Assembly: GCF_000686945.1 (NCBI RefSeq)
Contig: NZ_JMME01000005.1
Span: 1 to 64,000 of the forward strand
Source: Selenomonas sp. AE3005
Lineage (GTDB): Bacteria; Bacillota; Negativicutes; Selenomonadales; Selenomonadaceae
Length of the DNA: 64,000 nucleotides
Direction of reading: 5' to 3'
Shown: in pieces, positions 1 to 64,000 of the stretch
Layout: every line of letters begins with the position of its first letter
How positions within the stretch are numbered: the first letter of the stretch is position 1
Translations under genes and position numbers: made by a program
The notes under the pieces: generated by a model
Told to the model about the DNA's origin: nothing
Database searches by the model: none
The model's input: the letters and a program-made list of their open reading frames with translations, nothing else

Positions 1-62
1 TAAGCACTCATACGCCGAAAGTACTTGTCTGGAGACGGACTGGGAGGATAGGGCGTTGCCAG
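1..62 (+). rRNA. rrf: 5S ribosomal RNA, 3' part (cut by window start)
   Basis: The opening bases read like the 3' half of a bacterial 5S rRNA: a GCCGAAAGTACTTG stretch, a GGAGACGGACTGGGAGGATAG block and a GCGTTGCC end that would pair with the missing 5' end. A rho-independent terminator follows at once, as expected at the end of an rRNA operon. The 5' part is outside the window. The exact 3' end (about base 62) is inferred. Confidence 0.75.
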
Positions 63-68
63 TTAAGC

Positions 69-95
69 GAAAGCACCCTGTGGGGTGCTTTTTTC
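69..95 (+). terminator. Rho-independent terminator of the rRNA operon
   Basis: Perfect stem AAGCACCC / GGGTGCTT with a TGTG loop, followed by a run of Ts, directly after the 5S rRNA end. Confidence 0.85.
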
Positions 96-184
96 GTATA
101 TAAAAATATATGCAGGAATTTTCCTTTCTTAGTGGAATAACATAGGTAAACCGTGAATTTCATAAAAACAAGGAGGGATTTTAT

Positions 185-2155
185 ATGGGGTTAAAGCAAA
201 AGTTTATGGCCCTGTCAGGATTGATGGGGTTGCTTTTGGCTGTTGTTTCTATTGTGGGCTACATGATGGCCAGCTCGGCATTGGAAGAGAGTGTGGACAG
301 TGAGCTGCGAACGACAATTGCCAATGAGTCCAATAAACTTAATGGCTGGCTGCGTGAGAAAAAGGCGTTTGGCGTGGCTACCACTAACCACATGACCAGT
401 TTAAATGGCAACATGGAGGTAATGCACACGCAGGAAACCTTGGGAACGACCATCTCGGATAAGGAAATATTAGAGATGACGGCTGGTACGGAGGACGGCT
501 GGTTCTCAGGTTATTACTCCGGAGACAATACGGGCAAGAAGGACCCACGTCAGCGTCCCTGGTATAAAGAGGCTAAGGCCCACGATAAGACTTTGTTTAC
601 TGAGGCTTATATCGATGCCAATACCAATAAACTCGTTGTGTCTGTGGCGTCCCCTGTTAAAGCCAACGGGCAATTTATCGGTGCTACCTGTTTAGATATT
701 GGCCTTGATGTGCTGACAGAACAGGCAAATGCCATGAAGTATCATGGTGTAGGTGCCGGTATCATCGCGGAGGCTAACGGCAATATTCTTGCGACTTCCG
801 GTGCCGGCGAGCCCATGAAAAACTTTAAGGAAATTGACGGACTGGGCACTCATTTTGATGAAATGGCTAAAAAAGGTGAAGGTTATTTCCAGGTTACCAT
901 CGGTGGCGAGGACAAGGTTTTTGCCTATACCACAGTGCCGGAAACAGGCTGGATAATGGGTATATCGGCACCCAGCGACTTTGTGTTCGCACCGCTGAAG
1001 AAACTCAAAATAGTCTTTGGGGTGTTGACACTGGTTGGTCTGCTGTTGGCAAGCGTTATCTGTCTGACCTTTGCTAAGCGTATTACCACGCCGATTACCG
1101 GCCTTGAGGCACACGCATCGCAGATGGCAAATGGTAATTTGTCCATGGAAAATCTGCCAATTACTTCGAATGATGAAATCGGCTCACTGACTAATGCCTT
1201 TAATACCATGAGTGCCAACCTGCGGAAACTGATTTCCAAGATGGCAGCTACAAGTGAACAGGTGGCGGCCTCTTCGGAGGAGCTTACTGCCAATGCGCAG
1301 CAATCGGCTGAGGCCTCTGTACATGTGGCTGAAACAGTCGGTGAAGTGTCCATGAATATGGAAGATCAGCTGCAGAATATTGACAGTGCGAAATCTAATG
1401 TAGATACGGTTTACGAAGATGTGCATGCTATGGCCGAAAAGGCTCGTACGGTCACGGAAACCTCGGGACGCACAGCTGAGGCGGCACAAAAAGGTTCGGC
1501 TTTGATGGAGAATGCTGTAAAGTGCATGGGCAATATCGAAAAGAGTGTATTGGCATCAGCCGATGTTGTGCAAAAGCTCGGCGAAAACAGCAGTCAGATT
1601 GGGCAAATCGTCGAGGCAATTTCGTCCATTGCCGAGCAGACCAATTTGCTGTCCCTTAATGCGGCTATTGAGGCTGCCCGGGCAGGTGAGCATGGCCGTG
1701 GCTTTGCGGTTGTGGCCGAAGAAGTGCGTAAACTGGCGGCTGAGTCACAGGATTCTGCCGAGCAGATTAAGGCACGCATTTTGTCCATTCAGAATGATAC
1801 CAATGAGGCTGTGCTGGCCATGCAGTCAGGTACTGACGAAGTGAAGAGCGGTACGGCGGCTATCCGTGAGGTGGGCGAACAGTTTGAGGGCATTCTGTCT
1901 ATGGTTAATGATATCAAGGGACAGATGGATGAAATAAGCAATTCTGTTGAAGTGGTAACTGCTGGGGCCGGTAATATTGTTAAAGCGGTAGATTCTATAG
2001 ATGGTATCAGCCGCAAGACATCGGAAAATACCCAGACCATTTCCGCAGCTACGGAACAGCAGTCGGCATCCAACGAGGAAATTGCCGCAGCGTCCCAGTC
2101 CTTGGCTAATATGGCATCTGACATGCAAGAGGCGATTGGACAATTTAAATTGTAA
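185..2155 (+). CDS. Methyl-accepting chemotaxis protein (dCache sensor, HAMP, MA)
   Basis: Membrane chemoreceptor of 656 residues. TM1 is at about residues 8-30 and a periplasmic dCache_1-like sensor at about 35-270 (with the DPRQRPWY motif typical of Cache domains). TM2 is at about 275-297, HAMP at 298-350 and the cytoplasmic signalling coiled coil at 365-656. The hairpin tip with [19 protein letters not shown] lies near residues 484-505 and contacts CheA/CheW in this family. AAGGAGGG sits 7 bases before the ATG. The gene is alone, between the rRNA terminator and a bidirectional terminator. The ligand is unknown; dCache receptors often bind amino acids or other small organics. No C-terminal CheR-tethering pentapeptide is seen. 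Confidence 0.95.
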
Positions 2156-2173
2156 GTTGTAAGTACAGAAAAT

Positions 2174-2213
2174 AATACCGCAGCTCCTATAGCAGGGAGC
2201 TGCGGTATTTTTG
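2174..2213. terminator. Bidirectional terminator between MCP and HD-GYP genes
   Basis: Long stem AATACCGCAGCTCC / GGAGCTGCGGTATT with T-runs readable on both strands, in the gap between two convergent genes. Confidence 0.85.
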
Positions 2214-2224
2214 TATTTTGATTT

Positions 2225-3289
2225 TTATTTCGGATTGTATTCTGCTATCGTCAGTTCCGGATGTTCATTGAGATTGATGATTTCGTTGGACTCCAAGCTG
2301 ACAATGGGATGTGCGGCAAAATCATTGGGATAAGCTGCGATAACGCCTTTTTCACCGTTGTTCAGAGTAATCCGGGAACCCAGGAAGGCGTCCTTGATAT
2401 GAGTGAGTACGGGAACACAAACGGTAGGGTCAAGGGTTGCATACATATTTTCGGTAAGATAAGCAATTGCCGCGAAAGGTGTCTGTTTTACATAGCCCTG
2501 ACGTTCGGTGGTGATATTGTCATAAATATCGGCAATCATGATGACGCGCGCATATTCATGAATATCTTCACCGCGGCTGCCAAAGGGGAAACCTGTGCCG
2601 TCCATGCGTTCATGGTGCTGCATAGCTGCCAGTTTTACGCCGTCTGATATGCCGTCAATACCGCTGAGGATATGCTGGCCGTCAACCGTATGTTTGATGT
2701 AGTTCTCGTAATCTTCGCCCTGCAGGGTGTTGATGTTTTTGTCCAACAAGCGCTGGGGGAATTTACATTTGCCAATATCATGGAAAAAACCTGCCATGAT
2801 AATATCACGGGTTTTGGCCCGGGTAAAATGCATCCATTTGGCAATGACGCCGGCCAGAATAGAAACACGCAGTGAATGGTTGTAAATATCGCTGGCCTTG
2901 TGGTTAAGCTCGTAGAGATAATCGATGGCGCCACTGTTACGTGCCAGGGGTGCAATGGTGTCCTTGACGATAACCTGTGTTTCCGGCAGGGGAACTGTGC
3001 CTGATTTGCCGGCCTCCTCAAAAATACCCTTGGCCTCCTGCACAACGCTGTCATATTCTTTGACAAAGGCATTGCTGCGATTAAAAATGCTGGAGACGTT
3101 TTGATAGTTCTTGCTTAGTTCATATTCATCCTTGATGTAGACTACGGGTATATTTAAAAAGTTTAAACGGGTAATATGTGCTTTAGTTAAGAGCGTGTCT
3201 TCCGATAAAACCACTACCATCTCGGAATTGACGATGGTGCGGGCCAGAATCATGCCAGGTTTCAAATCTTCAATCGAAACAGCTCGCAA
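2225..3289 (-). CDS. HD-GYP domain protein, probable cyclic-di-GMP phosphodiesterase
   Basis: The C-terminal half carries an HD-GYP domain: the HDIGK metal motif (HD near residues 170-171 from the chosen start), an upstream conserved His in NHSLRV, and HHERMDGTGFP as the GYP-type loop (GFP instead of GYP). Such enzymes hydrolyse c-di-GMP to pGpG or GMP. The N-terminal about 120 residues resemble the DUF3391-like region often found before HD-GYP. An in-frame GTG at 3307 overlaps the GAGGAGGGGG ribosome site, so the TTG at 3289 (about 6 bases after it) is the likelier start. It is convergent with the chemoreceptor. A motility or surface lifestyle signal is inferred, not shown. Confidence 0.9.
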   Translation of the reverse strand: MRAVSIEDLKPGMILARTIVNSEMVVVLSEDTLLTKAHITRLNFLNIPVVYIKDEYELSKNYQNVSSIFNRSNAFVKEYDSVVQEAKGIFEEAGKSGTVPLPETQVIVKDTIAPLARNSGAIDYLYELNHKASDIYNHSLRVSILAGVIAKWMHFTRAKTRDIIMAGFFHDIGKCKFPQRLLDKNINTLQGEDYENYIKHTVDGQHILSGIDGISDGVKLAAMQHHERMDGTGFPFGSRGEDIHEYARVIMIADIYDNITTERQGYVKQTPFAAIAYLTENMYATLDPTVCVPVLTHIKDAFLGSRITLNNGEKGVIAAYPNDFAAHPIVSLESNEIINLNEHPELTIAEYNPK

Positions 3290-3390
3290 AGTAAACCCCC
3301 TCCTCACGTGGGATATGATGATATATGTAATACTTCTATTTTTATAGGAAAAAACCTCTATTTTTTATTTTTTTATTTTATCAGCAAGCC

Positions 3391-3420
3391 TTGACATGAT
3401 TTACAGGTTTACAGTATAAT
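3391..3420 (+). promoter_or_regulatory. Sigma-A type promoter of the amino-acid-binding lipoprotein gene
   Basis: Consensus TTGACA (3391-3396), 18-base spacer, consensus TATAAT (3415-3420). The next start codon on this strand is at 3474, with a GGGGAGAT site before it. Confidence 0.8.
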
Positions 3421-3473
3421 TATCAATGTGTTAGTCCTTTAATGTGATAAAGTATAGAGGGGAGATAGATTAT

Positions 3474-4271
3474 ATGAAATGGCAGAAACTTTTAGCTCTG
3501 GGAATGGCAGCGGTTATGACTGCTGCTTTTGCAGCTGGTTGTGGCGCGGATAAACCCGCAGCACCGGACAAAGGAAAGAAAATTGTGGTAGGTCTCGATG
3601 ATAATTTCCCACCCATGGGCTTTAAAAATGAAAGCAATGAGATTGTCGGTTTTGACATTGACCTGGCCAAAGAGGCCAGCAAGCGCCTGGGCCGGGAAGT
3701 GGAATTTAAGGCTATTGACTGGTCAAGTAAAGAGGCTGAACTCAAAAGCGGCCGCGTAGATATCCTTTGGAATGGTCTGGATATTACGGAAAAACGCAAG
3801 GAGAACATGCTCTTTTCAGAACCCTACATGGATAACCGTCAGATTATCTTTGTGAAGAAGGGGACGACTGATATTAAGGACGAACCGTCCATGGCCGGCA
3901 AGGTTATCGGTACGCAGAGTGCCAGCACCTCTGAGGAATATATAGATGGCAGTGCTTTCTTTAAGGAGAAGGTAAAAGAAGTCAAGAAGTATTCGGATTA
4001 CGTTTCGGCCTTTATGGATTTGGAAAATGGCCGTATTGACGCCGTTGTCGGTGATGAAATTACCGGCCGCTACTACATGAGCAAACATCCGGAAAACTTG
4101 GAGGCTGTGGACGTGGCTATCGGTGAGGTCAGCACGTTTGGCATTGGTTTTGCCAAAGACAACAAACAGCTCCGCGACGAAGTACAGAAGGTTCTCGATG
4201 AGATGAAGGCTGATGGCACGATGGCCAAGATTTCCGAAAAGTGGTTTGGCAAGGATATCATAAAAAAATAA
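3474..4271 (+). CDS. Amino-acid ABC transporter substrate-binding lipoprotein
   Basis: 265 residues. A signal peptide ends in a lipobox (FAAGC near residues 17-21), so the mature protein is lipid-anchored. The rest is a type 2 periplasmic-binding fold of the SBP_bac_3 family: VGLDDNFPPMGF at the first ligand-binding strand, VGFDIDLAKEASKRLG, and WNGLDITEKRKENMLFSEPY. The family binds polar amino acids such as cystine, glutamine or arginine; the exact ligand cannot be told. The ATG at 3474 follows a GAGGGGAGA site. No permease or ATPase gene is adjacent, so it is an orphan binding protein. It is transcribed from the strong promoter at 3391 and ends at a long hairpin repeat. Confidence 0.92.
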   Translation: MKWQKLLALGMAAVMTAAFAAGCGADKPAAPDKGKKIVVGLDDNFPPMGFKNESNEIVGFDIDLAKEASKRLGREVEFKAIDWSSKEAELKSGRVDILWNGLDITEKRKENMLFSEPYMDNRQIIFVKKGTTDIKDEPSMAGKVIGTQSASTSEEYIDGSAFFKEKVKEVKKYSDYVSAFMDLENGRIDAVVGDEITGRYYMSKHPENLEAVDVAIGEVSTFGIGFAKDNKQLRDEVQKVLDEMKADGTMAKISEKWFGKDIIKK

Positions 4272-4288
4272 ACATCAGCTTACCTTTT

Positions 4289-4375
4289 AAAGTAAATGCG
4301 AGGCACGGTATAACCTGTTCTTTCACTTAGACGCTGCGCGTCAAACGTTACAGAACAGGTCATACCGTGCCTTTG
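4289..4375. repeat. Long intergenic hairpin repeat, copy A
   Basis: An outer stem of about 20 bp spans 4301-4372 (AGGCACGGTAT... / ...ATACCGTGCCT) with one A.C mismatch. The loop holds TTTCAC, a small inner hairpin GACGC-TGC-GCGTC, and CAAACGTTACAG. A near-identical element with compensatory stem changes lies at 60879-60967. Both sit between convergent genes, so a bidirectional terminator or a REP-like family is possible. Confidence 0.8.
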
Positions 4376-4400
4376 TTATTGGTGAAATATTTGTTTGGTG

Positions 4401-6083
4401 TCATGGTACGGTGGTGGTCAGGTAAGGGGTACTTTCCAAATAGATTTCAAAAGTACGGGGCCAGGGATAACTAAGCTCGGCCTTGAGGTCGTAAAGGGTA
4501 AGGGTGAATTGACCGGCAGGAGAGGAAAATACAGCAGGCGTTCTTATGGCCGGAGCGTATTTGTAAGCGGCTAAGTGTTTTTGCATGCTGGTTTGCAGCA
4601 TGTTGTTGGCCCAGCGCCAGTTGTGTTCCAAATCGAGGTCGGCGGTGTTATGATAGCCGGCTTTTTGCAGGCTGTGGTTTACCATATCAATATCGGCTTT
4701 GAGGTAAAAATAGTCCTCGAGCATACGGTTGTGGAGAAATTTTATATTGGCCTGGGTGGCGGCAGCGGCAGCGTCGACGGTGGCGGTCTGTCTGATAGCT
4801 GCGCAGTAAAGACTGGCAGACGCGGCCGCAGTACCGATGGAATTGCTGGCCGTATTCCAGCCGGCATAGGCGGTCAGTGCATTTAAAGGTATGTCACTTT
4901 CAAGCAACAGGGGCAAAATGGTTTCCTGTGCGGTGAAATGTTTGCTTAAATCTACGAGGGCAAGCTGCCGGTGGGCTTGTAGCTGGGCGCTGATATACTG
5001 GCAGGCCTGACTGCGGTCGCTGACGGTATCCTGCTCGTAATCGTTGGCCGACAGGTAGAGGATAAAGTCGGCCGTGTCCGGGGCAGCAACAGGCTGGCCG
5101 CCGATGAGCTGAATTTTTTCGCGGGCGGTGTCTGCCATACTGATAGCCATGTAGGGCATGATTTTTTCCGGTGTCCGGGGATGATTGTAAGCTGTGTAAA
5201 TGCGCGGCTGCCAGCCGGCAAGATTGTTGGTGTAGGCTGCCAGCATGGTCAGGGCGATTTCATCGGCACCGTGGGTAAGGCAGACTTTGTCCGGGGAAAT
5301 GTTTTTGTCGGCGAGCAGCTGACGGATTTTTTCTTTTTCAATGTTAGGAATGCTGTATGGTTCGCCGTCGTCCTGCCCCAGCACCAGACGGGAGAGCACG
5401 CCTTCCTGTACGAGGGCAATAAGTTTTTGATTGAGAGCTGTATTTTCCGCGAAGTGGGCTAAGTATTTTTGCAGGCTGGCAGCCGGGATAGCGGACTGCA
5501 GCCGGGCAAGCTCCGTTTCGTCAACGGACAGGCCCATGGCCTGGCGTCCTTTGAGCCGGGAATAGGCCAGTAAATCCTTGCGTTCCTGATAGCCGTCAAT
5601 GGTATCCTGCGGCGTTTGCCGGGGAAGAATGCTGAAGGCCAGTAAAGGGATATCAGGATATTTTTGATGAAGTTCGCGCAGGTAGTTTATGAGTGCCTGC
5701 TGTTTATCTTCAGGTGCCTCCTGTTCACGGGCTGCCAGCAGACCGCCGTAGAGGAGCTGGTCAATGGAAATTATGGCGGCCTGATTGGCAGCAAGATTTT
5801 CTCTTAGCCAACTGCGCATGCCGGTTGTATCGCCGGGGGCAGAATAATAATCCTGCAGTTCGGTGGGCGGCGTCTGCACTTTGATACCGGCGATAGCTGC
5901 GGCATCAATGACGAATTGCCGGCAGGGCGGGCGGCCGTCCAAGGGAATCAGCAGGATGTTCTTTTCATATTGAACTGCAGGGACAGATTTTTCTGCCACG
6001 GGGGCAGACTTTAGGGAAAAATGCCATAGTGCTGTCAGGCTTATAAGGCTGACAAGCAGGCACAAAGGGAGATATTTTTTCAC
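4401..6083 (-). CDS. DUF4127 family protein, membrane-anchored or secreted
   Basis: 560 residues. An N-terminal hydrophobic segment (about 6-24) looks like a signal anchor or uncleaved signal peptide. The body matches what I know of the DUF4127 family: ILLIPLDGRPPCRQF near the start, then SIDQLLYGGLLAAR, and LGQDDGEPYS and HGADEIALTMLA further on. The DGRP, QDD and GADE clusters could form a metal or sugar site, but no activity is established for the family. It is divergent from rsmD (118 bases apart) and convergent with the binding-protein gene across hairpin copy A. The ATG at 6083 follows a CCCAGGAGG-type site on the minus strand. Confidence 0.75.
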   Translation of the reverse strand: MKKYLPLCLLVSLISLTALWHFSLKSAPVAEKSVPAVQYEKNILLIPLDGRPPCRQFVIDAAAIAGIKVQTPPTELQDYYSAPGDTTGMRSWLRENLAANQAAIISIDQLLYGGLLAAREQEAPEDKQQALINYLRELHQKYPDIPLLAFSILPRQTPQDTIDGYQERKDLLAYSRLKGRQAMGLSVDETELARLQSAIPAASLQKYLAHFAENTALNQKLIALVQEGVLSRLVLGQDDGEPYSIPNIEKEKIRQLLADKNISPDKVCLTHGADEIALTMLAAYTNNLAGWQPRIYTAYNHPRTPEKIMPYMAISMADTAREKIQLIGGQPVAAPDTADFILYLSANDYEQDTVSDRSQACQYISAQLQAHRQLALVDLSKHFTAQETILPLLLESDIPLNALTAYAGWNTASNSIGTAAASASLYCAAIRQTATVDAAAAATQANIKFLHNRMLEDYFYLKADIDMVNHSLQKAGYHNTADLDLEHNWRWANNMLQTSMQKHLAAYKYAPAIRTPAVFSSPAGQFTLTLYDLKAELSYPWPRTFEIYLESTPYLTTTVP

Positions 6084-6219
6084 AATGTCCTCCTGGGCGT
6101 GTGTACGTAGTCAATGCTTAAATTATACTCCTTATAGGGCGTTAAAGAAAATATAATAGTTCACTATTTGTGAAAAATATGGTAAAATAAAGGCGTTTAG
6201 TGTGTTGGGAGTGAATTTG

Positions 6220-6804
6220 ATGCGCGTAATTACCGGTTCGGCGCGAGGAGCACGACTAAAGACGCCTAAAGGGGCAGCGGTTACGCGGCCTACGGCGGAC
6301 AGAGTCAAAGAGTCGTTGTTTAACATTCTGGGCTCCATGGTGCAGGGACGTAAAGTGTTGGATATTTTTGCCGGCACGGGCAATTTAGGCATTGAAGCGC
6401 TTTCACGAGGGGCTGAGTCGGCCGTCTTTGTGGATAAAGCGACGGAAAAGCTGATTCGTGAAAACCTGACCATTACACATCTTAGTGATAAGGCCATGGT
6501 ACGGAGCGGCGATGTATTTACCGAAATGACACGCTTAGCGCAGGGCCAGGCAGATTTTAGTTTGATTTTTTGTGACCCACCTTATCATAAGGGCTTGTGG
6601 GAACAGGCCTTGCAGCAGATTGACCAGTCTCAGGGACTGATGGCGGAAAATGGTATTTTGGTCATTGAACATGGCGCCGATGAGGGAGAATTCCCTGCCT
6701 TAGGGCGTTTGGTTCAGGTCATGAACCGCCGTTATGGACATACCACCCAACTGAGTTTTTTCCAATGGAAGTCCTATGTGGAGTCAGAGGAGGAAGAACC
6801 ATGA
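6220..6804 (+). CDS. rsmD: 16S rRNA (guanine(966)-N(2))-methyltransferase RsmD
   Basis: 194 residues. RsmD methylates G966 of 16S rRNA on the assembled 30S subunit using SAM. Visible signatures: MRVITGSARGARL at the N terminus, RPTADRVKESLFNIL, the SAM motif VLDIFAGTGNLGIEALSRGA, and the catalytic CDPPY. In-frame GTG and TTG codons upstream (6202, 6205) overlap the GGGAG site, so the ATG at 6220 is chosen. Its stop overlaps the coaD start (ATGA), which indicates translational coupling. The rsmD-coaD order is widely conserved in Firmicutes. Confidence 0.95.
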   Translation: MRVITGSARGARLKTPKGAAVTRPTADRVKESLFNILGSMVQGRKVLDIFAGTGNLGIEALSRGAESAVFVDKATEKLIRENLTITHLSDKAMVRSGDVFTEMTRLAQGQADFSLIFCDPPYHKGLWEQALQQIDQSQGLMAENGILVIEHGADEGEFPALGRLVQVMNRRYGHTTQLSFFQWKSYVESEEEEP

Positions 6805-7286
6805 AACGGGCAGTGTGTTCCGGCAGTTTTGACCCGGTGACGCTGGGGCATATGGATATCTTTGAGCGTGGCAGCCGCATGTTTGACGAATTGCTGGTGT
6901 GCGTGTTCCGCAATGAGGGGAAACAGGGATTTTTCCCTGTGGAAAAACGCGTGGCGCTCTTAACGCAGGCTACAGCTCATTTACCCAATGTCCGGGTGAT
7001 GTCCTTTGCCGGTTTGATTACTGATTTTATGCAGCAGCAGCAGGCCAGTATCATCTTACGGGGCATTCGTTCGGTAAAGGACCTGGAGTATGAAGAAAAT
7101 GAGGCCTATATGATAAGGCATTTATGCCCGGAAATTGATACCGTGTTTTTGCTGACGCGGCCGGATTATTCTTATGTTAGTTCTTCGGGCGTACGGGAAG
7201 TTTTCCATTTTGGCGGCAGTGTACATGGTTTGGTGCCAGCCTGTGTGGAACAGGCGATGATAGAAATGAAAGAAGAAAGGAAGTAG
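6801..7286 (+). CDS. coaD: Phosphopantetheine adenylyltransferase CoaD
   Basis: 161 residues, the usual family length. It catalyses 4'-phosphopantetheine + ATP to dephospho-CoA + PPi, the penultimate step of CoA synthesis. The nucleotidyltransferase signature SGSFDPVTLGHMDI is at residues 6-19, and the C-terminal YSYVSSSGVREV (ISSTxVRE-type) contacts ATP. The ATG at 6801 overlaps the rsmD stop codon and follows GGAGGAAG within rsmD. CoA from this route also feeds the acyl carrier protein encoded at 56726. Confidence 0.96.
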   Translation: MKRAVCSGSFDPVTLGHMDIFERGSRMFDELLVCVFRNEGKQGFFPVEKRVALLTQATAHLPNVRVMSFAGLITDFMQQQQASIILRGIRSVKDLEYEENEAYMIRHLCPEIDTVFLLTRPDYSYVSSSGVREVFHFGGSVHGLVPACVEQAMIEMKEERK

Positions 7287-7292
7287 CAGGTT

Positions 7293-7853
7293 ATGTCAGT
7301 ACGCGAAACTTTGGATAGAATCGAAAATATGGTTGTGGGGGCGTCCAGACTCCCTTTTACAGAGAAAACTCTTATCAATGATAATGAACTCGTTCATTAC
7401 GTAGAAGAGCTGCGCAATGATTTACCGAAGGAACTCAGCCGTGCCGATGAAATCATGCGCGACCATGATAAGATTATTCAGGAGGCTGAGGCCGCTGCTG
7501 AGGATATCCGCAATCGGGCCAAGGCTTATGCTGAAAGCATTGTCGACGAGAGCGAAATCGTCAAGCAGGCCAAGGAAAAGGCTAAGGCCATTGTACAGCA
7601 GGCGCAGGACCAGGAACGGGAAATCATGGAGCGTACGCAGGCTAATGCTACCCAGCTCCAGAGCAATGCTGATGCCTATGCCAATCAGGTGTTTGACCAG
7701 CTCATTGGCCATGTAAACGGCACTTTTCAGGGTGTGCGTCAGGCCGAGGCCGGTCTGCAGCAGGCATTGACTGTACTGCAGCAGGCCAAAGAGCAGATGA
7801 ACCGGCAGAGCCATCAGCAGGAGACTAATTTCATTCAGGCTGCTGAAGAATAA
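7293..7853 (+). CDS. Coiled-coil protein, ATP synthase B/E-subunit-like helix family, function unknown
   Basis: 186 residues, almost entirely predicted helix: a long Ala/Glu/Gln/Lys-rich coiled coil from about residue 45 to 170 with no membrane segment. Proteins like this near coaD in Clostridia and Negativicutes are often named 'ATPase' or 'V-type ATPase subunit H-like' only because of coiled-coil similarity. A DivIVA-like scaffolding role is possible but not shown. It lies 6 bases after coaD, so it is the third gene of the rsmD operon, and is followed by a terminator at 7871. Confidence 0.8.
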   Translation: MSVRETLDRIENMVVGASRLPFTEKTLINDNELVHYVEELRNDLPKELSRADEIMRDHDKIIQEAEAAAEDIRNRAKAYAESIVDESEIVKQAKEKAKAIVQQAQDQEREIMERTQANATQLQSNADAYANQVFDQLIGHVNGTFQGVRQAEAGLQQALTVLQQAKEQMNRQSHQQETNFIQAAEE

Positions 7854-7868
7854 ACAATATGTAAGTGA

Positions 7869-7915
7869 AGGCTATTCCATCTAATGGTTATTTAGATGGG
7901 ATAGCTTTTTATTTT
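7869..7915 (+). terminator. Rho-independent terminator of the rsmD-coaD operon
   Basis: Stem GCTATTCCATCTAA / TTTAGATGGGATAGC (one G-T pair) with a short loop, followed by TTTTTATTTT. Confidence 0.85.
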
Positions 7916-8000
7916 GCAGGAATTTTATCGGGCAAAGCGAATATGACCCATTAGATGGACTATATTGATATGAAATGTATGGAGTAAAGGAGGTTTTACA

Positions 8001-9545
8001 GTGGACAAACGACAAACAGAAGCAGATGCCGTGAAAGCGGCAGAAGAAGCTTTTGACCGAAAGCGGCGGACTATCGGTTTGTTTGGTGCGCCCATACTGG
8101 CGCTGCTGGTATTTCTGACACCGATTGCCGGGCTGACAGTTGCGGCTCATAAGCTGTTGGCAATTATGGTGCTGGTAGCTCTGTGGTGGATTACAGAGCC
8201 AGTGCCAATTCCCGTGACTTCACTTATCGGGCCGACGCTGGCGGTTATCACCGGCGTGGTGCCGGTGGGGACAGCTTTTGCGGCTTTTGCCAATTCCATG
8301 ATTTTCCTGTTCATGGGCGGCTTTATTCTGGCCAAGGCTATGATGACGCACGGTCTGGATAAGCGGTTCGCTTACTGGCTCTTATCGCGGGAGTGGGTTG
8401 GTTCCAATCCTAAGCGGATTTTCCTGGCCGTAGGCCTGGCAGCGGCCCTGTGTTCCGGCTGGGTAAGCAATACTGCCACAGCAGCTATGATGTTCCCCAT
8501 CTGTCTGGGGCTTTTAACTTCCATTAAAGAAATGTTTGCGGCCAATGGCCGGGAAATTCACCTGCACGAGTATAAATATGCGACCGGACTTATGCTGATG
8601 ACAGCTTATTCCTGCTCCATTGGTGGTGTACTCACGCCGATTGGCACGCCGCCGAACCTCATTATGCTGGGCTTTTTGGATACCATGTGTGATATTCATG
8701 TATCCTTCTTCCAGTGGATGACCTGGGGCCTTATCGCGATGGTAGTATATTTTGTTATCGCTTATGTTGTGTTGTCGCATATGTTCCCGGCGGATGTGGA
8801 CCGCATTGAGGGCGCAGATGTATTCATCAAAACCAAGCGCGATGAGCTGGGCGGCTGGACGCGGGCTCAGAAAAACACACTTTTGGCCTTTATTGTAGCT
8901 GTTACCCTGTGGGTGCTGCCGGGCTTTTTGTCCATTGCTCTCGGGAGCACGGACCCCACGCTCAAAATGTATAACCGTTTGTTCCCGGAGGCTATTGCGG
9001 CTATGGCTGGTGCTTTGCTCTTGTTCCTGCTGCCGGTTAATTTCAAGGAACGTCAGTTTACCCTGAAATGGTCAGAGGCCATGCAGGGCATTGAATGGGG
9101 AACCCTGATTCTTTTTGGCGGCGGTCTGGCTATGGGCGGTATGATGTATAAGACGGGGCTTTCCCAGTGGGTGGGCGACCTCATCGTCAGCTCCATGGGC
9201 GGTGCACCGTCGGAGGTGGCAATGGTGGCTATTTTCTCCGTTATGGCATTGCTGCTTTCGGAACTTACAAGCCATACGGCGGCTACCAATATGATTGGGC
9301 CATTGGCCATTACGGCGGCAATTTCAGCCGGTATCAGTCCTGTGCCGGTATCTGTGGGTATTGCACTTTCGGCCTCTTTGGGCTTTATGCTGCCGGTATC
9401 GACGCCGCCTAATGCCATTGTCTATGCCTCGGGCTATATCCCCATCACGAAGATGATTAAGACGGGCGTGTATATAGACTTTATCGGCATTGCCTGTGTG
9501 ACGATTCCCCTGGCGATTTATTTCGTCAACTGGATTGTGGGATAG
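8001..9545 (+). CDS. DASS (SLC13) family anion:sodium symporter
   Basis: 514 residues with about 11-12 hydrophobic segments. Family marks are two substrate/sodium-binding clamshell motifs: WVSNTATAAMMFPI in the first half and ELTSHTAATNMIGPLA in the second. Each is followed by a TPIGTPPN- or VSTPPNAI-type loop. DASS transporters carry di- or tricarboxylates (succinate, malate, citrate, tartrate) or sulfate with Na+. C4-dicarboxylate exchange fits a Selenomonas-like fermenter but is inference. The start is GTG at 8001, after AGGAGG. The SHMT-like gene follows 16 bases later and is probably cotranscribed. Confidence 0.92.
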   Translation: MDKRQTEADAVKAAEEAFDRKRRTIGLFGAPILALLVFLTPIAGLTVAAHKLLAIMVLVALWWITEPVPIPVTSLIGPTLAVITGVVPVGTAFAAFANSMIFLFMGGFILAKAMMTHGLDKRFAYWLLSREWVGSNPKRIFLAVGLAAALCSGWVSNTATAAMMFPICLGLLTSIKEMFAANGREIHLHEYKYATGLMLMTAYSCSIGGVLTPIGTPPNLIMLGFLDTMCDIHVSFFQWMTWGLIAMVVYFVIAYVVLSHMFPADVDRIEGADVFIKTKRDELGGWTRAQKNTLLAFIVAVTLWVLPGFLSIALGSTDPTLKMYNRLFPEAIAAMAGALLLFLLPVNFKERQFTLKWSEAMQGIEWGTLILFGGGLAMGGMMYKTGLSQWVGDLIVSSMGGAPSEVAMVAIFSVMALLLSELTSHTAATNMIGPLAITAAISAGISPVPVSVGIALSASLGFMLPVSTPPNAIVYASGYIPITKMIKTGVYIDFIGIACVTIPLAIYFVNWIVG

Positions 9546-9561
9546 TGAGGAGGAATAGTAA

Positions 9562-10899
9562 ATGCAAAATCAAACCCTTACAGAAAGTCTGGCGTCTTTT
9601 GACCCGGAGATATATGGGCTCCTGCAGGATGAGATACAAAAGCAGCGTTTTACCTTATCCCTTCTTCCCACGTCTAATGCCGTATCACCCTTTAGCGCCT
9701 ATTTAAAGGGGAGTATTTTGGGAAATGGCCATCTGGACCATCATGGCGTGTACAGCCATTTGAAATTGGAGGAAATCGCGGTTAAAAGGGCGGAAAAACT
9801 CTTTGGGGCTCAGCATGCCATTGTACGTGTTGCTGACATAACGGCGGCGTCCCGCGTGGTATTCCATGCCTTGCTGGAAAATGGTGATACAGTGCTGTCC
9901 TTTAATCGCCGCAAGTCTGAGCATTGCAGCGGTGAGCGTATGCAGTTTGACTTTATTTCCTTTAGTATTGAGCCGGATACGGAACAGGTGGATTTAGACC
10001 GGGTGGAGAAACTGGCCCAGGCCAGAAAGCCAAGGCTTATCATTTTTTCACCGGTAAACTATCCCCGTAATCTGGATTATGGGCGGCTGAAAGAAATTGC
10101 CATTGCGGCAGGGGCTTATCTGTGGGTGGATATCGGCCAGAATGCCGGAGCGGTAGCCGCAGGCTGCGCGCCGTCACCGGTGCCCTTTGCTGATGTGGTG
10201 ACCTTCCCCACAGGTGATTCCCTGCACGGGCCGCAAGGTGCGGTAATCCTGACTACGGCGAAACTGGCGGCACAAATGGACCAGACCGTATTGGATACGG
10301 GGCACTCCATGGTGAAGAAAAACGTCCTGGCGGCGCTGGCTACTACCTTTTTAGAGGCGGGCAGTGAGGCGTTTAAGGCGTACTGTGAGCAGGTGCTGAA
10401 AAACACCAAAGCGTTGGAAAAAGGACTGCACGATGCCGGGGTTAAGACCTTATGCGGGGCTACAGAAAACCATCTGGTGCTGCCGGTACTGCCAGCCGAG
10501 GCTGCTCCGGGAGAAATGGTCAGCAAATTGCGTGAGGCCGGTTTTATGGTCAAATGTGACCAAATGCTGACAACCGATGAAGTCAAGACTTTCCCCGTTT
10601 TGCGTCTGTCGGCTCTTGACCCCACTACCCGGGCGCTGAAAGAAACTTCTATGCAAGCCATTGGGCGGCTAATTGGTGAGTTTATCCTGTCCGGCGGTGG
10701 CGAGGCGGCACAGCGCAAGGCCAAGACGCAGCTGCGGGCCATACTTATAAATAAACCTTTGTTCTCAGATGAGTGGCTGCCGCAGAATATCAATCTCACA
10801 CCGGGATACGGGCAAAAAGACCTCAATATCGCCAGAGAGGTCGAGGCCGAAAAGAAAGAGGCACAGATGGAACGCATGTGGAGTTTCTGGGATAACTGA
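9562..10899 (+). CDS. Serine hydroxymethyltransferase-like protein lacking the PLP lysine
   Basis: 445 residues that align through most of the SHMT (fold-type I) family, e.g. KRAEKLFGA, the GDTVLSF strand, DIGQNAGAVAAG and HGPQGAVIL. True SHMT reads VVTTTTHKTLAGPRGG here; this protein reads VVTFPTGDSLHGPQGA, putting Asp219 where the Schiff-base Lys belongs. The SEN glutamate region reads TSN, and the PLP-stacking His of DMAH is Gln. PLP catalysis by the normal route therefore looks impossible, so a pseudoenzyme or a repurposed fold is inferred. The reading frame is intact with normal codon use, so it is not a decayed gene. It sits 16 bases after the DASS transporter gene. Confidence 0.8.
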   Translation: MQNQTLTESLASFDPEIYGLLQDEIQKQRFTLSLLPTSNAVSPFSAYLKGSILGNGHLDHHGVYSHLKLEEIAVKRAEKLFGAQHAIVRVADITAASRVVFHALLENGDTVLSFNRRKSEHCSGERMQFDFISFSIEPDTEQVDLDRVEKLAQARKPRLIIFSPVNYPRNLDYGRLKEIAIAAGAYLWVDIGQNAGAVAAGCAPSPVPFADVVTFPTGDSLHGPQGAVILTTAKLAAQMDQTVLDTGHSMVKKNVLAALATTFLEAGSEAFKAYCEQVLKNTKALEKGLHDAGVKTLCGATENHLVLPVLPAEAAPGEMVSKLREAGFMVKCDQMLTTDEVKTFPVLRLSALDPTTRALKETSMQAIGRLIGEFILSGGGEAAQRKAKTQLRAILINKPLFSDEWLPQNINLTPGYGQKDLNIAREVEAEKKEAQMERMWSFWDN

Positions 10900-10912
10900 T
10901 ATTGACGGATTT

Positions 10913-10953
10913 AAGGAAATCATCTTGGGAAATGAAGATGATTTCCTTTTTTA
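10913..10953 (+). terminator. Rho-independent terminator after the SHMT-like gene
   Basis: 14-bp perfect stem AAGGAAATCATCTT / AAGATGATTTCCTT with loop GGGAAATG, followed by Ts. Confidence 0.9.
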
Positions 10954-10990
10954 TGGCAAGGATTATCAGACAGCAATCGCGAATAATTTA

Positions 10991-11021
10991 TTGACTTGGA
11001 GTCTACTCCTGCCTTTATAAT
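10991..11021 (+). promoter_or_regulatory. Putative promoter with palindrome upstream of larBC
   Basis: TTGACT (10991) and TATAAT (11016-11021) with a long 19-base spacer. A GGAGT-CT-ACTCC inverted repeat (10998-11009) lies between the boxes and could bind a regulator. The suboptimal spacer is typical of activated promoters, but this is inference. Confidence 0.45.
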
Positions 11022-11050
11022 TGTAGTAGCAAAAGAAATGAGGTGGCAGT

Positions 11051-11809
11051 GTGAAGGAAGAAGATATAGTAAAATTGTTGCAAGCATACAAAGCAGGCAC
11101 GCTGTCTGAGGCAGAGGCCGTACGCAGCATTGCCGAAGTCCCCTTTGAAGAAATGAAGTTTGCGGAAATTGACCATCACCGCGAACTGCGGCAGGGCATG
11201 CCGGAAGTTATATATGCCGCTGGCAAGACGCCGGCGCAGGTGAGGGATATTTTCTATTCACTTTATACGCATAGTAAGGGCAATCTGCTGGCTACCAGAG
11301 CCCGGCAGGAGCATTACGACAAGGTGCTGGAAAAGGTGCCGGAGGCGCAATTTGATGAAACCGCCCGGCTGATTTATTTGGACAGGGATAAGAGCCTGGA
11401 ACGCGACTCAGAGCATGAAATTTTGATTCTTACGGCCGGGACAAGTGATGTGCCTGTGGCGGAGGAGGCAAGGCTGACGGCGTATCTGTTTGGCAACAAA
11501 GTCAGGACCTGTTATGATTGTGGCGTGGCAGGCATACACCGGTTGTTTGCGCATTTGCCGGAGATAAAGCAGGCCAATGTGATTATCGTCATTGCAGGCA
11601 TGGAGGGCGCCCTGGCCAGTGTGGTGGGCGGCCTTACGGATAAACCAGTCATTGCGGTGCCCACCAGTGTGGGTTATGGTGCGTCTTTTCAGGGAGTGGC
11701 GGCGCTGCTGTCCATGCTGAACAGCTGTGCTATGGGCGTGTCGGTCGTAAATATAGATAATGGCTTTGGCGCTGGCGCTCTGGCCAGTAAGATAAATAAA
11801 CTGAGGTGA
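11051..11809 (+). CDS. larB: LarB, pyridinium-3,5-biscarboxylic acid mononucleotide synthase
   Basis: 252 residues; a LarB-type N-terminal region followed by an AIR-carboxylase (PurE-like) domain at about residues 120-252 with TAGTSDVPVAEEA and VPTSVGYGASFQG. In the nickel-pincer (NPN) cofactor pathway LarB carboxylates nicotinic acid adenine dinucleotide to the biscarboxylated mononucleotide, LarE adds sulfur and LarC inserts nickel. The start is GTG at 11051 after GAGGTGG. larC starts 4 bases after the stop. Neither larE nor the apo-racemase larA is in the window, so the cofactor client enzyme is elsewhere. Confidence 0.92.
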   Translation: MKEEDIVKLLQAYKAGTLSEAEAVRSIAEVPFEEMKFAEIDHHRELRQGMPEVIYAAGKTPAQVRDIFYSLYTHSKGNLLATRARQEHYDKVLEKVPEAQFDETARLIYLDRDKSLERDSEHEILILTAGTSDVPVAEEARLTAYLFGNKVRTCYDCGVAGIHRLFAHLPEIKQANVIIVIAGMEGALASVVGGLTDKPVIAVPTSVGYGASFQGVAALLSMLNSCAMGVSVVNIDNGFGAGALASKINKLR

Positions 11810-11813
11810 CATT

Positions 11814-13019
11814 ATGCGGGCACTATATTTGGATTGTTTTGCCGGTATCAGCGGCAATATGTTTTTGGGCGCATTGCTGCAAGCCGGCGTGCCAGAGGCT
11901 TATCTGCAAAAGGAATTACAAAAACTGCCTATGGCTGATGAATTCAAGCTGCAGGTAAAGGAAAAGGCCAGCAAGGGGATTCACGCCCTGTATGTGGAGG
12001 TCGAAGAGACGGCTGCGGCAGGCCATCATCACCACCATAACCGGCATCATGAACATCGCAGTATGCAGGATATCCGGCAGATACTGGAAAAATCTTCTTT
12101 GAGCATGGCGGTCAAACAGCAGGCGCAGGCGATTTTTAGCGAAATTGCCAAGGCGGAAGGCAAGGTGCATGGCAAGCCGGCGGAAGAAGTTTGTTTTCAC
12201 GAAGTGGGAGCAGTGGACTCCATCGTTGATGTAGTCGGCGCGGCCATTTGCCTGGATTATCTGGAAGTGGAGCGTATATTTGTGTCACGCCTGCGCGTGG
12301 GCGGCGGTTTTGTAAATTGTGCCCACGGTCTGCTGCCGGTGCCGGCGCCGGCCGTGGCGGAACTGTTACTGGGATGGCAGACAGAACGAGGGCCGGAGGA
12401 AAAGGAACTGGTAACGCCTACAGGGGCCGGTATTGTCCGTGCGCTGGGCACTTATAGTGAAAGCCTGCCCAAGGGCTTTGTCACGGAATGTATCGGTTAT
12501 GGGGCAGGCAGTCATGAACTGTCAATTCCCAATGTGCTGCGTGTATATCTGGGGGAATACAACGGGGCGGTCGAGAGCCGCCTGTCAATTATAGAGGCCA
12601 ATATTGACGATATGAATCCGCAGATTTACGGTTATCTTTACGAAAAATTGCTGGACGCAGGGGCTTTGGACGTGTGGACAACGCCGATTTTTATGAAGAA
12701 GAACCGGCCGGCCCAGCAACTGTCTGTACTGGTGGATGAGGTGCAGAAAAATGCGTGCATAGCGATTATCTTTGCCGAAACTACAAGTATCGGCCTGCGT
12801 ATTATGCCCGTGGGGCAGCGCTTGGAAGCCTCGCGCCATATGGCTAAGGTGGAAACAAAGTACGGCGTAGTAAACTGCAAAGTCAGCGCCTGGGAAGGTA
12901 AGCTGTGCAGTGTATCGCCAGAGTATGAGGACTGCAAGAAATTGGCGGCAGAGCAAAATGTACCGCTAAAGGTCATTCAGCAGGAGGCCCTCAGAGTATT
13001 GAACGAAAGACTAGGGTAA
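11814..13019 (+). CDS. larC: LarC, nickel insertion protein of the NPN cofactor pathway
   Basis: 401 residues, single uninterrupted frame. In Lactobacillus plantarum larC is split and joined by ribosomal frameshifting; here it is continuous. The LYLDCFAGISGNMFLGALL start is the family signature. A His-rich loop (GHHHHHNRHHEHRS, about residues 70-83) is a plausible nickel store. FHEVGAVDSIVDVVG and EANIDDMNPQIYGYL are further conserved blocks. LarC inserts Ni into the pincer cofactor in a CTP-dependent reaction. It is cotranscribed with larB. The stop is 4 bases before the rpiB promoter region. Confidence 0.93.
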   Translation: MRALYLDCFAGISGNMFLGALLQAGVPEAYLQKELQKLPMADEFKLQVKEKASKGIHALYVEVEETAAAGHHHHHNRHHEHRSMQDIRQILEKSSLSMAVKQQAQAIFSEIAKAEGKVHGKPAEEVCFHEVGAVDSIVDVVGAAICLDYLEVERIFVSRLRVGGGFVNCAHGLLPVPAPAVAELLLGWQTERGPEEKELVTPTGAGIVRALGTYSESLPKGFVTECIGYGAGSHELSIPNVLRVYLGEYNGAVESRLSIIEANIDDMNPQIYGYLYEKLLDAGALDVWTTPIFMKKNRPAQQLSVLVDEVQKNACIAIIFAETTSIGLRIMPVGQRLEASRHMAKVETKYGVVNCKVSAWEGKLCSVSPEYEDCKKLAAEQNVPLKVIQQEALRVLNERLG

Positions 13020-13023
13020 TAGG

Positions 13024-13079
13024 TTGACAAATAAAACACCTCTCGTTACAATCTATGTATTATTGTATGGATTGTGACG
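13024..13079 (+). promoter_or_regulatory. Promoter and palindromic operator of the rpiB-like gene
   Basis: Perfect -35 TTGACA (13024-13029), 17-base spacer, -10 TACAAT (13047-13052). The -10 lies in the left arm of an inverted repeat CGTTACAATC (13044-13053) / GATTGTGACG (13070-13079), 9 of 10 positions paired, whose right arm abuts the GGGAGG ribosome site. A repressor bound here would block both boxes; in RNA the right arm could also mask the ribosome site. Confidence 0.65.
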
Positions 13080-13092
13080 GGAGGTTTTTCTT

Positions 13093-13554
13093 ATGAAAAT
13101 TGCAATGGCCAATGACCATGCTGGTACGCAGCTGAAAAACGAAATAAAGAAGTATTTGGAAAGCGAAGGCCATGAGGTCAAGGATTTTGGCACTTATGAT
13201 GATGAGTCCTGTGATTTGTCGGATTTCGTATATCCAGCGGCCAAGGCTGTAGCTATGGGGGAATGTGACCGCGGTATTTTTGTCGACGGTGTTGGTTATG
13301 GCAGTGCCATGATTGCCAATAAACTGCGCGGCATCTTTGCTGTTGTCTGCCAGGACCCGTTCTGTGCAGCGCTGGCCCGTCAGCACAATGATTCCAATGT
13401 CCTCTGCCTGGGCGGCAAGATTATTGGCGGTGCGATAGCTATGGAAACAGTGAAAACCTGGATGCATACTGACCCCTTGACAGCCGAAAAATATGTGCGC
13501 CGCGTGGAAAAAGTGAAAAAAATTGATGCTGAACATACGGTAGCAGTAAAATAA
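13093..13554 (+). CDS. RpiB/LacAB-family sugar-phosphate isomerase, atypical active site
   Basis: 153 residues. NDHAG near residue 7, ANKLRGIFAVVCQDPFCA, ARQHNDSNVLCLGG and the C-terminal helix place it in the RpiB/LacA/LacB family, which interconverts aldose- and ketose-phosphates such as ribose-5-P/ribulose-5-P. The usual CGTGIG motif, whose Cys opens the isomerisation, reads DGVGYG, with Asp65 at that position. An Asp/Glu could replace Cys as base, so activity on a different sugar phosphate is possible. It has its own promoter at 13024. The gene ends 28 bases before the prophage attL site. Confidence 0.85.
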   Translation: MKIAMANDHAGTQLKNEIKKYLESEGHEVKDFGTYDDESCDLSDFVYPAAKAVAMGECDRGIFVDGVGYGSAMIANKLRGIFAVVCQDPFCAALARQHNDSNVLCLGGKIIGGAIAMETVKTWMHTDPLTAEKYVRRVEKVKKIDAEHTVAVK

Positions 13555-13579
13555 TATATGGTGGCGGAAAATAACGCGC

Positions 13580-13608
13580 TTGCAAAACCTGAACAATGGT
13601 GTTAAAAT
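13580..13608 (+). promoter_or_regulatory. Host promoter captured at attL (original yceD promoter)
   Basis: TTGCAA (13580-13585), 17-base spacer, TAAAAT (13603-13608). The -10 lies inside the 60-bp att repeat; the -35 straddles its left edge and is the host version. Before integration this promoter would have read into yceD, now at 51503. It now faces a chimeric mini-ORF and a phage terminator. Confidence 0.7.
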
Positions 13609-13642
13609 ATTGCGAGGTTGATGCTGAAATGATGAACATAAA
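13583..13642 (+). repeat. attL, 60-bp direct repeat
   Basis: Sixty bases identical to 51457-51516. The repeat covers the -10 box, ribosome site (GCGAGG) and first codons (ATGATGAACATAAA) of the host gene yceD. To the left is host DNA after rpiB; to the right is phage DNA. Confidence 0.93.
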
Positions 13643-13724
13643 GTGTTCTTACAAAAAGTATCAACTCTCGGAACCCTTGCCACACAAGGGACGACGCCAC
13701 TTCGGGAAACTGGCAAAAGCGTAA
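13629..13724 (+). CDS. Chimeric 31-codon ORF at attL
   Basis: The first five codons are the yceD start (ATGATGAACATAAA plus one phage base); the rest is phage sequence. It keeps the yceD promoter and ribosome site, so a basic peptide of 31 residues starting MMNIKCSYKKYQ could be made in lysogens. It may be just a by-product of integration. No similarity is recognised. Confidence 0.35.
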   Translation: MMNIKCSYKKYQLSEPLPHKGRRHFGKLAKA

Positions 13725-13728
13725 AAAG

Positions 13729-13746
13729 TTGGCCCCATTGGCCCCA
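13729..13746 (+). repeat. Tandem TTGGCCCCA pair, left-end copy
   Basis: Two head-to-tail TTGGCCCCA units. The same 18-base unit occurs twice at the other prophage end (51269-51286, 51316-51333). A candidate integrase arm-type or recombination directionality factor site about 90 bases from the att core. Confidence 0.65.
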
Positions 13747-13769
13747 AAAGCCACAAATATACAACATTT

Positions 13770-13808
13770 TGAGAAGAGTTCTCTTTACGAGGGCTCTTCT
13801 TTTTTTGT
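13770..13808 (+). terminator. Phage terminator after attL
   Basis: Stem AGAAGAG (13772-13778) / CTCTTCT (13794-13800), then seven Ts. It would stop transcription entering the prophage from the captured host promoter. Confidence 0.8.
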
Positions 13809-13877
13809 GTAGAAAAAAAATTTTTTTGAGTAATAAAGCTAACGTAGAAACTTTTTTACGAGGAGTTGTTACTCAAG

Positions 13878-14360
13878 ATGATTGAATTTGACATAACTGG
13901 CGGCAGTGTGATGATTGATGATGAATTTGACTGGCTGATGGATTTCAGCTGGCACATCAACAAACAGGGGTACGCAGTCCACTTTGTGAATAAAAAAGAT
14001 GCTGACTTCTGGGGCTTACCGGCACGAAAAGCTGTGTACATGCATAGGGTCGTTGCAGCACTTACTGAAGGCGACAGTGAGGTGGTAGACCACATTAACC
14101 ATATAAAGACGGACAACCGGCGCGACAATTTAAGAATTTGCTCACAGGCTGAGAACCTGCGTAATCAGGAGTCACGACGCCGATTTAAAGGCGTCTTCTA
14201 TCTGAAGAACCGAAAGAAGTGCTGGCAGTCTGCTATCGTGGTTGATGGCAAGAAACAGTTCTTGGGCAACTTCTACAGCCAGGAAGAGGCCGCGAAAGCA
14301 TATAATGAGGCAGCTATTGAATACTTCGGTGAATTCGCCTGCCTGAATGAAGTGGCCTAA
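13878..14360 (+). CDS. HNH endonuclease with AP2 DNA-binding domain (copy 1)
   Basis: 160 residues. An HNH motif centre VDHINHIKTDNRRDNLR (about residues 71-87) carries the metal and catalytic His. The C-terminal FKGVFYLKNRKKCWQSAIVVDG... AAKAYNEAAIEYFGEFACLNE is an AP2/ERF-like DNA-binding fold, as in free-standing phage HNH homing endonucleases. An in-frame TTG at 13866 lies too close to AGGAG, so the ATG at 13878 is used (12-base spacing, rather long). It is a paralogue of the next gene. Such genes are often selfish, but HNH proteins can also help packaging or cut competitor DNA. It is the first phage gene after attL. Confidence 0.88.
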   Translation: MIEFDITGGSVMIDDEFDWLMDFSWHINKQGYAVHFVNKKDADFWGLPARKAVYMHRVVAALTEGDSEVVDHINHIKTDNRRDNLRICSQAENLRNQESRRRFKGVFYLKNRKKCWQSAIVVDGKKQFLGNFYSQEEAAKAYNEAAIEYFGEFACLNEVA

Positions 14361-14481
14361 AAAAAGAAAAAATATTCATAAGATACTGAATAAAGAATTC
14401 CTCCGACGGTAATGATGTTTATGTAGACGCTTTTGAAGCGCTGCGTAAAAAACAAACAAAACAACTGGAGGAATTTAATTT

Positions 14482-14985
14482 ATGAAACATGTAGAAATCC
14501 ACAACCGGAAACATGAAATCGTTGGCTACGCAAAGGTGAGTGACATTGATTACGAGGCAGTTAATCAGTACAACTGGACAAAACACAATAAAGGTTATGT
14601 CTGCGCGAAAATCAACGGGGTCAACGTTCTCCTGCATAGATTTATCATGGAGCTTAAACACGGCCATGCGAATTTCGCGATGGTAGACCACATTAACCAC
14701 CGTAAAACGGACAACAGACGCGAGAACCTGCGATTAGTCGATGCTGCGGCCAACGCACGCAATAGAATGAAATCACAAGGTAAGGCAAGTAAGTACAAAG
14801 GTGTAACACGCAAACGGTTAAAAAACGGCGAATATCGTTACATTGCCAGAATTTTTACGACCGGCCACGAACTGCATTATCTGGGCAGCTATGTGACAGA
14901 AGAAGCAGCAGCAATGGCCTACAATAAAGCAGCTATCGAATACTTTGGCGATTATGCCTGCATCAATGACGAGATTATTGCTTAA
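14482..14985 (+). CDS. HNH endonuclease with AP2 DNA-binding domain (copy 2)
   Basis: 167 residues, same layout as its neighbour: HNH centre VDHINHRKTDNRRENLRLVD (about residues 72-91) and C-terminal AP2-like part KYKGVTRKRLKNGEYRY... MAYNKAAIEYFGDYACIND. The shared blocks are strong but the N termini differ, so the pair is an old duplication or two separate arrivals. GGAGG precedes the ATG by about 10 bases. It is followed by a weak hairpin (GGGGCCGCCAAGGGCCTC) and Ts near 15005-15025, probably its terminator. Confidence 0.88.
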   Translation: MKHVEIHNRKHEIVGYAKVSDIDYEAVNQYNWTKHNKGYVCAKINGVNVLLHRFIMELKHGHANFAMVDHINHRKTDNRRENLRLVDAAANARNRMKSQGKASKYKGVTRKRLKNGEYRYIARIFTTGHELHYLGSYVTEEAAAMAYNKAAIEYFGDYACINDEIIA

Positions 14986-15124
14986 TCAAATAGAAAGATA
15001 GGAAGGGGCCGCCAAGGGCCTCTTTTTTGTGTAAACATTGGAATTTGGCAGGAAAACATAAAATGAAGGGAGAAATAGTAAGCGAGACTTAATGGGATTT
15101 ATTTGAATTTGGAGGGGAATTAAA

Positions 15125-15817
15125 ATGAATACGTTTTTTGCTCTGTTGACATTGCTGTCGTTGATAGCCGGCGGATATTACTTGATAAGGCTGATAATCT
15201 GCTTTTCCAAGGGGAGCGATAAGGCATTCTACGGCAAACGATTCGCTATTGCATTCGTTGTATTCCTAGCCAGTGGTATTGGATTCAACGCTACGGAAAC
15301 ACCTGAACAAAAAGCCGAATATGAGGCCCATCGTCAGGCTCAAGAACAAGAAAAGCAGCAGAAAGTAGCCGAAAAAGGGGCAAAAGAGGAAGCTGACAAG
15401 AAAGCTCTTGAGGAACAAAAAGCTGCTGACGAAAAAGCAAAAGCCGAGGCCCAGAAAAATACCCCAGAATACAGGGTTAAAGAGAAGGTCAAAGAGTACG
15501 TCAATGGCTATGCTGAAACGACCATCAACAGCGTAACGCTGAATCCCGACATGGGGACGGAGAAGGACGGCGATTACGTTGCCCTTGTACGCCTCACCTG
15601 GAACCGAAAGAACAGCGGTAAGACGTCCAAAGAGATGTTGGAGATGTACAGTTCCGACATGGCAGCCAGGATATATAACGACCTGCCTGAAGTGCAGGAA
15701 CTTGCCGTGTTCTGGACAGTTCCTTACTTAAATGGCTCTGCTAAGGTTTCGTTTGAACGCAGCAACGGCGGGATGGCATTCACAGATAAGGTGTTTGACA
15801 AAAACTTCAATAAATAA
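15125..15817 (+). CDS. Membrane protein with charged coiled coil, function unknown
   Basis: 230 residues. Two hydrophobic segments lie at about 4-27 and 39-57. An Ala/Glu/Lys/Gln-rich helix follows (about 62-115), then a compact C-terminal domain (about 118-230) with alternating hydrophobic strands (ETTINSVTLNPDMG, YVALVRLTWNRK, ELAVFWTVPYLNG). GGAGGGG precedes the ATG. It stands alone between the HNH genes and the replicon, with its own terminator. This position and membrane anchoring would suit a lysogenic-conversion or superinfection-exclusion gene, but that is only inference; I do not recognise the family. Confidence 0.7.
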   Translation: MNTFFALLTLLSLIAGGYYLIRLIICFSKGSDKAFYGKRFAIAFVVFLASGIGFNATETPEQKAEYEAHRQAQEQEKQQKVAEKGAKEEADKKALEEQKAADEKAKAEAQKNTPEYRVKEKVKEYVNGYAETTINSVTLNPDMGTEKDGDYVALVRLTWNRKNSGKTSKEMLEMYSSDMAARIYNDLPEVQELAVFWTVPYLNGSAKVSFERSNGGMAFTDKVFDKNFNK

Positions 15818-15823
15818 AGATAA

Positions 15824-15862
15824 CCCCGACTCTTTGTGGATTGTGGAGAGTCGGGGCTTACT
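15824..15862 (+). terminator. Hairpin after the membrane protein gene
   Basis: Ten-bp perfect stem CCCCGACTCT (15824-15833) / AGAGTCGGGG (15847-15856) just after the stop codon. The T-tract is weak (CTTACTTATT). Confidence 0.65.
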
Positions 15863-16074
15863 TATTAGTCGATTATTTTTGATATAGGACTGTTAATACG
15901 GACTACCAGTCATTTAAAGTGGTTAGAACTTTAGCTTCTAAAGACACGTAGAGCGTCTTCTTCAGTCAGATTGAAGAAAGTACTGGATTTGACTTCATTG
16001 CGCTGTATGATAGCATAAAACGGCAATAGAAACGAAAGCCGCGTTTACGACCAAAAACTGCTGTTGATAGCTAA

Positions 16075-16122
16075 GGTCGCAAATGCGACCAAAAAGGCCC
16101 CAAAAAGGTCGCAAATGCGACC
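16075..16122 (+). repeat. Iteron-like palindromes (two copies; third inside the Rep gene)
   Basis: GGTCGCAAATGCGACC occurs at 16075-16090 and 16107-16122, 32 bases apart (three helical turns). A 15-of-16 copy lies at 16605-16619, in the first codons of the Rep gene. The arms GGTCGCA/TGCGACC are perfect. Likely Rep-binding sites for origin activity and autoregulation. Confidence 0.75.
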
Positions 16123-16517
16123 CCCACTTTTCCAGTATTTATGCGGGCTCACGACCATTTTTTGGGGTAACTGCTTATATATAGGTATATTTAAGCAGTT
16201 CTGACTGAAACGGTGCGAAATGAAAAAACAGAGGAGCAGAAGAGAAGAAGAACCGAGGGGAGAGAGCAGCAGTCGGATTCACGACCACATCTCTCTCCTC
16301 CTCCTCCCCCGGTCTATTTGAATAAATGGCACCCCGCGCCCTCCATGAGTTATAAAATGGCTGACACATCACAGAAGGGCGTTTCCTTTGCGCTGGAGAG
16401 CCAAGAATGTGTTGCTGCGACAAAAGACCCATCATTATAAAAGAAGCCGCAGAGAAGAAGAATTTAAAATAGATTCGTTGGTCACCGCAGTTTTGAAAAC
16501 TTTTTTCTGTTAGAGTG

Positions 16518-16546
16518 TTGACAAAACACTCACATGGGTGTAATAT
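16518..16546 (+). promoter_or_regulatory. Rep promoter with overlapping inverted repeat
   Basis: Perfect -35 TTGACA (16518-16523), 17-base spacer, -10 TAATAT (16541-16546). The -35 lies between arms GAGTGTT and AACACTC of an inverted repeat, a likely operator. The AGAGTGT and GTAATATAGTTA pieces recur at 18891-18928. Confidence 0.8.
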
Positions 16547-16578
16547 AGTTACTGTAAGACTTGAAAGAAGGTTCAGAT

Positions 16579-18312
16579 ATGGAAAAACAGTATTCAGTTA
16601 CGATGGTCGCAAATGCGACTCACACGGCCGAGTTTACGACCAAAAGCACGACAGACAATTTCAGACCTGACAAGTTCGGCGGCGAAGGCGGTTGCCGAAT
16701 CATGGCGAATTACGACCGTTTACTGATGACTACATCTTCCGGTATTCCTGACCTCGAAGAAATCGCTGGCAAAATAACCCATATCGGTTATCTGTATCGT
16801 CTCTTTAAGTCCATCGATGTCCGCAACTGTGTAATGATTGAAGATAAGAAGTTTGGCAGAAGAGCAGCTACCTCTGAAGAAGAACTCATGGATGTTGTTG
16901 GCTGCAAGCTTACGACGTGGAAAGTACTGAAACGCCAGTTAAAGAAGTATCATGTGCTGGTTAAACAGGAAAATGGTGAAATCGTTGATGGCGGCGAGCG
17001 TCCTGTTCGTTACTTCGTCAATCCATTATACACCATGAGACGCTATAACTGGATTCCGCTCTCATTATATGAATTGTATCACCGTGATTTAGACCCGTTC
17101 TTACCGCAGCAGGTGGTCGACGCCTTCCACATCGAGCTCATCAAAGCCGGTAGAGCGCGCATCCCTGAAAGAAAGCCGATTAAGGTCAATATCGTGCCCG
17201 AGCGTATTATCCCAGAAAAGACTGAAGAAGAGCATTTTGAATGCTTTTACCGCACCGTGTTGCGTGATAACGCACAACTGTTCGTTGCTCCTTACTTCAA
17301 TAAGATGTATGACATTGAGTCCCTGCCAGTGAATGATGATGATGCCGAAGATAAAAGCTGGGAAAACATCTTTTATCTGTGTCAGACCTCTGGCAGTAGC
17401 AACAGCCGCAAGAAGGATGACATCGTATCTTACAAGAATGTCTGCGTCGATATCGACCTGGGCAAGAAAGAGGACAAAAGCTACTATAGCGTCGAAGAAG
17501 TAGAAGAGCGCAAGCAAGACATCTTTAATCGCATCCGTCCGTTTATCCCTACGCCCTCCTGCGTAACCTGGACGCGCAATGGCTTTCATCTCATCTGGTC
17601 CATAGAAGAATCCAATGACATTGACGGCTGGTTCTACATTGCCAACCAAGCAAATAAAATCTTTGCGGGTCTTAATGACCCCAGCGTAACCTGTGACAGC
17701 GCCCGTGTCCTGCGTATGCCATATTCCGTCCATCATAAAGAGGGCACCGACCCATATTATGTAACAATCCATGAGTCCAATGATATCGTTTACGACATTG
17801 CTGAACTCATCAATCAGTTTGAGAACCTGCAACCCATTCTCGTAGCACAGAAAGATGAAATTCTTGAAAAGTACCCCGAGATTAAGCAGCAGCAGAGCGC
17901 AAAATCCTGCACTGCCAACGCAAAATCCTGCACCATGAATGCCGCCGAGTTAAATGAATATCACCGGGCCCTTGCGAACCTTGACCTTAGCGTGTTTGAA
18001 GTCCCGGAAACCACCCAAAAGATGACTAAAGCCGAAGCCAAAGAATTCATGAAGAAAGAACTCAATCTTGCAGAGTTACTTGACCTGCCTGACAACCGTT
18101 CCTTTGACTGTATCTTCCACATCACCGAGGGTGGGGACGGCAATAGTGCCAATGTGTACGCGCCGAATGAAAAGTATCCCTACTGGCGTTATGTCTGCCA
18201 TTGCCTTGGCAGCGCCGATATCTTTGACTGCATGTATCGCCTGTCCGGCCGCACCTTCGATGATATCCTAAACTTCCTCTGTACTATCTGTGGCATTGAA
18301 TTGATTGATTAA
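16579..18312 (+). CDS. Rep-like fusion protein: winged helix, AEP primase, CHC2-like zinc domain
   Basis: 577 residues. Residues about 40-185 look like a plasmid RepA-type winged-helix initiator. Residues about 235-400 carry archaeo-eukaryotic primase (prim-pol) motifs: VDIDLG with metal-binding Asp291 and Asp293, GFHLIW with His337, and DSARVLRMP with Arg376/Arg379. The C terminus has a CHC2-like zinc pattern, Cys511-x2-His514 then Cys540-His-Cys542. So one protein could bind the origin, make primers and read templates. No helicase or DNA polymerase gene is seen in the prophage, so host enzymes must do the rest. ATG 16579 follows AAGAAGG; codons 9-14 are part of an iteron. A direct replication role is inferred from these motifs. 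Confidence 0.8.
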   Translation: MEKQYSVTMVANATHTAEFTTKSTTDNFRPDKFGGEGGCRIMANYDRLLMTTSSGIPDLEEIAGKITHIGYLYRLFKSIDVRNCVMIEDKKFGRRAATSEEELMDVVGCKLTTWKVLKRQLKKYHVLVKQENGEIVDGGERPVRYFVNPLYTMRRYNWIPLSLYELYHRDLDPFLPQQVVDAFHIELIKAGRARIPERKPIKVNIVPERIIPEKTEEEHFECFYRTVLRDNAQLFVAPYFNKMYDIESLPVNDDDAEDKSWENIFYLCQTSGSSNSRKKDDIVSYKNVCVDIDLGKKEDKSYYSVEEVEERKQDIFNRIRPFIPTPSCVTWTRNGFHLIWSIEESNDIDGWFYIANQANKIFAGLNDPSVTCDSARVLRMPYSVHHKEGTDPYYVTIHESNDIVYDIAELINQFENLQPILVAQKDEILEKYPEIKQQQSAKSCTANAKSCTMNAAELNEYHRALANLDLSVFEVPETTQKMTKAEAKEFMKKELNLAELLDLPDNRSFDCIFHITEGGDGNSANVYAPNEKYPYWRYVCHCLGSADIFDCMYRLSGRTFDDILNFLCTICGIELID

Positions 18313-18328
18313 AGGAGACTTTTATAAT

Positions 18329-18613
18329 ATGGCTACCAACAATATCCCAGCTGACCTTGAAGACAACTTTTTTACCCGTACCCGTGTAGACGCAGATAAG
18401 AGCCTGATGCGCAGGCTTGATGCAGTCTGTGACGCTGAACAGCCGTTAAAAGCATTGAAGAAAGAGTTCAACATCTCTATGCGTGATATCTGCGCCATAA
18501 CTGGCGGCTCATATTCAACGATTCAGAACTGGAATCTCAACGAGCGCCGGCCATCCAAGTGGATTCTTCGCTGTGTTATCGAATGTGCTGTAATGAATAA
18601 CCGCCATGAATAA
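18329..18613 (+). CDS. Small helix-turn-helix protein
   Basis: 94 residues. The segment ISMRDICAITGGSYSTIQNWN (split as ISMRDICAIT and GGSYSTIQNWN) fits an XRE-like helix-turn-helix. It has an Arg-rich recognition side (NERRPSKWILRCV). AAAGGAG lies 11 bases before ATG 18329; an upstream in-frame TTG (18305) overlaps the Rep stop. It follows Rep in one operon and could regulate Rep copy number or act as the missing repressor. The sequence alone does not decide. Confidence 0.7.
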   Translation: MATNNIPADLEDNFFTRTRVDADKSLMRRLDAVCDAEQPLKALKKEFNISMRDICAITGGSYSTIQNWNLNERRPSKWILRCVIECAVMNNRHE

Positions 18614-18770
18614 GACTGTCCTGCTTGCTCACAACACCATCAGCAAAGCAGTAGTCATCAAAGAGCCTGACCGTACCCGCGTGTATAAATACGCTGAAAC
18701 TCCTGCAGATATCCTTAACTATGCACTACCTCCTGAAACCCAAGAAATCATTCGTTCCCTGTGTTCCTAA
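18606..18770 (+). CDS. Hypothetical 54-residue protein
   Basis: Overlaps the end of the HTH gene by 8 bases (ATGAATAA), a typical coupling overlap, and ends just before a terminator. Sequence starts MNKTVLLAHNTISKAV and continues with KEPDRTRVYKYAETPADILN. No family recognised. It resembles the small accessory ORFs common after phage replication genes. Coding is supported by the overlap, length and codon use only. Confidence 0.55.
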   Translation: MNKTVLLAHNTISKAVVIKEPDRTRVYKYAETPADILNYALPPETQEIIRSLCS

Positions 18771-18782
18771 ATAAATAAGACC

Positions 18783-18818
18783 ACGACAGCCTCGTTTAAA
18801 GCGCGGGCTGTCTTTTTA
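18783..18818 (+). terminator. Terminator of the Rep operon
   Basis: Stem GACAGCC (18785-18791) / GGCTGTC (about 18806-18812) followed by TTTTT. Confidence 0.85.
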
Positions 18819-19160
18819 TATGTCTTTATTTGATTAAGTCAACGAAGTGTTCAATCATTGAACAAAAAATGAAGATTTTTAAGATTATGAAGAGTGTGTA
18901 AAAGAATCGACAGCGCGTAATATAGTTAATGAGTGACGCAAACGGGTATAATGCCAGCCCTTGTCACTCTCCTCCTTTTTGTTTTTGATGAAGAATTGAA
19001 GGCGGGCCTCCTTGCCGCCTTTTCCTTCATCTTTTTCTTTATTTTATCGAAAGAAGTTGATTTACCATTTCAAATAAAATCCGTAACCGCTTGATATTCC
19101 GCCTTCGTGCGAGAATTCAGCGACTCTATTTGTATTTTTTTTAAAACGGAGGTGTACCTT
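18819..19160 (+). other. Non-coding gap with operator-like palindrome and possible small RNA
   Basis: Contains a perfect TGTTCAA-TCA-TTGAACA palindrome (18848-18864). A promoter-like box GTAATATAGTTA (18917-18928) is shared with the Rep promoter. A stem GAGTGAC/GTCACTC (18931-18969) and a nested hairpin GATGAAG..GGCGG / CCGCC..CTTCATC (18987-19031) ending near Ts follow. A transcript of roughly 100 nt from about 18930 to 19031 is possible. The last 130 bases up to the next gene show only an AT-rich leader. Confidence 0.5.
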
Positions 19161-19493
19161 ATGATTGCTGAATCAGCCTTTGGGCCGCCAAACGATTTCG
19201 CGTTACATCGTGCCAATAACACGCCAGAAGATGTCCTGTATAACATCAATCACTTTATGGAGCTCTATGACAGTGACGATATCGAAGACCATAACACTGC
19301 AGCTGACATTGAACGTTTGATGGATAAAGTCCTTACCAAACGCCAGAACAAAGCTGTAACCTGTTACTGCTGTTGCGCCATGACACTTGCCGAGACTGCC
19401 GAAGTGATGAACTGCAGCCCTCAAAACGTGAGCCAGATAGTACGTGCTGCGCTCAATGCCATCAAGAAAGCCGTTAGCGATGATAAAACGTAA
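19161..19493 (+). CDS. Sigma-70 region 4-like late-gene regulator
   Basis: 110 residues. The C terminus TLAETAEVMNCSPQNVSQIVRAALNAIKKAV is a sigma region 4 / LuxR-type helix-turn-helix (quoted motif pieces: TLAETAEVMN and SPQNVSQIVR). Similar small proteins (ArpU/RinA-like) stand just before the terminase genes of many Firmicutes phages and switch on late transcription; that role is inferred from position. GGAGGTG precedes ATG 19161 well, so the longer frame from 19107 is not used. The stop overlaps the next start. Confidence 0.75.
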   Translation: MIAESAFGPPNDFALHRANNTPEDVLYNINHFMELYDSDDIEDHNTAADIERLMDKVLTKRQNKAVTCYCCCAMTLAETAEVMNCSPQNVSQIVRAALNAIKKAVSDDKT

Positions 19494-19710
19494 GCGTCTT
19501 GAAAAAGTCACAGAATATAAGGAAGAATACATGCAGTTGGCGGCGCCCGGTACTCCTGAATATGATTATTTGATTGATAAGATGTTTTTCTACTCTAAGA
19601 ACGACAAAAGGCCCTGGAAGAACAGGTTAGAATACTCCATCGTGCCTGCCCGCCGATGGGACAAAGAACACCACAGCAGAGACATCGTTCTGACAGACAA
19701 GTTTGAGTGA
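19480..19710 (+). CDS. Hypothetical 76-residue basic protein
   Basis: Starts at ATG 19480, overlapping the regulator stop by 14 bases. Highly charged (MIKRKRLEKVTEYKEEY at the start), then APGTPEYDYLIDKMFFYSKNDKRPWK. It sits just before the terminase small subunit. Family not recognised. The position would suit a packaging accessory protein. Confidence 0.6.
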   Translation: MIKRKRLEKVTEYKEEYMQLAAPGTPEYDYLIDKMFFYSKNDKRPWKNRLEYSIVPARRWDKEHHSRDIVLTDKFE

Positions 19711-19757
19711 TGTTGAAAAACCGCGCCCTTACCTAGTCTTTATTTGAATAGAGAGGA

Positions 19758-20213
19758 GTGATTCAAATAAGTACAAAAATACCATGGTTGGAAATAGAAA
19801 ATGCGTACATTCGTGGCTACACCGACGAAACTGGTGCACACAAGTACCCGACTGTACGCGAACTTGCAGAACAGTATAAAGTCAACGCCAGCAGCGTACA
19901 GCGCCATAGCAAGCAAGAACAGTGGCTCCTAAAGCGCGAGCAATTTGCGCACAGAGTTCGCGAAAAAGCCACACAGAAGATGATTGAGGAAGTCAGCGAC
20001 GAATCCTGTGACCTGAACCTTAAGCTCTTCAATATCGCGTCCCGTATAGCTGACGAAATTCAGGATAAGCTGGACGAGGATATTTCGCCCAAAGACTTAT
20101 CAGTGCTTAGCGCTGCCTTAAAGAACTGCCAGTCCGTGTCCGCCAGCACCCTGGGCGATGACAAAGCCAGTGACGAATTAACCATCAATGTATCGTTAGA
20201 GACGGAGGAATAA
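19758..20213 (+). CDS. terS: Terminase small subunit
   Basis: 151 residues. The N-terminal half reads WLEIENAYIRGYTDE... PTVRELAEQYKVNASSVQRH, a Terminase_2/HTH pattern that binds the packaging site. The middle is helical (DESCDLNLKLFNIASRIADE) for oligomerisation. It lies 235 bases before terL with one small ORF between. The start is uncertain: GTG 19758 touches the AGAGGAG site, while a non-standard ATA at 19767 would have normal spacing. The function call rests on HTH, size and neighbourhood. Confidence 0.72.
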   Translation: MIQISTKIPWLEIENAYIRGYTDETGAHKYPTVRELAEQYKVNASSVQRHSKQEQWLLKREQFAHRVREKATQKMIEEVSDESCDLNLKLFNIASRIADEIQDKLDEDISPKDLSVLSAALKNCQSVSASTLGDDKASDELTINVSLETEE

Positions 20214-20216
20214 TTT

Positions 20217-20456
20217 ATGTTTGATTCTACAGATTATCATAATATACGGTGTACGATTGAAGATGCGTTAAGTAATGCCGACCTTAAAGTTCAATGTTTT
20301 TTCCCAGAGCAACACGCCGAGCCAGCCGACAAAGTGGGGCAGACAGTAGCCTCGCTTATAAAAAGCGGCGCATCCACTGAAACATTGTGCAGTTATATCC
20401 AAGACGCCGTAAAACAGTTGCCTGCATCTCAGGCCAATGGAACTCATAATGCCTAA
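20217..20456 (+). CDS. Hypothetical 79-residue protein between terS and terL
   Basis: Starts 4 bases after the terS stop, with GGAGG inside terS, and overlaps the terL start by 8 bases. The sequence is acidic and Ala/Gln-rich with no recognised domain. Its tight packing between the terminase subunits indicates cotranslation and perhaps a packaging accessory role (inference). Confidence 0.6.
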   Translation: MFDSTDYHNIRCTIEDALSNADLKVQCFFPEQHAEPADKVGQTVASLIKSGASTETLCSYIQDAVKQLPASQANGTHNA

Positions 20457-21729
20457 GATTAACGTAAAAGTCGATATCAACATAATCGCGCCCGTTTATC
20501 GCCCTTATTTGGAAGATGACACTTTTGTTCAGATATATTTTGGCGGCAGTTCGTCCGGTAAGTCCTATTTTCTTGCCCAGCGCTGTGTCATGGACATCTT
20601 AAAAGGCGGCCGTAACTACCTTATCGTTCGTAAAGCCCAGACAGCAGTTAAGAAGTCAGTTTTTAACGAAATCACCAAAGCCATCAATACATTTAAGGTG
20701 GGTAAGCTCTTCGATATCAACAAAAGCGACATGACGATAACCTGTCACAACGGCTACCAGATTATATTTTCAGGCTTAGATGACGTTGAGAAAATCAAAG
20801 GTGTTACGCCCCAGAAGGGTATCATAACCGACATTTGGGTAGAAGAAGCCACCGATTGCGACTATGAGGACATTAAGCAGTTAAAGAAACGATTGCGCGG
20901 CCGTTCCAAGGCCACCAAGCGCTTAACGATGTCATTTAACCCGATTTTCCAACAACATTGGATATTCCTTGAGTATTTCGCGCCAATCGGTTGGACTGAA
21001 GCGGATACCGAATATCATGATGAGCACTTATCCATATTAAAAACAACATACAAGGATAACCCTTATCTGACCCCAGAGACCATTTACGACCTGGAGCATG
21101 AAAGCGACCCCTATTGGTACAACGTTTACAGCTTGGGCAACTTCGGCGTGCTCGGCCATGTCATTTACAATAACTGGTCGAAAGCTGACCTCTCTGACCG
21201 TAGTTTTGAGTCTTATTCAAACGGCTTGGACTTTGGGTTTGGTGTAAACAAGGAGCATCCGGCGGCCCTCGTACAGTGCCATTATGAGCCTGCAGAGAAT
21301 ACCATTTATGTGACTAAAGCAGAGTACCGATTCAATATGACGAATGACCTCTTAGCCGTAGAATGTGAAAATTTCTTCGGTGGCGGCATTATCATCGCGG
21401 ACTGCGCCAGACCAGATAACATAGCGGATTTGAGGCGTCGCGGCTTGAATATCATTCCATGCAAGAAAGGGCCTGATTCAGTGCTTAACGGTATTCAATG
21501 GATTCAGAAGTGCCGCCTTGTAGTCGATGAACGCTGTACAGACCTAATCGCGGAGCTCTCAACCTATCACTGGAAAGAGGACAAGAATGGCGTATCCCTG
21601 CCTGAACCAGTGAAGCGTCAGGATGACTTACTGGATGCCCTGCGCTACGCATTAATGTATGAAATGTTTAAACCAGAGCCAATCGCGCCCGTACGTCACG
21701 TACAATGGCCAACCTATGGCGGCCTATAA
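20449..21729 (+). CDS. terL: Terminase large subunit, packaging ATPase/nuclease
   Basis: 426 residues, PBSX-like terminase family. Walker A GGSSSGKSY is at about residues 30-38 and Walker B IWVEEATD at about 133-140. The C-terminal RNase H-like nuclease has acidic motifs GLDFGFGV, IIADCARPD and QDDLLDALRYA. The motor pumps DNA into the procapsid and cuts the concatemer. The ATG at 20449 overlaps the upstream ORF; an earlier in-frame start at 20437 has no better ribosome site. The portal gene follows 26 bases later. Confidence 0.95.
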   Translation: MPKINVKVDINIIAPVYRPYLEDDTFVQIYFGGSSSGKSYFLAQRCVMDILKGGRNYLIVRKAQTAVKKSVFNEITKAINTFKVGKLFDINKSDMTITCHNGYQIIFSGLDDVEKIKGVTPQKGIITDIWVEEATDCDYEDIKQLKKRLRGRSKATKRLTMSFNPIFQQHWIFLEYFAPIGWTEADTEYHDEHLSILKTTYKDNPYLTPETIYDLEHESDPYWYNVYSLGNFGVLGHVIYNNWSKADLSDRSFESYSNGLDFGFGVNKEHPAALVQCHYEPAENTIYVTKAEYRFNMTNDLLAVECENFFGGGIIIADCARPDNIADLRRRGLNIIPCKKGPDSVLNGIQWIQKCRLVVDERCTDLIAELSTYHWKEDKNGVSLPEPVKRQDDLLDALRYALMYEMFKPEPIAPVRHVQWPTYGGL

Positions 21730-21755
21730 CCATATAAATAAAGGAGTGTTTTTAT

Positions 21756-23822
21756 TTGCTTGAAATCTCAGCAGAGAAAAGAGAAGCTATAACCAACAAG
21801 CTGAAAGTCGACATCGCGCTGGCTGATGCTTATTACGAAGAAAAGATTGAACCCAAGGTGATGGAGCGCTACGCCATCTATAAAAGCGACCCTTCCTTCT
21901 ATAAGAAGATGTTCCCAAGACTTAGCGCCATGTGTAGCCTTAGCACTACGGATGTAAAGGATACAATTTCCTCCGCCATGCCCGCTATTATGAAGACTTT
22001 TTTTAGCAGCCAAGACGTTATCACGATTCAGGGCAGGGATGGTATGCCGGAAGATGAACACCGCGCACAGATGATGCAGGCGCTTATCAATTTTGAGCTT
22101 GAACAGTCCGGGTGTTATCAGAAGTTCCAGAAGTGGTTCCTCGATTCGCTCATCACAAATCTGGGGATTCTAAAAGTCGACTGGCAGCGTACGTATAAAT
22201 CAACGCAGGGTACAGAACAGATGATGGCCGAGGCTGTCCCCGTATTCCAGCAGCAGGTAGAACAGGGCGGTGGCTCCATTGATGATATTCAGCTTGATTC
22301 TATGACCGGTGTGGCCAATGTCACCTATACAATTAAAGAGATTGATAAGAATCGGCCCCGCTTTATGAATCTGATGGCCTCTGAATTCCGCTTTGACCCT
22401 AGTGCTACCTGCCTGGAGGATGCCGACTTCATCGCCCATCGTAAGGTTGTTTCTATTGATTATCTGCGTCGTCAGGCAGAGGCGGGTCTTTATGATAAAG
22501 CCGCTGTAGAAGAAGCAGCAGAAAAAGCGGGCAATCCTAACTTTACACAGCTGGACAACTACAACAACGACCATATTGATGATAACTCCGGTTCCAGTGA
22601 AGATACTGGCCGCCGTAAAGTTGTTTTATATGAATGCTACGTAAAGCTGAATCTGACTGATGATAAGAACGCAATTCTGCAGGATGTTATCGTAACAATG
22701 GCGGCAGATACTATCCTGCGCATTGAAGAAAACAGCTACGAGCGTCAGCCGTTCTTCCTGATTACGCCCGTCTGTGAGCCTCATAAAATCTGGCCTGACA
22801 GCGGTTTTGTGGACATTATCGCGCCTAACCAGCATGCTAAAACAGCTATTCTTAAGCAGATGATTATTGCCCTGTCCAAAGCCAATGACTGTCGTATTGC
22901 GGTAGATAAATCGGCCATTTATGACGTAAACGAGCTCCTGAACGGCAGCGGCGTAATACAGCTTAATTCCGGTGGCAATATCAATCAGGCTATTCAGCAG
23001 CTTCCTTCGCCACAGATTGCGAACTGGGCATTTTCGATGCTGCAGTATCTTGATTCAGATAAGGAAAACAAAAGCGGCCTGACCCGTTACAATCAGGGCA
23101 CGGACAGCAACAGCTTGAATAAGACTGCAACGGGTATAAACCTTATACAGCAGGCAGCCAATCAGCGCCTTGAACTTATCTGTCGTTGTTTTGCTGAAAC
23201 TGCGGTAAAGGACTTATTCCGTTTCCTGGTTAAACTGAATCAGCTGTTCCTCAATCAGGCTATCGTAATCAGACTCAATAACGAGCCCCTGCAGGTAGAC
23301 CCCAGTGACCTAGATGGCAGCTATGATTTAACGGTCAACGCCGCCATGGGTACGTCTTCAAAACAGGATAAGCTGCAGGCTATTCAGATGATTGAGCCTT
23401 TGGTTGAAAAGTTAGCCCAGATAGGCATGGCAGGCCCCGAACAGTTCTATAACGTGTTTAAGAAGACCTGCGAATCCCTTGACTTCAAGAACGCCGATGA
23501 GTTCGTGATGAACCCGCAGCAGAGCCAGCAGTATCAGGCTCAGCAGGCACAACAGGCGCAACAGAACCAGCCGCCTGTTATCGTACCGAAATATGATGAA
23601 GTGCCGGAAGAAGTACAGGCTCAGGCCCTGCAGCGTCTGGGATATCAGGTTACGCCGGACATGTTCGCAAATAAAGAACGCACCGATGCCCTGCGCGTAG
23701 CTACCCATGAACATGCTAAATCAGAGGCAAATCGTGAGTCTTCCGTTGCGTCTGATGCGGCCGTAGCCCAGTATTTACGCGCCTCCAACGCCCCCACGGA
23801 ACCGGAAGGAATGATGATGTAA
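21756..23822 (+). CDS. Portal protein (P22-like class)
   Basis: 688 residues, in the 650-750 range of P22-type portals. The order terL-portal-scaffold-capsid and sequence such as RFDPSATCLEDADF, PFFLITPVCEPHKIWPDSG and DLYP-like SGLTRYNQG followed by KTATGINLIQQAANQR support the call. The latter is the portal helix region found in Gram-positive and P22-like phages. The C-terminal about 100 residues are Gln/Ala-rich (QQYQAQQAQQAQQN), like the barrel of P22 portals. The start is TTG 21756 after AAAGGAG. The dodecameric portal is the DNA channel and motor dock. Confidence 0.85.
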   Translation: MLEISAEKREAITNKLKVDIALADAYYEEKIEPKVMERYAIYKSDPSFYKKMFPRLSAMCSLSTTDVKDTISSAMPAIMKTFFSSQDVITIQGRDGMPEDEHRAQMMQALINFELEQSGCYQKFQKWFLDSLITNLGILKVDWQRTYKSTQGTEQMMAEAVPVFQQQVEQGGGSIDDIQLDSMTGVANVTYTIKEIDKNRPRFMNLMASEFRFDPSATCLEDADFIAHRKVVSIDYLRRQAEAGLYDKAAVEEAAEKAGNPNFTQLDNYNNDHIDDNSGSSEDTGRRKVVLYECYVKLNLTDDKNAILQDVIVTMAADTILRIEENSYERQPFFLITPVCEPHKIWPDSGFVDIIAPNQHAKTAILKQMIIALSKANDCRIAVDKSAIYDVNELLNGSGVIQLNSGGNINQAIQQLPSPQIANWAFSMLQYLDSDKENKSGLTRYNQGTDSNSLNKTATGINLIQQAANQRLELICRCFAETAVKDLFRFLVKLNQLFLNQAIVIRLNNEPLQVDPSDLDGSYDLTVNAAMGTSSKQDKLQAIQMIEPLVEKLAQIGMAGPEQFYNVFKKTCESLDFKNADEFVMNPQQSQQYQAQQAQQAQQNQPPVIVPKYDEVPEEVQAQALQRLGYQVTPDMFANKERTDALRVATHEHAKSEANRESSVASDAAVAQYLRASNAPTEPEGMMM

Positions 23823-23823
23823 G

Positions 23824-24099
23824 ATGGACGGTAAAACAAAGAAGTATTATCAGGAACGCTTAAGAAAGAGTCAGGATGCGGCGGCGGCCAAAGCTTATCT
23901 TATTCCTTATTTGACTAGCCTGCAGACTGATGCTATAACCAAGCTCTCAAAAGTCCATATAGATGAGCAGACTCTTCACTATAACCAGCTTCTCCTTGCC
24001 GTAGCAGCAAAAATGGAGCATGACCTGAATAACGACCTGCAGATGGGTGAGGAAGCGCGCCGAAAATTGTTGGAGATTGATAGCGATGAGTCTGTTTAA
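23824..24099 (+). CDS. Hypothetical 91-residue helical protein
   Basis: Begins one base after the portal stop (TAAGATG) and overlaps the next gene by 14 bases. Lys/Glu/Leu-rich, predicted mainly helical (KTKKYYQERLRKSQDAAAAK at the start). No recognised family. Small helical proteins here are sometimes head-assembly chaperones; no direct evidence. Confidence 0.6.
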   Translation: MDGKTKKYYQERLRKSQDAAAAKAYLIPYLTSLQTDAITKLSKVHIDEQTLHYNQLLLAVAAKMEHDLNNDLQMGEEARRKLLEIDSDESV

Positions 24100-24274
24100 A
24101 GGATTTACCGCCAGTGACCTGATTGAGCGCACACCAGCCTCCTTAATCGCGACCCTGGCGAATGAATTATCACTCACGAATAAAGCCTTAGAAGCACTTT
24201 CTGAAGAAAATCGTCAGCTTATGTTGAAAATTGCCGAGCTTACTAAGTCTACCAATAATGAAGGGAATGATTAA
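24086..24274 (+). CDS. Hypothetical 62-residue protein with coiled coil
   Basis: Starts at ATG 24086 inside the preceding gene. MSLFKGFTASDLIERTPASL is followed by a leucine-heptad helix (ELSLTNKALEALSEENRQLM). It ends 3 bases before the scaffold start. Function unknown. Confidence 0.55.
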   Translation: MSLFKGFTASDLIERTPASLIATLANELSLTNKALEALSEENRQLMLKIAELTKSTNNEGND

Positions 24275-24277
24275 TTG

Positions 24278-25342
24278 ATGGAAGACCAAGTCTTTGAACA
24301 GTCTGCCGTTAACCCAGATATGAATTCTTCGGAGTCAGTTTCCGCTGCACCGGAGTCCCAGGAGAACAGCTCAAGTAGCACAGAGGAGACGTCCTTTGAT
24401 GCGAAGAGCCTCGGCTCCATGGATGAGAATGACCAGTTTGAGGCACTTAAAGCCGCTGGCGTTCTGGGTGATGAGCCCACCACGAAAAACGTTGAATCGA
24501 ATAAAGTAGCTGAGCCGCTTCAGGGTGATGCTTCCGTAGAACAAGCCAACGAGCACTCTGCAGAATCATCGCAGCAAGAAGAGACTCTGGACGTGACGAT
24601 TGACGGCAAGACAGTTAAGATGAGCAAAAATGAGCTCATCGCAGGATACCAACGACAAGCCGACTATACAAGAAAAACGCAGGAACTTGCAGCAGAGCGC
24701 CGTAAATATGACGCTTTAATCGCGCAGGCACAGGCACAACAGACGGAACAGCCAACAAGTAAACCGACAAACACGGCAGAGGCCGTGCAGATGGGCTATG
24801 AATCCGCTGTAAAGATGGCCGCCAAACAGCTTAATATCGCCCCTGAAGACTTTAACCAGTTCGACAGCATGCACCAATACGCACTTCAGCAGGCTATTCT
24901 TACACAAAATGCCCAAAAGCAGGCTGTTGAGCATCGTAACAGCTACGCATCGAGCCTTATTGACCAGGCCCGTCAGGACCCGATGTGTGACAGCGTTATG
25001 AGTAACCTCGACACCGCGATTGGGCAGATGTACTGTAACCCGCAGACTACTGAAGCAGCCAAATTCTTATCTGGTGCGAAAGACAGATTCTTTGCCGGTC
25101 AGGCCTCTATGGAAGATATTCAGGCGATTGAAGGCCTCTATAACCATGTACGTTCCTGCATCATCAATCAGTCTGCCAGCAACAAAACCGCGCAGGCTGT
25201 GAAACCAGCAGAACCGCCGGCTACGGAAGGTCCGGGCGCAGGAAATGCGGCGCCTAAAGTCCGTATGGATAAGCGTACCTTGCGTTCCAAGCACGGCGAC
25301 GACCAGTTTGCTTATCTGAAGAGACTGGGCGTATTCAATTAA
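24278..25342 (+). CDS. Scaffolding protein
   Basis: 354 residues, acidic and Ser/Glu/Gln-rich at the N terminus. A helical middle reads VDVTIDGKTVKMSKNELIAG-like (LDVTIDGKTVKMSKNELIAG) then YQRQADYTRKTQELAAER, the common signature of Firmicutes phage scaffold proteins. It lies directly before the major capsid gene. The C terminus (KVRMDKRTLRSKHGDDQFAY) is basic, as for helix-loop-helix capsid binding. It would template procapsid assembly and then exit. A TTG at 24275 is immediately upstream of the chosen ATG. Confidence 0.8.
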   Translation: MEDQVFEQSAVNPDMNSSESVSAAPESQENSSSSTEETSFDAKSLGSMDENDQFEALKAAGVLGDEPTTKNVESNKVAEPLQGDASVEQANEHSAESSQQEETLDVTIDGKTVKMSKNELIAGYQRQADYTRKTQELAAERRKYDALIAQAQAQQTEQPTSKPTNTAEAVQMGYESAVKMAAKQLNIAPEDFNQFDSMHQYALQQAILTQNAQKQAVEHRNSYASSLIDQARQDPMCDSVMSNLDTAIGQMYCNPQTTEAAKFLSGAKDRFFAGQASMEDIQAIEGLYNHVRSCIINQSASNKTAQAVKPAEPPATEGPGAGNAAPKVRMDKRTLRSKHGDDQFAYLKRLGVFN

Positions 25343-25380
25343 TGTAGAATTTTTAGAACCGAAAGGAATTGATTTTTTAG

Positions 25381-26253
25381 ATGGCAACTTATAGCTTTAA
25401 CGAAGTTACTAACCGCGAAGACCTCAGCGACGTAATTACTAACATCTCCCCGACTGAAACCCCGCTTGTATCCGCTTTTGGCAAGACCAAGGCAAAATCC
25501 ACTAAACATGAATGGGTTGAAGATGACCTGGCAGATGCACGCAAGAACGCGCATGCTGAAGGCGAAGACGTGACGGCCGAAGAGGTCGGCGCCCGTAAGC
25601 GTCTGTATAACTACACGCAGATTATGCAGCGCTCCTTCAAGGTAACCGAAACCCAGCAGGCTGTTGATACGGCTGGTGTCAGCAACGAGTACGCATATCA
25701 GCAGTACAAAGCCATGAAAGCTCTGGCTAAAGACCTTGAGTACGCTCTCGTTAACAACGCAGAGGCCAAAGTCAACGGCGCAAAGGGCGATATCCCTGAA
25801 ATGGGTGGCGTTCAGGCTTTTGTTAAGACGAATATCGTTAAACCGAAGGCTCTCGATGGTGACGCTATTGCCGACGCCCTGCAGATGGCTTGGGCTGCTG
25901 GCGGTGAACCGGGCAAGGTATACTGCTCCGGTAAGAATAAGCGCCTCCTGTCCAAGATGACTACTTCCAACACCAAGACCGTAGCAGCAAAGGACAAGAC
26001 GCTGACGGAAGCTGTTGACGTTTATGATTCCGATTTTGGCCGCGTAGAAATCGTTGCTTCCCGCTTCATGCCGGATGATAAGCTGTTCGTGCTTGACCCG
26101 TCTCTCTTCAAGATTGCATGGCTGCGCAACTTCAAGAAGCAGGAACTGCCGAAGATGGGCGATTCCAAGGCAGGCTACATCATCGGTGAAATGACGCTGG
26201 AAGCTCGTGCCGAGAAAGGCAACGCTATCATCGACCTGGGTAAAGGCGAATAA
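25381..26253 (+). CDS. Major capsid protein, SU10/DUF5309-type HK97 fold
   Basis: 290 residues. The N terminus ATYSFNEVTNREDLSDVITN with SPTETPLVSAFGK, and blocks such as YNYTQIMQRSFKVTETQQAV and VASRFMPDDKLFVLDPS, match the SU10 major capsid (DUF5309) family as I know it. No N-terminal prohead protease delta domain is visible, consistent with the separate scaffold gene. It is followed by a strong terminator (26276), which would let the capsid gene be expressed above the genes downstream. Codon use is strongly biased to C/G-ending codons, as for a highly expressed gene. Confidence 0.88.
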   Translation: MATYSFNEVTNREDLSDVITNISPTETPLVSAFGKTKAKSTKHEWVEDDLADARKNAHAEGEDVTAEEVGARKRLYNYTQIMQRSFKVTETQQAVDTAGVSNEYAYQQYKAMKALAKDLEYALVNNAEAKVNGAKGDIPEMGGVQAFVKTNIVKPKALDGDAIADALQMAWAAGGEPGKVYCSGKNKRLLSKMTTSNTKTVAAKDKTLTEAVDVYDSDFGRVEIVASRFMPDDKLFVLDPSLFKIAWLRNFKKQELPKMGDSKAGYIIGEMTLEARAEKGNAIIDLGKGE

Positions 26254-26273
26254 TCAACGGTAATATAGAAAGT

Positions 26274-26306
26274 GAGGGCAGGGCAAAAGCGCCCTGTCCT
26301 TTTTAA
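26274..26306 (+). terminator. Terminator after the capsid gene
   Basis: Stem GGGCAGGGC (26276-26284) / GCCCTGTCC (26291-26299) followed by TTTTT. Confidence 0.85.
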
Positions 26307-26335
26307 ATGATTATAAACAGAGGTGAATAGACTCT

Positions 26336-26686
26336 TTGAGTAGCAGAAATCCTACCCAGTTTAAACACTATGAATTAACTGAGGCCGGCGATACTTCACG
26401 TAAAATCCTGAGCACGAACGGTACAGAAGACCGTGTAACGACCATCTTCAATAACGACGCTATTCTCGCGCTTAATCAGGAACAGCGTAAGGATGACGGT
26501 TTCATGATGATGCCGGGCCTTGGCCTTGTACGCCGTGTAGCCCATATTGATATGAATACGGTGAAGCTCTTGGCCAGTCAGGGTGATAAGAACGCCAAGA
26601 AGTATCTTCAGGGCGATACCAACGCAAGGGACAGAATGATTCGTGAATATCCGCATCTTTTTAAAGCCTGCAGCGGGAGGGTATAA
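26336..26686 (+). CDS. Hypothetical head protein (116 residues)
   Basis: Start TTG 26336 after GAGGTG. A compact mixed protein with many charged residues (QEQRKDDGFMMMPGLGLVRR), ending 2 bases before the connector gene. No family recognised. Its position between capsid and head-completion genes suggests a virion or head-joining component, by inference. Confidence 0.6.
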   Translation: MSSRNPTQFKHYELTEAGDTSRKILSTNGTEDRVTTIFNNDAILALNQEQRKDDGFMMMPGLGLVRRVAHIDMNTVKLLASQGDKNAKKYLQGDTNARDRMIREYPHLFKACSGRV

Positions 26687-26688
26687 CG

Positions 26689-27261
26689 ATGGAAGCAAGA
26701 CAGATAATCAATAAAGTACGCATGACGCCCGCGATTAACGATAATCAGGGCAGTAAGTTCTCGGACTACCAGCTTATTGATGCCCTTAACGCCACCCTGT
26801 CGATGGTGTATAACACGCTGGCGGCGTCATCTTCCACCGTACTCAACCGTACCGCAGATATTCAGATAAAGAACAAGCACGGAGAGCTGCCCGATGACTT
26901 CCTGCGTATCGTCGCAGTCTATGATAATACTGGCCGTGCGCTTAGCCCCGTACCAAGGGAAGAACCTGTTAAAGATGGTTATCGTATTACTGGCAGCACC
27001 ATCTTCGCGCCCACCGATATAACCATCGAATATAAGCCCTTTTTTGATGAAGAGGTAACGACGGATACCCTCGACGATGATTTAGACCTCCCGGCCTATT
27101 TCAGCAATCTGCTGGTAAAATACAGCGCAGTTATGGCGCTTGGTGCTACTACGCAGGATGCGGACATTATCCAGCAGATAACAACCGATATCTATAACAT
27201 TGTGGCGGGCCGTGAATATTCTTCTTTATCATTATCTGAAAGTCTTCCCTGGAAACTGTGA
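26689..27261 (+). CDS. Head-tail adaptor protein, putative
   Basis: 190 residues. A helical N terminus with SDYQLIDALNATLSMVYN and later LPDDFLRIVAVYD, a layout typical of the helical-bundle head-completion adaptors (gp6/P22 gp4-like). It is followed by a shorter protein with similar blocks (PDNFQRLVPLNG), so the two may be paralogous adaptor rings. It lies after the capsid genes and before the nozzle-like protein. Confidence 0.6.
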   Translation: MEARQIINKVRMTPAINDNQGSKFSDYQLIDALNATLSMVYNTLAASSSTVLNRTADIQIKNKHGELPDDFLRIVAVYDNTGRALSPVPREEPVKDGYRITGSTIFAPTDITIEYKPFFDEEVTTDTLDDDLDLPAYFSNLLVKYSAVMALGATTQDADIIQQITTDIYNIVAGREYSSLSLSESLPWKL

Positions 27262-27272
27262 GGTGATATAAG

Positions 27273-27749
27273 ATGACAACCCAAGAACTTGTAAATCTGG
27301 TCAACCTGGAAGCAGATGAGCTTTTAGACACGGACGAGGACAATATTCCTTACATCAACCACGCCATTGACCTATTATCCTTCTTCCTTTCCGATGACCC
27401 TTCGCTTATATCCGTAGCAACGGTAAAGGACAAGGACGATGTGCCCGATAACTTCCAGCGCCTTGTACCTCTTAATGGCTATCCCCTGCGTATTGATGGT
27501 AAGAAGTTTCGTATCATCAGCAGTGACCGTAAAGTGACTATCCGTTATTCTACGCATATGCCGCATGTTTCCTCCTTAGAAGACGAAATTCCATTTAAGG
27601 AGATGTATGCAGGCTGCCTAGTGCTCATCGCCTCTTATTTGATTAAGAAAAAGACCTATATCCCCGTGCAGTACTGTCAGGAAGATTCTACCTTCGTACA
27701 GCAGCTGATGGCGGCCATTAAACAGGCACAGGGCGGTGAACAGAAATGA
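27273..27749 (+). CDS. Second connector/adaptor-like protein
   Basis: 158 residues. Pattern shared with the previous gene: an acidic helical N terminus, then a VPDNFQRLVPLNGYPLRI strand region, then a helical C terminus with EMYAGCLVLIASYLIKKK. Head-completion proteins often occur as two such genes. It overlaps the next gene by 4 bases (ATGA). The assignment is by position and pattern only. Confidence 0.55.
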   Translation: MTTQELVNLVNLEADELLDTDEDNIPYINHAIDLLSFFLSDDPSLISVATVKDKDDVPDNFQRLVPLNGYPLRIDGKKFRIISSDRKVTIRYSTHMPHVSSLEDEIPFKEMYAGCLVLIASYLIKKKTYIPVQYCQEDSTFVQQLMAAIKQAQGGEQK

Positions 27750-29191
27750 GTGAATTTCCCGTAAGAGATACCGCAGGATTCTGCTATGGTATCAACCTTT
27801 CGCGTTCTTCCGACTCTATCGCGGATGGTGAGGCCGTAGAACTCCATAACTGGGAGTTTGAACCGGAAGACGGCGCATTATCCACTGTTCCGGGCCTTAA
27901 ACCACTCTTTCACGCGCCCGAGGATATTACGTCGCTCTACTTTGACCGCGTAAACAACGTCTTCTACTATACGACCAGTGACCTGAATCTGTTTAGGGCA
28001 GATAATCTTAATTCCTCTGGTGATAAGATAGGTACTCTTTCCGGCAAGGATAAGCCGACATACGCAACGTTCGGCGCCACGCTTCTCGTAGCATCAGGCG
28101 GTATTCTCCAGTATGTGTCAAATAAGGGCAAGCTCTTCGAGATTGAAGGCGGCCCCGTTGCTACTTCTATCTGCGTAAGCAACGGCCGCGTAATTGCGTA
28201 CCACCATGGCTCACCCGAAGTCAAGTATTCCGCCATTGGTGACTGCCTTGTCTGGGGCATTGACCCTGAACACCTGCAGGATAAGAGTCAGCCGCAGTAT
28301 ATAGGCGTAGGTTATAAAGACCCGTCCAATATCGTGGCTGTTGACTTCTTATCCAAGGTAATGCTTGTCTATCAGCAGAACGGACGCGCCTATAAAGTCA
28401 TTTCTTCTCCTGACCAGGATGATTTCGCCGTAGAACCCGTATCCATGACGGCCTACTGCTCATCACAGCATGCGACCTGCTCCATTGACGATAAATCATA
28501 CTATATCGGGCAGGACGGCTTTAAGTCATTCAGACCGACTACGGCTTACGGTGATATCGCGCCATTTGATGAAGGCCTCGCCGTAAACTCCGTATTATCA
28601 CAGCAGGTAACGCCCAACGCAAGAATCTGGCATATTCCCAGCCGGCAGCAGCTCTGGATAAGCCCCGGCGATGGTACTTCCATTTATCTGTATCACTACC
28701 TGCCCCGTCTGCAGGACGGCAGGGGAGCATTTACGACGCGCTCCTTCTTTTATCCCATTCATGACGTTATCGATGTAGCGGGCACTGTATATATCGCCTG
28801 TGGCAAGACCGTAGCTATACTGGATTCCACCCTTGATACCGACTGCGGCACACAGATACGTGCATCCATTATCGGTCCTGACCGCCTGGCCTCCAAGCAC
28901 TCTATTCTGGTTATGAACCGTCTTCTCGTTACCGATAACCGTCTGCCAGGCTATATGAGCCTTAAATGCGGAAAGAAAACAAGACAGATAAAATGCGGCA
29001 CCAGTGACCCGACTATTTACTCCCTGTGGTCTGATGATATCGTTCTCCATACAGAGCCTATCTATCGTGAAAGCAAGACAAGGGATTATAAAGTCGGCGG
29101 CGGCTCCAATAAGGAAGTGCAGCTTGTCTTAACTGTTGAAAAAGGCGCGGTAAGTCTTAGAAACCTTTCCTATGAATACCTGGAGGTGTAA
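27746..29191 (+). CDS. Tail nozzle/hub beta-propeller-like protein (P22 gp10-like class)
   Basis: 481 residues of repeated beta segments, e.g. ALSTVPGLKPLF, SLYFDRVNNVFYYT, KVMLVYQQNGRAYKV, DDKSYYIGQDGFKSF, ARIWHIPSRQQLWIS. The opening YGINLSRSSDSIADGEAVEL-type sequence followed by 'G.LSTVPGLK' is common in podovirus packaged-DNA stabilisation/nozzle proteins (P22 gp10, T7 gp12). Its place after the two adaptors fits. It would close the head after packaging and form the tail tip. The assignment is by pattern, not by search. Confidence 0.68.
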   Translation: MSEFPVRDTAGFCYGINLSRSSDSIADGEAVELHNWEFEPEDGALSTVPGLKPLFHAPEDITSLYFDRVNNVFYYTTSDLNLFRADNLNSSGDKIGTLSGKDKPTYATFGATLLVASGGILQYVSNKGKLFEIEGGPVATSICVSNGRVIAYHHGSPEVKYSAIGDCLVWGIDPEHLQDKSQPQYIGVGYKDPSNIVAVDFLSKVMLVYQQNGRAYKVISSPDQDDFAVEPVSMTAYCSSQHATCSIDDKSYYIGQDGFKSFRPTTAYGDIAPFDEGLAVNSVLSQQVTPNARIWHIPSRQQLWISPGDGTSIYLYHYLPRLQDGRGAFTTRSFFYPIHDVIDVAGTVYIACGKTVAILDSTLDTDCGTQIRASIIGPDRLASKHSILVMNRLLVTDNRLPGYMSLKCGKKTRQIKCGTSDPTIYSLWSDDIVLHTEPIYRESKTRDYKVGGGSNKEVQLVLTVEKGAVSLRNLSYEYLEV

Positions 29192-29194
29192 TTT

Positions 29195-30493
29195 TTGTCA
29201 ACAACTGCTTATACAAGACAGTACCCTAACACATTTACGTCCAGCGGTACTACAGTCCTGCAGGGCTTTAAGAACGACGACGCAGAAATCCGCCGTATCC
29301 TTTCCCTGCTTGACGCTATGACCGGTGGCGGCAATATAGAAGAATCAGGTGGTGGCGGCGGCGGCGGTTCATCCGTTAACCGTAACTCCATCATCAACGC
29401 GGAAGTAACTCCTACGGGCCTTCTTGACTGCTTTATAACCGACGAGAAAAATACGGTCGGCATCCATGCAGAAACGCCCATTATCCTGTCCTTTGCCAGC
29501 GGCTTTGCCGGTAAGACGCCGCGTGATTTTATCACCGTAATCAACGAAACAAATCCGAAGGCATGGCAGAATCTTCCCTATACGGAAACAGTTTACCTGT
29601 ACGCTGAATATAACGTATCCACGCGCATTGTGTCCTTTAACTTCACGACCTTTGAAGATACCTACAGCTACGTTGAACCTGCTGCACCGAAAGCAGGCCA
29701 GTGCTGGTACGATATGAAGGCGCAGCAGATGAAGCTTTTCGATGGCCAGGTATGGCAGAATACGCGACGTATCTTCTTTGCGCAGGCCATGACTAACGGC
29801 GCGGGCACAGTTACCATTAAACCGTATTCCATTGTGTCGCGTCCCCGTGCAGCCGAACTGTCTGAGCTCTTAAAGACGAACCCCGAGATTCTTTATACCC
29901 TTAAATCCCGTATGATTAACGCAGATACGGCCGATGTTGCCAGGAAACTCACAGCCAAGGCAATCGAAGGTGAAAGCATCTTCGCTAAGTCCTCGGTTAC
30001 GGCAGAGGAGTCAGTTAATACAAAAAAGGTGGATACGACAGACATTGTGTCCAAAACGGCACGGGCCGATACCATTACTGGGCTCACCGTTAACGCGAGC
30101 GGGCTTAATGCAGGATTCGCGGCGGTGGAAAGACTCGAAGTAACCAAGGAAGAACTTACAGCAGATAAGGGCGCAACCATCAGGGGAACCTTAAACGCGG
30201 CAGACCTTAAAGCTAAGACATTCGAGGTTGAGTCTTCCTCCAACCTGCATGGAACAACCATGATGAATGATGCCTCTGCTGCCTCCCTTGAAACAGCCTC
30301 CCTTAAGGTTACGGACACAACACAGGTAAGCAGCCTTAATGTGGCCAAGGATACGGAAATCAAAGGCGACCTTCTGGTATCCGGCAAGATACGCTGCAGC
30401 GATATCCCGGTATGCCGTATTCCTTACGCTGACGAGATTGACCGTTATCACGATACCAACTGCAACATCTATATTTCGGAGTATGACGAATGA
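29195..30493 (+). CDS. Tail fibre/adaptor protein with glycine linker and beta repeats
   Basis: 432 residues. A helical head (residues 1-45) is followed by a Gly-rich linker (about 47-60), a globular beta domain to about 225, and then irregular 12-18-residue beta repeats rich in Ala/Thr/Leu (AKSSVTAEESVNTKKV, IVSKTARADTITGLTVNAS, ATIRGTLNAADLKAK). These look like a trimeric beta-helix shaft. It ends in a short domain with paired Cys (KIRCSDIPVCRI). It probably joins fibres to the nozzle. The start is TTG 29195 after GGAGGTG. Confidence 0.6.
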   Translation: MSTTAYTRQYPNTFTSSGTTVLQGFKNDDAEIRRILSLLDAMTGGGNIEESGGGGGGGSSVNRNSIINAEVTPTGLLDCFITDEKNTVGIHAETPIILSFASGFAGKTPRDFITVINETNPKAWQNLPYTETVYLYAEYNVSTRIVSFNFTTFEDTYSYVEPAAPKAGQCWYDMKAQQMKLFDGQVWQNTRRIFFAQAMTNGAGTVTIKPYSIVSRPRAAELSELLKTNPEILYTLKSRMINADTADVARKLTAKAIEGESIFAKSSVTAEESVNTKKVDTTDIVSKTARADTITGLTVNASGLNAGFAAVERLEVTKEELTADKGATIRGTLNAADLKAKTFEVESSSNLHGTTMMNDASAASLETASLKVTDTTQVSSLNVAKDTEIKGDLLVSGKIRCSDIPVCRIPYADEIDRYHDTNCNIYISEYDE

Positions 30494-31161
30494 GTAAGGC
30501 AGGCACTCTGACGGTCCGCAGTTCAAAGCTGGGTGGCGGCGTCTTATATCTCCCCGGCGCCCATGCGGTATACCCTAAACCCGGCAACCGTCTTTATTTT
30601 CACTACGACGCAGTGCATAACTACGACGAGCAGACGACATATCACGATACGCGGGCAATTAAAACGCCGGCACTTAAATACAGCTTTATCGTTGAGGCCG
30701 AGGCCGCACTTCACTATAAAGACAAAAACGGCAGCTGGTTCATGATACCTCTTCTATCAAGCATATACAATGGCAGGGTTTATGTGCGTGTTAAATTTAA
30801 AACCACTGAGGATGCCGAAACATTCTTCGGCTGCAGCGTATCCCTGGCAGTAAGAAATGGCGAGAATAAACATGATACCCATTATCCGAACAGTCATCTT
30901 CCTTATGGCTGGAAACAACTGGGAGACAGGGAATTCGTTAACTACGCCAACCGCCTTTATGCCGCAGGCTTTGGTGATGACCACTTCCTTTCCGATGCCA
31001 GTGCGAAGTTTGACCGTGATTACTACTACAAGAAGATGACACTGGTAGGCAAAGGATTTAAGAGATATCACCCCTGTATACTGGCCGATACCATTGACAG
31101 CTGGATAGATGAAAGACGTCCGTCCGTTACCGTGGAAGAAGCAGAAGCGGGCAGGTACTGA
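30490..31161 (+). CDS. Hypothetical virion-associated protein (223 residues)
   Basis: Overlaps the fibre gene by 4 bases (ATGA). The sequence has beta-rich blocks (GGVLYLPGAHAVYPKPGNRL; VYVRVKFKTTEDAETFFGC) and a Tyr-rich, basic C terminus. No family recognised. Its coupling to the fibre gene suggests a tail or baseplate part. Confidence 0.55.
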   Translation: MSKAGTLTVRSSKLGGGVLYLPGAHAVYPKPGNRLYFHYDAVHNYDEQTTYHDTRAIKTPALKYSFIVEAEAALHYKDKNGSWFMIPLLSSIYNGRVYVRVKFKTTEDAETFFGCSVSLAVRNGENKHDTHYPNSHLPYGWKQLGDREFVNYANRLYAAGFGDDHFLSDASAKFDRDYYYKKMTLVGKGFKRYHPCILADTIDSWIDERRPSVTVEEAEAGRY

Positions 31162-31552
31162 AGAACAAAGGAAGGGGAAAGCGCCCATTAAAGACTTTGA
31201 TTATTTTAAGAAATTCTACGAAGAGAAAGCAGAGCCTCTTGATTTTGACGAGGGCTGTGAAGTCTACTACGAAGAAGGGCAGGGGTTTATAAGCTATAAG
31301 ATGCTTAATCCCGAAACTCTTTATCTGTCCGATTCCTGCTGTGACAACAACATACGCTGGATGTCGGATGCTGCCTTAAGAATAGCCAAAGAAAAGGGCG
31401 CCCGTTTCCTTATAACGTATACCCTGCGCAATCCCAAAGCATACCTGCGCCTCGTACATAGGATAGGCCACAACGCCCACTTAGATTTATCTTTGAGCCG
31501 GTATCTCCCCAACGGGAAGTTCTACTGGTTCATCATAGAAAGGATTGATTGA
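31109..31552 (+). CDS. Small virion protein with GNAT/gp13-like C terminus, putative
   Basis: Up to 147 residues. The C-terminal half (SDAALRIAKEKGARFLITYT, NPKAYLRLVHRIGHN, NGKFYWFIIERI) resembles the acetyltransferase-like fold of T7 gp13-type internal virion factors, where NP.A...V...GF is usual; this is a weak call. The ATG at 31109 lies 53 bases inside the previous gene with no good ribosome site. AAGGAAGGGG at 31168-31177 instead points to a non-standard ATT start at 31187. It overlaps the large downstream gene by 8 bases. Confidence 0.5.
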   Translation: MKDVRPLPWKKQKRAGTEEQRKGKAPIKDFDYFKKFYEEKAEPLDFDEGCEVYYEEGQGFISYKMLNPETLYLSDSCCDNNIRWMSDAALRIAKEKGARFLITYTLRNPKAYLRLVHRIGHNAHLDLSLSRYLPNGKFYWFIIERID

Positions 31553-34500
31553 TATCAGCGTCTTTAAACAGTTAAACGAATATGATGCTTACCTGCGTCC
31601 CGTCTTTACGGGCCTTGGCCACTGCCACTGCAAAGGTGGCGGTGAATCCACCACGGTGCAGAAGCGTGATATTCCTGCGCAGACCAAAGAAGAAAAAGCA
31701 CTGCAGGACAAACTCCAGAAATACTCGGAATCAGGACTTGCCGGTGCCACGAAACTTCAGCAGGAGGCCCTTGATTACTTAAAGAACGTCAAAGGCTATG
31801 ACTGGGATGACCTGTATAAGAAGTATAACGGCGACATTGATAAGGCCCTGGCAGACTTTAAAAAATCGGGCGATAAGAACCTTGCCAGTTACGCCCGCGC
31901 CGTAGAAAAGGAACGCAGCGAATACTTATCCGAAGCCAATAAGAACTACGCTAATCAGAAGGCAGAGTCAGACCGCAACACTTCCGACTATGCCGCAGCA
32001 CAGGAAGGGGCCAGAAGCCGCTACGAAAATGACTCTTCCCGTAACACCGCTGATTATACAGGCAGAACCAATGCCGAGGCCTCAAAATACGAAAACGCGC
32101 TGAATAATGCACGGGCTTCCTATGAATCAGGCTTAAACGGTGCAAGGGCCGACGCAGATAAAAGGGAAGAAGGAAACGCGGCCACCTATGCTTATTCCCA
32201 GCAGAATAATACAGACCGTAACTACGATGAACTGACCAAGGCGCGCAATGCCTACGCAGACGCCCAGCGTGGTACTTTATCTGACTATACGGACCGTCGT
32301 GACGGCGCCGATAAACAGCACCAGTACGACCTTGAATCTGCCAACAGGCACTATAAAGACCGTCAGGAGCTCGAAAACCAGCATTATAACGACCAGAGTC
32401 AGAACGATATCTACTCCCATAGCAGCAACCAGAGCAATATCAACAACCGCTACGAGCGTCAGCAGGGTACAAACATTCAGCGCAACCAGAATAAGCGGGC
32501 AGATAATGACCTTGATTACCGTAATGAGCGCGAAGACCTTATTGATAAGCGTGACCGTGCCAACGATTCAAATAACCGCACCTGGGAACTGCAGAGTAGT
32601 GATAATAACTTCAATTCCACAACGAACCGTCTGCATAATGAAATCCGCTACGGACAGGAATCCGGCCAGAACCTGCAGGATAAGAACGATAAACTGGCTA
32701 AGTCCGAGCGTGACTATATAAACAATCAGGGCTCCAATATTGACCGCTACCGTCAGGAACAGGAAGAACACCTTAACCAGCATCAGGGGCGTCAGGATGA
32801 AGAGCTTTATAACTATAAGAACGATAAGCTGGAGGCGGCCAAGGAACTCTATAACCGCCAGCAGGATAATATCTCCGTACGTTCTGATGCCGACAGTGCA
32901 GAGAACGCGAAGAATACGGCCAACAATGACTCTTATCTGTCTAACTGGAATAACCGCTCCCAGCAGCTTAATGACCGCCACCGCAGCGAACTGGAAGGCA
33001 GTACGAATGATTATACCAGTAAGCTGGATGATATAGGCAGCCGTTACCGCTCCAAGCTGGATGATATTGAAAGCCGCTATACCAACGCCCAGTATGGCAA
33101 CGCAGATAAATGGGAAGAGCTTTCCAACGGCAGACTGGCAGGTGACTGGGCAAAGAACAGACGGCAGGCATTAAAGGACGACCTTGATGCTACACAGGGC
33201 TCCTGGTTATCCAATATGGCAAGACGCGGCATCATCAACTCCTCCACCGCGAATACTGGCCTTGATTCCGTTAACCAGTCTGTTTCCGATACACTGGCCA
33301 AGAGCTTTTCAAACGACATGGCACAGCAGGCAGGAATCCTGCGTGACCAGCAGGCACAGGATAAAGACCGTTATACCTCCCTCTGGAACCTGTATAACGC
33401 TGACCGTACGGATGAGGAAAACCGCGCAAAGGCCGCCTATGACGCAAGAAATGTGCTTTCAAACACCAGCTACAATGATGCTCTTAAACAGGTATCTGAT
33501 TACTATAATCAGCAGGTGTCTAACGAGGCTAAGCGTCATCAGGACGTCTTAAACTACAACCAGAACGTATATAACGAGCGTACGGATGCAGATAAGGCCT
33601 ACAATGCGGGCTTAAATGATACCTACGATAAGACACATCAGACTGCCACAGCGCAGGAGGCCAACAACTACGCGGCACGGCAGCAGGCAGATACGAACAA
33701 CTTCAACGCGGCCACGACCTTTAACCAGAATCTCTACAACAACCGCAACCAGCAGGCACAGCAGGGCTTTGCTGACGCACAGGGTATCACCGACACCTTA
33801 AATAAGCAGAGACAGGCAGATGAGGCGGCCCGTTATGCCCAGCAGAAAGACTATATCGACAATTCCTACGCGCATCAGCAGGCAAGAAACGATGCCTACA
33901 ACAACGCCATGATTGAAACTGCCGATAAGTACTGGGATAATCGCGCCAAGGCCGAAGCTGACCGTTTCGCGGCCCAGTCTTCTTTGAATAGCGACGTCTA
34001 CAATCACAGCACCAATTTAGAGGGCGATGTTTACAAGGCCCAGCTGGGACTGGATAACCAGCTCCATAATGACCGGCGCGCAGATAACACCGCGTACTAT
34101 AACAACGATAAGGCTGCGGCAGACAGCGCACAGAAGAGCGCCCTTGATACCGCCTCTGCTTTATATGGTGCGAGAAGCAAGATGGACGATGCCAACAATC
34201 AGGCTCGCGTAAATGCGGAAACCCAGCGTTATAACGCGCAGGAGAAGGCAAATACGCAGGCATATAACGCCTTTAATGACTATAACAAGGCAAAGGACGC
34301 CCGTGACCTCGCCGCGCTTAAGGACATATATGCCAGCACGACAAATAACGCGGACAACATCTACAAAGTCAACTCCACGGCTGCGGATAATATCTACAAG
34401 ACGAACCAGAGCCTGTATGATAACGTCTACAAGGCCGCAAATACAGATAACAACAATATCTACTCCGCACGGCAGAAGGCTACGGATAACTACTATAACG

Positions 34501-35234
34501 GTATCAACACGGCCAACCAGCATAATTTCGATACTGGTATCGCGGCCCAGGGTACTTACTTTAACGGCGCACAGCAGCAGGCACAGAATGTATTTACCGC
34601 GACAACGGGCGCGGCCGATAAACACTTCCAGGGTGCGGGTACGGCACAGGCTAACCAGTTCTACGCACCGGGCCGTATGCTTGATTTTGCCCAGAATCTT
34701 TACCTGCCTTCCCAGAATCAGTTTAATACGATGTATTCCGGGCGCATGGGGGCCGCAGGTGCTACTACGACTACTTCCCAGTCCAGCGATAATTCCGGCA
34801 TGTGGGGCGCAGTGGGGACGCTTGGTTCAGCCTTTGTTGCCTGCTTTACGGCTGGTACGAAAGTTACGACGCCTACAGGTTACAAGAATATCGAGGATAT
34901 TAAGGCAGGCGATGAAGTCCTTTCCCTTAACGAGCAGGGCGATATCGTAACCAAGAAGGTAACCTACGTAAATCCGCCGCATAAGCAGCGTATAGTTAAC
35001 GCCTGCTTTAAGAACGGCACAGTCTGGCATACGACAGAGTCTCAGCGCTACTATGACGGCCGCCACTTCTCCTATATTGATTATCCGGGAGAGGCCCTGG
35101 TCTTCCATGGCAGACCGAGTGAAATCGCGGCCCTTGAACTTACCGATAAGATTGCCTATGTTTATGACTTTGCCGTAGACGGCGTTAACGTATTCTTCGC
35201 CAATGACGTAGCTGCCGAAGGTTTTGGTGAATAA
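31545..35234 (+). CDS. Giant Asn/Tyr/Asp-rich internal virion protein with C-terminal degenerate Hint domain
   Basis: 1229 residues. After a short Cys-rich spot (GHCHCKGGG near residue 27), about 1000 residues are low-complexity helix built from Asn, Asp, Gln, Tyr, Ala and Arg, with units such as NNRYERQQ, YNAQEKANTQAYNAF and DNIYKVN. One ordered island, GSWLSNMARRGIINSSTA, lies near residues 553-570. Residues 1100-1229 look like a Hint/intein-fold domain: CFTAGTKVTTPTGYKNIEDI with the block A Cys at 1100, KAGDEVLSL, and a block F-like YDFAVDGVNVFFAND. Block B has TTES (Ser1166) where TxxH is expected, and the end lacks the HN pair. Start TTG overlaps the previous gene. Probably an ejection protein (inference from position). 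Confidence 0.75.
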   Translation: MIDISVFKQLNEYDAYLRPVFTGLGHCHCKGGGESTTVQKRDIPAQTKEEKALQDKLQKYSESGLAGATKLQQEALDYLKNVKGYDWDDLYKKYNGDIDKALADFKKSGDKNLASYARAVEKERSEYLSEANKNYANQKAESDRNTSDYAAAQEGARSRYENDSSRNTADYTGRTNAEASKYENALNNARASYESGLNGARADADKREEGNAATYAYSQQNNTDRNYDELTKARNAYADAQRGTLSDYTDRRDGADKQHQYDLESANRHYKDRQELENQHYNDQSQNDIYSHSSNQSNINNRYERQQGTNIQRNQNKRADNDLDYRNEREDLIDKRDRANDSNNRTWELQSSDNNFNSTTNRLHNEIRYGQESGQNLQDKNDKLAKSERDYINNQGSNIDRYRQEQEEHLNQHQGRQDEELYNYKNDKLEAAKELYNRQQDNISVRSDADSAENAKNTANNDSYLSNWNNRSQQLNDRHRSELEGSTNDYTSKLDDIGSRYRSKLDDIESRYTNAQYGNADKWEELSNGRLAGDWAKNRRQALKDDLDATQGSWLSNMARRGIINSSTANTGLDSVNQSVSDTLAKSFSNDMAQQAGILRDQQAQDKDRYTSLWNLYNADRTDEENRAKAAYDARNVLSNTSYNDALKQVSDYYNQQVSNEAKRHQDVLNYNQNVYNERTDADKAYNAGLNDTYDKTHQTATAQEANNYAARQQADTNNFNAATTFNQNLYNNRNQQAQQGFADAQGITDTLNKQRQADEAARYAQQKDYIDNSYAHQQARNDAYNNAMIETADKYWDNRAKAEADRFAAQSSLNSDVYNHSTNLEGDVYKAQLGLDNQLHNDRRADNTAYYNNDKAAADSAQKSALDTASALYGARSKMDDANNQARVNAETQRYNAQEKANTQAYNAFNDYNKAKDARDLAALKDIYASTTNNADNIYKVNSTAADNIYKTNQSLYDNVYKAANTDNNNIYSARQKATDNYYNGINTANQHNFDTGIAAQGTYFNGAQQQAQNVFTATTGAADKHFQGAGTAQANQFYAPGRMLDFAQNLYLPSQNQFNTMYSGRMGAAGATTTTSQSSDNSGMWGAVGTLGSAFVACFTAGTKVTTPTGYKNIEDIKAGDEVLSLNEQGDIVTKKVTYVNPPHKQRIVNACFKNGTVWHTTESQRYYDGRHFSYIDYPGEALVFHGRPSEIAALELTDKIAYVYDFAVDGVNVFFANDVAAEGFGE

Positions 35235-35277
35235 GCAGGAATATAGCCAAATAAAAGAAGTAATGATGTTTATAGTG

Positions 35278-35313
35278 ATGGCGGCGGGGACTACTGTTCC
35301 TCTCCGCCGGAAA
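35278..35313 (+). other. GC-rich hairpin in the gap before the next gene
   Basis: GGCGG-GGA / TCC-CCGCC imperfect stem with no T-tract. It lies just ahead of the AAAGGATG site of the next gene. It may slow ribosomes or protect an mRNA end; role unknown. Confidence 0.35.
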
Positions 35314-35326
35314 GGATGATTATTTG

Positions 35327-35806
35327 ATGGATGGAAATGACTGGCTTAAGGCTTTAGGTATTTTAGGTGCTGGCTACTTAGGCGGCAGGGCTCTGGGTAT
35401 GTTCGGCGGCGGCAGTAAGAAAGTAGCTGGTGACGCCTTGGCAGGTTTGGACCCGACAGCCTCAATGGAAACCAAAGGGGAGGGGTATTCCGCAGGGACA
35501 GCGCCTAAAGAACTTACTGTTACCGTACCGCAGGGAAAGAAGTTTGATTTCAGCAAGATAGCGCCAGACCTCTTTAAAGGTTTCGGACAGCTCATGGGTG
35601 GCGGCAAGGCTCCTACTCCTGCTGCCGCATCAGAGGCTCCTGCCCCCGCAGCCTCCGCTGCTCCCGTAGTACAGGGACAGAACTTAACGCCGAATAATGG
35701 CGCGCCGGGAAGCTATCAGGCAGGAATCCAGTTGGCCCCTACAGTACAGGGCTATAATTTCCTGGGTAATTTCGGCCTTCCTTATGGCCAGCAGAGATTC
35801 TTTTAA
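35327..35806 (+). CDS. Gly/Ala/Pro-rich small virion protein
   Basis: 159 residues. Residues 5-30 are hydrophobic with glycines (LGILGAGYLGGRALGMFGGG), a possible membrane-inserting segment. A Pro/Ala-rich linker (APTPAAASEAPAPAAS, about 102-118) follows, and the C terminus is QG-rich. Between two large ejection-type proteins, a small membrane-active protein would fit the ejectosome, by analogy with T7 gp14. Not recognised by family. The TTG three bases before the ATG is an alternative start. Confidence 0.55.
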   Translation: MDGNDWLKALGILGAGYLGGRALGMFGGGSKKVAGDALAGLDPTASMETKGEGYSAGTAPKELTVTVPQGKKFDFSKIAPDLFKGFGQLMGGGKAPTPAAASEAPAPAASAAPVVQGQNLTPNNGAPGSYQAGIQLAPTVQGYNFLGNFGLPYGQQRFF

Positions 35807-35824
35807 CTGAAAGGAGACTAACGG

Positions 35825-37762
35825 ATGCCATATACAGGACAAGCAGGATATGGGGCCTTTAACGCTTTAGCTGATATCCTGTCTACGTATATAAACAAAA
35901 GAGCCGTTGATGGTGCTGCCAAGATGGCCGAACAGTTTGAAAAAGACGCAGAAGCGGCACGACAGCCACAGTATGAAAAGCCTGCTCCTATCGTAACGGA
36001 ACAGGGCGCCTACGCCAAGGCGGACGCCATGGAGAATCTTCGGCGGCAGGGAATAATGCCTGACATAGACTTCCTTCATGTTAACGGGCCGAAACAGCTT
36101 CATTACGGAGCACAGGCTGCTTTTGATAAAGTAGTACCCAACGGCCTGCAGCACATTAACTATACAAACGGTTCGCAGGATGCTAAGACGCAGTATAACT
36201 TTACACAGCCGACACAGGCTTTTGGTTATCAGCCTAAGAACGCTTTTAATCTGGCAGATAATCAGAATGGCAACTACTTCCCAATGGGCACGAGCACGCC
36301 GCAAGCTGGAGAGCAGTCAGCGGCTCCGACGACAGAATCTGCCGCTGAAGAAACTTCGCCCGTACAGAAGCCATTTAACGCAGATTTCGCGGCACAGAAG
36401 GCGCTGCACCCGGAACAGTTCATCGGCAACTACTATGTGGGTAACAATCCTGACGATGAAACACTGAAGAAGGCTTATATCCAGAAATATCAGGAACATA
36501 ACCAGCGTCCGAACTACCAGAACATGAGCGTAGGCGATATGCAGCGTGAATTTGCACAGCGGAATAATCCCCTGACCGGCATTACCCCCCAGTCGCAGGA
36601 AGACTACGTCAATAAGTCCATCGAAAACTACAAGTACCGTAAAGGCATGATGGAACATCCTGAATGGTACGTAGGAAGCCGTTATATTGGTGATAAGCTG
36701 ACGGGTGATGAGAAACATGATGCTGAAGTCCGCAAAGAAGCACAGGTAGCCAACGAAATTCAGGCGGCCCATGACCGTGAACAGCAGGGAACACCGGCTG
36801 CATCGGAATTCCAGTATAAAAATCCAATTAAGGAACAGTACGGCGCAAACGGCAAGATAGCAAAGGCGGCTCCTTCTTACGATGAATACAAACACGCGAT
36901 GAAGAAGAAACGCGCAGAAGTGCTTAGACAGATGGTAAGCAAGTACGGTGAGGCCGCTGCGGAAAAAGCCCTTAAGATGATTGATTCTACCATTGAGGAC
37001 AACCTTGACACGTATCAGGACAGTCTACTTGACCAGCAGTTAAGAAGAACCAATGATAAGCTCCTGGCCCGTGATAACAAAGGCAACGTGACAGGGCGCG
37101 CAGATATGAGCAGACCTGCGAACAAAATAGCGTTCCTGACGGAACTTGCCAACTACAACAGCATGGCGAAGCGTTTCAATAAGCCTGCCTATGACCTGGC
37201 CATTGCCAAAGAGATTCTGAGCAGTGACAACATTAAGACTGTAAACATTGATTCCGGCGGCAATATTCAGCTTATCGGTGTACCCGCTAACGGCGGCAAG
37301 TTCGATGACGGCAGTCCTTATCAGGTTCTTGGCACTATCAGCAAGAGCCTGAGTCCGAAGGATATTCTGGTATCGAAGGATAAGGAAAAAGATAGACAGA
37401 GCAAAGAGAAGATGAATCATGAAGATAACCAAACAAAACTGGATGTGGCCCATATCAACGGTGAATACCATATTCGGGGTGCGAATATTAAGGGTGCAAC
37501 AGGTGGTAAAAGTGCCATAGGCTGGCGTAACAAACTGAATCACCTGGGCGAACTTGCTTATCAGTCCATAGGCGAGGATGGCATTCCGGGGACGGCATAT
37601 AGCGATGCTGATGACCACAACGTAGCAGCTTATGCCGATGAATTACATAAATTCATGGAGTCTTCAGAGGCCGACGAGGATGATATCCGCTGGGCAAAAC
37701 AGGAGCTGGAACGAGTTAGTGGCAAGTACCAGAATAATCTCCAAGTCTATAGCGCACAGTAA
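35825..37762 (+). CDS. Large internal virion/ejection-type protein
   Basis: 645 residues, soluble, helical and Gln/Asn-rich. The first about 70 residues are helical (GAFNALADILSTYINKRAVD). The middle has two related segments about 80 residues apart: PEQFIGNYYVGNNPDDETLKK and PEWYVGSRYIGDKLTGDEK, each followed by a charged helix. A conserved-looking region EILSSDNIKTVNIDSGGNIQ follows. Its place between the Hint protein and the 1961-residue enzyme suggests the middle member of a three-protein ejection set like T7 gp14-15-16. This is inferred from order only. A terminator-like hairpin follows. Confidence 0.6.
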   Translation: MPYTGQAGYGAFNALADILSTYINKRAVDGAAKMAEQFEKDAEAARQPQYEKPAPIVTEQGAYAKADAMENLRRQGIMPDIDFLHVNGPKQLHYGAQAAFDKVVPNGLQHINYTNGSQDAKTQYNFTQPTQAFGYQPKNAFNLADNQNGNYFPMGTSTPQAGEQSAAPTTESAAEETSPVQKPFNADFAAQKALHPEQFIGNYYVGNNPDDETLKKAYIQKYQEHNQRPNYQNMSVGDMQREFAQRNNPLTGITPQSQEDYVNKSIENYKYRKGMMEHPEWYVGSRYIGDKLTGDEKHDAEVRKEAQVANEIQAAHDREQQGTPAASEFQYKNPIKEQYGANGKIAKAAPSYDEYKHAMKKKRAEVLRQMVSKYGEAAAEKALKMIDSTIEDNLDTYQDSLLDQQLRRTNDKLLARDNKGNVTGRADMSRPANKIAFLTELANYNSMAKRFNKPAYDLAIAKEILSSDNIKTVNIDSGGNIQLIGVPANGGKFDDGSPYQVLGTISKSLSPKDILVSKDKEKDRQSKEKMNHEDNQTKLDVAHINGEYHIRGANIKGATGGKSAIGWRNKLNHLGELAYQSIGEDGIPGTAYSDADDHNVAAYADELHKFMESSEADEDDIRWAKQELERVSGKYQNNLQVYSAQ

Positions 37763-37769
37763 TCAAACA

Positions 37770-37797
37770 GAGGGGAGGGCTTTCCTCCCCGTTTTTA
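37770..37797 (+). terminator. Terminator-like hairpin before the giant enzyme gene
   Basis: GGGGAGG (37772-37778) / CCTCCCC (37784-37790) then GTTTTT. The following gene starts only 20 bases later, so it may act as a partial terminator. Confidence 0.75.
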
Positions 37798-37816
37798 AAG
37801 GAGCGATGTAACCTAA

Positions 37817-40800
37817 ATGAGTTTTATTACAGAAAGTCTTGAGGCAAAACGCGAAGAGCGGGAAGGGGCGGCCCAGTATGGTTCTTCGGTTGACTATATA
37901 ACAGCGAATACACCGGTTGAAGATACAGACTCCAGTGAAGAAAGTTCAGATGGCGGCGGCTCCTTTTGGGGCGAAATGGCGCAGGATATCACAAAGGCGC
38001 TTCAGCATGTAGGCCAGGCAATGTCTAATGTTCGTCAGCAGGAACAGGGAGACTTAGAACAGGTAGGCGCGGAAACAGGTCAGGCAGCAGCAGACTGGTA
38101 CAATGTTGAAGGAAAGGATTATAACGACTTATCTGTTCCCCAGAAACTTGTTCATGGTGATTTCAGGGGCGCGCTTAATGACTTCGACGACTACTACACC
38201 AATAATGCCCTTCAGCGTTTTGACCAGCTGCGGGATGATGACGGCAACGTAACACCTGAATCCGCATCTGAAGCAGAAAATGGCAGCAGTTATGGTTATG
38301 ATGCTACGGGAAGCGCCCCCGTTATTGACCCGAACTCTAACTATGACTATAGTACCACCGAATTCGCGGATAACCTGCCGGGGCATATAGGAAGAGATTT
38401 TCGTGACTGGTCAAATTTGGTTGACCAGGACTTTGATACAGTCTGGGAAAGCGGCGGTTCAGAAGGTAAATGGAAACTCTATGAAGACGCCGTCGCAAAT
38501 CCAGCAATGAAGGTTGCGGCAACTCCTTATATGCCTGCTCCTGCCCGTGTCATAGCCGGGGCAGTAGCGGCTCCTTCATTTATCAGTGGCGTAGTAAACG
38601 CGGCATCCGATGGCTATAACGGCGAAGCAGGCAATGGTTCTGGCGGTGTCCTTGGCGCAGCCAATAATGTAGTGGATACCGTAATTGGAAAACCGTTGGA
38701 AGAAGTTGTGGGCGCAGTTTCTCATCCGGGCCAGACGCTTTCCGCTATTTACGACCATCCCGCAGACCTCTGGAACAAAGTCCTTGAACCCGGCATGATT
38801 GTCGAAGGCGGTATCCGGGCAGGCAAGAAAGGCTATGATTATACACGCAGCAAAGAGACTGAACCTGCGCCTGAACCTGAACAGGCTCCAGAGCCAACAT
38901 CAGAAGGGATACAGACAGGTTCTGAATATGATGCTGCCATTAACGAAGCCTGTGCCAGGTACGGATTAGACCCCAGACTGGGACACGCGGTAGCACAGAC
39001 AGAAAGCCAGCATGGGAAGAGTACTTCAAACGTATTCGGTGTCAACGGTATCTCTGACCCCTATGAAAGTATCGATGTCGGCGTAAAGAGCTTGAAGCGC
39101 TGTATTGATGATAACGGCGGGGATATTGATGCAGGACTGAGGGAATACAACGGCAACGCGAACCCGGACTATACTTCGACTGTGCACCAGATAGAGAATG
39201 AGTACGGAGGCTCTGGAAGAGCCCCCGGAAACTCTGCTTCCTGGGATATCGACATGAGTGAAGTCGGCAACACCATGGATAATCATTCAGTTGGCTGTGT
39301 GGAAGCCGTAACCAAACTGGGCAAGAATAATGATTTCCTGGGCCGCGAATTAAATAACGGCGTAGTTGGTGTACCTAAACTCATTGAGGACGCGAAGGCA
39401 GAGGGTCGTTACCTGGACTATGACCCCAGTAAGCTGGAACGTGGCGACGTTATCGTCTTTGACGGCGATGAACATGTCATGATGTATGCCGGTGACGGCC
39501 GTATCGTAGGCAACAGTTCCAGTCTGGATAGAATCGTAGAGCGCGGCTTAAATGAACAGGGGCAGACGCCTACGGGTATTATCAAGGCAGGAGGAGCAAG
39601 AGGCGGCACGGGGAATGTACGAAATCTTGCCAGGGATACCGAGGAAACTGCGGCAGATAACAACAGTCACGCTTTTGATGAAGTAAATAATGCGGCCGAA
39701 AAAGGCTCGGACAACCTTCCCTCGCTGGAAGATGAGGCCAGGGCGGAAACAAACAGCCTGCCTGACCCTGAAGAAATCTTCGGTAAAGAGGAAAAGCAGG
39801 AGGTTAAGGTAGAGCGCCAGCCTGGTGAATCTGATGATGCTTACGCAGAACGCCTCTATAATCAGGGAGTAAAAATCGGCAATAAGGATGTACCGTCACA
39901 TAATGATGCTGCTGTCATTAACCAGATAAAAGATGAACTGGGTGAGTTGAAGAAACAGCAGGATATCGCACTGGGGAAACCCGATAGGCTGTCCATCCTT
40001 GGTTTATCTGATGCTACAGTAAATGCGATGAAAAAGCTGGGCGATAAGGAAATCCCCTTAAAGTCTTTCAGTGAAACAGACCGCCTTGTACTGAAAAAAG
40101 CAGGCTATGAGGGAGAAACCGTAAACGCCTCAAAAGTGGCAGCGGATTATGATGCCAAAGTCCTGATGGATAAAATGATTCGCCAGCGGGCAGAGGAAAT
40201 TAAGATTAAACAGGCACAGCTGGGAGAACTTGAACTCCGTAAGCCCGAACTAAAAGAAGAGCCCGAACTCCGTAAGCCGGAGCCCAAAGAAGAACCGGCA
40301 GGCGAGGACTTGATTGACGACCCGGAATCCTGGGATATCAGGGTTAAGGATGATTTTCAGAACAAAGCACCCAAGGAAGACGAAGGTTTAATTGATGACC
40401 CCGAATCCTGGGAACTGGAAGCACCCAAAGATACCGATACCCAGATGAAACGGAATATCGAAAAGATGCTTGAAGACCCGTCCCTGCGCGGTGAATGGAT
40501 TAACCCCGAAAAGAAATCAAACTCACTGGCGGAAAGAACTTTCCCGAAGAATAAGAAAGACAGGGTACAGGAAGAACCGGAAGAAAGCGTAGAACCTATC
40601 ACCAACAAAGAACTGCGTGACCGTATAGAGGCTTTCGGTTACAGGCTGGATGATTCCAACTTCAACGAGAAAAGGGCAGGCGGCCGCGATTCCTATGTGG
40701 ATGGCAATACAATCGTAACCAAGCATCAGAACGATACGGACGCACAGGTTCATCATCTCGCAGATAAGCTGACGGATGACTTCAATATTACGGAACAGCG

Positions 40801-43702
40801 CTACGACCAGGAACTTAATGACGGCCTGAAAAAGATGTGGGAACGGAACAAGTACGGCGTAGACAGGGAAAAGGAATACTACCATGATGATGAAGGTATC
40901 CACAGCCCGGATAATCGGCGCTTTGCCGTCATGAACGCAATAAAAGAGCATCTTCATGACCCTGAACAGGCTAAGGCAGATTTCCCGCAGTTTGACCGTG
41001 TTATTGAAGAGAAGATTAAGGAAAGCGGCCTCGAAACACAGGTAAAGGAACTGCAGGACGGGCTTTACCGCATGCGTACCCAGTCTCCTGAAGCCGCAGT
41101 AGAAGCATCACTGGAGGCCTATGACCCGTACGCAGGACTGGGCAGGATAGAAACCGCGAAACAGATGGTAAGCAACGGGCTGACTAAGCTCAAGATGCAG
41201 CTTGTTGACGAGGACTATGGCGCCAAGCGTTTCGATGAAAAGAAAAAAGCAGCTGGCGGCAGCGTAGAACATTCAAAAGACACCCTCTACGACAACATAT
41301 CCTACGCAAAAGGTACGGGCAAAGGCGTAGCAGAACTTATGGTTGAACCTCATAAGGCAGAGGATGCAGGTAAAATCGCGAATTCCATCAATAAGGTCTT
41401 TGGCGAAGGTACAGTCAAGGAACACAAGAGCCTGCATAATATCATTCAGGGCTATCATCAGGCAGTTAAAGGCAAGTTCGGCAACAAGGACATGCTGCAG
41501 GCACTCAATGCTTATCTGGCTGCCAATACGCTCCACCGGAATCTTAAGGCGCGTGAAAACAGACTTACAAATGAGATTAATCGCCGTGAGAACCTTATAA
41601 AGAACAAGGGGATAGATACGGAACTCAACATGGAAGATTCTGCTCCTGCAGCAAGAGCGAAAGGCTATATGGCTGCCATGGACTTCGGCGGCAAGCAGAA
41701 GCAAAAAGCGCTGGAAAAAGAACTCCATCAGCTCCGTTCAGGTGGTTACCAGATGCCCTGGCGCAATGGCGTCGTGGACGCGAGAAAAGTGGTCAAGAAC
41801 GCGCCTCAAGAAGTAAAAGACGCCGCTAAGGAGATTTATGATTATACTGATAACCTGCTGAATATCGCGGAGAAGTCGGGGCTTATCTCAAATAAGGTGC
41901 ATAAGGCGCTTAAAGGAAACTTCCTGCCGATATCCAAGGCTTTCAAGCCCCAGCTGGAATCCGCGTTAAAAGAAGCCGGTGTACCCGATGCGGAAATTAA
42001 GAGCGCGATGAGAACCTTTGACAGCATTAAGGGCAGCAACCACGATATCCACAACGTACTGGAAGACGTGGAAAACTATACCCAGACGCTCACCAATGAG
42101 GCGGCGCGGAATAAGCTCGTTATTGAGCCGATGGTAAAAGACCTCAAGGCGTTTAAGCTCGGACGCGAAGTTGACCCCGAAAAGGTAACGGATGAAAGTA
42201 CCGTAGTCTTTGGCTGGGAAAACGGCAAAAGGGTGGCTTACGATGTACAGGACCCGCTGATTAAACAGGCGATGGACGTAATCGAGTCGCCGGAAGAAAC
42301 CAATGCCATAATGAGATGCTGGGCAGGCATGATGGATTTCTGGCGCGCAGGAACGGTTAACACCCCGGCCTTTACCGCAACGCAGCTTGTTCGTCAGTTC
42401 GTGGATGGCCTTCTGCTGGGTGAAGGAAAGATGTATAAACCTGTGAAAACCGAGATTGACGGCCTTAAGAGCCTTAAATCCAAAGACCAGGATTATTACG
42501 ACTTCAAGGTTGCAGGTATCAGCCACTCCAACATGGTAGCTCTTGACAAAGGCAACGTTACCAAGTCTGTTAAGCAGGCATACGATAAGCCTCTGGTGAC
42601 CTGGAAAGGATTCAAGGAGAAAGCCACTGCGATACCTTCTGCGGTAGAAAGTTCAACCCGTCTGGGCAAGTTTAAGTCTGATTTAAAAGGCGGCGCAGAC
42701 TTTGAAGATGCCGTAATGAACGCCAAGAGGGTGGCCGTAGACTTTGGCCGCCATGGTTCCTTCGGTAAGAAGGTCAACCGCTACGGACCGTTCTTCAATG
42801 CGGCAATTCAGGGTACAAGAGCTTATATACATGCCCTGTTCCGTGGCAGGAATAGGAAACGCGCAGCCATCGTAGCAGGTACTGCGGTGGGAATGACTTA
42901 TCTGAACTGGCTTCGCATCCATAATGAACCCTGGTATCAGGATATGTCGGACGAAGAAAAGAGCCGCAGCTGGTTCTTGTCCGAACATCTGACTATTCCA
43001 AAGAGCCAGGAACTTGGTGCTCTCTGCGGCGCCTTTGAAAATCTCTTTAACGCTACGCAGGATGGTAAGTACGGCAAACATTTACTGGAAACAGCCAAGC
43101 TCTTATATGAACTTCTCCCCGGCATGCCGACAACCGGCCCGTTAACAGCTGTAGAACTTAAAATGAACTACGACCTCTTCAGCAATCGTGAAATCGTAGC
43201 AGATAAGTATAAGAAAAAGGACTTCGACAACTCTTACGATAAGAACAAGACCAGCACTATGGCTGTAGAAATAGCCAGAGCTTTAGGGGTTAATCCCGCA
43301 CAGGTTGAATTCACGTCAAAAGGCGTCGGTGGCCAGATGGCGAAACAGCTCATGGATACTGCAGACTGGGCTAAGGGCAATCGTAACCTGACACTTGGAA
43401 AAGCCCTGGGATTCAGTGCGAAGTTTACGCCGGATAAGCATTCTTCACAGGCAGTTTCCGACTTCTATGAGCTGAAGGAGAAAACAGCCAAGGCATTTGA
43501 CGGCACGAAAGAATCTCCCGGCGGGACAAATAAGTATAATACGACCGCCATGAAAAAGAACTTCCGCCTTAAACAGATGTCTGCTTCTGACCGCCGCGAC
43601 TATATGTTTGTGGAAAAGGTAGAGCATGACCTGAAGAACATAAAGGATAAGAATAAGCAGCAGGAATACATCAAGAAAGCCATGAGGGGATACAAGAAGT
43701 AA
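37817..43702 (+). CDS. 1961-residue ejection protein with lytic transglycosylase and NlpC/P60-like domains
   Basis: Residues about 368-480 are an SLT-type lytic transglycosylase: CARYGLDPRLGHAVAQTES with catalytic Glu396, then NVFGVNG and LREYNGNANPDY. Residues about 485-610 look like an NlpC/P60 or CHAP cysteine peptidase, with Cys494 in NHSVGCVEAV and His553 in GDEHVMMYAG after RGDVIVFDG. A coiled, charged middle carries a duplicated LIDDPESW motif. The last about 560 residues (NTPAFTATQLVRQFVDG, NRYGPFFNAAIQGTRAY, TIPKSQELGALCGAFE) resemble the large polyvalent-protein LPD38-like domain. The enzyme would cut glycan and peptide bonds of the wall during DNA entry. ATG follows AAAGGAGCGATG. 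No transmembrane helix is obvious. Confidence 0.85.
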   Translation: MSFITESLEAKREEREGAAQYGSSVDYITANTPVEDTDSSEESSDGGGSFWGEMAQDITKALQHVGQAMSNVRQQEQGDLEQVGAETGQAAADWYNVEGKDYNDLSVPQKLVHGDFRGALNDFDDYYTNNALQRFDQLRDDDGNVTPESASEAENGSSYGYDATGSAPVIDPNSNYDYSTTEFADNLPGHIGRDFRDWSNLVDQDFDTVWESGGSEGKWKLYEDAVANPAMKVAATPYMPAPARVIAGAVAAPSFISGVVNAASDGYNGEAGNGSGGVLGAANNVVDTVIGKPLEEVVGAVSHPGQTLSAIYDHPADLWNKVLEPGMIVEGGIRAGKKGYDYTRSKETEPAPEPEQAPEPTSEGIQTGSEYDAAINEACARYGLDPRLGHAVAQTESQHGKSTSNVFGVNGISDPYESIDVGVKSLKRCIDDNGGDIDAGLREYNGNANPDYTSTVHQIENEYGGSGRAPGNSASWDIDMSEVGNTMDNHSVGCVEAVTKLGKNNDFLGRELNNGVVGVPKLIEDAKAEGRYLDYDPSKLERGDVIVFDGDEHVMMYAGDGRIVGNSSSLDRIVERGLNEQGQTPTGIIKAGGARGGTGNVRNLARDTEETAADNNSHAFDEVNNAAEKGSDNLPSLEDEARAETNSLPDPEEIFGKEEKQEVKVERQPGESDDAYAERLYNQGVKIGNKDVPSHNDAAVINQIKDELGELKKQQDIALGKPDRLSILGLSDATVNAMKKLGDKEIPLKSFSETDRLVLKKAGYEGETVNASKVAADYDAKVLMDKMIRQRAEEIKIKQAQLGELELRKPELKEEPELRKPEPKEEPAGEDLIDDPESWDIRVKDDFQNKAPKEDEGLIDDPESWELEAPKDTDTQMKRNIEKMLEDPSLRGEWINPEKKSNSLAERTFPKNKKDRVQEEPEESVEPITNKELRDRIEAFGYRLDDSNFNEKRAGGRDSYVDGNTIVTKHQNDTDAQVHHLADKLTDDFNITEQRYDQELNDGLKKMWERNKYGVDREKEYYHDDEGIHSPDNRRFAVMNAIKEHLHDPEQAKADFPQFDRVIEEKIKESGLETQVKELQDGLYRMRTQSPEAAVEASLEAYDPYAGLGRIETAKQMVSNGLTKLKMQLVDEDYGAKRFDEKKKAAGGSVEHSKDTLYDNISYAKGTGKGVAELMVEPHKAEDAGKIANSINKVFGEGTVKEHKSLHNIIQGYHQAVKGKFGNKDMLQALNAYLAANTLHRNLKARENRLTNEINRRENLIKNKGIDTELNMEDSAPAARAKGYMAAMDFGGKQKQKALEKELHQLRSGGYQMPWRNGVVDARKVVKNAPQEVKDAAKEIYDYTDNLLNIAEKSGLISNKVHKALKGNFLPISKAFKPQLESALKEAGVPDAEIKSAMRTFDSIKGSNHDIHNVLEDVENYTQTLTNEAARNKLVIEPMVKDLKAFKLGREVDPEKVTDESTVVFGWENGKRVAYDVQDPLIKQAMDVIESPEETNAIMRCWAGMMDFWRAGTVNTPAFTATQLVRQFVDGLLLGEGKMYKPVKTEIDGLKSLKSKDQDYYDFKVAGISHSNMVALDKGNVTKSVKQAYDKPLVTWKGFKEKATAIPSAVESSTRLGKFKSDLKGGADFEDAVMNAKRVAVDFGRHGSFGKKVNRYGPFFNAAIQGTRAYIHALFRGRNRKRAAIVAGTAVGMTYLNWLRIHNEPWYQDMSDEEKSRSWFLSEHLTIPKSQELGALCGAFENLFNATQDGKYGKHLLETAKLLYELLPGMPTTGPLTAVELKMNYDLFSNREIVADKYKKKDFDNSYDKNKTSTMAVEIARALGVNPAQVEFTSKGVGGQMAKQLMDTADWAKGNRNLTLGKALGFSAKFTPDKHSSQAVSDFYELKEKTAKAFDGTKESPGGTNKYNTTAMKKNFRLKQMSASDRRDYMFVEKVEHDLKNIKDKNKQQEYIKKAMRGYKK

Positions 43703-43776
43703 ATTGAAAAAGAGGCTGTTTCGGCAGTCTCTTATCAATAGAAGGGCCTGGAATAAAAAATAGAGGAAAGAGAAGC

Positions 43777-44028
43777 ATGAATGACAGTGAAAATATACTC
43801 ATGACCCAGCTTAACCGTATTGAGGTCAAGATGGATGCACTGACGGGAAGCCTGAACAAAGTCTCCGACCGATTAAGCAGGTTAGAAGCCAAGGTGGAGG
43901 CGCAGGATAATATAAACAAGAAGGTAGATGAACTCTGGGCCATGAAGAATCAGGGAGTGGGGATTAAAACCATCTTTGCCTGGCTGATTCCGTTACTGCT
44001 CAGTATGTACGGTATCTATATCAAATAA
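43777..44028 (+). CDS. XhlA-like holin-associated membrane protein
   Basis: 83 residues: a coiled coil (LNRIEVKMDALTGSLNKVSD, about 8-52) then a single C-terminal membrane segment (IFAWLIPLLLSMYGIYI, about 65-81). This is the haemolysin XhlA layout of Bacillus PBSX and many Firmicutes phages, where it works with a holin and an amidase or lysozyme in lysis. GAGGAAAGAG precedes the ATG. It starts a small lysis cluster with the next ORF, although the endolysin is 5 kb further on. Confidence 0.75.
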   Translation: MNDSENILMTQLNRIEVKMDALTGSLNKVSDRLSRLEAKVEAQDNINKKVDELWAMKNQGVGIKTIFAWLIPLLLSMYGIYIK

Positions 44029-44042
44029 GGAGTTGAGGGATA

Positions 44043-44189
44043 ATGCTGGAACATGTTACGGTCAACGGAATAGTGGCTACGGGCCTGGTAGTTGCTTTAA
44101 TTGTCGGCATGTGCGGCGGTTACGATGTATCCGTAGTCAACGGGATAGTAGGCGCCCTCGCCGGTGTTTTAATTGGTAAGCACCTGTAA
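44043..44189 (+). CDS. 48-residue double-membrane-segment protein, holin candidate
   Basis: ATG 44043 follows GGAGTTGAGGG. Two hydrophobic stretches (GIVATGLVVALIVGMCGG and GIVGALAGVLIG) each start after a similar VNGIV motif (TVNGIVA, VVNGIVG), an internal duplication. A tiny two-helix protein beside an XhlA-like gene is a good holin or pinholin candidate. Confidence 0.65.
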   Translation: MLEHVTVNGIVATGLVVALIVGMCGGYDVSVVNGIVGALAGVLIGKHL

Positions 44190-44305
44190 GAGCCGACAAC
44201 TCCGGTTTCTCCAACAATCAAGGGGATGCTGAACGGAGGAAAACGAAGTTTTCCGACATGAACGGAATGACTGGAGTGAGCATAGCGAGCGAAAGGAATG
44301 AGTGA
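44190..44305 (+). other. Short intergenic stretch with palindrome
   Basis: Contains a perfect GGAAAAC-GAA-GTTTTCC palindrome (44238-44254), then a run of GAGTGAGC/GAGCGA-like short repeats that includes the AAAGGA ribosome site of the next gene. No gene seen. Confidence 0.4.
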
Positions 44306-44638
44306 GTGATTAGCCTTAAAAAAGGGGCTGTTACGTTGGTGCGCGGCGATACTGCCGTGCTCAACGTGGCCTTACATGATAACACGCTGGATAAGGATTA
44401 CGAGATGAATGAAGGCGATAAGCTGGTATTTACCGTAAGGGAAGACGCAGGGGATACGGGCGCGCCCTTACTTCAGATAGAAAGCAGTCAGCCGCGTATC
44501 TTTTTTAAACACGAGGATACGAAGGATTTAGAGGCGGGCCGCTATGTGTATGATATCTGTCTGTTTACTTCTTTAGGCATGGTACAGACTATAGGGCCGG
44601 CCGCGTTCATCCTAAAGCAGGACGTTAACCACGACTAA
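44306..44638 (+). CDS. Baseplate/fibre upper-protein-like domain protein
   Basis: 110 residues of beta type: KGAVTLVRGDTAVLNVALHD, DKLVFTVREDA, LEAGRYVYDICLF. This matches the small N-terminal BppU-like domain often placed just upstream of collagen-like receptor-binding proteins in Firmicutes phages. It may anchor the fibre to the tail. Start GTG 44306, 8 bases after AAAGGA. The collagen-like gene follows 38 bases later. Confidence 0.6.
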   Translation: MISLKKGAVTLVRGDTAVLNVALHDNTLDKDYEMNEGDKLVFTVREDAGDTGAPLLQIESSQPRIFFKHEDTKDLEAGRYVYDICLFTSLGMVQTIGPAAFILKQDVNHD

Positions 44639-44675
44639 ATCTCTGATTTAGTCTCTAGTGAAAGGAATGAAATGA

Positions 44676-46574
44676 TTGGCTACTTTGGAAGCTGAACTCA
44701 ATAGCACAGTAGATATCAGCGCCGAGTTAAGTGTAGGTGTATTAAAGGGCGACAGAGGACCGGCAGGCCCTAAAGGTGATAAGGGTGACAGGGGCGAAAA
44801 AGGCGAACAGGGGCTTACAGGCCCACAGGGGCCGCAAGGCCCCGCTGGCAATACCGGCCCGGAAGGCCCGAGAGGATTAAGAGGCGCGGACGGTCCGATG
44901 GGGCCTAAGGGCGATAAGGGCGAGCAGGGTGAAAAAGGCGCGGACGGTCTTTCCGCGTATCAGATAGCTGTAAAGAATGGCTATAACGGCTCGGAAACGG
45001 AATGGCTTAAAAGCCTTAAGGGAGACAAAGGTGATAAGGGCGCGGATGGAAACGGCTCTTATGACCTGTCTGATTACTACCGTAAGGAAGAAGTAGACGA
45101 AAAGCTGGCGACGACAGCTGCTGGCGGCAGCCTTGATTTGTCTGGTTACGCAAAGACGGCAGAGATTCAGGAAACCTACGCCACCCAAAAACAGCTGGAG
45201 AATATTCAGCTTACTCCGGGGCCGAAAGGCGATAAGGGCGACAAGGGTGAACAAGGGCTTACAGGCCCGATGGGACCACAGGGCATGCCGGGAGCAAACG
45301 GCAAGGACGGACAGGAAGGCCCGGCTGGTCCACAGGGGCCTAAGGGCGATAAAGGCGCGGACGGAAAAAGCACCTATGAAAGCTATGTTTCTACCGTAGC
45401 TGACGGCGAAACTCCGATGACGGAAGCTGAATGGATAGAATCCCTGCGGAAACCGGAAGAAGCAAAGGGCGCCTATAAACTGCTCCCTATGGCTGAATGC
45501 CGTAAAGTAACAGACCGCATGAAGGGCTTCACAATATGCAGTTCAGCGACCGAATTTAAGAACCCTGAAGAGATGAACCTGCCTGAAGATATAGATGATT
45601 CGTCAGCCTGGCACTGCTTTAATTTCGGTAGTTCCGGCAGCAACATGTTTCAGATACTTGTAGGGAAAAGCGAAAATGCCTACTGGCGTAAAGTATCGGG
45701 GAGCGAAGAGGAACCAATCCCCTGGAAGCCATTTTCCAGCATGGATACGTTAAGGCCGCAGACTGGTGACTATATATCCGATTTTGTAGGAACCTGCAGC
45801 TTTAATGAAAGTACCCTCAGTTCCCGTGAAGAACTCCCCGGCAGCCTTCCTGGCAGTCAGGAGCCGTTTGTCGGGTTACATCTGGCAGGTTCGGATACCG
45901 ATACAGGCAGATTCCTTGACATCGTATCAAGCAGTGAAGGGACGTATATCCGCAACTACGAAATCGATAATCCGGCAGAGTGGGTAAAACTTGATAAAGG
46001 TGGCCAGTTTGATGCCAGCACGGTAGCCAAGGACGTACTTACGGGAGAGATTAGCGCCAATACAGGGTTCAGCGGAGCAGCTACGAGAAGGGTGAATAAT
46101 AACGGCTACTCTTTTGATGTGCGCACAGAAAGACTTGACTGCGGCACTGCCCAAACGGTTATTGAAGCACTTAATTCCCTAGACATGGCTATAGCCGAAG
46201 TAATCAGTCAAATATCGGCCGACGCTATTCTTAAACAGAATACGCATGAACTTACTGCCACAATGTTTAAAAGCGGCAGTTTAAAAGACGTAAAAACAGC
46301 AAGCGGGGCAATAAACGGTCTGGCCAACGAAATCAGTTCACTGTTGACTAAGCTGAATAACGCAGTTACTGAAACAACCAGATACGAAAAACTCATCAAT
46401 GGGCAAATGGGAGGCAGCGAGGATGAATCCCTGGCCGGCTACAACCTGAGCAATGCAGTAAATGGCTATAACAACTACGCACTCACGGGAGAAAAGAAAA
46501 GCCTGGCCGGTGTTATTGAGGATATCGATAAACGCCTTAAAGCCCTTGAAGGACTGGAGACGAAGAAACTTTGA
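44676..46574 (+). CDS. Collagen-like tail fibre, receptor-binding protein
   Basis: 632 residues. Gly-x-y collagen repeats lie at about residues 27-80, 112-122 and 178-230 ([20 protein letters not shown] style). They are interrupted by short helical or beta spacers ([20 protein letters not shown]). The C-terminal 330 residues hold a globular region with pyocin-knob-like spacing ([13 protein letters not shown] ... [20 protein letters not shown] ... [16 protein letters not shown]) and a helical tail. Collagen-type triple helices form long trimeric fibres, and the C terminus should bind the host surface. Start TTG 44676 after AAAGGAATG. It overlaps the next small ORF by 4 bases. Confidence 0.85.
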
Positions 46575-46741
46575 GTGAAACGGCAAGTGCCCCAAAGGGG
46601 CTGGAAGCAAAACTGAAGAGAATAGCCGACCTGATAAGGGAGAAGGCCGAGAAAGATGACCTTATGAATATCGATGAGATGATACAGACGGTTCTCATGC
46701 TTGACCTGGAAACAGATAAGGAAGGAGGTGGCGGCCAGTGA
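46571..46741 (+). CDS. 56-residue helical protein, paralogue of the next gene's N terminus
   Basis: TTG 46571 overlaps the fibre stop (TTGA). LEAKLKRIADLIREKAEKDDLMNIDEM parallels LEGKLTMLAGAIRDKLGVETTF in the next protein, the 'IR.K......T.DE' module often seen at the head of phage fibre proteins (quoted in pieces: LEAKLKRIADLIREK / LEGKLTMLAGAIRDK). It ends in GGGGQ. It may be an adaptor or chaperone for the LRR fibre. Its stop overlaps the next start by 4 bases. Confidence 0.55.
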   Translation: MSETASAPKGLEAKLKRIADLIREKAEKDDLMNIDEMIQTVLMLDLETDKEGGGGQ

Positions 46742-48867
46742 GTCTTGAAGGCAAACTTACCATGCTGGCGGGAGCAATAAGGGATAAGCTGGGCGTAGAA
46801 ACTACTTTTACCCTGGATGAGCTGGCAGAAACGATTGGCGGCTTTAAACTGGCAAAAGACGACGACGGAAACTGGAAGGTATCCTATCCTGCGGTAAATG
46901 AAGACCGCCTGGCTTGTGGTGAATTTGATAAAGGCAGCTACGGAATACAGGTCAGCTATGACGGCTTTAAAAACGCTGACTGGAACGGCGTAAGTGCTGA
47001 CCTGGAAGACGGAGAAACGATAACCAAGTCCTGCAGCTGGACAGTAAAAGCACCTCCGCAGGGCGGTACATTTACGCTGGTTACGAACTGCTACGAAGCA
47101 TCAAACAGTAACTGCTATCTGGCGGGTGTCGTGAAAGATAAGGAAACGAAGACTTTTGATTACGCTACACTGGATAAGATGAAAGTTGGGGAAAGCGGCC
47201 TTTACTATAAGGACAATCCCTACAACTGGCACAACAAGGATATAAAAGTCGATATTCCTCTTGAGCCGGGGGAAACCTGCGTCGTTACTTTATTTGGCTG
47301 TGTAAAAGCAGCATCCAAGAACCGCGCGGCTCTCTATGCTACAAGATATAAGCTGGTGGCGCCGGAAACTACTCTTATTGACGGTATTGAACCCGTAACG
47401 GAAGAAATGAAGGATGTAGACGTAACTCTGACCAGTTCGCTGGAAAATGATGACCTGCCATTTGGTTTTTATCTGGTTAGCGATGATTCGCCTACTGCCA
47501 TAGGGAAGGACAATAAATTACTGAGAGTCAGCACACAGTCCAATGGACATAGTGTTGTACATTACACGTTTAAGCCTAGTAGCGACGCATCAATGTATAT
47601 AGATGCGGCCTTAGAGAGCGAATCTAATTATGACTATGGCTTAATTGCTGTCGACACAATAAAATACTCCGCGGATTCTTACAAGAGTATTAAATCCTGG
47701 AACTGGAGTACACGTCCTGATAGTAAAGTACTGTGGGGTTCTGGGAAAGTTTCAAGCGATAAAAACAAGGAAATCAAACTTAAGGCGGACACACAGTACT
47801 ACCTGTCGATACTTTACGGAAAGGATTCCAGTGGGAATACGGGAGCAGATAGTGTCTGGATAAACAGTATCCGTATAAAGATGGATGCGAAAAAAACAAT
47901 TAAGACATATCACCTGTCCCAGCATAACTATAAGATGACGGACGTATTCCCGGACACATACGCAAGCCTGACGGACAATGTATTGAAAAACCTGGACTAT
48001 ACGCACTGCACCACTTATGAGGGAATGTTTGACTGTTGCACGGGGCTTACGAATATAGAGCTGGATGTATCGAAGATTCCTATACCTGAGGGATTGACGA
48101 ACATTGTACGTGGTTGTACCGGCCTTAAGACGATTACGTTTAAGGGACTTACGGCAGATAATGAAGGACTGGTTACGGGAGAGCTCATCGGAAACACGGA
48201 AGCTGCTGTAAGAACCCAGGATTCTGAAGGCAAAAGTCTTCGTATGCGTTATATGTCGGCGTCTGAAATTGAAGCTGCGAAAACGGAAATAAATAATACA
48301 AGGAAACTTGTTATTCCTGACGGTACTGAAGCAATTCCGGACAATGCGTTCGCGAATATGGAAAAAGTAATTATATCAGCTAAGATTCCCAGCAGCGTAA
48401 AAGCGATAGGTAAAAATGCGTTCTACAATACTAAGTTCCAGTGTAATATAACTGCCGAAGGCATAGAAACGATTGGTGACCATGCATTTGCTTACTCGGA
48501 AGTTCCTACGACCTGGGCCGATACAGCCGTAGATGACCATACCTGGAACTTCCCAGCTCTGAAAATCGTCGAAAGCGGAGCCTTTGAAAATGGAGCCACA
48601 AAATACACAGGGAAAACCATAATATTTGGCAGTAAAGGAAAAGGCGTAGAAGATATAGCGGCCGATGCGTTTAATCAGTTCATTGGATACTGCAGTAATA
48701 AAGAATGGGACGCGGTAAAACAACGTTACAATTATAGTTACAGGGAAACAACGCTCAAAATTTACTCGAATAAGCTAGAGCCTACGTCGTTCTATAGGCT
48801 TCATTTCAATTCGAGTGACATATCTTACGGTACTCATGGCATTGAGGGCGATGTGTACCCGGCATAA
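46738..48867 (+). CDS. LRR-containing tail protein, putative receptor-binding
   Basis: 709 residues, GTG start coupled to the upstream small ORF. The N-terminal LEGKLTMLAGAIRDKLGVE module is followed by about 400 residues of beta domains. From residue about 415 there are two LRR styles: a BspA/DUF285-like part (MFDCCTGLTNIELDVSKIP, RGCTGLKTITFKG) and LRR_5 repeats (IPDNAFANMEKVIISAKIP, IGKNAFYNTKFQ, IGDHAFAYSEVP). LRR_5/BspA proteins bind surfaces and are common in Negativicutes phage tail proteins. With the collagen fibre it likely sets host range; inferred. Confidence 0.75.
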   Translation: MSLEGKLTMLAGAIRDKLGVETTFTLDELAETIGGFKLAKDDDGNWKVSYPAVNEDRLACGEFDKGSYGIQVSYDGFKNADWNGVSADLEDGETITKSCSWTVKAPPQGGTFTLVTNCYEASNSNCYLAGVVKDKETKTFDYATLDKMKVGESGLYYKDNPYNWHNKDIKVDIPLEPGETCVVTLFGCVKAASKNRAALYATRYKLVAPETTLIDGIEPVTEEMKDVDVTLTSSLENDDLPFGFYLVSDDSPTAIGKDNKLLRVSTQSNGHSVVHYTFKPSSDASMYIDAALESESNYDYGLIAVDTIKYSADSYKSIKSWNWSTRPDSKVLWGSGKVSSDKNKEIKLKADTQYYLSILYGKDSSGNTGADSVWINSIRIKMDAKKTIKTYHLSQHNYKMTDVFPDTYASLTDNVLKNLDYTHCTTYEGMFDCCTGLTNIELDVSKIPIPEGLTNIVRGCTGLKTITFKGLTADNEGLVTGELIGNTEAAVRTQDSEGKSLRMRYMSASEIEAAKTEINNTRKLVIPDGTEAIPDNAFANMEKVIISAKIPSSVKAIGKNAFYNTKFQCNITAEGIETIGDHAFAYSEVPTTWADTAVDDHTWNFPALKIVESGAFENGATKYTGKTIIFGSKGKGVEDIAADAFNQFIGYCSNKEWDAVKQRYNYSYRETTLKIYSNKLEPTSFYRLHFNSSDISYGTHGIEGDVYPA

Positions 48868-48900
48868 AGAATAACCATAGGAAGGAGACAGATAAAGATA

Positions 48901-49500
48901 ATGAAAGTTTACGATATCTCTGACTGCCAGGAAAGCGGCAGGGTAGCGGCACTAAAGGAAAAAGGCGCGGACGGTATCATCTTAAAGCTGGGGGAAACCT
49001 TAGGAGGCGTACCCACATTGGATGACCGGTTTACGGAATTCGTTAATGACTGTAAGGCGCTGGATATCCCCTACGGCATCTACTACGTAAGCCATGCGGG
49101 AGACGAGGATAAGTTCCAGGAAGAAGCAAAGTGGATTAACGACAGGCTCTATGAGTTCCTGGGTGAGAGCTTGCCTCCCTTGGGTATCTGGTGGGACATG
49201 GAAGTACCGGCCGTGTGCCGGGAAGATGTCTGGCCGCAGCTTAGGGACGCGATAGGCACGATGCAGAGCTGGTACGAAGGCTATAACAGGATAGGTATCT
49301 ACGCCCAGTATTCGTATTTCTATGATTATCTGGACTTCTATGAGTTAAACTACTACGATATCCCCATCTGGGTTGCCCAGTACGGCTATCATGAGAACAG
49401 TTTAAAGGCGGAGGTGCCGCAGCTCTATCATGTTGGCTGGCAGTTTACTACGCATGACGAAACGCAGGATGAAAGCGAATGGTATGGTTTTAAGGACTAA
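48901..49500 (+). CDS. Endolysin, GH25 lysozyme
   Basis: 199 residues, one catalytic domain without wall-binding repeats. GH25 muramidase marks are YDISD at the N terminus (Asp5), KLGETLGG, PYGIYYVSHA, the catalytic WWDME (Asp99, Glu101), and IGIYAQYSYFYDYL followed by IPIWVAQYG. It cuts the MurNAc-GlcNAc bond of peptidoglycan. No signal peptide, so a holin is needed for release (candidates at 43777 and 44043). GGAGAC before the ATG is about 14 bases away. Confidence 0.92.
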   Translation: MKVYDISDCQESGRVAALKEKGADGIILKLGETLGGVPTLDDRFTEFVNDCKALDIPYGIYYVSHAGDEDKFQEEAKWINDRLYEFLGESLPPLGIWWDMEVPAVCREDVWPQLRDAIGTMQSWYEGYNRIGIYAQYSYFYDYLDFYELNYYDIPIWVAQYGYHENSLKAEVPQLYHVGWQFTTHDETQDESEWYGFKD

Positions 49501-49524
49501 TCAAATAAAGGAGAATGATTTTAG

Positions 49525-49707
49525 ATGAAATTCTGGAAGACTTTAGGACAGGTTGTTATTGGCACCGTAGCAGGTTACGGTATTGACCGTATCGAGAATC
49601 CGAAGGCAAGCTGGGTAAATTACCGTGAACAGCTGCTGGAACAGACCAGCCAGATTGCGTTAGGCTATCTGATGGAAAAAAGAATTGACGGCACGAAGAA
49701 AAGCTGA
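49525..49707 (+). CDS. Hypothetical 60-residue protein after the endolysin
   Basis: AAAGGAG precedes ATG 49525. MKFWKTLGQVVIGTVAGYGI has a mild hydrophobic start; the rest is helical. It could be a small membrane-associated lysis accessory (spanin-like function is possible in a diderm host), but no lipobox or clear TM is present. Not recognised. Confidence 0.5.
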   Translation: MKFWKTLGQVVIGTVAGYGIDRIENPKASWVNYREQLLEQTSQIALGYLMEKRIDGTKKS

Positions 49708-49839
49708 TAGTATATAGGTGTAATTTAAACACCCTTAGGGTATAAAAGGAACGTCAAATACGAGTTGGGCTAACGTCTATCGCGTATCAGACACAGATAT
49801 CTTAAATAGATATAAGAGTAAGTAACAGTAAATAACAGC

Positions 49840-49868
49840 CGGAGCCGTCTTTATGGCGGCTCTTTTGT
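49840..49868 (+). terminator. Terminator of the late operon
   Basis: GAGCCG (49842-49847) / CGGCTC (49857-49862) followed by TTTTG. The 49708-49841 stretch before it shows no gene. Confidence 0.75.
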
Positions 49869-49913
49869 TATGCTTTTTTCTACTTGACATTTTCGGAAGA
49901 GTCGCTTGCATCA

Positions 49914-49942
49914 TTAACAGTAAATGTTTCCTTCTATATAAT
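49914..49942 (+). promoter_or_regulatory. Integrase promoter
   Basis: TTAACA (49914-49919), 17-base spacer, perfect TATAAT (49937-49942). A second TATAAT at 49950-49955 has no good -35. Gives int its own transcript, independent of the late operon. Confidence 0.7.
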
Positions 49943-50011
49943 ATCTTGTTATAATATATGACAGATGGGGCCATCTTTTTCACGCTTTATAACGAAAGGC
50001 GGCGAAATAAG

Positions 50012-51256
50012 ATGGCAGAAGAAAAGAAATACAAATACATAAGCTACGAACCGAAAAGAGGTGAATATCGAGTCCGTATCCGCCGTAATGGCAAATTACT
50101 GTTCAACAGGCGCTGCGAAACTGAGATGGAGGCCGTTAAGGAAAGAAATGCTTTTCTGTCCGGTATCGGCATGGGTATACCTGCCGACAGTAATCCCTGG
50201 TCAACAGATAAAGTCGGGGATAAAACCCTGGGCGAAGTTCTCCCATTATGGTTTGAAAAGAGAAAGCGCCCGTTCTTAAAAGAAGGCGGCGTTGCCCAGT
50301 ACATGGTTAAAATCAACTGGTGGCTGCAGGTTCTTGGCAGGTTCTATGTCAGGGATATAAGCTATGACATCGTACAGGCCTGTGTATTAAACAGCTGTGA
50401 AACAAGAAGTGTGGCCACAGTAAGAAACTACGTATCAGCACTGGGCGCCTTTTTTACCAACGTGGGGCTGCCTAATCCCTGCGCGGGCATCCAGTATCCC
50501 GTACAGCCTATGCCTGAGAAAAAAGCGGCATTCACGGATAGGGAGGCCAAGCAAGTCCTTCATTATGTTAAGCAGGAAATGGATTACTGGTACTTCCTAC
50601 TGTTTACGCTTTACTTCGAAAGCGGAATGAGGTTAGGAGAGGGCCTTGCTTTTACCTGGGGCGATGTAGACTTTGACGCAGGCAGAATACATATTCATAG
50701 GACGGTGGTATATTCAAAGGACGCAGGAGGCTACGTCGTACAGGACATGCCCAAAACTGCAGCAGGTGACCGTCTCGTGGCTATATCGCCTAAGTTTAAG
50801 TTCCAGCTCTATATGATGTACCAGAGGCTGAAGAAACAAACAGATAGGGATTTAGAGAACGTGCCGGTCTTCGCCAACCCTGAAAATGGATACAGGCCCA
50901 GAAGCCCCATGTGGTTAACCAATAAGTTCTCAGATGTCCTCTGGCGCTTAGGGTTAAAGAGAAAGCGGAATTTGACTTTACACAGCGCAAGGCACATGAT
51001 GGCCACGAAAATGGTTAAGGCAGGAGTCAGCATCCCGACAATAATGAAAGCAGGCGGCTGGAAAAGGGCCTCAACTCTACTGGAAGTTTACGCGGAGTCT
51101 TCGCAGGAAGAAACAGATAAAGCACTGAGGGATAACTCCCTGACCGACAGCAAAAAGAGGAAAAAAGTTAAGGTAGAGGATACGCAGCCGAGCCTTGTTT
51201 TACTTGCGGGTAAGAAGGATGATGGGCTTAGTCAACAGAAGAAGCGCGTTTTCTAA
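50012..51256 (+). CDS. int: Tyrosine integrase
   Basis: 414 residues. The N-terminal arm-binding part (YISYEPKRGEYRVRIRRNGK) resembles the beta-sheet fold that reads arm-type sites. A SAM-like core-binding domain follows at about 65-165. The catalytic domain has Arg207 (SGMRLGE), His324 and Arg327 (HSARH), Trp350 in the second His/Trp place (GGWKRAS) and nucleophile Tyr360 (EVYAES). It joins attP to attB without DNA synthesis. ATG 50012 is chosen over upstream starts because AAAGGCGG lies just before it. The gene is 200 bases from attR, with two TTGGCCCCA pairs in between. No excisionase gene is recognised. Confidence 0.95.
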   Translation: MAEEKKYKYISYEPKRGEYRVRIRRNGKLLFNRRCETEMEAVKERNAFLSGIGMGIPADSNPWSTDKVGDKTLGEVLPLWFEKRKRPFLKEGGVAQYMVKINWWLQVLGRFYVRDISYDIVQACVLNSCETRSVATVRNYVSALGAFFTNVGLPNPCAGIQYPVQPMPEKKAAFTDREAKQVLHYVKQEMDYWYFLLFTLYFESGMRLGEGLAFTWGDVDFDAGRIHIHRTVVYSKDAGGYVVQDMPKTAAGDRLVAISPKFKFQLYMMYQRLKKQTDRDLENVPVFANPENGYRPRSPMWLTNKFSDVLWRLGLKRKRNLTLHSARHMMATKMVKAGVSIPTIMKAGGWKRASTLLEVYAESSQEETDKALRDNSLTDSKKRKKVKVEDTQPSLVLLAGKKDDGLSQQKKRVF

Positions 51257-51268
51257 TAAAAAAATGAC

Positions 51269-51333
51269 TTGGCCCCATTGGCCCCAAAAATGGGCTTCAG
51301 CCCTTGTCCACACACTTGGCCCCATTGGCCCCA
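51269..51333 (+). repeat. Two tandem TTGGCCCCA pairs, right-end copies
   Basis: TTGGCCCCATTGGCCCCA at 51269-51286 and again at 51316-51333, 47 bases apart, plus one at the left end (13729-13746). Placement between int and the att core fits integrase arm sites. Confidence 0.7.
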
Positions 51334-51452
51334 GGAAAATTTTTTCGTGGACAAAAATAAGGCGACTCCATCGTACGCGGATACAATTGTATTGAAAACT
51401 GGTACAAATCATGGTAAAATACCAAAAATGGACGAAAAATCGACGATTTTCT

Positions 51453-51482
51453 TTGACAAAACCTGAACAATGGTGTTAAAAT
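51453..51482 (+). promoter_or_regulatory. Hybrid yceD promoter with phage-supplied -35
   Basis: Perfect TTGACA (51453-51458), 18-base spacer, TAAAAT (51477-51482). The first four bases of the -35 box are phage DNA; the -10 is within the att repeat. The host version at attL has TTGCAA with a 17-base spacer. Confidence 0.75.
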
Positions 51483-51516
51483 ATTGCGAGGTTGATGCTG
51501 AAATGATGAACATAAA
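51457..51516 (+). repeat. attR, 60-bp direct repeat
   Basis: Identical to 13583-13642. Includes the -10 box, the GCGAGG ribosome site and the first four to five codons of yceD, so the host gene stays intact after integration. Confidence 0.93.
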
Positions 51517-52003
51517 TATTGCTGAACTTGGTACTGATTTAGGCAGACAGCTGCCCTTCGCTTTTACAGCTACGGCAGCGGAGCTGGAGGCACTCAGTGA
51601 TGACTATGAATTTGCCGGCCCGATAGAGGTGACGGGAAATGTGGTTTATACCGGAGTGCGCTGGCGGGTAAGCGGCAAAATTGCCGCTGTTAAGACTTAT
51701 GTCTGCAATCGGTGCTTGCAGGCTTGCCGGGAAGAACAACTCCACGAATTCGCGGAGGACTTCACCCGTGAGGCGACTGAGGATGACTCGATTAACGTTT
51801 TTTCCGGTGATTTACTGGATATCGAGGACCTTGTTCGCGACACGTTGCTGGCCGCCCAGTCCCTCAGTAATATCTGCAAGCCCGACTGTAAGGGGCTTTG
51901 CCCAAAATGCGGACATAACCTGAATGAAGGCGATTGCGGTTGCGACCGTTTCGTGCCTGACCCGCGCATGGCAGCATTACAGCAGTTATTGAACAAAGAC
52001 TAA
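51503..52003 (+). CDS. yceD: YceD/DUF177 family protein
   Basis: 166 residues. The C-terminal SNICKPDCKGLCPKCGHNLN with C-x3-C-x2-C pattern and the earlier CNRCLQAC form the metal-binding Cys sets of the DUF177 family. It is almost always encoded just before rpmF, and in E. coli and plants it affects 23S rRNA accumulation. The ATG at 51503 (or 51506) follows GCGAGG; the upstream ATG at 51470 lies inside the promoter and has no ribosome site. The start codon region is part of attR. rpmF follows 25 bases later. Confidence 0.88.
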   Translation: MMNINIAELGTDLGRQLPFAFTATAAELEALSDDYEFAGPIEVTGNVVYTGVRWRVSGKIAAVKTYVCNRCLQACREEQLHEFAEDFTREATEDDSINVFSGDLLDIEDLVRDTLLAAQSLSNICKPDCKGLCPKCGHNLNEGDCGCDRFVPDPRMAALQQLLNKD

Positions 52004-52028
52004 GTAAACCTGAGGAGGTGTATCCGCA

Positions 52029-52208
52029 ATGGCAGTTCCAAAGAGAAAAATGTCCAAGGCCCGCCGCGACCAGCGTCGTGCTAATTGGAAGCTGGAGGCT
52101 CCGGGCTATGTTGCTTGCCCGCAGTGCCACGAACCGAAGATGCCCCATCATGTATGCCCTGAGTGTGGCTACTATGACGGCAAAGAGGTTGTCGCAGCAG
52201 CTGAATAA
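52029..52208 (+). CDS. rpmF: Large ribosomal subunit protein bL32
   Basis: 59 residues, the usual bL32 size. [20 protein letters not shown] at the N terminus and a zinc-ribbon C-terminal part ([20 protein letters not shown], four Cys) identify it. AGGAGG lies 11 bases before the ATG. A strong terminator at 52220 ends the yceD-rpmF transcript, so the fab operon downstream relies on its own promoter. Confidence 0.96.
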
Positions 52209-52218
52209 GCAGAAAGTA

Positions 52219-52257
52219 AATAAGCAGGACACCATTGTCCTGCTTATTTTATTTTTG
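52219..52257 (+). terminator. Terminator after rpmF
   Basis: 11-bp perfect stem ATAAGCAGGAC / GTCCTGCTTAT, loop ACCATT, then TTTATTTTT. Confidence 0.9.
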
Positions 52258-52296
52258 CCGAAAAATAAAGAACTATGTATAAATGTCATTTGTCTC

Positions 52297-52350
52297 TTGC
52301 TTTTTTAGGATAGAGACATTATAATATGAGACTGTAATAGCAGGTACTAA
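52297..52350 (+). promoter_or_regulatory. fapR promoter with putative FapR operator
   Basis: TTGCTT (52297-52302), 17-base spacer, TATAAT (52320-52325). At 52334-52350, just after the expected start site, GTAATAGCAGGTACTAA matches 13 of 17 positions of the known FapR consensus (TTAGTACCAGATACTAA type). This predicts repression by FapR relieved by malonyl-CoA. Confidence 0.65.
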
Positions 52351-52379
52351 TTTAGAACCAGTCGAGAGGAGGTGTACGA

Positions 52380-52940
52380 ATGGCAAGAGTGAAGAAAAAA
52401 GAGCGTCAGGAAATTCTGTTGGAAAAGGTAAAGACAAAACCATTTTTGACGGATGAAGAGCTGGCCAGACAGCTGGATGTCAGTGTGCAGACAATTCGCC
52501 TGGACAGGCTGGAACTGGGAATTCCGGAACTGCGGGGGCGTATCCGCAAGATGGCGGAAAATGCCCAGAACAAGGTGAAATCCATTCAAAGCGGCGAGGT
52601 CGTTGGTGAGCTCATTGATTTGGAACTGGGTCATTCGGGCATTTCCCTGTTGAAGATAACGGAGGACATGGTCTTTGCTAAGACGCAGATTGCCAAAGGC
52701 CATTATATGTTCTCGCAGGCTGATTCGCTGGCCATGGCTATCGTGGACGCGCCGATGGCGGTCACTGGCGTGGCCAATGTAAAATATAAGGTTCCTGTGC
52801 ATGTCGGAGAAAAGCTCATCGCCAAGGCGGAAATCGTTAAAGTGCGGGGCAACAAATATTTTATCTGGGTCAAGACGCATAATGAAAAGCAGGAAGTTTT
52901 CCGGGCGAAATTCATTGTGGTGTCCTGGGGCGATAAATAA
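52380..52940 (+). CDS. fapR: FapR, malonyl-CoA-responsive repressor of lipid synthesis
   Basis: 186 residues. An N-terminal DeoR-like helix-turn-helix (KPFLTDEELARQLDVSVQTI, about 19-38) is followed by a hotdog-fold effector domain (about 85-186). In Bacillus this binds malonyl-CoA and releases the operator. ATG 52380 follows GGAGGTG. It heads the operon with plsX and fab genes, as in Firmicutes. The operator-like site in its own promoter suggests autoregulation of the whole operon. Confidence 0.93.
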   Translation: MARVKKKERQEILLEKVKTKPFLTDEELARQLDVSVQTIRLDRLELGIPELRGRIRKMAENAQNKVKSIQSGEVVGELIDLELGHSGISLLKITEDMVFAKTQIAKGHYMFSQADSLAMAIVDAPMAVTGVANVKYKVPVHVGEKLIAKAEIVKVRGNKYFIWVKTHNEKQEVFRAKFIVVSWGDK

Positions 52941-52955
52941 GGGGGAGATTGATTC

Positions 52956-53981
52956 GTGAGAATTGCTGTGGATGCAATGGGTGGCGATTTTGCTCCCGAA
53001 CAGATAGTTTTTGGCGCTGTGCGGGCGGCCAAAAAGTATGGCTGTGAAATCGTTCTGGTGGGTGATGAACCTAAAATCCGCGAAGTGCTGAAACGGGAAA
53101 ACGGCTGGGAAAATCTCGGCATTACCATTCATCATACCAGTCAGGTTATAGAAATGGACGAACACCCGGCTGATGCGGTGCGTACCAAGAAGGATTCTTC
53201 GGTGGTGGTCGCTACTAAGCTGGTGAAGGACGGCGAGTGCGATGCGGTCCTGTCGGCCGGCAGCACCGGGGCTGCGGTGACTGCAGCCCAGCTGATTTTG
53301 AAACGCATTCGGGGTATCGGCAGACCCACCATCGCGACACCGATTCCTACTACCAAGGGTGTGACGTTGATGCTCGATTCCGGAGCTAATGTCGATTCCA
53401 AGCCCATTCATCTGGTGCAGAGCGGTATGATGGGATCCATTTATGCCGAATACGTGTTCGGTATAAAAAATCCGCGGGTAGGACTTTTGAACATCGGTGA
53501 AGAAGAAACCAAGGGCAACGAACAGGCTAAGGAGACGTATCCGCTGCTGAAAGCCATGAAAACAATCAATTTCTGTGGCAATGCTGAAGGCCGTGATATT
53601 CCTAAAGGAAACTTCGATGTTGTAATTTGTGATGGATTTGTTGGCAATGTTGTGTTAAAATTTGCAGAGGGCTTAGCAAAGACTATCATGAAGCTGATAA
53701 AGGAAGCCATTAAAGATGGCGGAATTTTGGCCAAGCTGGGAGCGCTCCTCTTAATGCCTACCCTGAAAAAACTGGGTAAGCGGCTGGATGCCTCTGAATA
53801 CGGCGGCGCACCTCTCCTGGGAGTTAATGGCGTCTGCATTATCAGTCACGGTTCGTCAAATGCTAAGTCGATTTGCAGTGCTATCGGGGTGGCTAACGAT
53901 TATGTGAACGGAAAAGTTTTGGAACATATTCGTGAAACCCTGGAGCAGGAAGAAGTTTTAATGAAAGAGTCTTTATCATAG
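52956..53981 (+). CDS. plsX: Phosphate acyltransferase PlsX
   Basis: 341 residues. PlsX makes acyl-phosphate from acyl-ACP for PlsY and so starts phospholipid synthesis. RIAVDAMGGDFAPEQIV at the N terminus, VLSAGSTGAAVTAAQLILKR, LDSGANVDSKP and ISHGSSNAKSI are diagnostic blocks. Start is GTG 52956, about 9 bases after GGGGGAG. It lies 15 bases after fapR, in the usual order. fabH, which commonly comes next, is absent here. Confidence 0.96.
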   Translation: MRIAVDAMGGDFAPEQIVFGAVRAAKKYGCEIVLVGDEPKIREVLKRENGWENLGITIHHTSQVIEMDEHPADAVRTKKDSSVVVATKLVKDGECDAVLSAGSTGAAVTAAQLILKRIRGIGRPTIATPIPTTKGVTLMLDSGANVDSKPIHLVQSGMMGSIYAEYVFGIKNPRVGLLNIGEEETKGNEQAKETYPLLKAMKTINFCGNAEGRDIPKGNFDVVICDGFVGNVVLKFAEGLAKTIMKLIKEAIKDGGILAKLGALLLMPTLKKLGKRLDASEYGGAPLLGVNGVCIISHGSSNAKSICSAIGVANDYVNGKVLEHIRETLEQEEVLMKESLS

Positions 53982-54031
53982 TGGCCGGACGAGGAATCCA
54001 GCGTTGAGAGAGGCTAAGGAGGACGTATTTA

Positions 54032-54979
54032 ATGTTTGAAAACAATGCAATCTGTAAGTTACTGAACATAAAGTACCCGATTTTCCAAGGCGGTATGGCC
54101 TGGATTGGTACGGCTGAGCTGGCCTCGGCTGTGTCCAATGCCGGTGGTCTGGGTATCATTGGTGCCGGTCACATGCCTCCTGATGTTCTGCGTGCGGAAA
54201 TTCAGAAGTGCAAGGGCTGGACGGATAAGCCCTTCGGTGTAAACATTATGCTGATGAGCCCGTTCGTCAAAGAAGTAATGCAGGTTGTTATCGATGAACG
54301 AGTTCCGGTAATCACCACTGGTGCAGGCAATCCCGGCGAATATATGCCGGCGCTGAAAGAAATCGGTACCAAGGTTATCCCGGTAGTAGCATCTGTGGCT
54401 CTGGCTAAGCGTCTGGTACGTGCTGGTGCTGACGCTGTTATCGCTGAAGGTACGGAATCCGGCGGTCATATCGGTGAAATCACGACGATGGCGCTTTTGC
54501 CGCAGGTTGTGGATGCTGTTGATGTACCGGTAATCGGTGCCGGCGGTATCGGTGATTCCCGCGGTATGACGGCAGCTTTTGCGCTCGGCGCACAGGCTGT
54601 ACAGATGGGTTCCCGCTTTGTACTCAGTGAGGAGTGCATTGCGCATGAGAACTACAAAAATCTCGTACTCAAGGCAAAGGACCGTTCCACGGTGGTTACG
54701 GGCAGAAGCCTTGGTCATCCGGCACGCATCATTGCCAACAAACTCTCCCGCAAGTACGAGGAGATGGAGGCAGCCGGTGCATCTGCTGAAGAACTGGAAA
54801 AGTTGGGTGCAGGCACGCTGCACCTCGCTACGCACAAAGGTGATGTGGAAAATGGTTCCGTCATGATTGGCGAGATTTCCGGTATGCTCAGCGATATTAA
54901 GCCCGTAAAACAGATTATTGAAGACATTGTTGGCGGTTTGCCAACTGTTATAAATGCTATTCAGGGGAATTGCAAATAA
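54032..54979 (+). CDS. fabK: Enoyl-ACP reductase II, FMN-dependent FabK
   Basis: 315 residues. The FMN TIM-barrel: FQGGMAWIGTAELASAVSNA near residue 15-35, GVNIMLMSP, AEGTESGGHIGE (catalytic-side His region), and the phosphate loop GAGGIGDSRGM with GAQAVQMGSRF. FabK reduces trans-2-enoyl-ACP in the elongation cycle and replaces FabI, with natural triclosan resistance in known cases. AGGAGGACG precedes the ATG. Its neighbours fabD-fabG-acpP support FabK rather than nitronate monooxygenase. Confidence 0.93.
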   Translation: MFENNAICKLLNIKYPIFQGGMAWIGTAELASAVSNAGGLGIIGAGHMPPDVLRAEIQKCKGWTDKPFGVNIMLMSPFVKEVMQVVIDERVPVITTGAGNPGEYMPALKEIGTKVIPVVASVALAKRLVRAGADAVIAEGTESGGHIGEITTMALLPQVVDAVDVPVIGAGGIGDSRGMTAAFALGAQAVQMGSRFVLSEECIAHENYKNLVLKAKDRSTVVTGRSLGHPARIIANKLSRKYEEMEAAGASAEELEKLGAGTLHLATHKGDVENGSVMIGEISGMLSDIKPVKQIIEDIVGGLPTVINAIQGNCK

Positions 54980-54994
54980 TTGGGGGTTATATTC

Positions 54995-55939
54995 TTGAAT
55001 AAATTAGCATTTGTATTTCCGGGTCAGGGTGCTCAGGCAGTAGGCATGGGCAAGGACTTCTGTGAACAGTATGAAGTAGCAAAGAAACTCTTTAAGGAGG
55101 CTGACGAGGCACTGGGGTATTCCATTAAGGATATGTGCTTTGAAGGTCCTGCTGAGGATTTAAAGCTGACGGCAAATACGCAGCCGGCTATCCTCACCAT
55201 GAGTGTGATTGCTAATGAAATTTTGAAGGAACACGGTGTTCAGCCGGACGTTGTCGGCGGCCACAGCCTGGGCGAATATTCCGCGCTGGTTGCTGCTGAT
55301 GTTATGGACTTCCAGGATGCAGTACTGCTCGTGCACAAACGTGGTCAGTTTATGCAGGAGGCTGTTCCTGTTGGTCAGGGCGGCATGGCTGCTATCATCG
55401 GTCTTAGCGATGAAGTTATCGTTGATGCCTGCGCCAAGGCTACGGAAAAAGCCGGCGAAGTGCAGGCTGTAAACTTCAACTGCCCCGGCCAGACGGTTAT
55501 CGCCGGCACGACTGCAGGCGTAGAGGCTGCAGTAGAAATGCTGAAAGAGGCTGGTGCCAAGAAGGCTGTTATCCTGCCGGTATCCGCCCCCTTCCATTCC
55601 ACGCTGATGAAACCGGCGGCTGTGAAACTGGCAGCTGAGCTCGATAAGGTTGATATCCGCGATGCCAGGATTCCGGTAGTTTCCAACTACACGGGCAAGC
55701 TCGAAACGGCTGCTGCTGATATCAAAGCTAATCTCGTAGCACAGGCTGACCATCCGGTTAAATGGATTGACTGCGTAAAGACCATGCAGGAATTTGGTGC
55801 TGATACGTTTGTCGAGGCCGGCCCGGGCAAGACGCTCTGCGGTTTCAACCGTCGTATCGACAAGGCGCTCACCAGCATGAACGTAGAAAATCTGGAATCC
55901 TTGCAAAAAACTCTTGACTATTTCAAGGAGGTTCGCTAA
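54995..55939 (+). CDS. fabD: Malonyl-CoA:ACP transacylase FabD
   Basis: 314 residues. [15 protein letters not shown] at the N terminus, [15 protein letters not shown] with the acyl-carrying Ser, and APFHSTLM with the catalytic His. It moves malonyl from CoA to ACP. TTG 54995 is preferred over TTG 54980 since GGGGG lies 8 bases upstream of it. It ends one base before fabG, whose AAGGAGG site lies within it. Confidence 0.95.
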
Positions 55940-55940
55940 T

Positions 55941-56684
55941 ATGCTTTTAGATGGAAAGGCAGCCCTGGTTACGGGTGCTTCCCGTGGCATAGGCCGAGCC
56001 ATTGCCCTGCGTTTAGCAGCTGAAGGCGCTAAGGTAGCCATCAACTACGCCGGCAACACGGCCAAGGCAGAAGAGGTCAAGGCTGAGATTGAGAAAAACG
56101 GCGGTCAGGCTATGCTGGTGCAGGCTGATGTATCTGACAGTGCTGCTGTAGAGGCTATGGTGAACTCCGTAGTGGCAGAGTTCGGCCAGATTGATATTCT
56201 CGTAAACAATGCCGGTATCACGCGCGATGGCCTGATGATGCGCATGAAGGAAGAAGATTTCGATGCAGTCATCAATACGAACCTCAAGGGCGTATTTACC
56301 TGCACGAAACTGGTTTCCAAGCTCATGATGAAGAAACGCAGCGGCCGTATCGTCAACATGGCGTCGGTTGTCGGCCTCATGGGTAATGCCGGGCAGACCA
56401 ACTATGCAGCAGCCAAGGCTGGCGTAATTGGTTTTTCCAAGTCCGCAGCCAAAGAACTGGCTGCACGCGGCATCACGGTGAACGTGGTGGCACCGGGCTT
56501 TATTGATACTGATATGACGGCTGCTATGACGGACAAAGCCAAGGAAATGACGCTGACGGGGATTCCCTTGAACCGCATGGGTACGCCGGAGGACGTTGCT
56601 AGTGCAGTAGCGTTCCTGGTATCTGATAATGCATCCTATATCACGGGCCAAATCATCAATGTAGACGGTGGCATGGTAATGTGA
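55941..56684 (+). CDS. fabG: 3-oxoacyl-ACP reductase FabG
   Basis: 247 residues, classical short-chain dehydrogenase. NADPH-binding [26 protein letters not shown], active-site Ser in [10 protein letters not shown] and Tyr/Lys in YAAAKAG. It reduces beta-ketoacyl-ACP in each cycle. The ATG at 55941 follows AAGGAGG with good spacing; upstream in-frame codons are within fabD. acpP follows after 41 bases. Confidence 0.96.
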
Positions 56685-56725
56685 TATAAATATATATGGA
56701 CACCAATTTAAGGAGGTGAAACTTC

Positions 56726-56953
56726 ATGACTTTTGATAAAGTAAGAGAAATCGTTGTTGAGCAGTTAGGTGTAGAGGCTGACGAGGTTGCCCTCGAGTCC
56801 ACTTTCATCGATGACCTGGGAGCTGACTCCCTGGATATTGTTGAGCTGATCATGGCTTTTGAAGAAGAATTCAACATTGAAATCCCTGACGAAGCTGCTG
56901 AGAAGATCAAGAGCGTTCAGGACGTAGTTACCTACATAGACCAGAACAAATAA
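56726..56953 (+). CDS. acpP: Acyl carrier protein
   Basis: 75 residues, acidic. The phosphopantetheine site is the Ser in [11 protein letters not shown] (about residue 36). [20 protein letters not shown] and [16 protein letters not shown] are standard flanks. AAGGAGGTG lies 8 bases before ATG. A terminator-like hairpin follows, which would raise ACP message over the downstream genes. Confidence 0.97.
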
Positions 56954-56974
56954 GTTTGAGCGTCTTACCTTTAG

Positions 56975-57008
56975 AAAATCCCGTGAAACTTGTTTCGCGG
57001 GATTTTTC
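56975..57008 (+). terminator. Terminator/attenuator after acpP
   Basis: AATCCCGTGAAAC / GTTTCGCGGGATT, loop TT, then TTT. Probably partial, since the operon seems to continue. Confidence 0.8.
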
Positions 57009-57035
57009 AAGGTAGGATTGATTGGAGGAGTAACA

Positions 57036-57980
57036 TTGAAACTTCCAGAGCTGAAAATAGGCAATAAAGTCGCTCGCATTCCTATCCAACAGGGCGGTAT
57101 GGCGATTCGCTTGTCCACAGCCCGTCTGGCGGCAGCCGTAGCCAACGAGGGCGGTATCGGCCTCATTGCGGCCTCAGGTATGAGCCATGACGAACTGCGT
57201 TATGAAATAAGGCTCGCACGTTCGCTTACGTCTGGTATCATCGGCATCAATATCATGGTAGCTGCCAATGACTTTGCAGAAGTCGTCAAAGTTGCTATCG
57301 ACGAAGGCATTGACCTGGTGGTAGCCGGGGCAGGTTTTTCCCGTGATATGTTTGGACTTGGCAAGGAATCAGGAACACCGATTGTTCCCATAGTTTCTTC
57401 CGTTAAATTAGCTAAAATTTCTGAGCGTCTTGGCGCAGCAGCTATTGTGCTGGAGGGCAAAGAGGCTGGCGGTCACTTAGGAACCGACACTTCGGTGCGT
57501 GACCTCATCGCTGACGTCAGCTCCGCAGTGAAAATTCCGGTTATCGCTGCTGGCGGAGCCCTGCATGGCCAGGACATCGTTGATTTTATAAAGCTGGGCG
57601 CAGCTGGCGTCCAGATGGGTTCACGGTTTGCTGCCTGTGAGGAAAGCAATGCAGCACCGGCCCTGAAAGAATACTATCTGAAATCCAAACCGGAGGATAT
57701 CGTGGTTATCCATAGCCCTGTGGGACTGCCGGGCCGCGCTGTGCGCACCCCCTTCTCCGCCAGAGTTATGGAAGGCCCTGTGCCTCCGACGCAGTGTGAT
57801 GCCTGCCTGAAGGCGTGCAAGCACAATTTCTGCATTATCCGCGCATTGACCCGCGCACAGCAGGGCGATGTGGAAACCGGTCTGGTCTTTACGGGCGAAT
57901 ATATGCCGCGTATTGACAAGATTATGTCGGTACATGAAATTTTTGAGCAGTTAAAGGCTGAGGCTGAAGCTGCCGAGTAA
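57036..57980 (+). CDS. FabK/nitronate-monooxygenase-family flavoprotein with C-terminal Cys cluster
   Basis: 314 residues from TTG 57036 (GGAGGAG just before; an upstream TTG at 57018 overlaps no site). The FMN barrel is clear: PIQQGGMAIRLSTARLAAAV, GINIMVAAND, LEGKEAGGHLG, IAAGGALHGQD, GVQMGSRFAA. Unlike FabK at 54032, it has VPPTQCDACLKACKHNFCI near residues 255-275. These four Cys (CxxC, then Cys 3 and 7 further on) could bind a metal or Fe-S cluster. It could be a second enoyl reductase, a nitronate monooxygenase or an uncharacterised oxidoreductase. It occupies the position between acpP and fabF. Confidence 0.8.
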   Translation: MKLPELKIGNKVARIPIQQGGMAIRLSTARLAAAVANEGGIGLIAASGMSHDELRYEIRLARSLTSGIIGINIMVAANDFAEVVKVAIDEGIDLVVAGAGFSRDMFGLGKESGTPIVPIVSSVKLAKISERLGAAAIVLEGKEAGGHLGTDTSVRDLIADVSSAVKIPVIAAGGALHGQDIVDFIKLGAAGVQMGSRFAACEESNAAPALKEYYLKSKPEDIVVIHSPVGLPGRAVRTPFSARVMEGPVPPTQCDACLKACKHNFCIIRALTRAQQGDVETGLVFTGEYMPRIDKIMSVHEIFEQLKAEAEAAE

Positions 57981-58017
57981 ACCATCGCTGTAGAGTAGAT
58001 GAGAGGAGTTATTCGTT

Positions 58018-59262
58018 TTGAGTAATCGCGTAGTTATCACAGGCGTAGGTGCCATTACCCCGATTGGTACGGGCAAAGATGAATTTTGGAAAGGCTTGAT
58101 GGAAGGCCGCAACGGTATTGATAAAATCACCCGTTTTGACCCGACGGACTTCACAGCTCAGATTGCTGGCGAAGTTAAGGACTTTGACCCGACGCTGTAC
58201 ATCGACAAGAAAGAATCCAAGCGTATGGACCGCTACACGCAGTTCGCTGTAGCTGCCGCTGACCTCGCTATCAAAGATGCAGGTTTGGATTTGGAGAAGG
58301 AAAATCTTGACCGCGTTGGTACGTTCATCGGTACTGGTATCGGTGGTATCGAAACCATGCACAGCCAGTACGAGAAGTTCTTCGCTAAAGGACCTTCCCG
58401 TATCAGCCCGTTCTTCGTGCCGATGATGATTGCCAACATGGCTGCCGGCCAGGTTGCTATTACTTATAAACTCCATGGTCCTTCCAGCTGCACCGTTACG
58501 GCTTGCGCTACGGGTTCCAACTGCATTGGTGACGCTTTCCGCGTAATTCAGCGCGGTGACGCTGATGTGATGGTTGCCGGTGGTACGGAGGCTGCTGTTT
58601 CCGAGGCTGCTGTAGCAGGTTTTGCTGCCATGAAGGCACTCTGCATGGACCACAACGATGACCCGGCTCATGCCTCCCGTCCGTTCGACAAGAACCGCAG
58701 CGGTTTCGTTATGGGTGAAGGCGCTGGCCTCGTGATTCTCGAAAGCCTCGACCATGCCAAGGCGCGCGGCGCACATATCTACGCTGAAGTAGTTGGCTAT
58801 GGTGCTAACTCTGATGCATATCACATGACGAGCCCGGCTCCGCATGGTGAATTCCAGGCTAAGTGCATGCAGCTGGCACTCGATGATGCCGGCATGAAGG
58901 CTGAAGAAGTTGACTATGTAAATGCACATGGTACTTCCACGCACCTTAATGACCAGGGCGAAACTGAGGCCATCAAGGCTGTATGGGGCGAGGCTGCCAA
59001 GAACGTATCCGTTTCCTCCATCAAGTCCATGACCGGCCATATGCTCGGTGCTGCTGGTGGTGTTGAGGCTATCGCTACGGCTATGGCTATCGAAAACGAT
59101 ATGCTGCCGCCGACCATCAACTACGAAACTCCGGACGAAGGCCTCGACCTCGACTATGTGCCTAACAAGGCCAAAGCCAAGACGGTGCGTGCCGCTATGT
59201 CCAACTCCTTCGGTTTCGGCGGCCACAATGCCTGCCTGCTCCTGAAGAAGTACGCTGAGTAA
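58018..59262 (+). CDS. fabF: Beta-ketoacyl-ACP synthase II FabF
   Basis: 414 residues, thiolase fold. Catalytic Cys in VTACATGSNCIG, His in NAHGTSTHLND and His in KSMTGHMLGAAGG. It condenses malonyl-ACP with acyl-ACP. The start is TTG 58018 after GAGGAG. With no fabH in the cluster, the initiating synthase must be elsewhere or its job is done by another enzyme. rnc follows 14 bases later. Confidence 0.96.
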   Translation: MSNRVVITGVGAITPIGTGKDEFWKGLMEGRNGIDKITRFDPTDFTAQIAGEVKDFDPTLYIDKKESKRMDRYTQFAVAAADLAIKDAGLDLEKENLDRVGTFIGTGIGGIETMHSQYEKFFAKGPSRISPFFVPMMIANMAAGQVAITYKLHGPSSCTVTACATGSNCIGDAFRVIQRGDADVMVAGGTEAAVSEAAVAGFAAMKALCMDHNDDPAHASRPFDKNRSGFVMGEGAGLVILESLDHAKARGAHIYAEVVGYGANSDAYHMTSPAPHGEFQAKCMQLALDDAGMKAEEVDYVNAHGTSTHLNDQGETEAIKAVWGEAAKNVSVSSIKSMTGHMLGAAGGVEAIATAMAIENDMLPPTINYETPDEGLDLDYVPNKAKAKTVRAAMSNSFGFGGHNACLLLKKYAE

Positions 59263-59276
59263 GAGGGCGCAGGGCG

Positions 59277-59999
59277 ATGGGAGATACTTTATCGGCCAAG
59301 CGCAGAGGAGAGCTGTCGGAACTTGCCGCCCGGCTGGGCGTGGAGTTTGCGGATTTAACCCTGCTCCATCAGGCTCTGATTCATTCCTCCTATGCCAATG
59401 AAGCCAAGGAAAAAAACATCGTCCATAATGAACGTCTCGAATTTTTGGGAGATGCGGTGCTGGAGCTTGCCTCCAGCACCTATCTTTATATGCACTTTCC
59501 GCAGATGCCCGAAGGGCAGCTGACTAAAACCAGAGCCAGTATTGTCTGCTCCACCAGCCTTGCGGAACTTGCCAGGACACTTCATTTGGGCGACTATCTG
59601 CTCCTGGGGCACGGCGAAGAAATGAGCGGTGGCCGGGACAGACAGACAAATTTAGAGGACGTCTTTGAGGCGGTAATTGGAGCCATTTACTTAGACCAGG
59701 GCTGGGATACAGCCAAGGACTACGTTGTCCGCCAGCTGATGCCGCTTTTTAAGCAGGTTGAGCAGGGAGCTATACTCAAAGACTACAAGACCATTCTGCA
59801 GGAACTTGTCTATCAGGATGCCAGCCAGAATGTCAGCTATGAGCTCGTGGGCACGAGCGGCCCCGACCATGATAAGACTTTTACGTTCAACGTGCTGATT
59901 ACCGGCAAGGTCATGGGCACCGGCTCTGGCCGCAGCAAAAAAGAGGCAGAGCAGCAAGCTGCGAAGGAAGCACTGGCCAAGATAGCACCAACGAGGTGA
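59277..59999 (+). CDS. rnc: Ribonuclease III
   Basis: 240 residues. The RNase III domain signature NERLEFLGDAVLELA is at about residues 50-64, with a second acidic site EDVFEAVIGAIYLDQG. The double-stranded RNA-binding domain is at about 170-238, with GSGRSKKEAEQQAAKEAL. It processes rRNA and degrades dsRNA. The gene often follows fabF in Firmicutes, as here. The start ATG 59277 is 14 bases after fabF with a weak AGGGCG site. Confidence 0.95.
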   Translation: MGDTLSAKRRGELSELAARLGVEFADLTLLHQALIHSSYANEAKEKNIVHNERLEFLGDAVLELASSTYLYMHFPQMPEGQLTKTRASIVCSTSLAELARTLHLGDYLLLGHGEEMSGGRDRQTNLEDVFEAVIGAIYLDQGWDTAKDYVVRQLMPLFKQVEQGAILKDYKTILQELVYQDASQNVSYELVGTSGPDHDKTFTFNVLITGKVMGTGSGRSKKEAEQQAAKEALAKIAPTR

Positions 60000-60015
60000 G
60001 CAGTAAAGCGTTCCC

Positions 60016-60035
60016 CCTTCCCCTTGCGGGGAAGG
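60016..60035 (+). repeat. Perfect short hairpin between rnc and the MBL-fold gene
   Basis: CCTTCCCC-TTGC-GGGGAAGG, perfect 8-bp stem, no T-tract. It precedes the GAGGAGGAG ribosome site by about 6 bases. Could be an RNase III site or REP-like remnant; role unknown. Confidence 0.5.
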
Positions 60036-60053
60036 CATAGAGGAGGAGAGTTT

Positions 60054-60860
60054 ATGCGAAAGTTAGTAATCCTGGGCACTGGCTTTGCCATGGCCACGAA
60101 ATGCTTTAACACCTGTTTCTTTCTGGAATTAGAGGACGGCAGCCTGTTCCTTACCGACGCTGGCGGCGGCAATGGCATTCTGCGCCAGCTTGAAGTCACG
60201 AACTTTGATTATAACAAGTGCCATCACATGTTTGTTACCCACGGCCATACGGACCATGTACTTGGTGTAGTCTGGATTATCCGCAAGGTGGCTGACCTTA
60301 TGAACAAGGGCAAGTTTGCCGGCAAATTCCATATCTACTGTCATGATGTGGTCAAGGATATGCTGGAAAAAATGTCGGCCATGACGCTCAAGAAAAAGGA
60401 CTTTGCCCGGGTGGGGACAGATATTATCCTGCAGGAGGTTAAGGACGGCGAAAGCGTGGAACTGCCACTGTTTAAACTGACCGCTTTTGATATCATGTCC
60501 ACCAAGGCCAAGCAGTTTGGTTACGAACTGCAGTTTGCCGATGGCATGAAGTTCACCTGCTTAGGCGACGAACCTTACAACGAACATGCCCGCGTGTACG
60601 CGGAGAAAGCTGACTGGCTGCTGGCCGAGGCGTTCTGCCAGTACAAGGACAGAGATATCTTCAAGCCCTACGAGAAAAATCACAGTACGGTCAAAGAGGC
60701 CAGCGAACTGGCTGAGGAACTGGCTGTAAAGAATCTCGTACTCTATCATACGGAAGATAAGCACATTGCTACGCGCAAGGCTGATTACACGGCAGAGGCA
60801 CGGGAATATTATCATGGTAATATCTTTGTGCCTGATGATTTGGATGTAATTGAACTCTGA
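60054..60860 (+). CDS. Metallo-beta-lactamase-fold hydrolase (RNase Z-like)
   Basis: 268 residues. The metal motif THGHTDHVLG (HxHxDH) lies at about residues 64-69. FLTDAGGGNGIL, TCLGDEPYNEH and the later YHTEDKH supply further ligands. The layout (ILGTG start, GDE, HTED) is that of the RNase Z/arylsulfatase-like branch. The substrate is unknown; phosphodiester cleavage is plausible. GAGGAGGAGAG precedes ATG 60054. It probably shares the rnc transcript and ends at hairpin copy B. Confidence 0.85.
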   Translation: MRKLVILGTGFAMATKCFNTCFFLELEDGSLFLTDAGGGNGILRQLEVTNFDYNKCHHMFVTHGHTDHVLGVVWIIRKVADLMNKGKFAGKFHIYCHDVVKDMLEKMSAMTLKKKDFARVGTDIILQEVKDGESVELPLFKLTAFDIMSTKAKQFGYELQFADGMKFTCLGDEPYNEHARVYAEKADWLLAEAFCQYKDRDIFKPYEKNHSTVKEASELAEELAVKNLVLYHTEDKHIATRKADYTAEAREYYHGNIFVPDDLDVIEL

Positions 60861-60878
60861 CCGCTGCAGATAAACTTC

Positions 60879-60967
60879 AAAGTAAATACGAAGGCCCGGT
60901 ATAACCTTTTCTTTCACGGAGGCGCTATGCGTCAAACGTTTCAGAAAAGGTTATACCGGGCCTTTTG
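60879..60967. repeat. Long intergenic hairpin repeat, copy B
   Basis: Perfect stem of about 20 bp between 60891-60912 and 60943-60964 (AAGGCCCGGTAT... / ...ATACCGGGCCTT). The loop TTTCAC, GGCGCTATGCGTC, CAAACGTTTCAG parallels copy A (4289-4375). Stem differences from copy A are compensated on both arms. It lies between convergent genes. Confidence 0.8.
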
Positions 60968-60983
60968 CTGACTTTCATCTATA

Positions 60984-61421
60984 TTATAACGAAAACATTT
61001 TGTTGATGAGCTCGTAGTAGCGCTGCAGAATGGTGGCCAGCTCGGTGCGCTCATTGTTGGTGAGGTTTTGGGCGTGGCTTTCAAACTGAAAACGGAACTG
61101 TTCGAGATGCTTATCCAGCAGTTTTTTGCCTTTGGTCGTGATGGTGATGACCAGACGGCGGCGGTCATGGCGGTCGGGCTCTTTGCTCACATAACCGGCG
61201 CTGACCAGCTTTTCGATGATGTTGGTCATCTGCTGCTTGGAGATATTGAGCTGACGGCTGATATCAGTAATGCCCAGACCAGTGGTATCCATCAGGGTGC
61301 AGAGTACACCGAACTGATTGAGCGGCAGGGGAACCTGTGTCTGTCTGCCAAATTTGTTATGTAAAAGCACCATGATTTCCACAAATTGTTGGGATAAGCT
61401 GGGCTGTGTCTGGGCTGCCAT
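60984..61421 (-). CDS. MarR-family transcriptional regulator
   Basis: 145 residues. Winged-helix MarR: TGLGITDISRQLNISKQQMT (recognition helix region) and the wing with SKEPDRHDRRRLVITITTKG. MarR proteins commonly repress adjacent efflux genes and release DNA when binding phenolic ligands. It is divergent from the RND system with a 24-bp palindrome between. AAAGGAG lies 8 bases before the start on the minus strand. Autorepression and control of the pump are inferred. Confidence 0.93.
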   Translation of the reverse strand: MAAQTQPSLSQQFVEIMVLLHNKFGRQTQVPLPLNQFGVLCTLMDTTGLGITDISRQLNISKQQMTNIIEKLVSAGYVSKEPDRHDRRRLVITITTKGKKLLDKHLEQFRFQFESHAQNLTNNERTELATILQRYYELINKMFSL

Positions 61422-61478
61422 GATAAAACTCCTTTAAACTTGACTTTTAACTAAATATAATATACTATAGATAACACA

Positions 61479-61502
61479 AATAGTAAACATTTATTTACTA
61501 TT
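61479..61502. promoter_or_regulatory. MarR operator palindrome
   Basis: AATAGTAAA-CATTTA-TTTACTATT, perfect 9-bp arms with a 6-base spacer, centred between the divergent marR-type and efflux genes. Confidence 0.75.
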
Positions 61503-61599
61503 CCGCTATGGTTTAGAAATGTAATGTTGTCATAAGCATTGGGAGGGGAGCCGTGCGCTCTCTTGCTTTGTGTTTATGGACAAAAAGGAGGTTCATAAA

Positions 61600-62814
61600 T
61601 TGTTTTTGCCTAAAAACAAGAAGACAAGGGCGTTGTTGATTGGTGTGTCTTTAGCCGTTGCCACTAGCTTTGTGGTGGTTGGCTGCGGTGCAGATAAACA
61701 GCAGGCGGCACAAATGCAAGGCGCACAGGTCAAAGCAATGCAGGTAATTCAGCAGGACACGCCGCTTACCAGTGAATTTGCCGGACAGATTGTCGGCAAG
61801 GACGAGGTTAAGGTTCAGTCCAAGGTATCAGGTAATGTGGTGGAAAAATACGTTAAAGGTGGCCAGTGGGTAGAGGCCGGCCAGCCGCTTTACCGCATTG
61901 ATGACCGTCAGTATCAGTCCGCTGTTTGGCAGGCTCAGGCTAATTTAGCTCAGGCTATGGCTACGCTGGGCAATGCTCAGAACGATTTGGGCCGTTATGC
62001 CGACCTGGTAAAAGCCAGTGCCATCTCCCGGCAGACCTATGATACGCAGGCATCAACAGTAAATGCTTATCAGGCAGCAGCTGATGCAGCTAATGCCCTG
62101 TACATTAAAGCCCGTCAGGATTTGGCGGACACCACGATTTATGCTCCGATGAGCGGGCAGCTGGCTGTCGATGATGTGGCTGTGGGTACTTTTGTTACCG
62201 CCGGTAATACCAATCTGGTGACCATTGGTTCCTCCAATCCCGTTTATGCCAAGTTTAATATTTCGGAAACGGATTATCTCAGCTATATGGGCGCTTTGAT
62301 GCAGGGGGGCAATCAGGTAAAACCCATAGTTACCATAACTATGTCTGACGGAACACAGTATCCGCTGGAAGGTGAGATTGTAGAATCTGACCGTGCCCTG
62401 TCGGAAAATACCGGTACGCTGACGGTTAAGGCTTTGTTTAACAATCCCAACGGTCTGCTGATGCCGGGTATGTTCGCGCGTGTCCGCCTGTCCGGACAGA
62501 CCATTCCCAATGCCATTCTGGTGCCGCAGCGTGCTGTGCAGCAGCTCCTGGGTAAATCCTTTGTCATGGTGGTCAATGGTGACGGCAAGTCCGAGGCTCG
62601 CAATGTAACACTGGGCAGCAAGGTTGGCAGCTACTACGTGATTAAAGATGGTCTTACTACGGCTGACGTGGTGGTAGTAGAAGGCCTGTCCAATCTGCAG
62701 GAAGGTGTCGCCCTCAATGTTACCATGGTAACGGCTGACGACATGGGTTTCTCGCTGATTACTGATATGAGCAAGTTCAACTCCAATGCGATTGCTGGTT
62801 CTTCAAATAAATAA
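61600..62814 (+). CDS. RND efflux periplasmic adaptor (membrane fusion protein)
   Basis: 404 residues. The lipoprotein signal has a lipobox ending VVVGC (about residue 28). Then beta-barrel, lipoyl (KVQSKVSGNVVEKYVKGGQW, GQPLYRIDDRQYQ) and alpha-hairpin domains (about 105-165), and the second lipoyl half (TTIYAPMSGQLAVDDVAVG). It is AcrA/MexA-like and bridges the inner-membrane pump and an outer-membrane channel. The TTG at 61600 after AAAGGAGG is preferred to ATG 61576, which lacks a site. The pump gene begins 12 bases after its stop. Confidence 0.93.
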   Translation: MFLPKNKKTRALLIGVSLAVATSFVVVGCGADKQQAAQMQGAQVKAMQVIQQDTPLTSEFAGQIVGKDEVKVQSKVSGNVVEKYVKGGQWVEAGQPLYRIDDRQYQSAVWQAQANLAQAMATLGNAQNDLGRYADLVKASAISRQTYDTQASTVNAYQAAADAANALYIKARQDLADTTIYAPMSGQLAVDDVAVGTFVTAGNTNLVTIGSSNPVYAKFNISETDYLSYMGALMQGGNQVKPIVTITMSDGTQYPLEGEIVESDRALSENTGTLTVKALFNNPNGLLMPGMFARVRLSGQTIPNAILVPQRAVQQLLGKSFVMVVNGDGKSEARNVTLGSKVGSYYVIKDGLTTADVVVVEGLSNLQEGVALNVTMVTADDMGFSLITDMSKFNSNAIAGSSNK

Positions 62815-62826
62815 GGAGGCGGCGAT

Positions 62827-64000
62827 TTGTCTAAGTTCTTTATTCACCGCCCGATATTTGCCATTGTAATCTCGATTATCATCGTGATTGTGGGCATTTT
62901 GGCTGCTTTCCAGCTGCCAATCGCCCAGTATCCGCAGATTTCGCCCCCAACGGTATCAGTAGGTACGTCCTACACCGGGGCCAGCGCCTCCGTTATCAAT
63001 GATACGGTGGCACAGATAATCGAGCAGCAGGTCAATGGTACCCAGGGCATGGATTATATGAGTTCCAACTCGGACGACAGCGGCCGTTACAGCCTGTCTG
63101 TAGTCTTTGAGACGGGAACTGATGGCGATATGGACGCCGTAAAGGTGCAGAATAACGTCGCCATCGCCAACGCCAGCCTGCCTTCCGATGTACAGCAGGT
63201 GGGTGTTACCACTAAAAAATCTTCTAACGACATGGCGTACATGTTGTCCATTTATTCACCGGATGGCACTTATGACCGCGCCTTTATGAAAAACTACGCT
63301 GATATTTATCTGCTCGATGAACTTAAGCGTGTGTCCGGCGTTGGTGATGTGCAGATTTTCGGTTCCGACTACGCTATGCGTATTTGGCTGAATCCGGATA
63401 AACTTGCAGAGCTGGGCTTGACAGTTGCCGATGTAACATCGGCCATCAAGGAACAGAATGTACAGGCACCGGCCGGTACTGTCGGTGCTATGCCGGTAGC
63501 TAACGGTCAGGAAAAGCAGTACACCGGTAAAATCGCCGGCCGTCTGGTTACGCCGGAAGAATTCGGCAATATCGTCCTGCGTTCCGATAAAGGTAAATTC
63601 GTTCGTCTTAAGGACGTGGCCCGCGTGGAAACCGGGGAAAAATCCAGTTCGATTATTTCCAAGTTTAACGGCTATCCCTCTGTAGGTTTCGGTGTCAATC
63701 TGACAAGTGATGCCAATGCTATGCAGACGGTAGCAGGTGTGCGTGAAGTGCTCGAAAAGGCCAAACCGACCTTGCCGCCGAAACTTGAGATGGCCCAGAT
63801 TTTTGACTCCACGAATTATATCAATGCGTCTATTAAGGAAGTAGTGGAAACTTTCCTGGAAGCCCTCTTGCTGGTGGTACTCGTTATCTTCCTGTTCCTC
63901 CAGAGCTGGCGGGCAACGCTGATTCCGCTGCTGGCCGTGCCGGTATCCCTTATTGGTACTATGGCGGCTTTCGTGGTGCTGGGGTTCTCCATCAACACAC
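62827..64000 (+). CDS. RND efflux pump, AcrB/HAE1 type (truncated by window end)
   Basis: The first 391 residues are visible, from TTG 62827 (AAGGAGG 8 bases before). FFIHRPIFAIVISIIIVIVG is TM1. QLPIAQYPQISPPTVSVGTS, TQGMDYMSSNSDDSG and LKDVARVETG are standard HAE1-family blocks of the porter domain. The second membrane block begins near residue 340 (VVETFLEALLLVVLVIFLFL). It pumps drugs or lipophilic compounds by proton antiport. It forms an operon with the adaptor. No stop lies before the end of the window. Confidence 0.95.
   Translation, partial: MSKFFIHRPIFAIVISIIIVIVGILAAFQLPIAQYPQISPPTVSVGTSYTGASASVINDTVAQIIEQQVNGTQGMDYMSSNSDDSGRYSLSVVFETGTDGDMDAVKVQNNVAIANASLPSDVQQVGVTTKKSSNDMAYMLSIYSPDGTYDRAFMKNYADIYLLDELKRVSGVGDVQIFGSDYAMRIWLNPDKLAELGLTVADVTSAIKEQNVQAPAGTVGAMPVANGQEKQYTGKIAGRLVTPEEFGNIVLRSDKGKFVRLKDVARVETGEKSSSIISKFNGYPSVGFGVNLTSDANAMQTVAGVREVLEKAKPTLPPKLEMAQIFDSTNYINASIKEVVETFLEALLLVVLVIFLFLQSWRATLIPLLAVPVSLIGTMAAFVVLGFSINT

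Follow-up and report, generated by a model that had tools for sequence, protein, structure and literature searches.

What happens to a ribosome-related operon when a prophage sits in its promoter? The question is raised by the locus studied here, a 64-kb window (the whole stretch of DNA analysed) in which a prophage of 37.9 kb lies between rpiB and yceD-rpmF. The host is a rumen bacterium of the genus Selenomonas, S. ruminantium clade; its genome was grouped with 21 others as one genus, and the nearest relatives of its YceD, with 84-86% identity, are labelled S. ruminantium.

The prophage and its attachment sites

The main features of the locus are the following.

13093..13554, + strand, rpiB, host gene on the left flank and neighbour of yceD in relatives (Pfam LacAB_rpiB, E 4e-49)
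13583..13642, + strand, attL copy of the 60-bp core (100% match to 51457-51516)
13643..51456, + strand, prophage (HNH, terminase, portal, scaffold, major capsid, tail fibre, GH25 lysin, integrase)
13729..13745, + strand, TTGGCCCCATTGGCCCC repeat, left phage arm
49958..51256, + strand, tyrosine integrase, 432 aa (Pfam PF00589, E 4e-19; PHROG integrase, E 2e-53)
51269..51285, + strand, TTGGCCCCATTGGCCCC repeat, right phage arm
51316..51332, + strand, TTGGCCCCATTGGCCCC repeat, right phage arm, kept in the RUG13114 remnant
51457..51516, + strand, attR copy of the 60-bp core, holding the yceD -10 box, leader, start and first codons
51503..52003, + strand, yceD (DUF177; Pfam YceD, E 2e-22)
52029..52208, + strand, rpmF (bL32), copy 1 (Pfam Ribosomal_L32p, E 6e-30)
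52218..52249, + strand, rpmF terminator (dG -28.9 kcal/mol, z -10)

The two copies of the direct repeat are identical over their 60 bp and separated by 37,874 bp. Each contains the -10 box TAAAAT (51477-51482 at attR) with an extended TG, GAGG at 51488-51491 and the yceD ATG at 51503 with the first codons; the core also holds ATGATGAACATAAA of yceD, downstream of the leader GAGGTTGATGCTGAA. A previous sequence-only reading had located the repeat over the -10 box, the ribosome site and the first yceD codons and not at a tRNA, and this was confirmed, no tRNA being found anywhere in the 64-kb window. The same reading had pointed to the empty locus of related genomes. There the junction is normal: rpiB lies directly 5' of yceD in 15 of the 16 genus loci checked, with an insertion in the 1 exception, so that the joined flanks represent the expected empty site. 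Perfect att repeats, an adjacent integrase gene and rejoined flanks in relatives were all found, as in prophages of tyrosine recombinases.

The prophage genes were assigned by PHROG and Pfam matches, HNH endonucleases and a collagen-like tail fibre being among the products. The integrase gene ends 200 bp short of attR, and by alignment to the remnant described below its true start is more likely the ATG at 50012 than 49958. Three exact copies of TTGGCCCCATTGGCCCC were present in the window, every one within the phage arms, and when up to 3 mismatches were allowed there were 4 matches against 0.31 expected; these copies are candidate arm-type sites of the integrase. An inverted repeat of the core, AACCT..CAAT/ATTG..AGGTT, was also considered as the integrase core sites and rejected, since it is missing from the sites of other species, and for this reason the crossover was left unplaced within the 60 bp.

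A second intact prophage of the same type was not found in 189 family genomes, nor in IMG/VR besides its own record. The scan of the viral collection gave no other yceD-promoter junctions, and the short leader pattern searched in viral contigs gave only chance-level matches. Two large prophage proteins of 1229 and 1961 aa (31545-35234 and 37817-43702) had no PHROG match and are possibly internal virion proteins. Adjoining the lysin there is a protein of 709 aa (46738-48867) with a BspA-type leucine-rich repeat region, a possible host-interaction cargo.

Promoter sequences at the two junctions

The signals predicted at both ends of the prophage are listed below.

13580..13608, + strand, orphaned host yceD promoter at attL, TTGCAA-N17-TAAAAT, extended -10 TG
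13629..13724, + strand, 31-codon ORF formed at attL, yceD start joined to phage DNA (from translation)
13771..13801, + strand, intrinsic terminator just within the left phage end (fold of 13760-13815, dG -21.9, z -5.5)
49841..49863, + strand, terminator-like hairpin in the lysin-integrase gap
49914..49942, + strand, predicted integrase promoter TTAACA-N17-TATAAT, directed toward yceD
51392..51420, + strand, P1, predicted, wholly phage-borne promoter TTGAAA-N17-TAAAAT, extended -10 TG (14/14 element bases kept in the remnant)
51453..51482, + strand, P2, predicted hybrid promoter TTGACA-N18-TAAAAT (promoter scan)

The promoter at attL was found as the sequence-only reading had it and shows 9/12 consensus bases, while the one at attR, which also has the extended -10 TG, shows 11/12; the better -35 match of a phage-host hybrid at attR was therefore borne out. 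That reading also had the phage bring a complete TTGACA 18 bases from the TAAAAT. Box and spacer are as described, but only TTGA comes from the phage, and CA is given by the first two bases of the 60-bp repeat, so the -35 box of P2 straddles the junction. Three elements had escaped attention: P1 as a second complete promoter, the interval from int to yceD without a terminator and a related remnant at the same site. Considering that no terminator was found from int to yceD, int transcripts may also read through into the operon.

By insertion, the native -35 box and the region upstream of it were exchanged and the -10 box was retained in the core. The junction carries two outward-reading phage promoter sequences, P1 and the hybrid P2, which are conserved in the related remnant. 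On the left side, the 31-codon ORF is presumably a by-product of insertion. The terminator at 13771-13801 is expected to halt transcription from attL and should silence the orphaned promoter; since this promoter would yield only the 31-codon fusion before a strong terminator, the phage would be shielded.

We consider it likely, judging by these sequences, that a temperate tailed phage inserts in the yceD-rpmF promoter and maintains expression of the operon, with a phage-borne replacement for the half of the promoter lost by insertion. The tyrosine integrase would insert the phage at the yceD promoter, with exchange of all the sequence upstream of the core; the TTGA of the phage would complete the -35 box of P2, 18 bp from the -10 of the core, with the whole of P1 further upstream. 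In the lysogen, yceD-rpmF would be driven by P2, together with P1 and perhaps int read-through, and its expression would be about normal for the family and higher than the empty TTGCAA site of this strain would give. What is selected would be keeping a ribosome-related operon on, that is, a gene-preserving integration, rather than a specific tuning of bL32.

What is normal for this promoter was established with 38 yceD loci of Selenomonadaceae. The -35 box was TTGACA in 36/38 and TTGCAA in 2/38, the spacer measured 17 in 37/38 and 18 in 1/38, and the -10 box was TATAAT in 31 and TAAAAT in the other 7 of the 38 loci. The near constancy of TTGACA and N17 is the footprint of a genuine yceD promoter, and the predicted uninserted promoter of the window strain, with TTGCAA, is the outlier. 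It is therefore most likely that the prophage restores the family-normal -35 box, with one extra spacer base, instead of adding a boost. The phage -35 had been taken to make the promoter look stronger in lysogens; "restores" suits better a box that 36/38 relatives already have, and the gain may be partly offset by the spacer of 18, against 17 in 37/38 relatives. A near-identical TTGACA-N18-TATAAT precedes bS21 in two related genomes and offers a natural counterpart for a spacer of 18 in such a context.

It could be argued that nothing was changed by the phage: attB would once have carried TTGACA, the TTGCAA of attL would be a one-base deletion produced after integration, and the phage would have returned the same sequence. 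TTGACA is indeed the family norm, TTGCAAAACC equals TTGACAAAACC less one A, and the attL promoter, now facing a terminator, should drift freely. Nevertheless, this history implies an empty promoter with N18, at odds with the N17 of nearly all relatives, and TTGCAA-N17 in near-identical context is native at yceD in the genus g22 (G164-G167) and is found also upstream of fapR in G168 (TTGCAAAACCTGAACAATGGCGTTATAAT). These occurrences make TTGCAA appear native and a decay after insertion unlikely. Two further loci, L019 and L020, were considered as remnants of the phage arm and proved to be native, with rpiB directly upstream and with int and the arm repeat absent.

As for the origin of the outlier, the attL stretch GCAAAACCTGAACAATGGTGTTAAAAT is similar to the terminal part of a dispersed repeat (GGCAAAACTGGAACAACGGCGTTATAAT); the repeat gave about 60 matches in the 2.8-Mb genome and 0 with the reversed control. 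The repeat terminates in GGCAAAACTGGAACAACGGCGTTATAA(T), and degenerate repeat ends were observed at promoter positions of yceD and a biotin-ligase-like gene in this genome and of fapR and bS21 in other genera. The yceD promoter of the window strain was probably derived from, or remodelled by, an end of this repeat.

The remnant belongs to another species, represented by the MAG RUG13114 (L012, G014:C43), in which an insertion of 3.4 kb separates rpiB from yceD. The order inside it is an acyltransferase-like and an SGNH-like ORF (both labels come from reading the translations), a 5' fragment of int, the right phage arm and yceD. The int fragment, which is 73% identical to the 5' region of the window integrase, is fused straight to the right arm (about 74%), and in the arm the TTGGCCCCATTGG repeat is retained, as is the run ACGATTTTCTTTGACAAA. 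By this alignment the phage is lost and the predicted promoter-bearing arm persists; the two ORFs beside it are a possible lysogenic-conversion cargo left behind. A search of 189 family genomes with the arm DNA gave, beyond short host-promoter or chance stretches, matches in the own genome and in RUG13114 only.

The promoter elements had been designated by the promoter scan ahead of the arm comparison, which is one pairwise alignment whose second sequence comes from a single MAG; in it the -35, TG and -10 of P1 plus the -35 of P2 were kept in 20/20 positions, against 87/123 (71%) elsewhere (Fisher p=0.0018). For P1 alone the figures were 14/14 and 68/103 (p=0.005). This comparison bears on the view that the -35 box is incidental, the arm being kept for the binding of integrase, excisionase or host factors and yceD being read mainly from elsewhere, for example by int read-through. 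attP arms normally carry protein-binding sites, arm repeats stand on both sides of the core, int has its own predicted promoter with no terminator found before yceD, and part of the arm conservation could come from integrase or excisionase binding sites. We regard this view as improbable, taking into account that the hexamers are fully kept in an arm that otherwise diverges and that the box falls where nearly all relatives have TTGACA.

The operon, bL32 and comparable systems

In the supply of a displaced promoter half, which is the reading we prefer, the genes concerned are only two: the terminator confirmed after rpmF supports the earlier proposal that the effect is limited to yceD-rpmF. A second, unlinked rpmF was present in all genus genomes giving a match (20/20 in Selenomonas); the product of this genome's rpmF2 differs in one residue and the gene has its own promoter-like sequence upstream. 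YceD gave one match per genome across the genus. The second rpmF would buffer bL32 against any change in yceD-rpmF transcription, and YceD would be more exposed than bL32. The tuning of bL32 in lysogens, as had been suggested, is for this reason doubtful. An adaptive increase of bL32 and ribosome assembly in lysogens is the least probable of the explanations considered, since this near-identical second gene exists and the better -35 merely brings the operon back to the family norm, even though attR scores above attL, P1 is an additional promoter and HK022 increases torS expression through such a swap (PMC6814406).

In E. coli, the torS promoters are exchanged for one carried by the prophage HK022, with an increase of torS expression, as was demonstrated experimentally (Carey et al. 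2019, PMC6814406). As at torS-torT, insertion in the host promoter region parts the promoter from the gene and an outward phage promoter is supplied, int being the last identifiable gene and pointing outward. In HK022 the transcript start was mapped inside the prophage and a sensor kinase is rewired (PMC6814406), whereas in the present prophage the -10 of the predicted hybrid promoter lies in the core shared with the host and the target operon is ribosome-related. Islands and prophages at dusA replace the 5' end of the gene, with putative -10/-35 boxes before and after insertion (PMC4482086). The likeness to them lies in a 5'-end-specific integration, an exchanged upstream part and promoter boxes on both occasions. 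The dusA elements also replace N-terminal codons, whereas no island-supplied N-terminal codons were found here, the start and first codons being identical in both att copies.

The prophage is of the same kind as the HK022/torS and dusA cases, and what sets it apart is the split promoter, the retention of a remnant by a second species and a target operon related to the ribosome. It extends to an unrelated bacterial lineage the pattern of a prophage in a host promoter that would bring a replacement for the displaced part, and the RUG13114 remnant suggests that the host can keep the phage promoter once the phage decays. Phages that integrate in tRNA genes restore the 3' end of the gene, their attP carrying a copy of the host sequence that would otherwise be destroyed. 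The gene-preserving logic is the same, but here promoter and 5' end are preserved, and the -35 by equivalence rather than by identity; a split sigma-70 promoter would thereby join the ends of RNA genes and the 5' ends of coding regions among the targets of gene-preserving integration.

Complementary leaders of yceD and rpmF2

The att core also contains the yceD leader, which shows complementarity to the leader of the second rpmF.

51488..51502, + strand, conserved 5' leader GAGGTTGATGCTGAA of yceD, with GGTTGATGCTGAA as the part complementary to the leader of rpmF2
G000:C12:22252-22355, minus strand, rpmF2 leader of this genome (L339)

The rpmF2 leader has a conserved loop, usually TTCAGCATCAACC, flanked by the arms GTGAAATGAATCCA and TGGATTTCAC. 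This loop and GGTTGATGCTGAA of the yceD leader (51490-51502) are exact reverse complements; the complementarity measures 13 nt here and 8-15 nt in the 34 genomes tested. Both sides are near-invariant and covariation is weak. The comparison of rpmF2 leaders with Rfam gave no credible match, the folding energy of the whole leader was nothing unusual and compensatory pairs were absent. Duplex energies did not favour native over swapped pairs of yceD and rpmF2 leaders, so that coevolution is unsupported.

A pairing in trans of the two leaders is plausible but unproven from these sequences, with a DNA-binding regulator as a serious alternative. More tentatively, the att core may be a control point linking both bL32 genes, whose mRNAs would pair in trans and balance bL32, the phage sparing the leader as its loss would break the circuit; we see this as possible, with the odds against it. 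If true, the yceD-rpmF2 complementarity would be a new regulatory link among ribosomal protein genes.

The model built for the rpmF2 leader found it in 35/189 family genomes, each with two rpmF genes; they belong to six genera, essentially those with two rpmF copies. In G023, a two-copy genome missed by the model, the loop was visible by eye, and in genus g11 two genomes with two rpmF matches gave no match to the model. In genomes with a single rpmF, GGTTGATGC is often lost.
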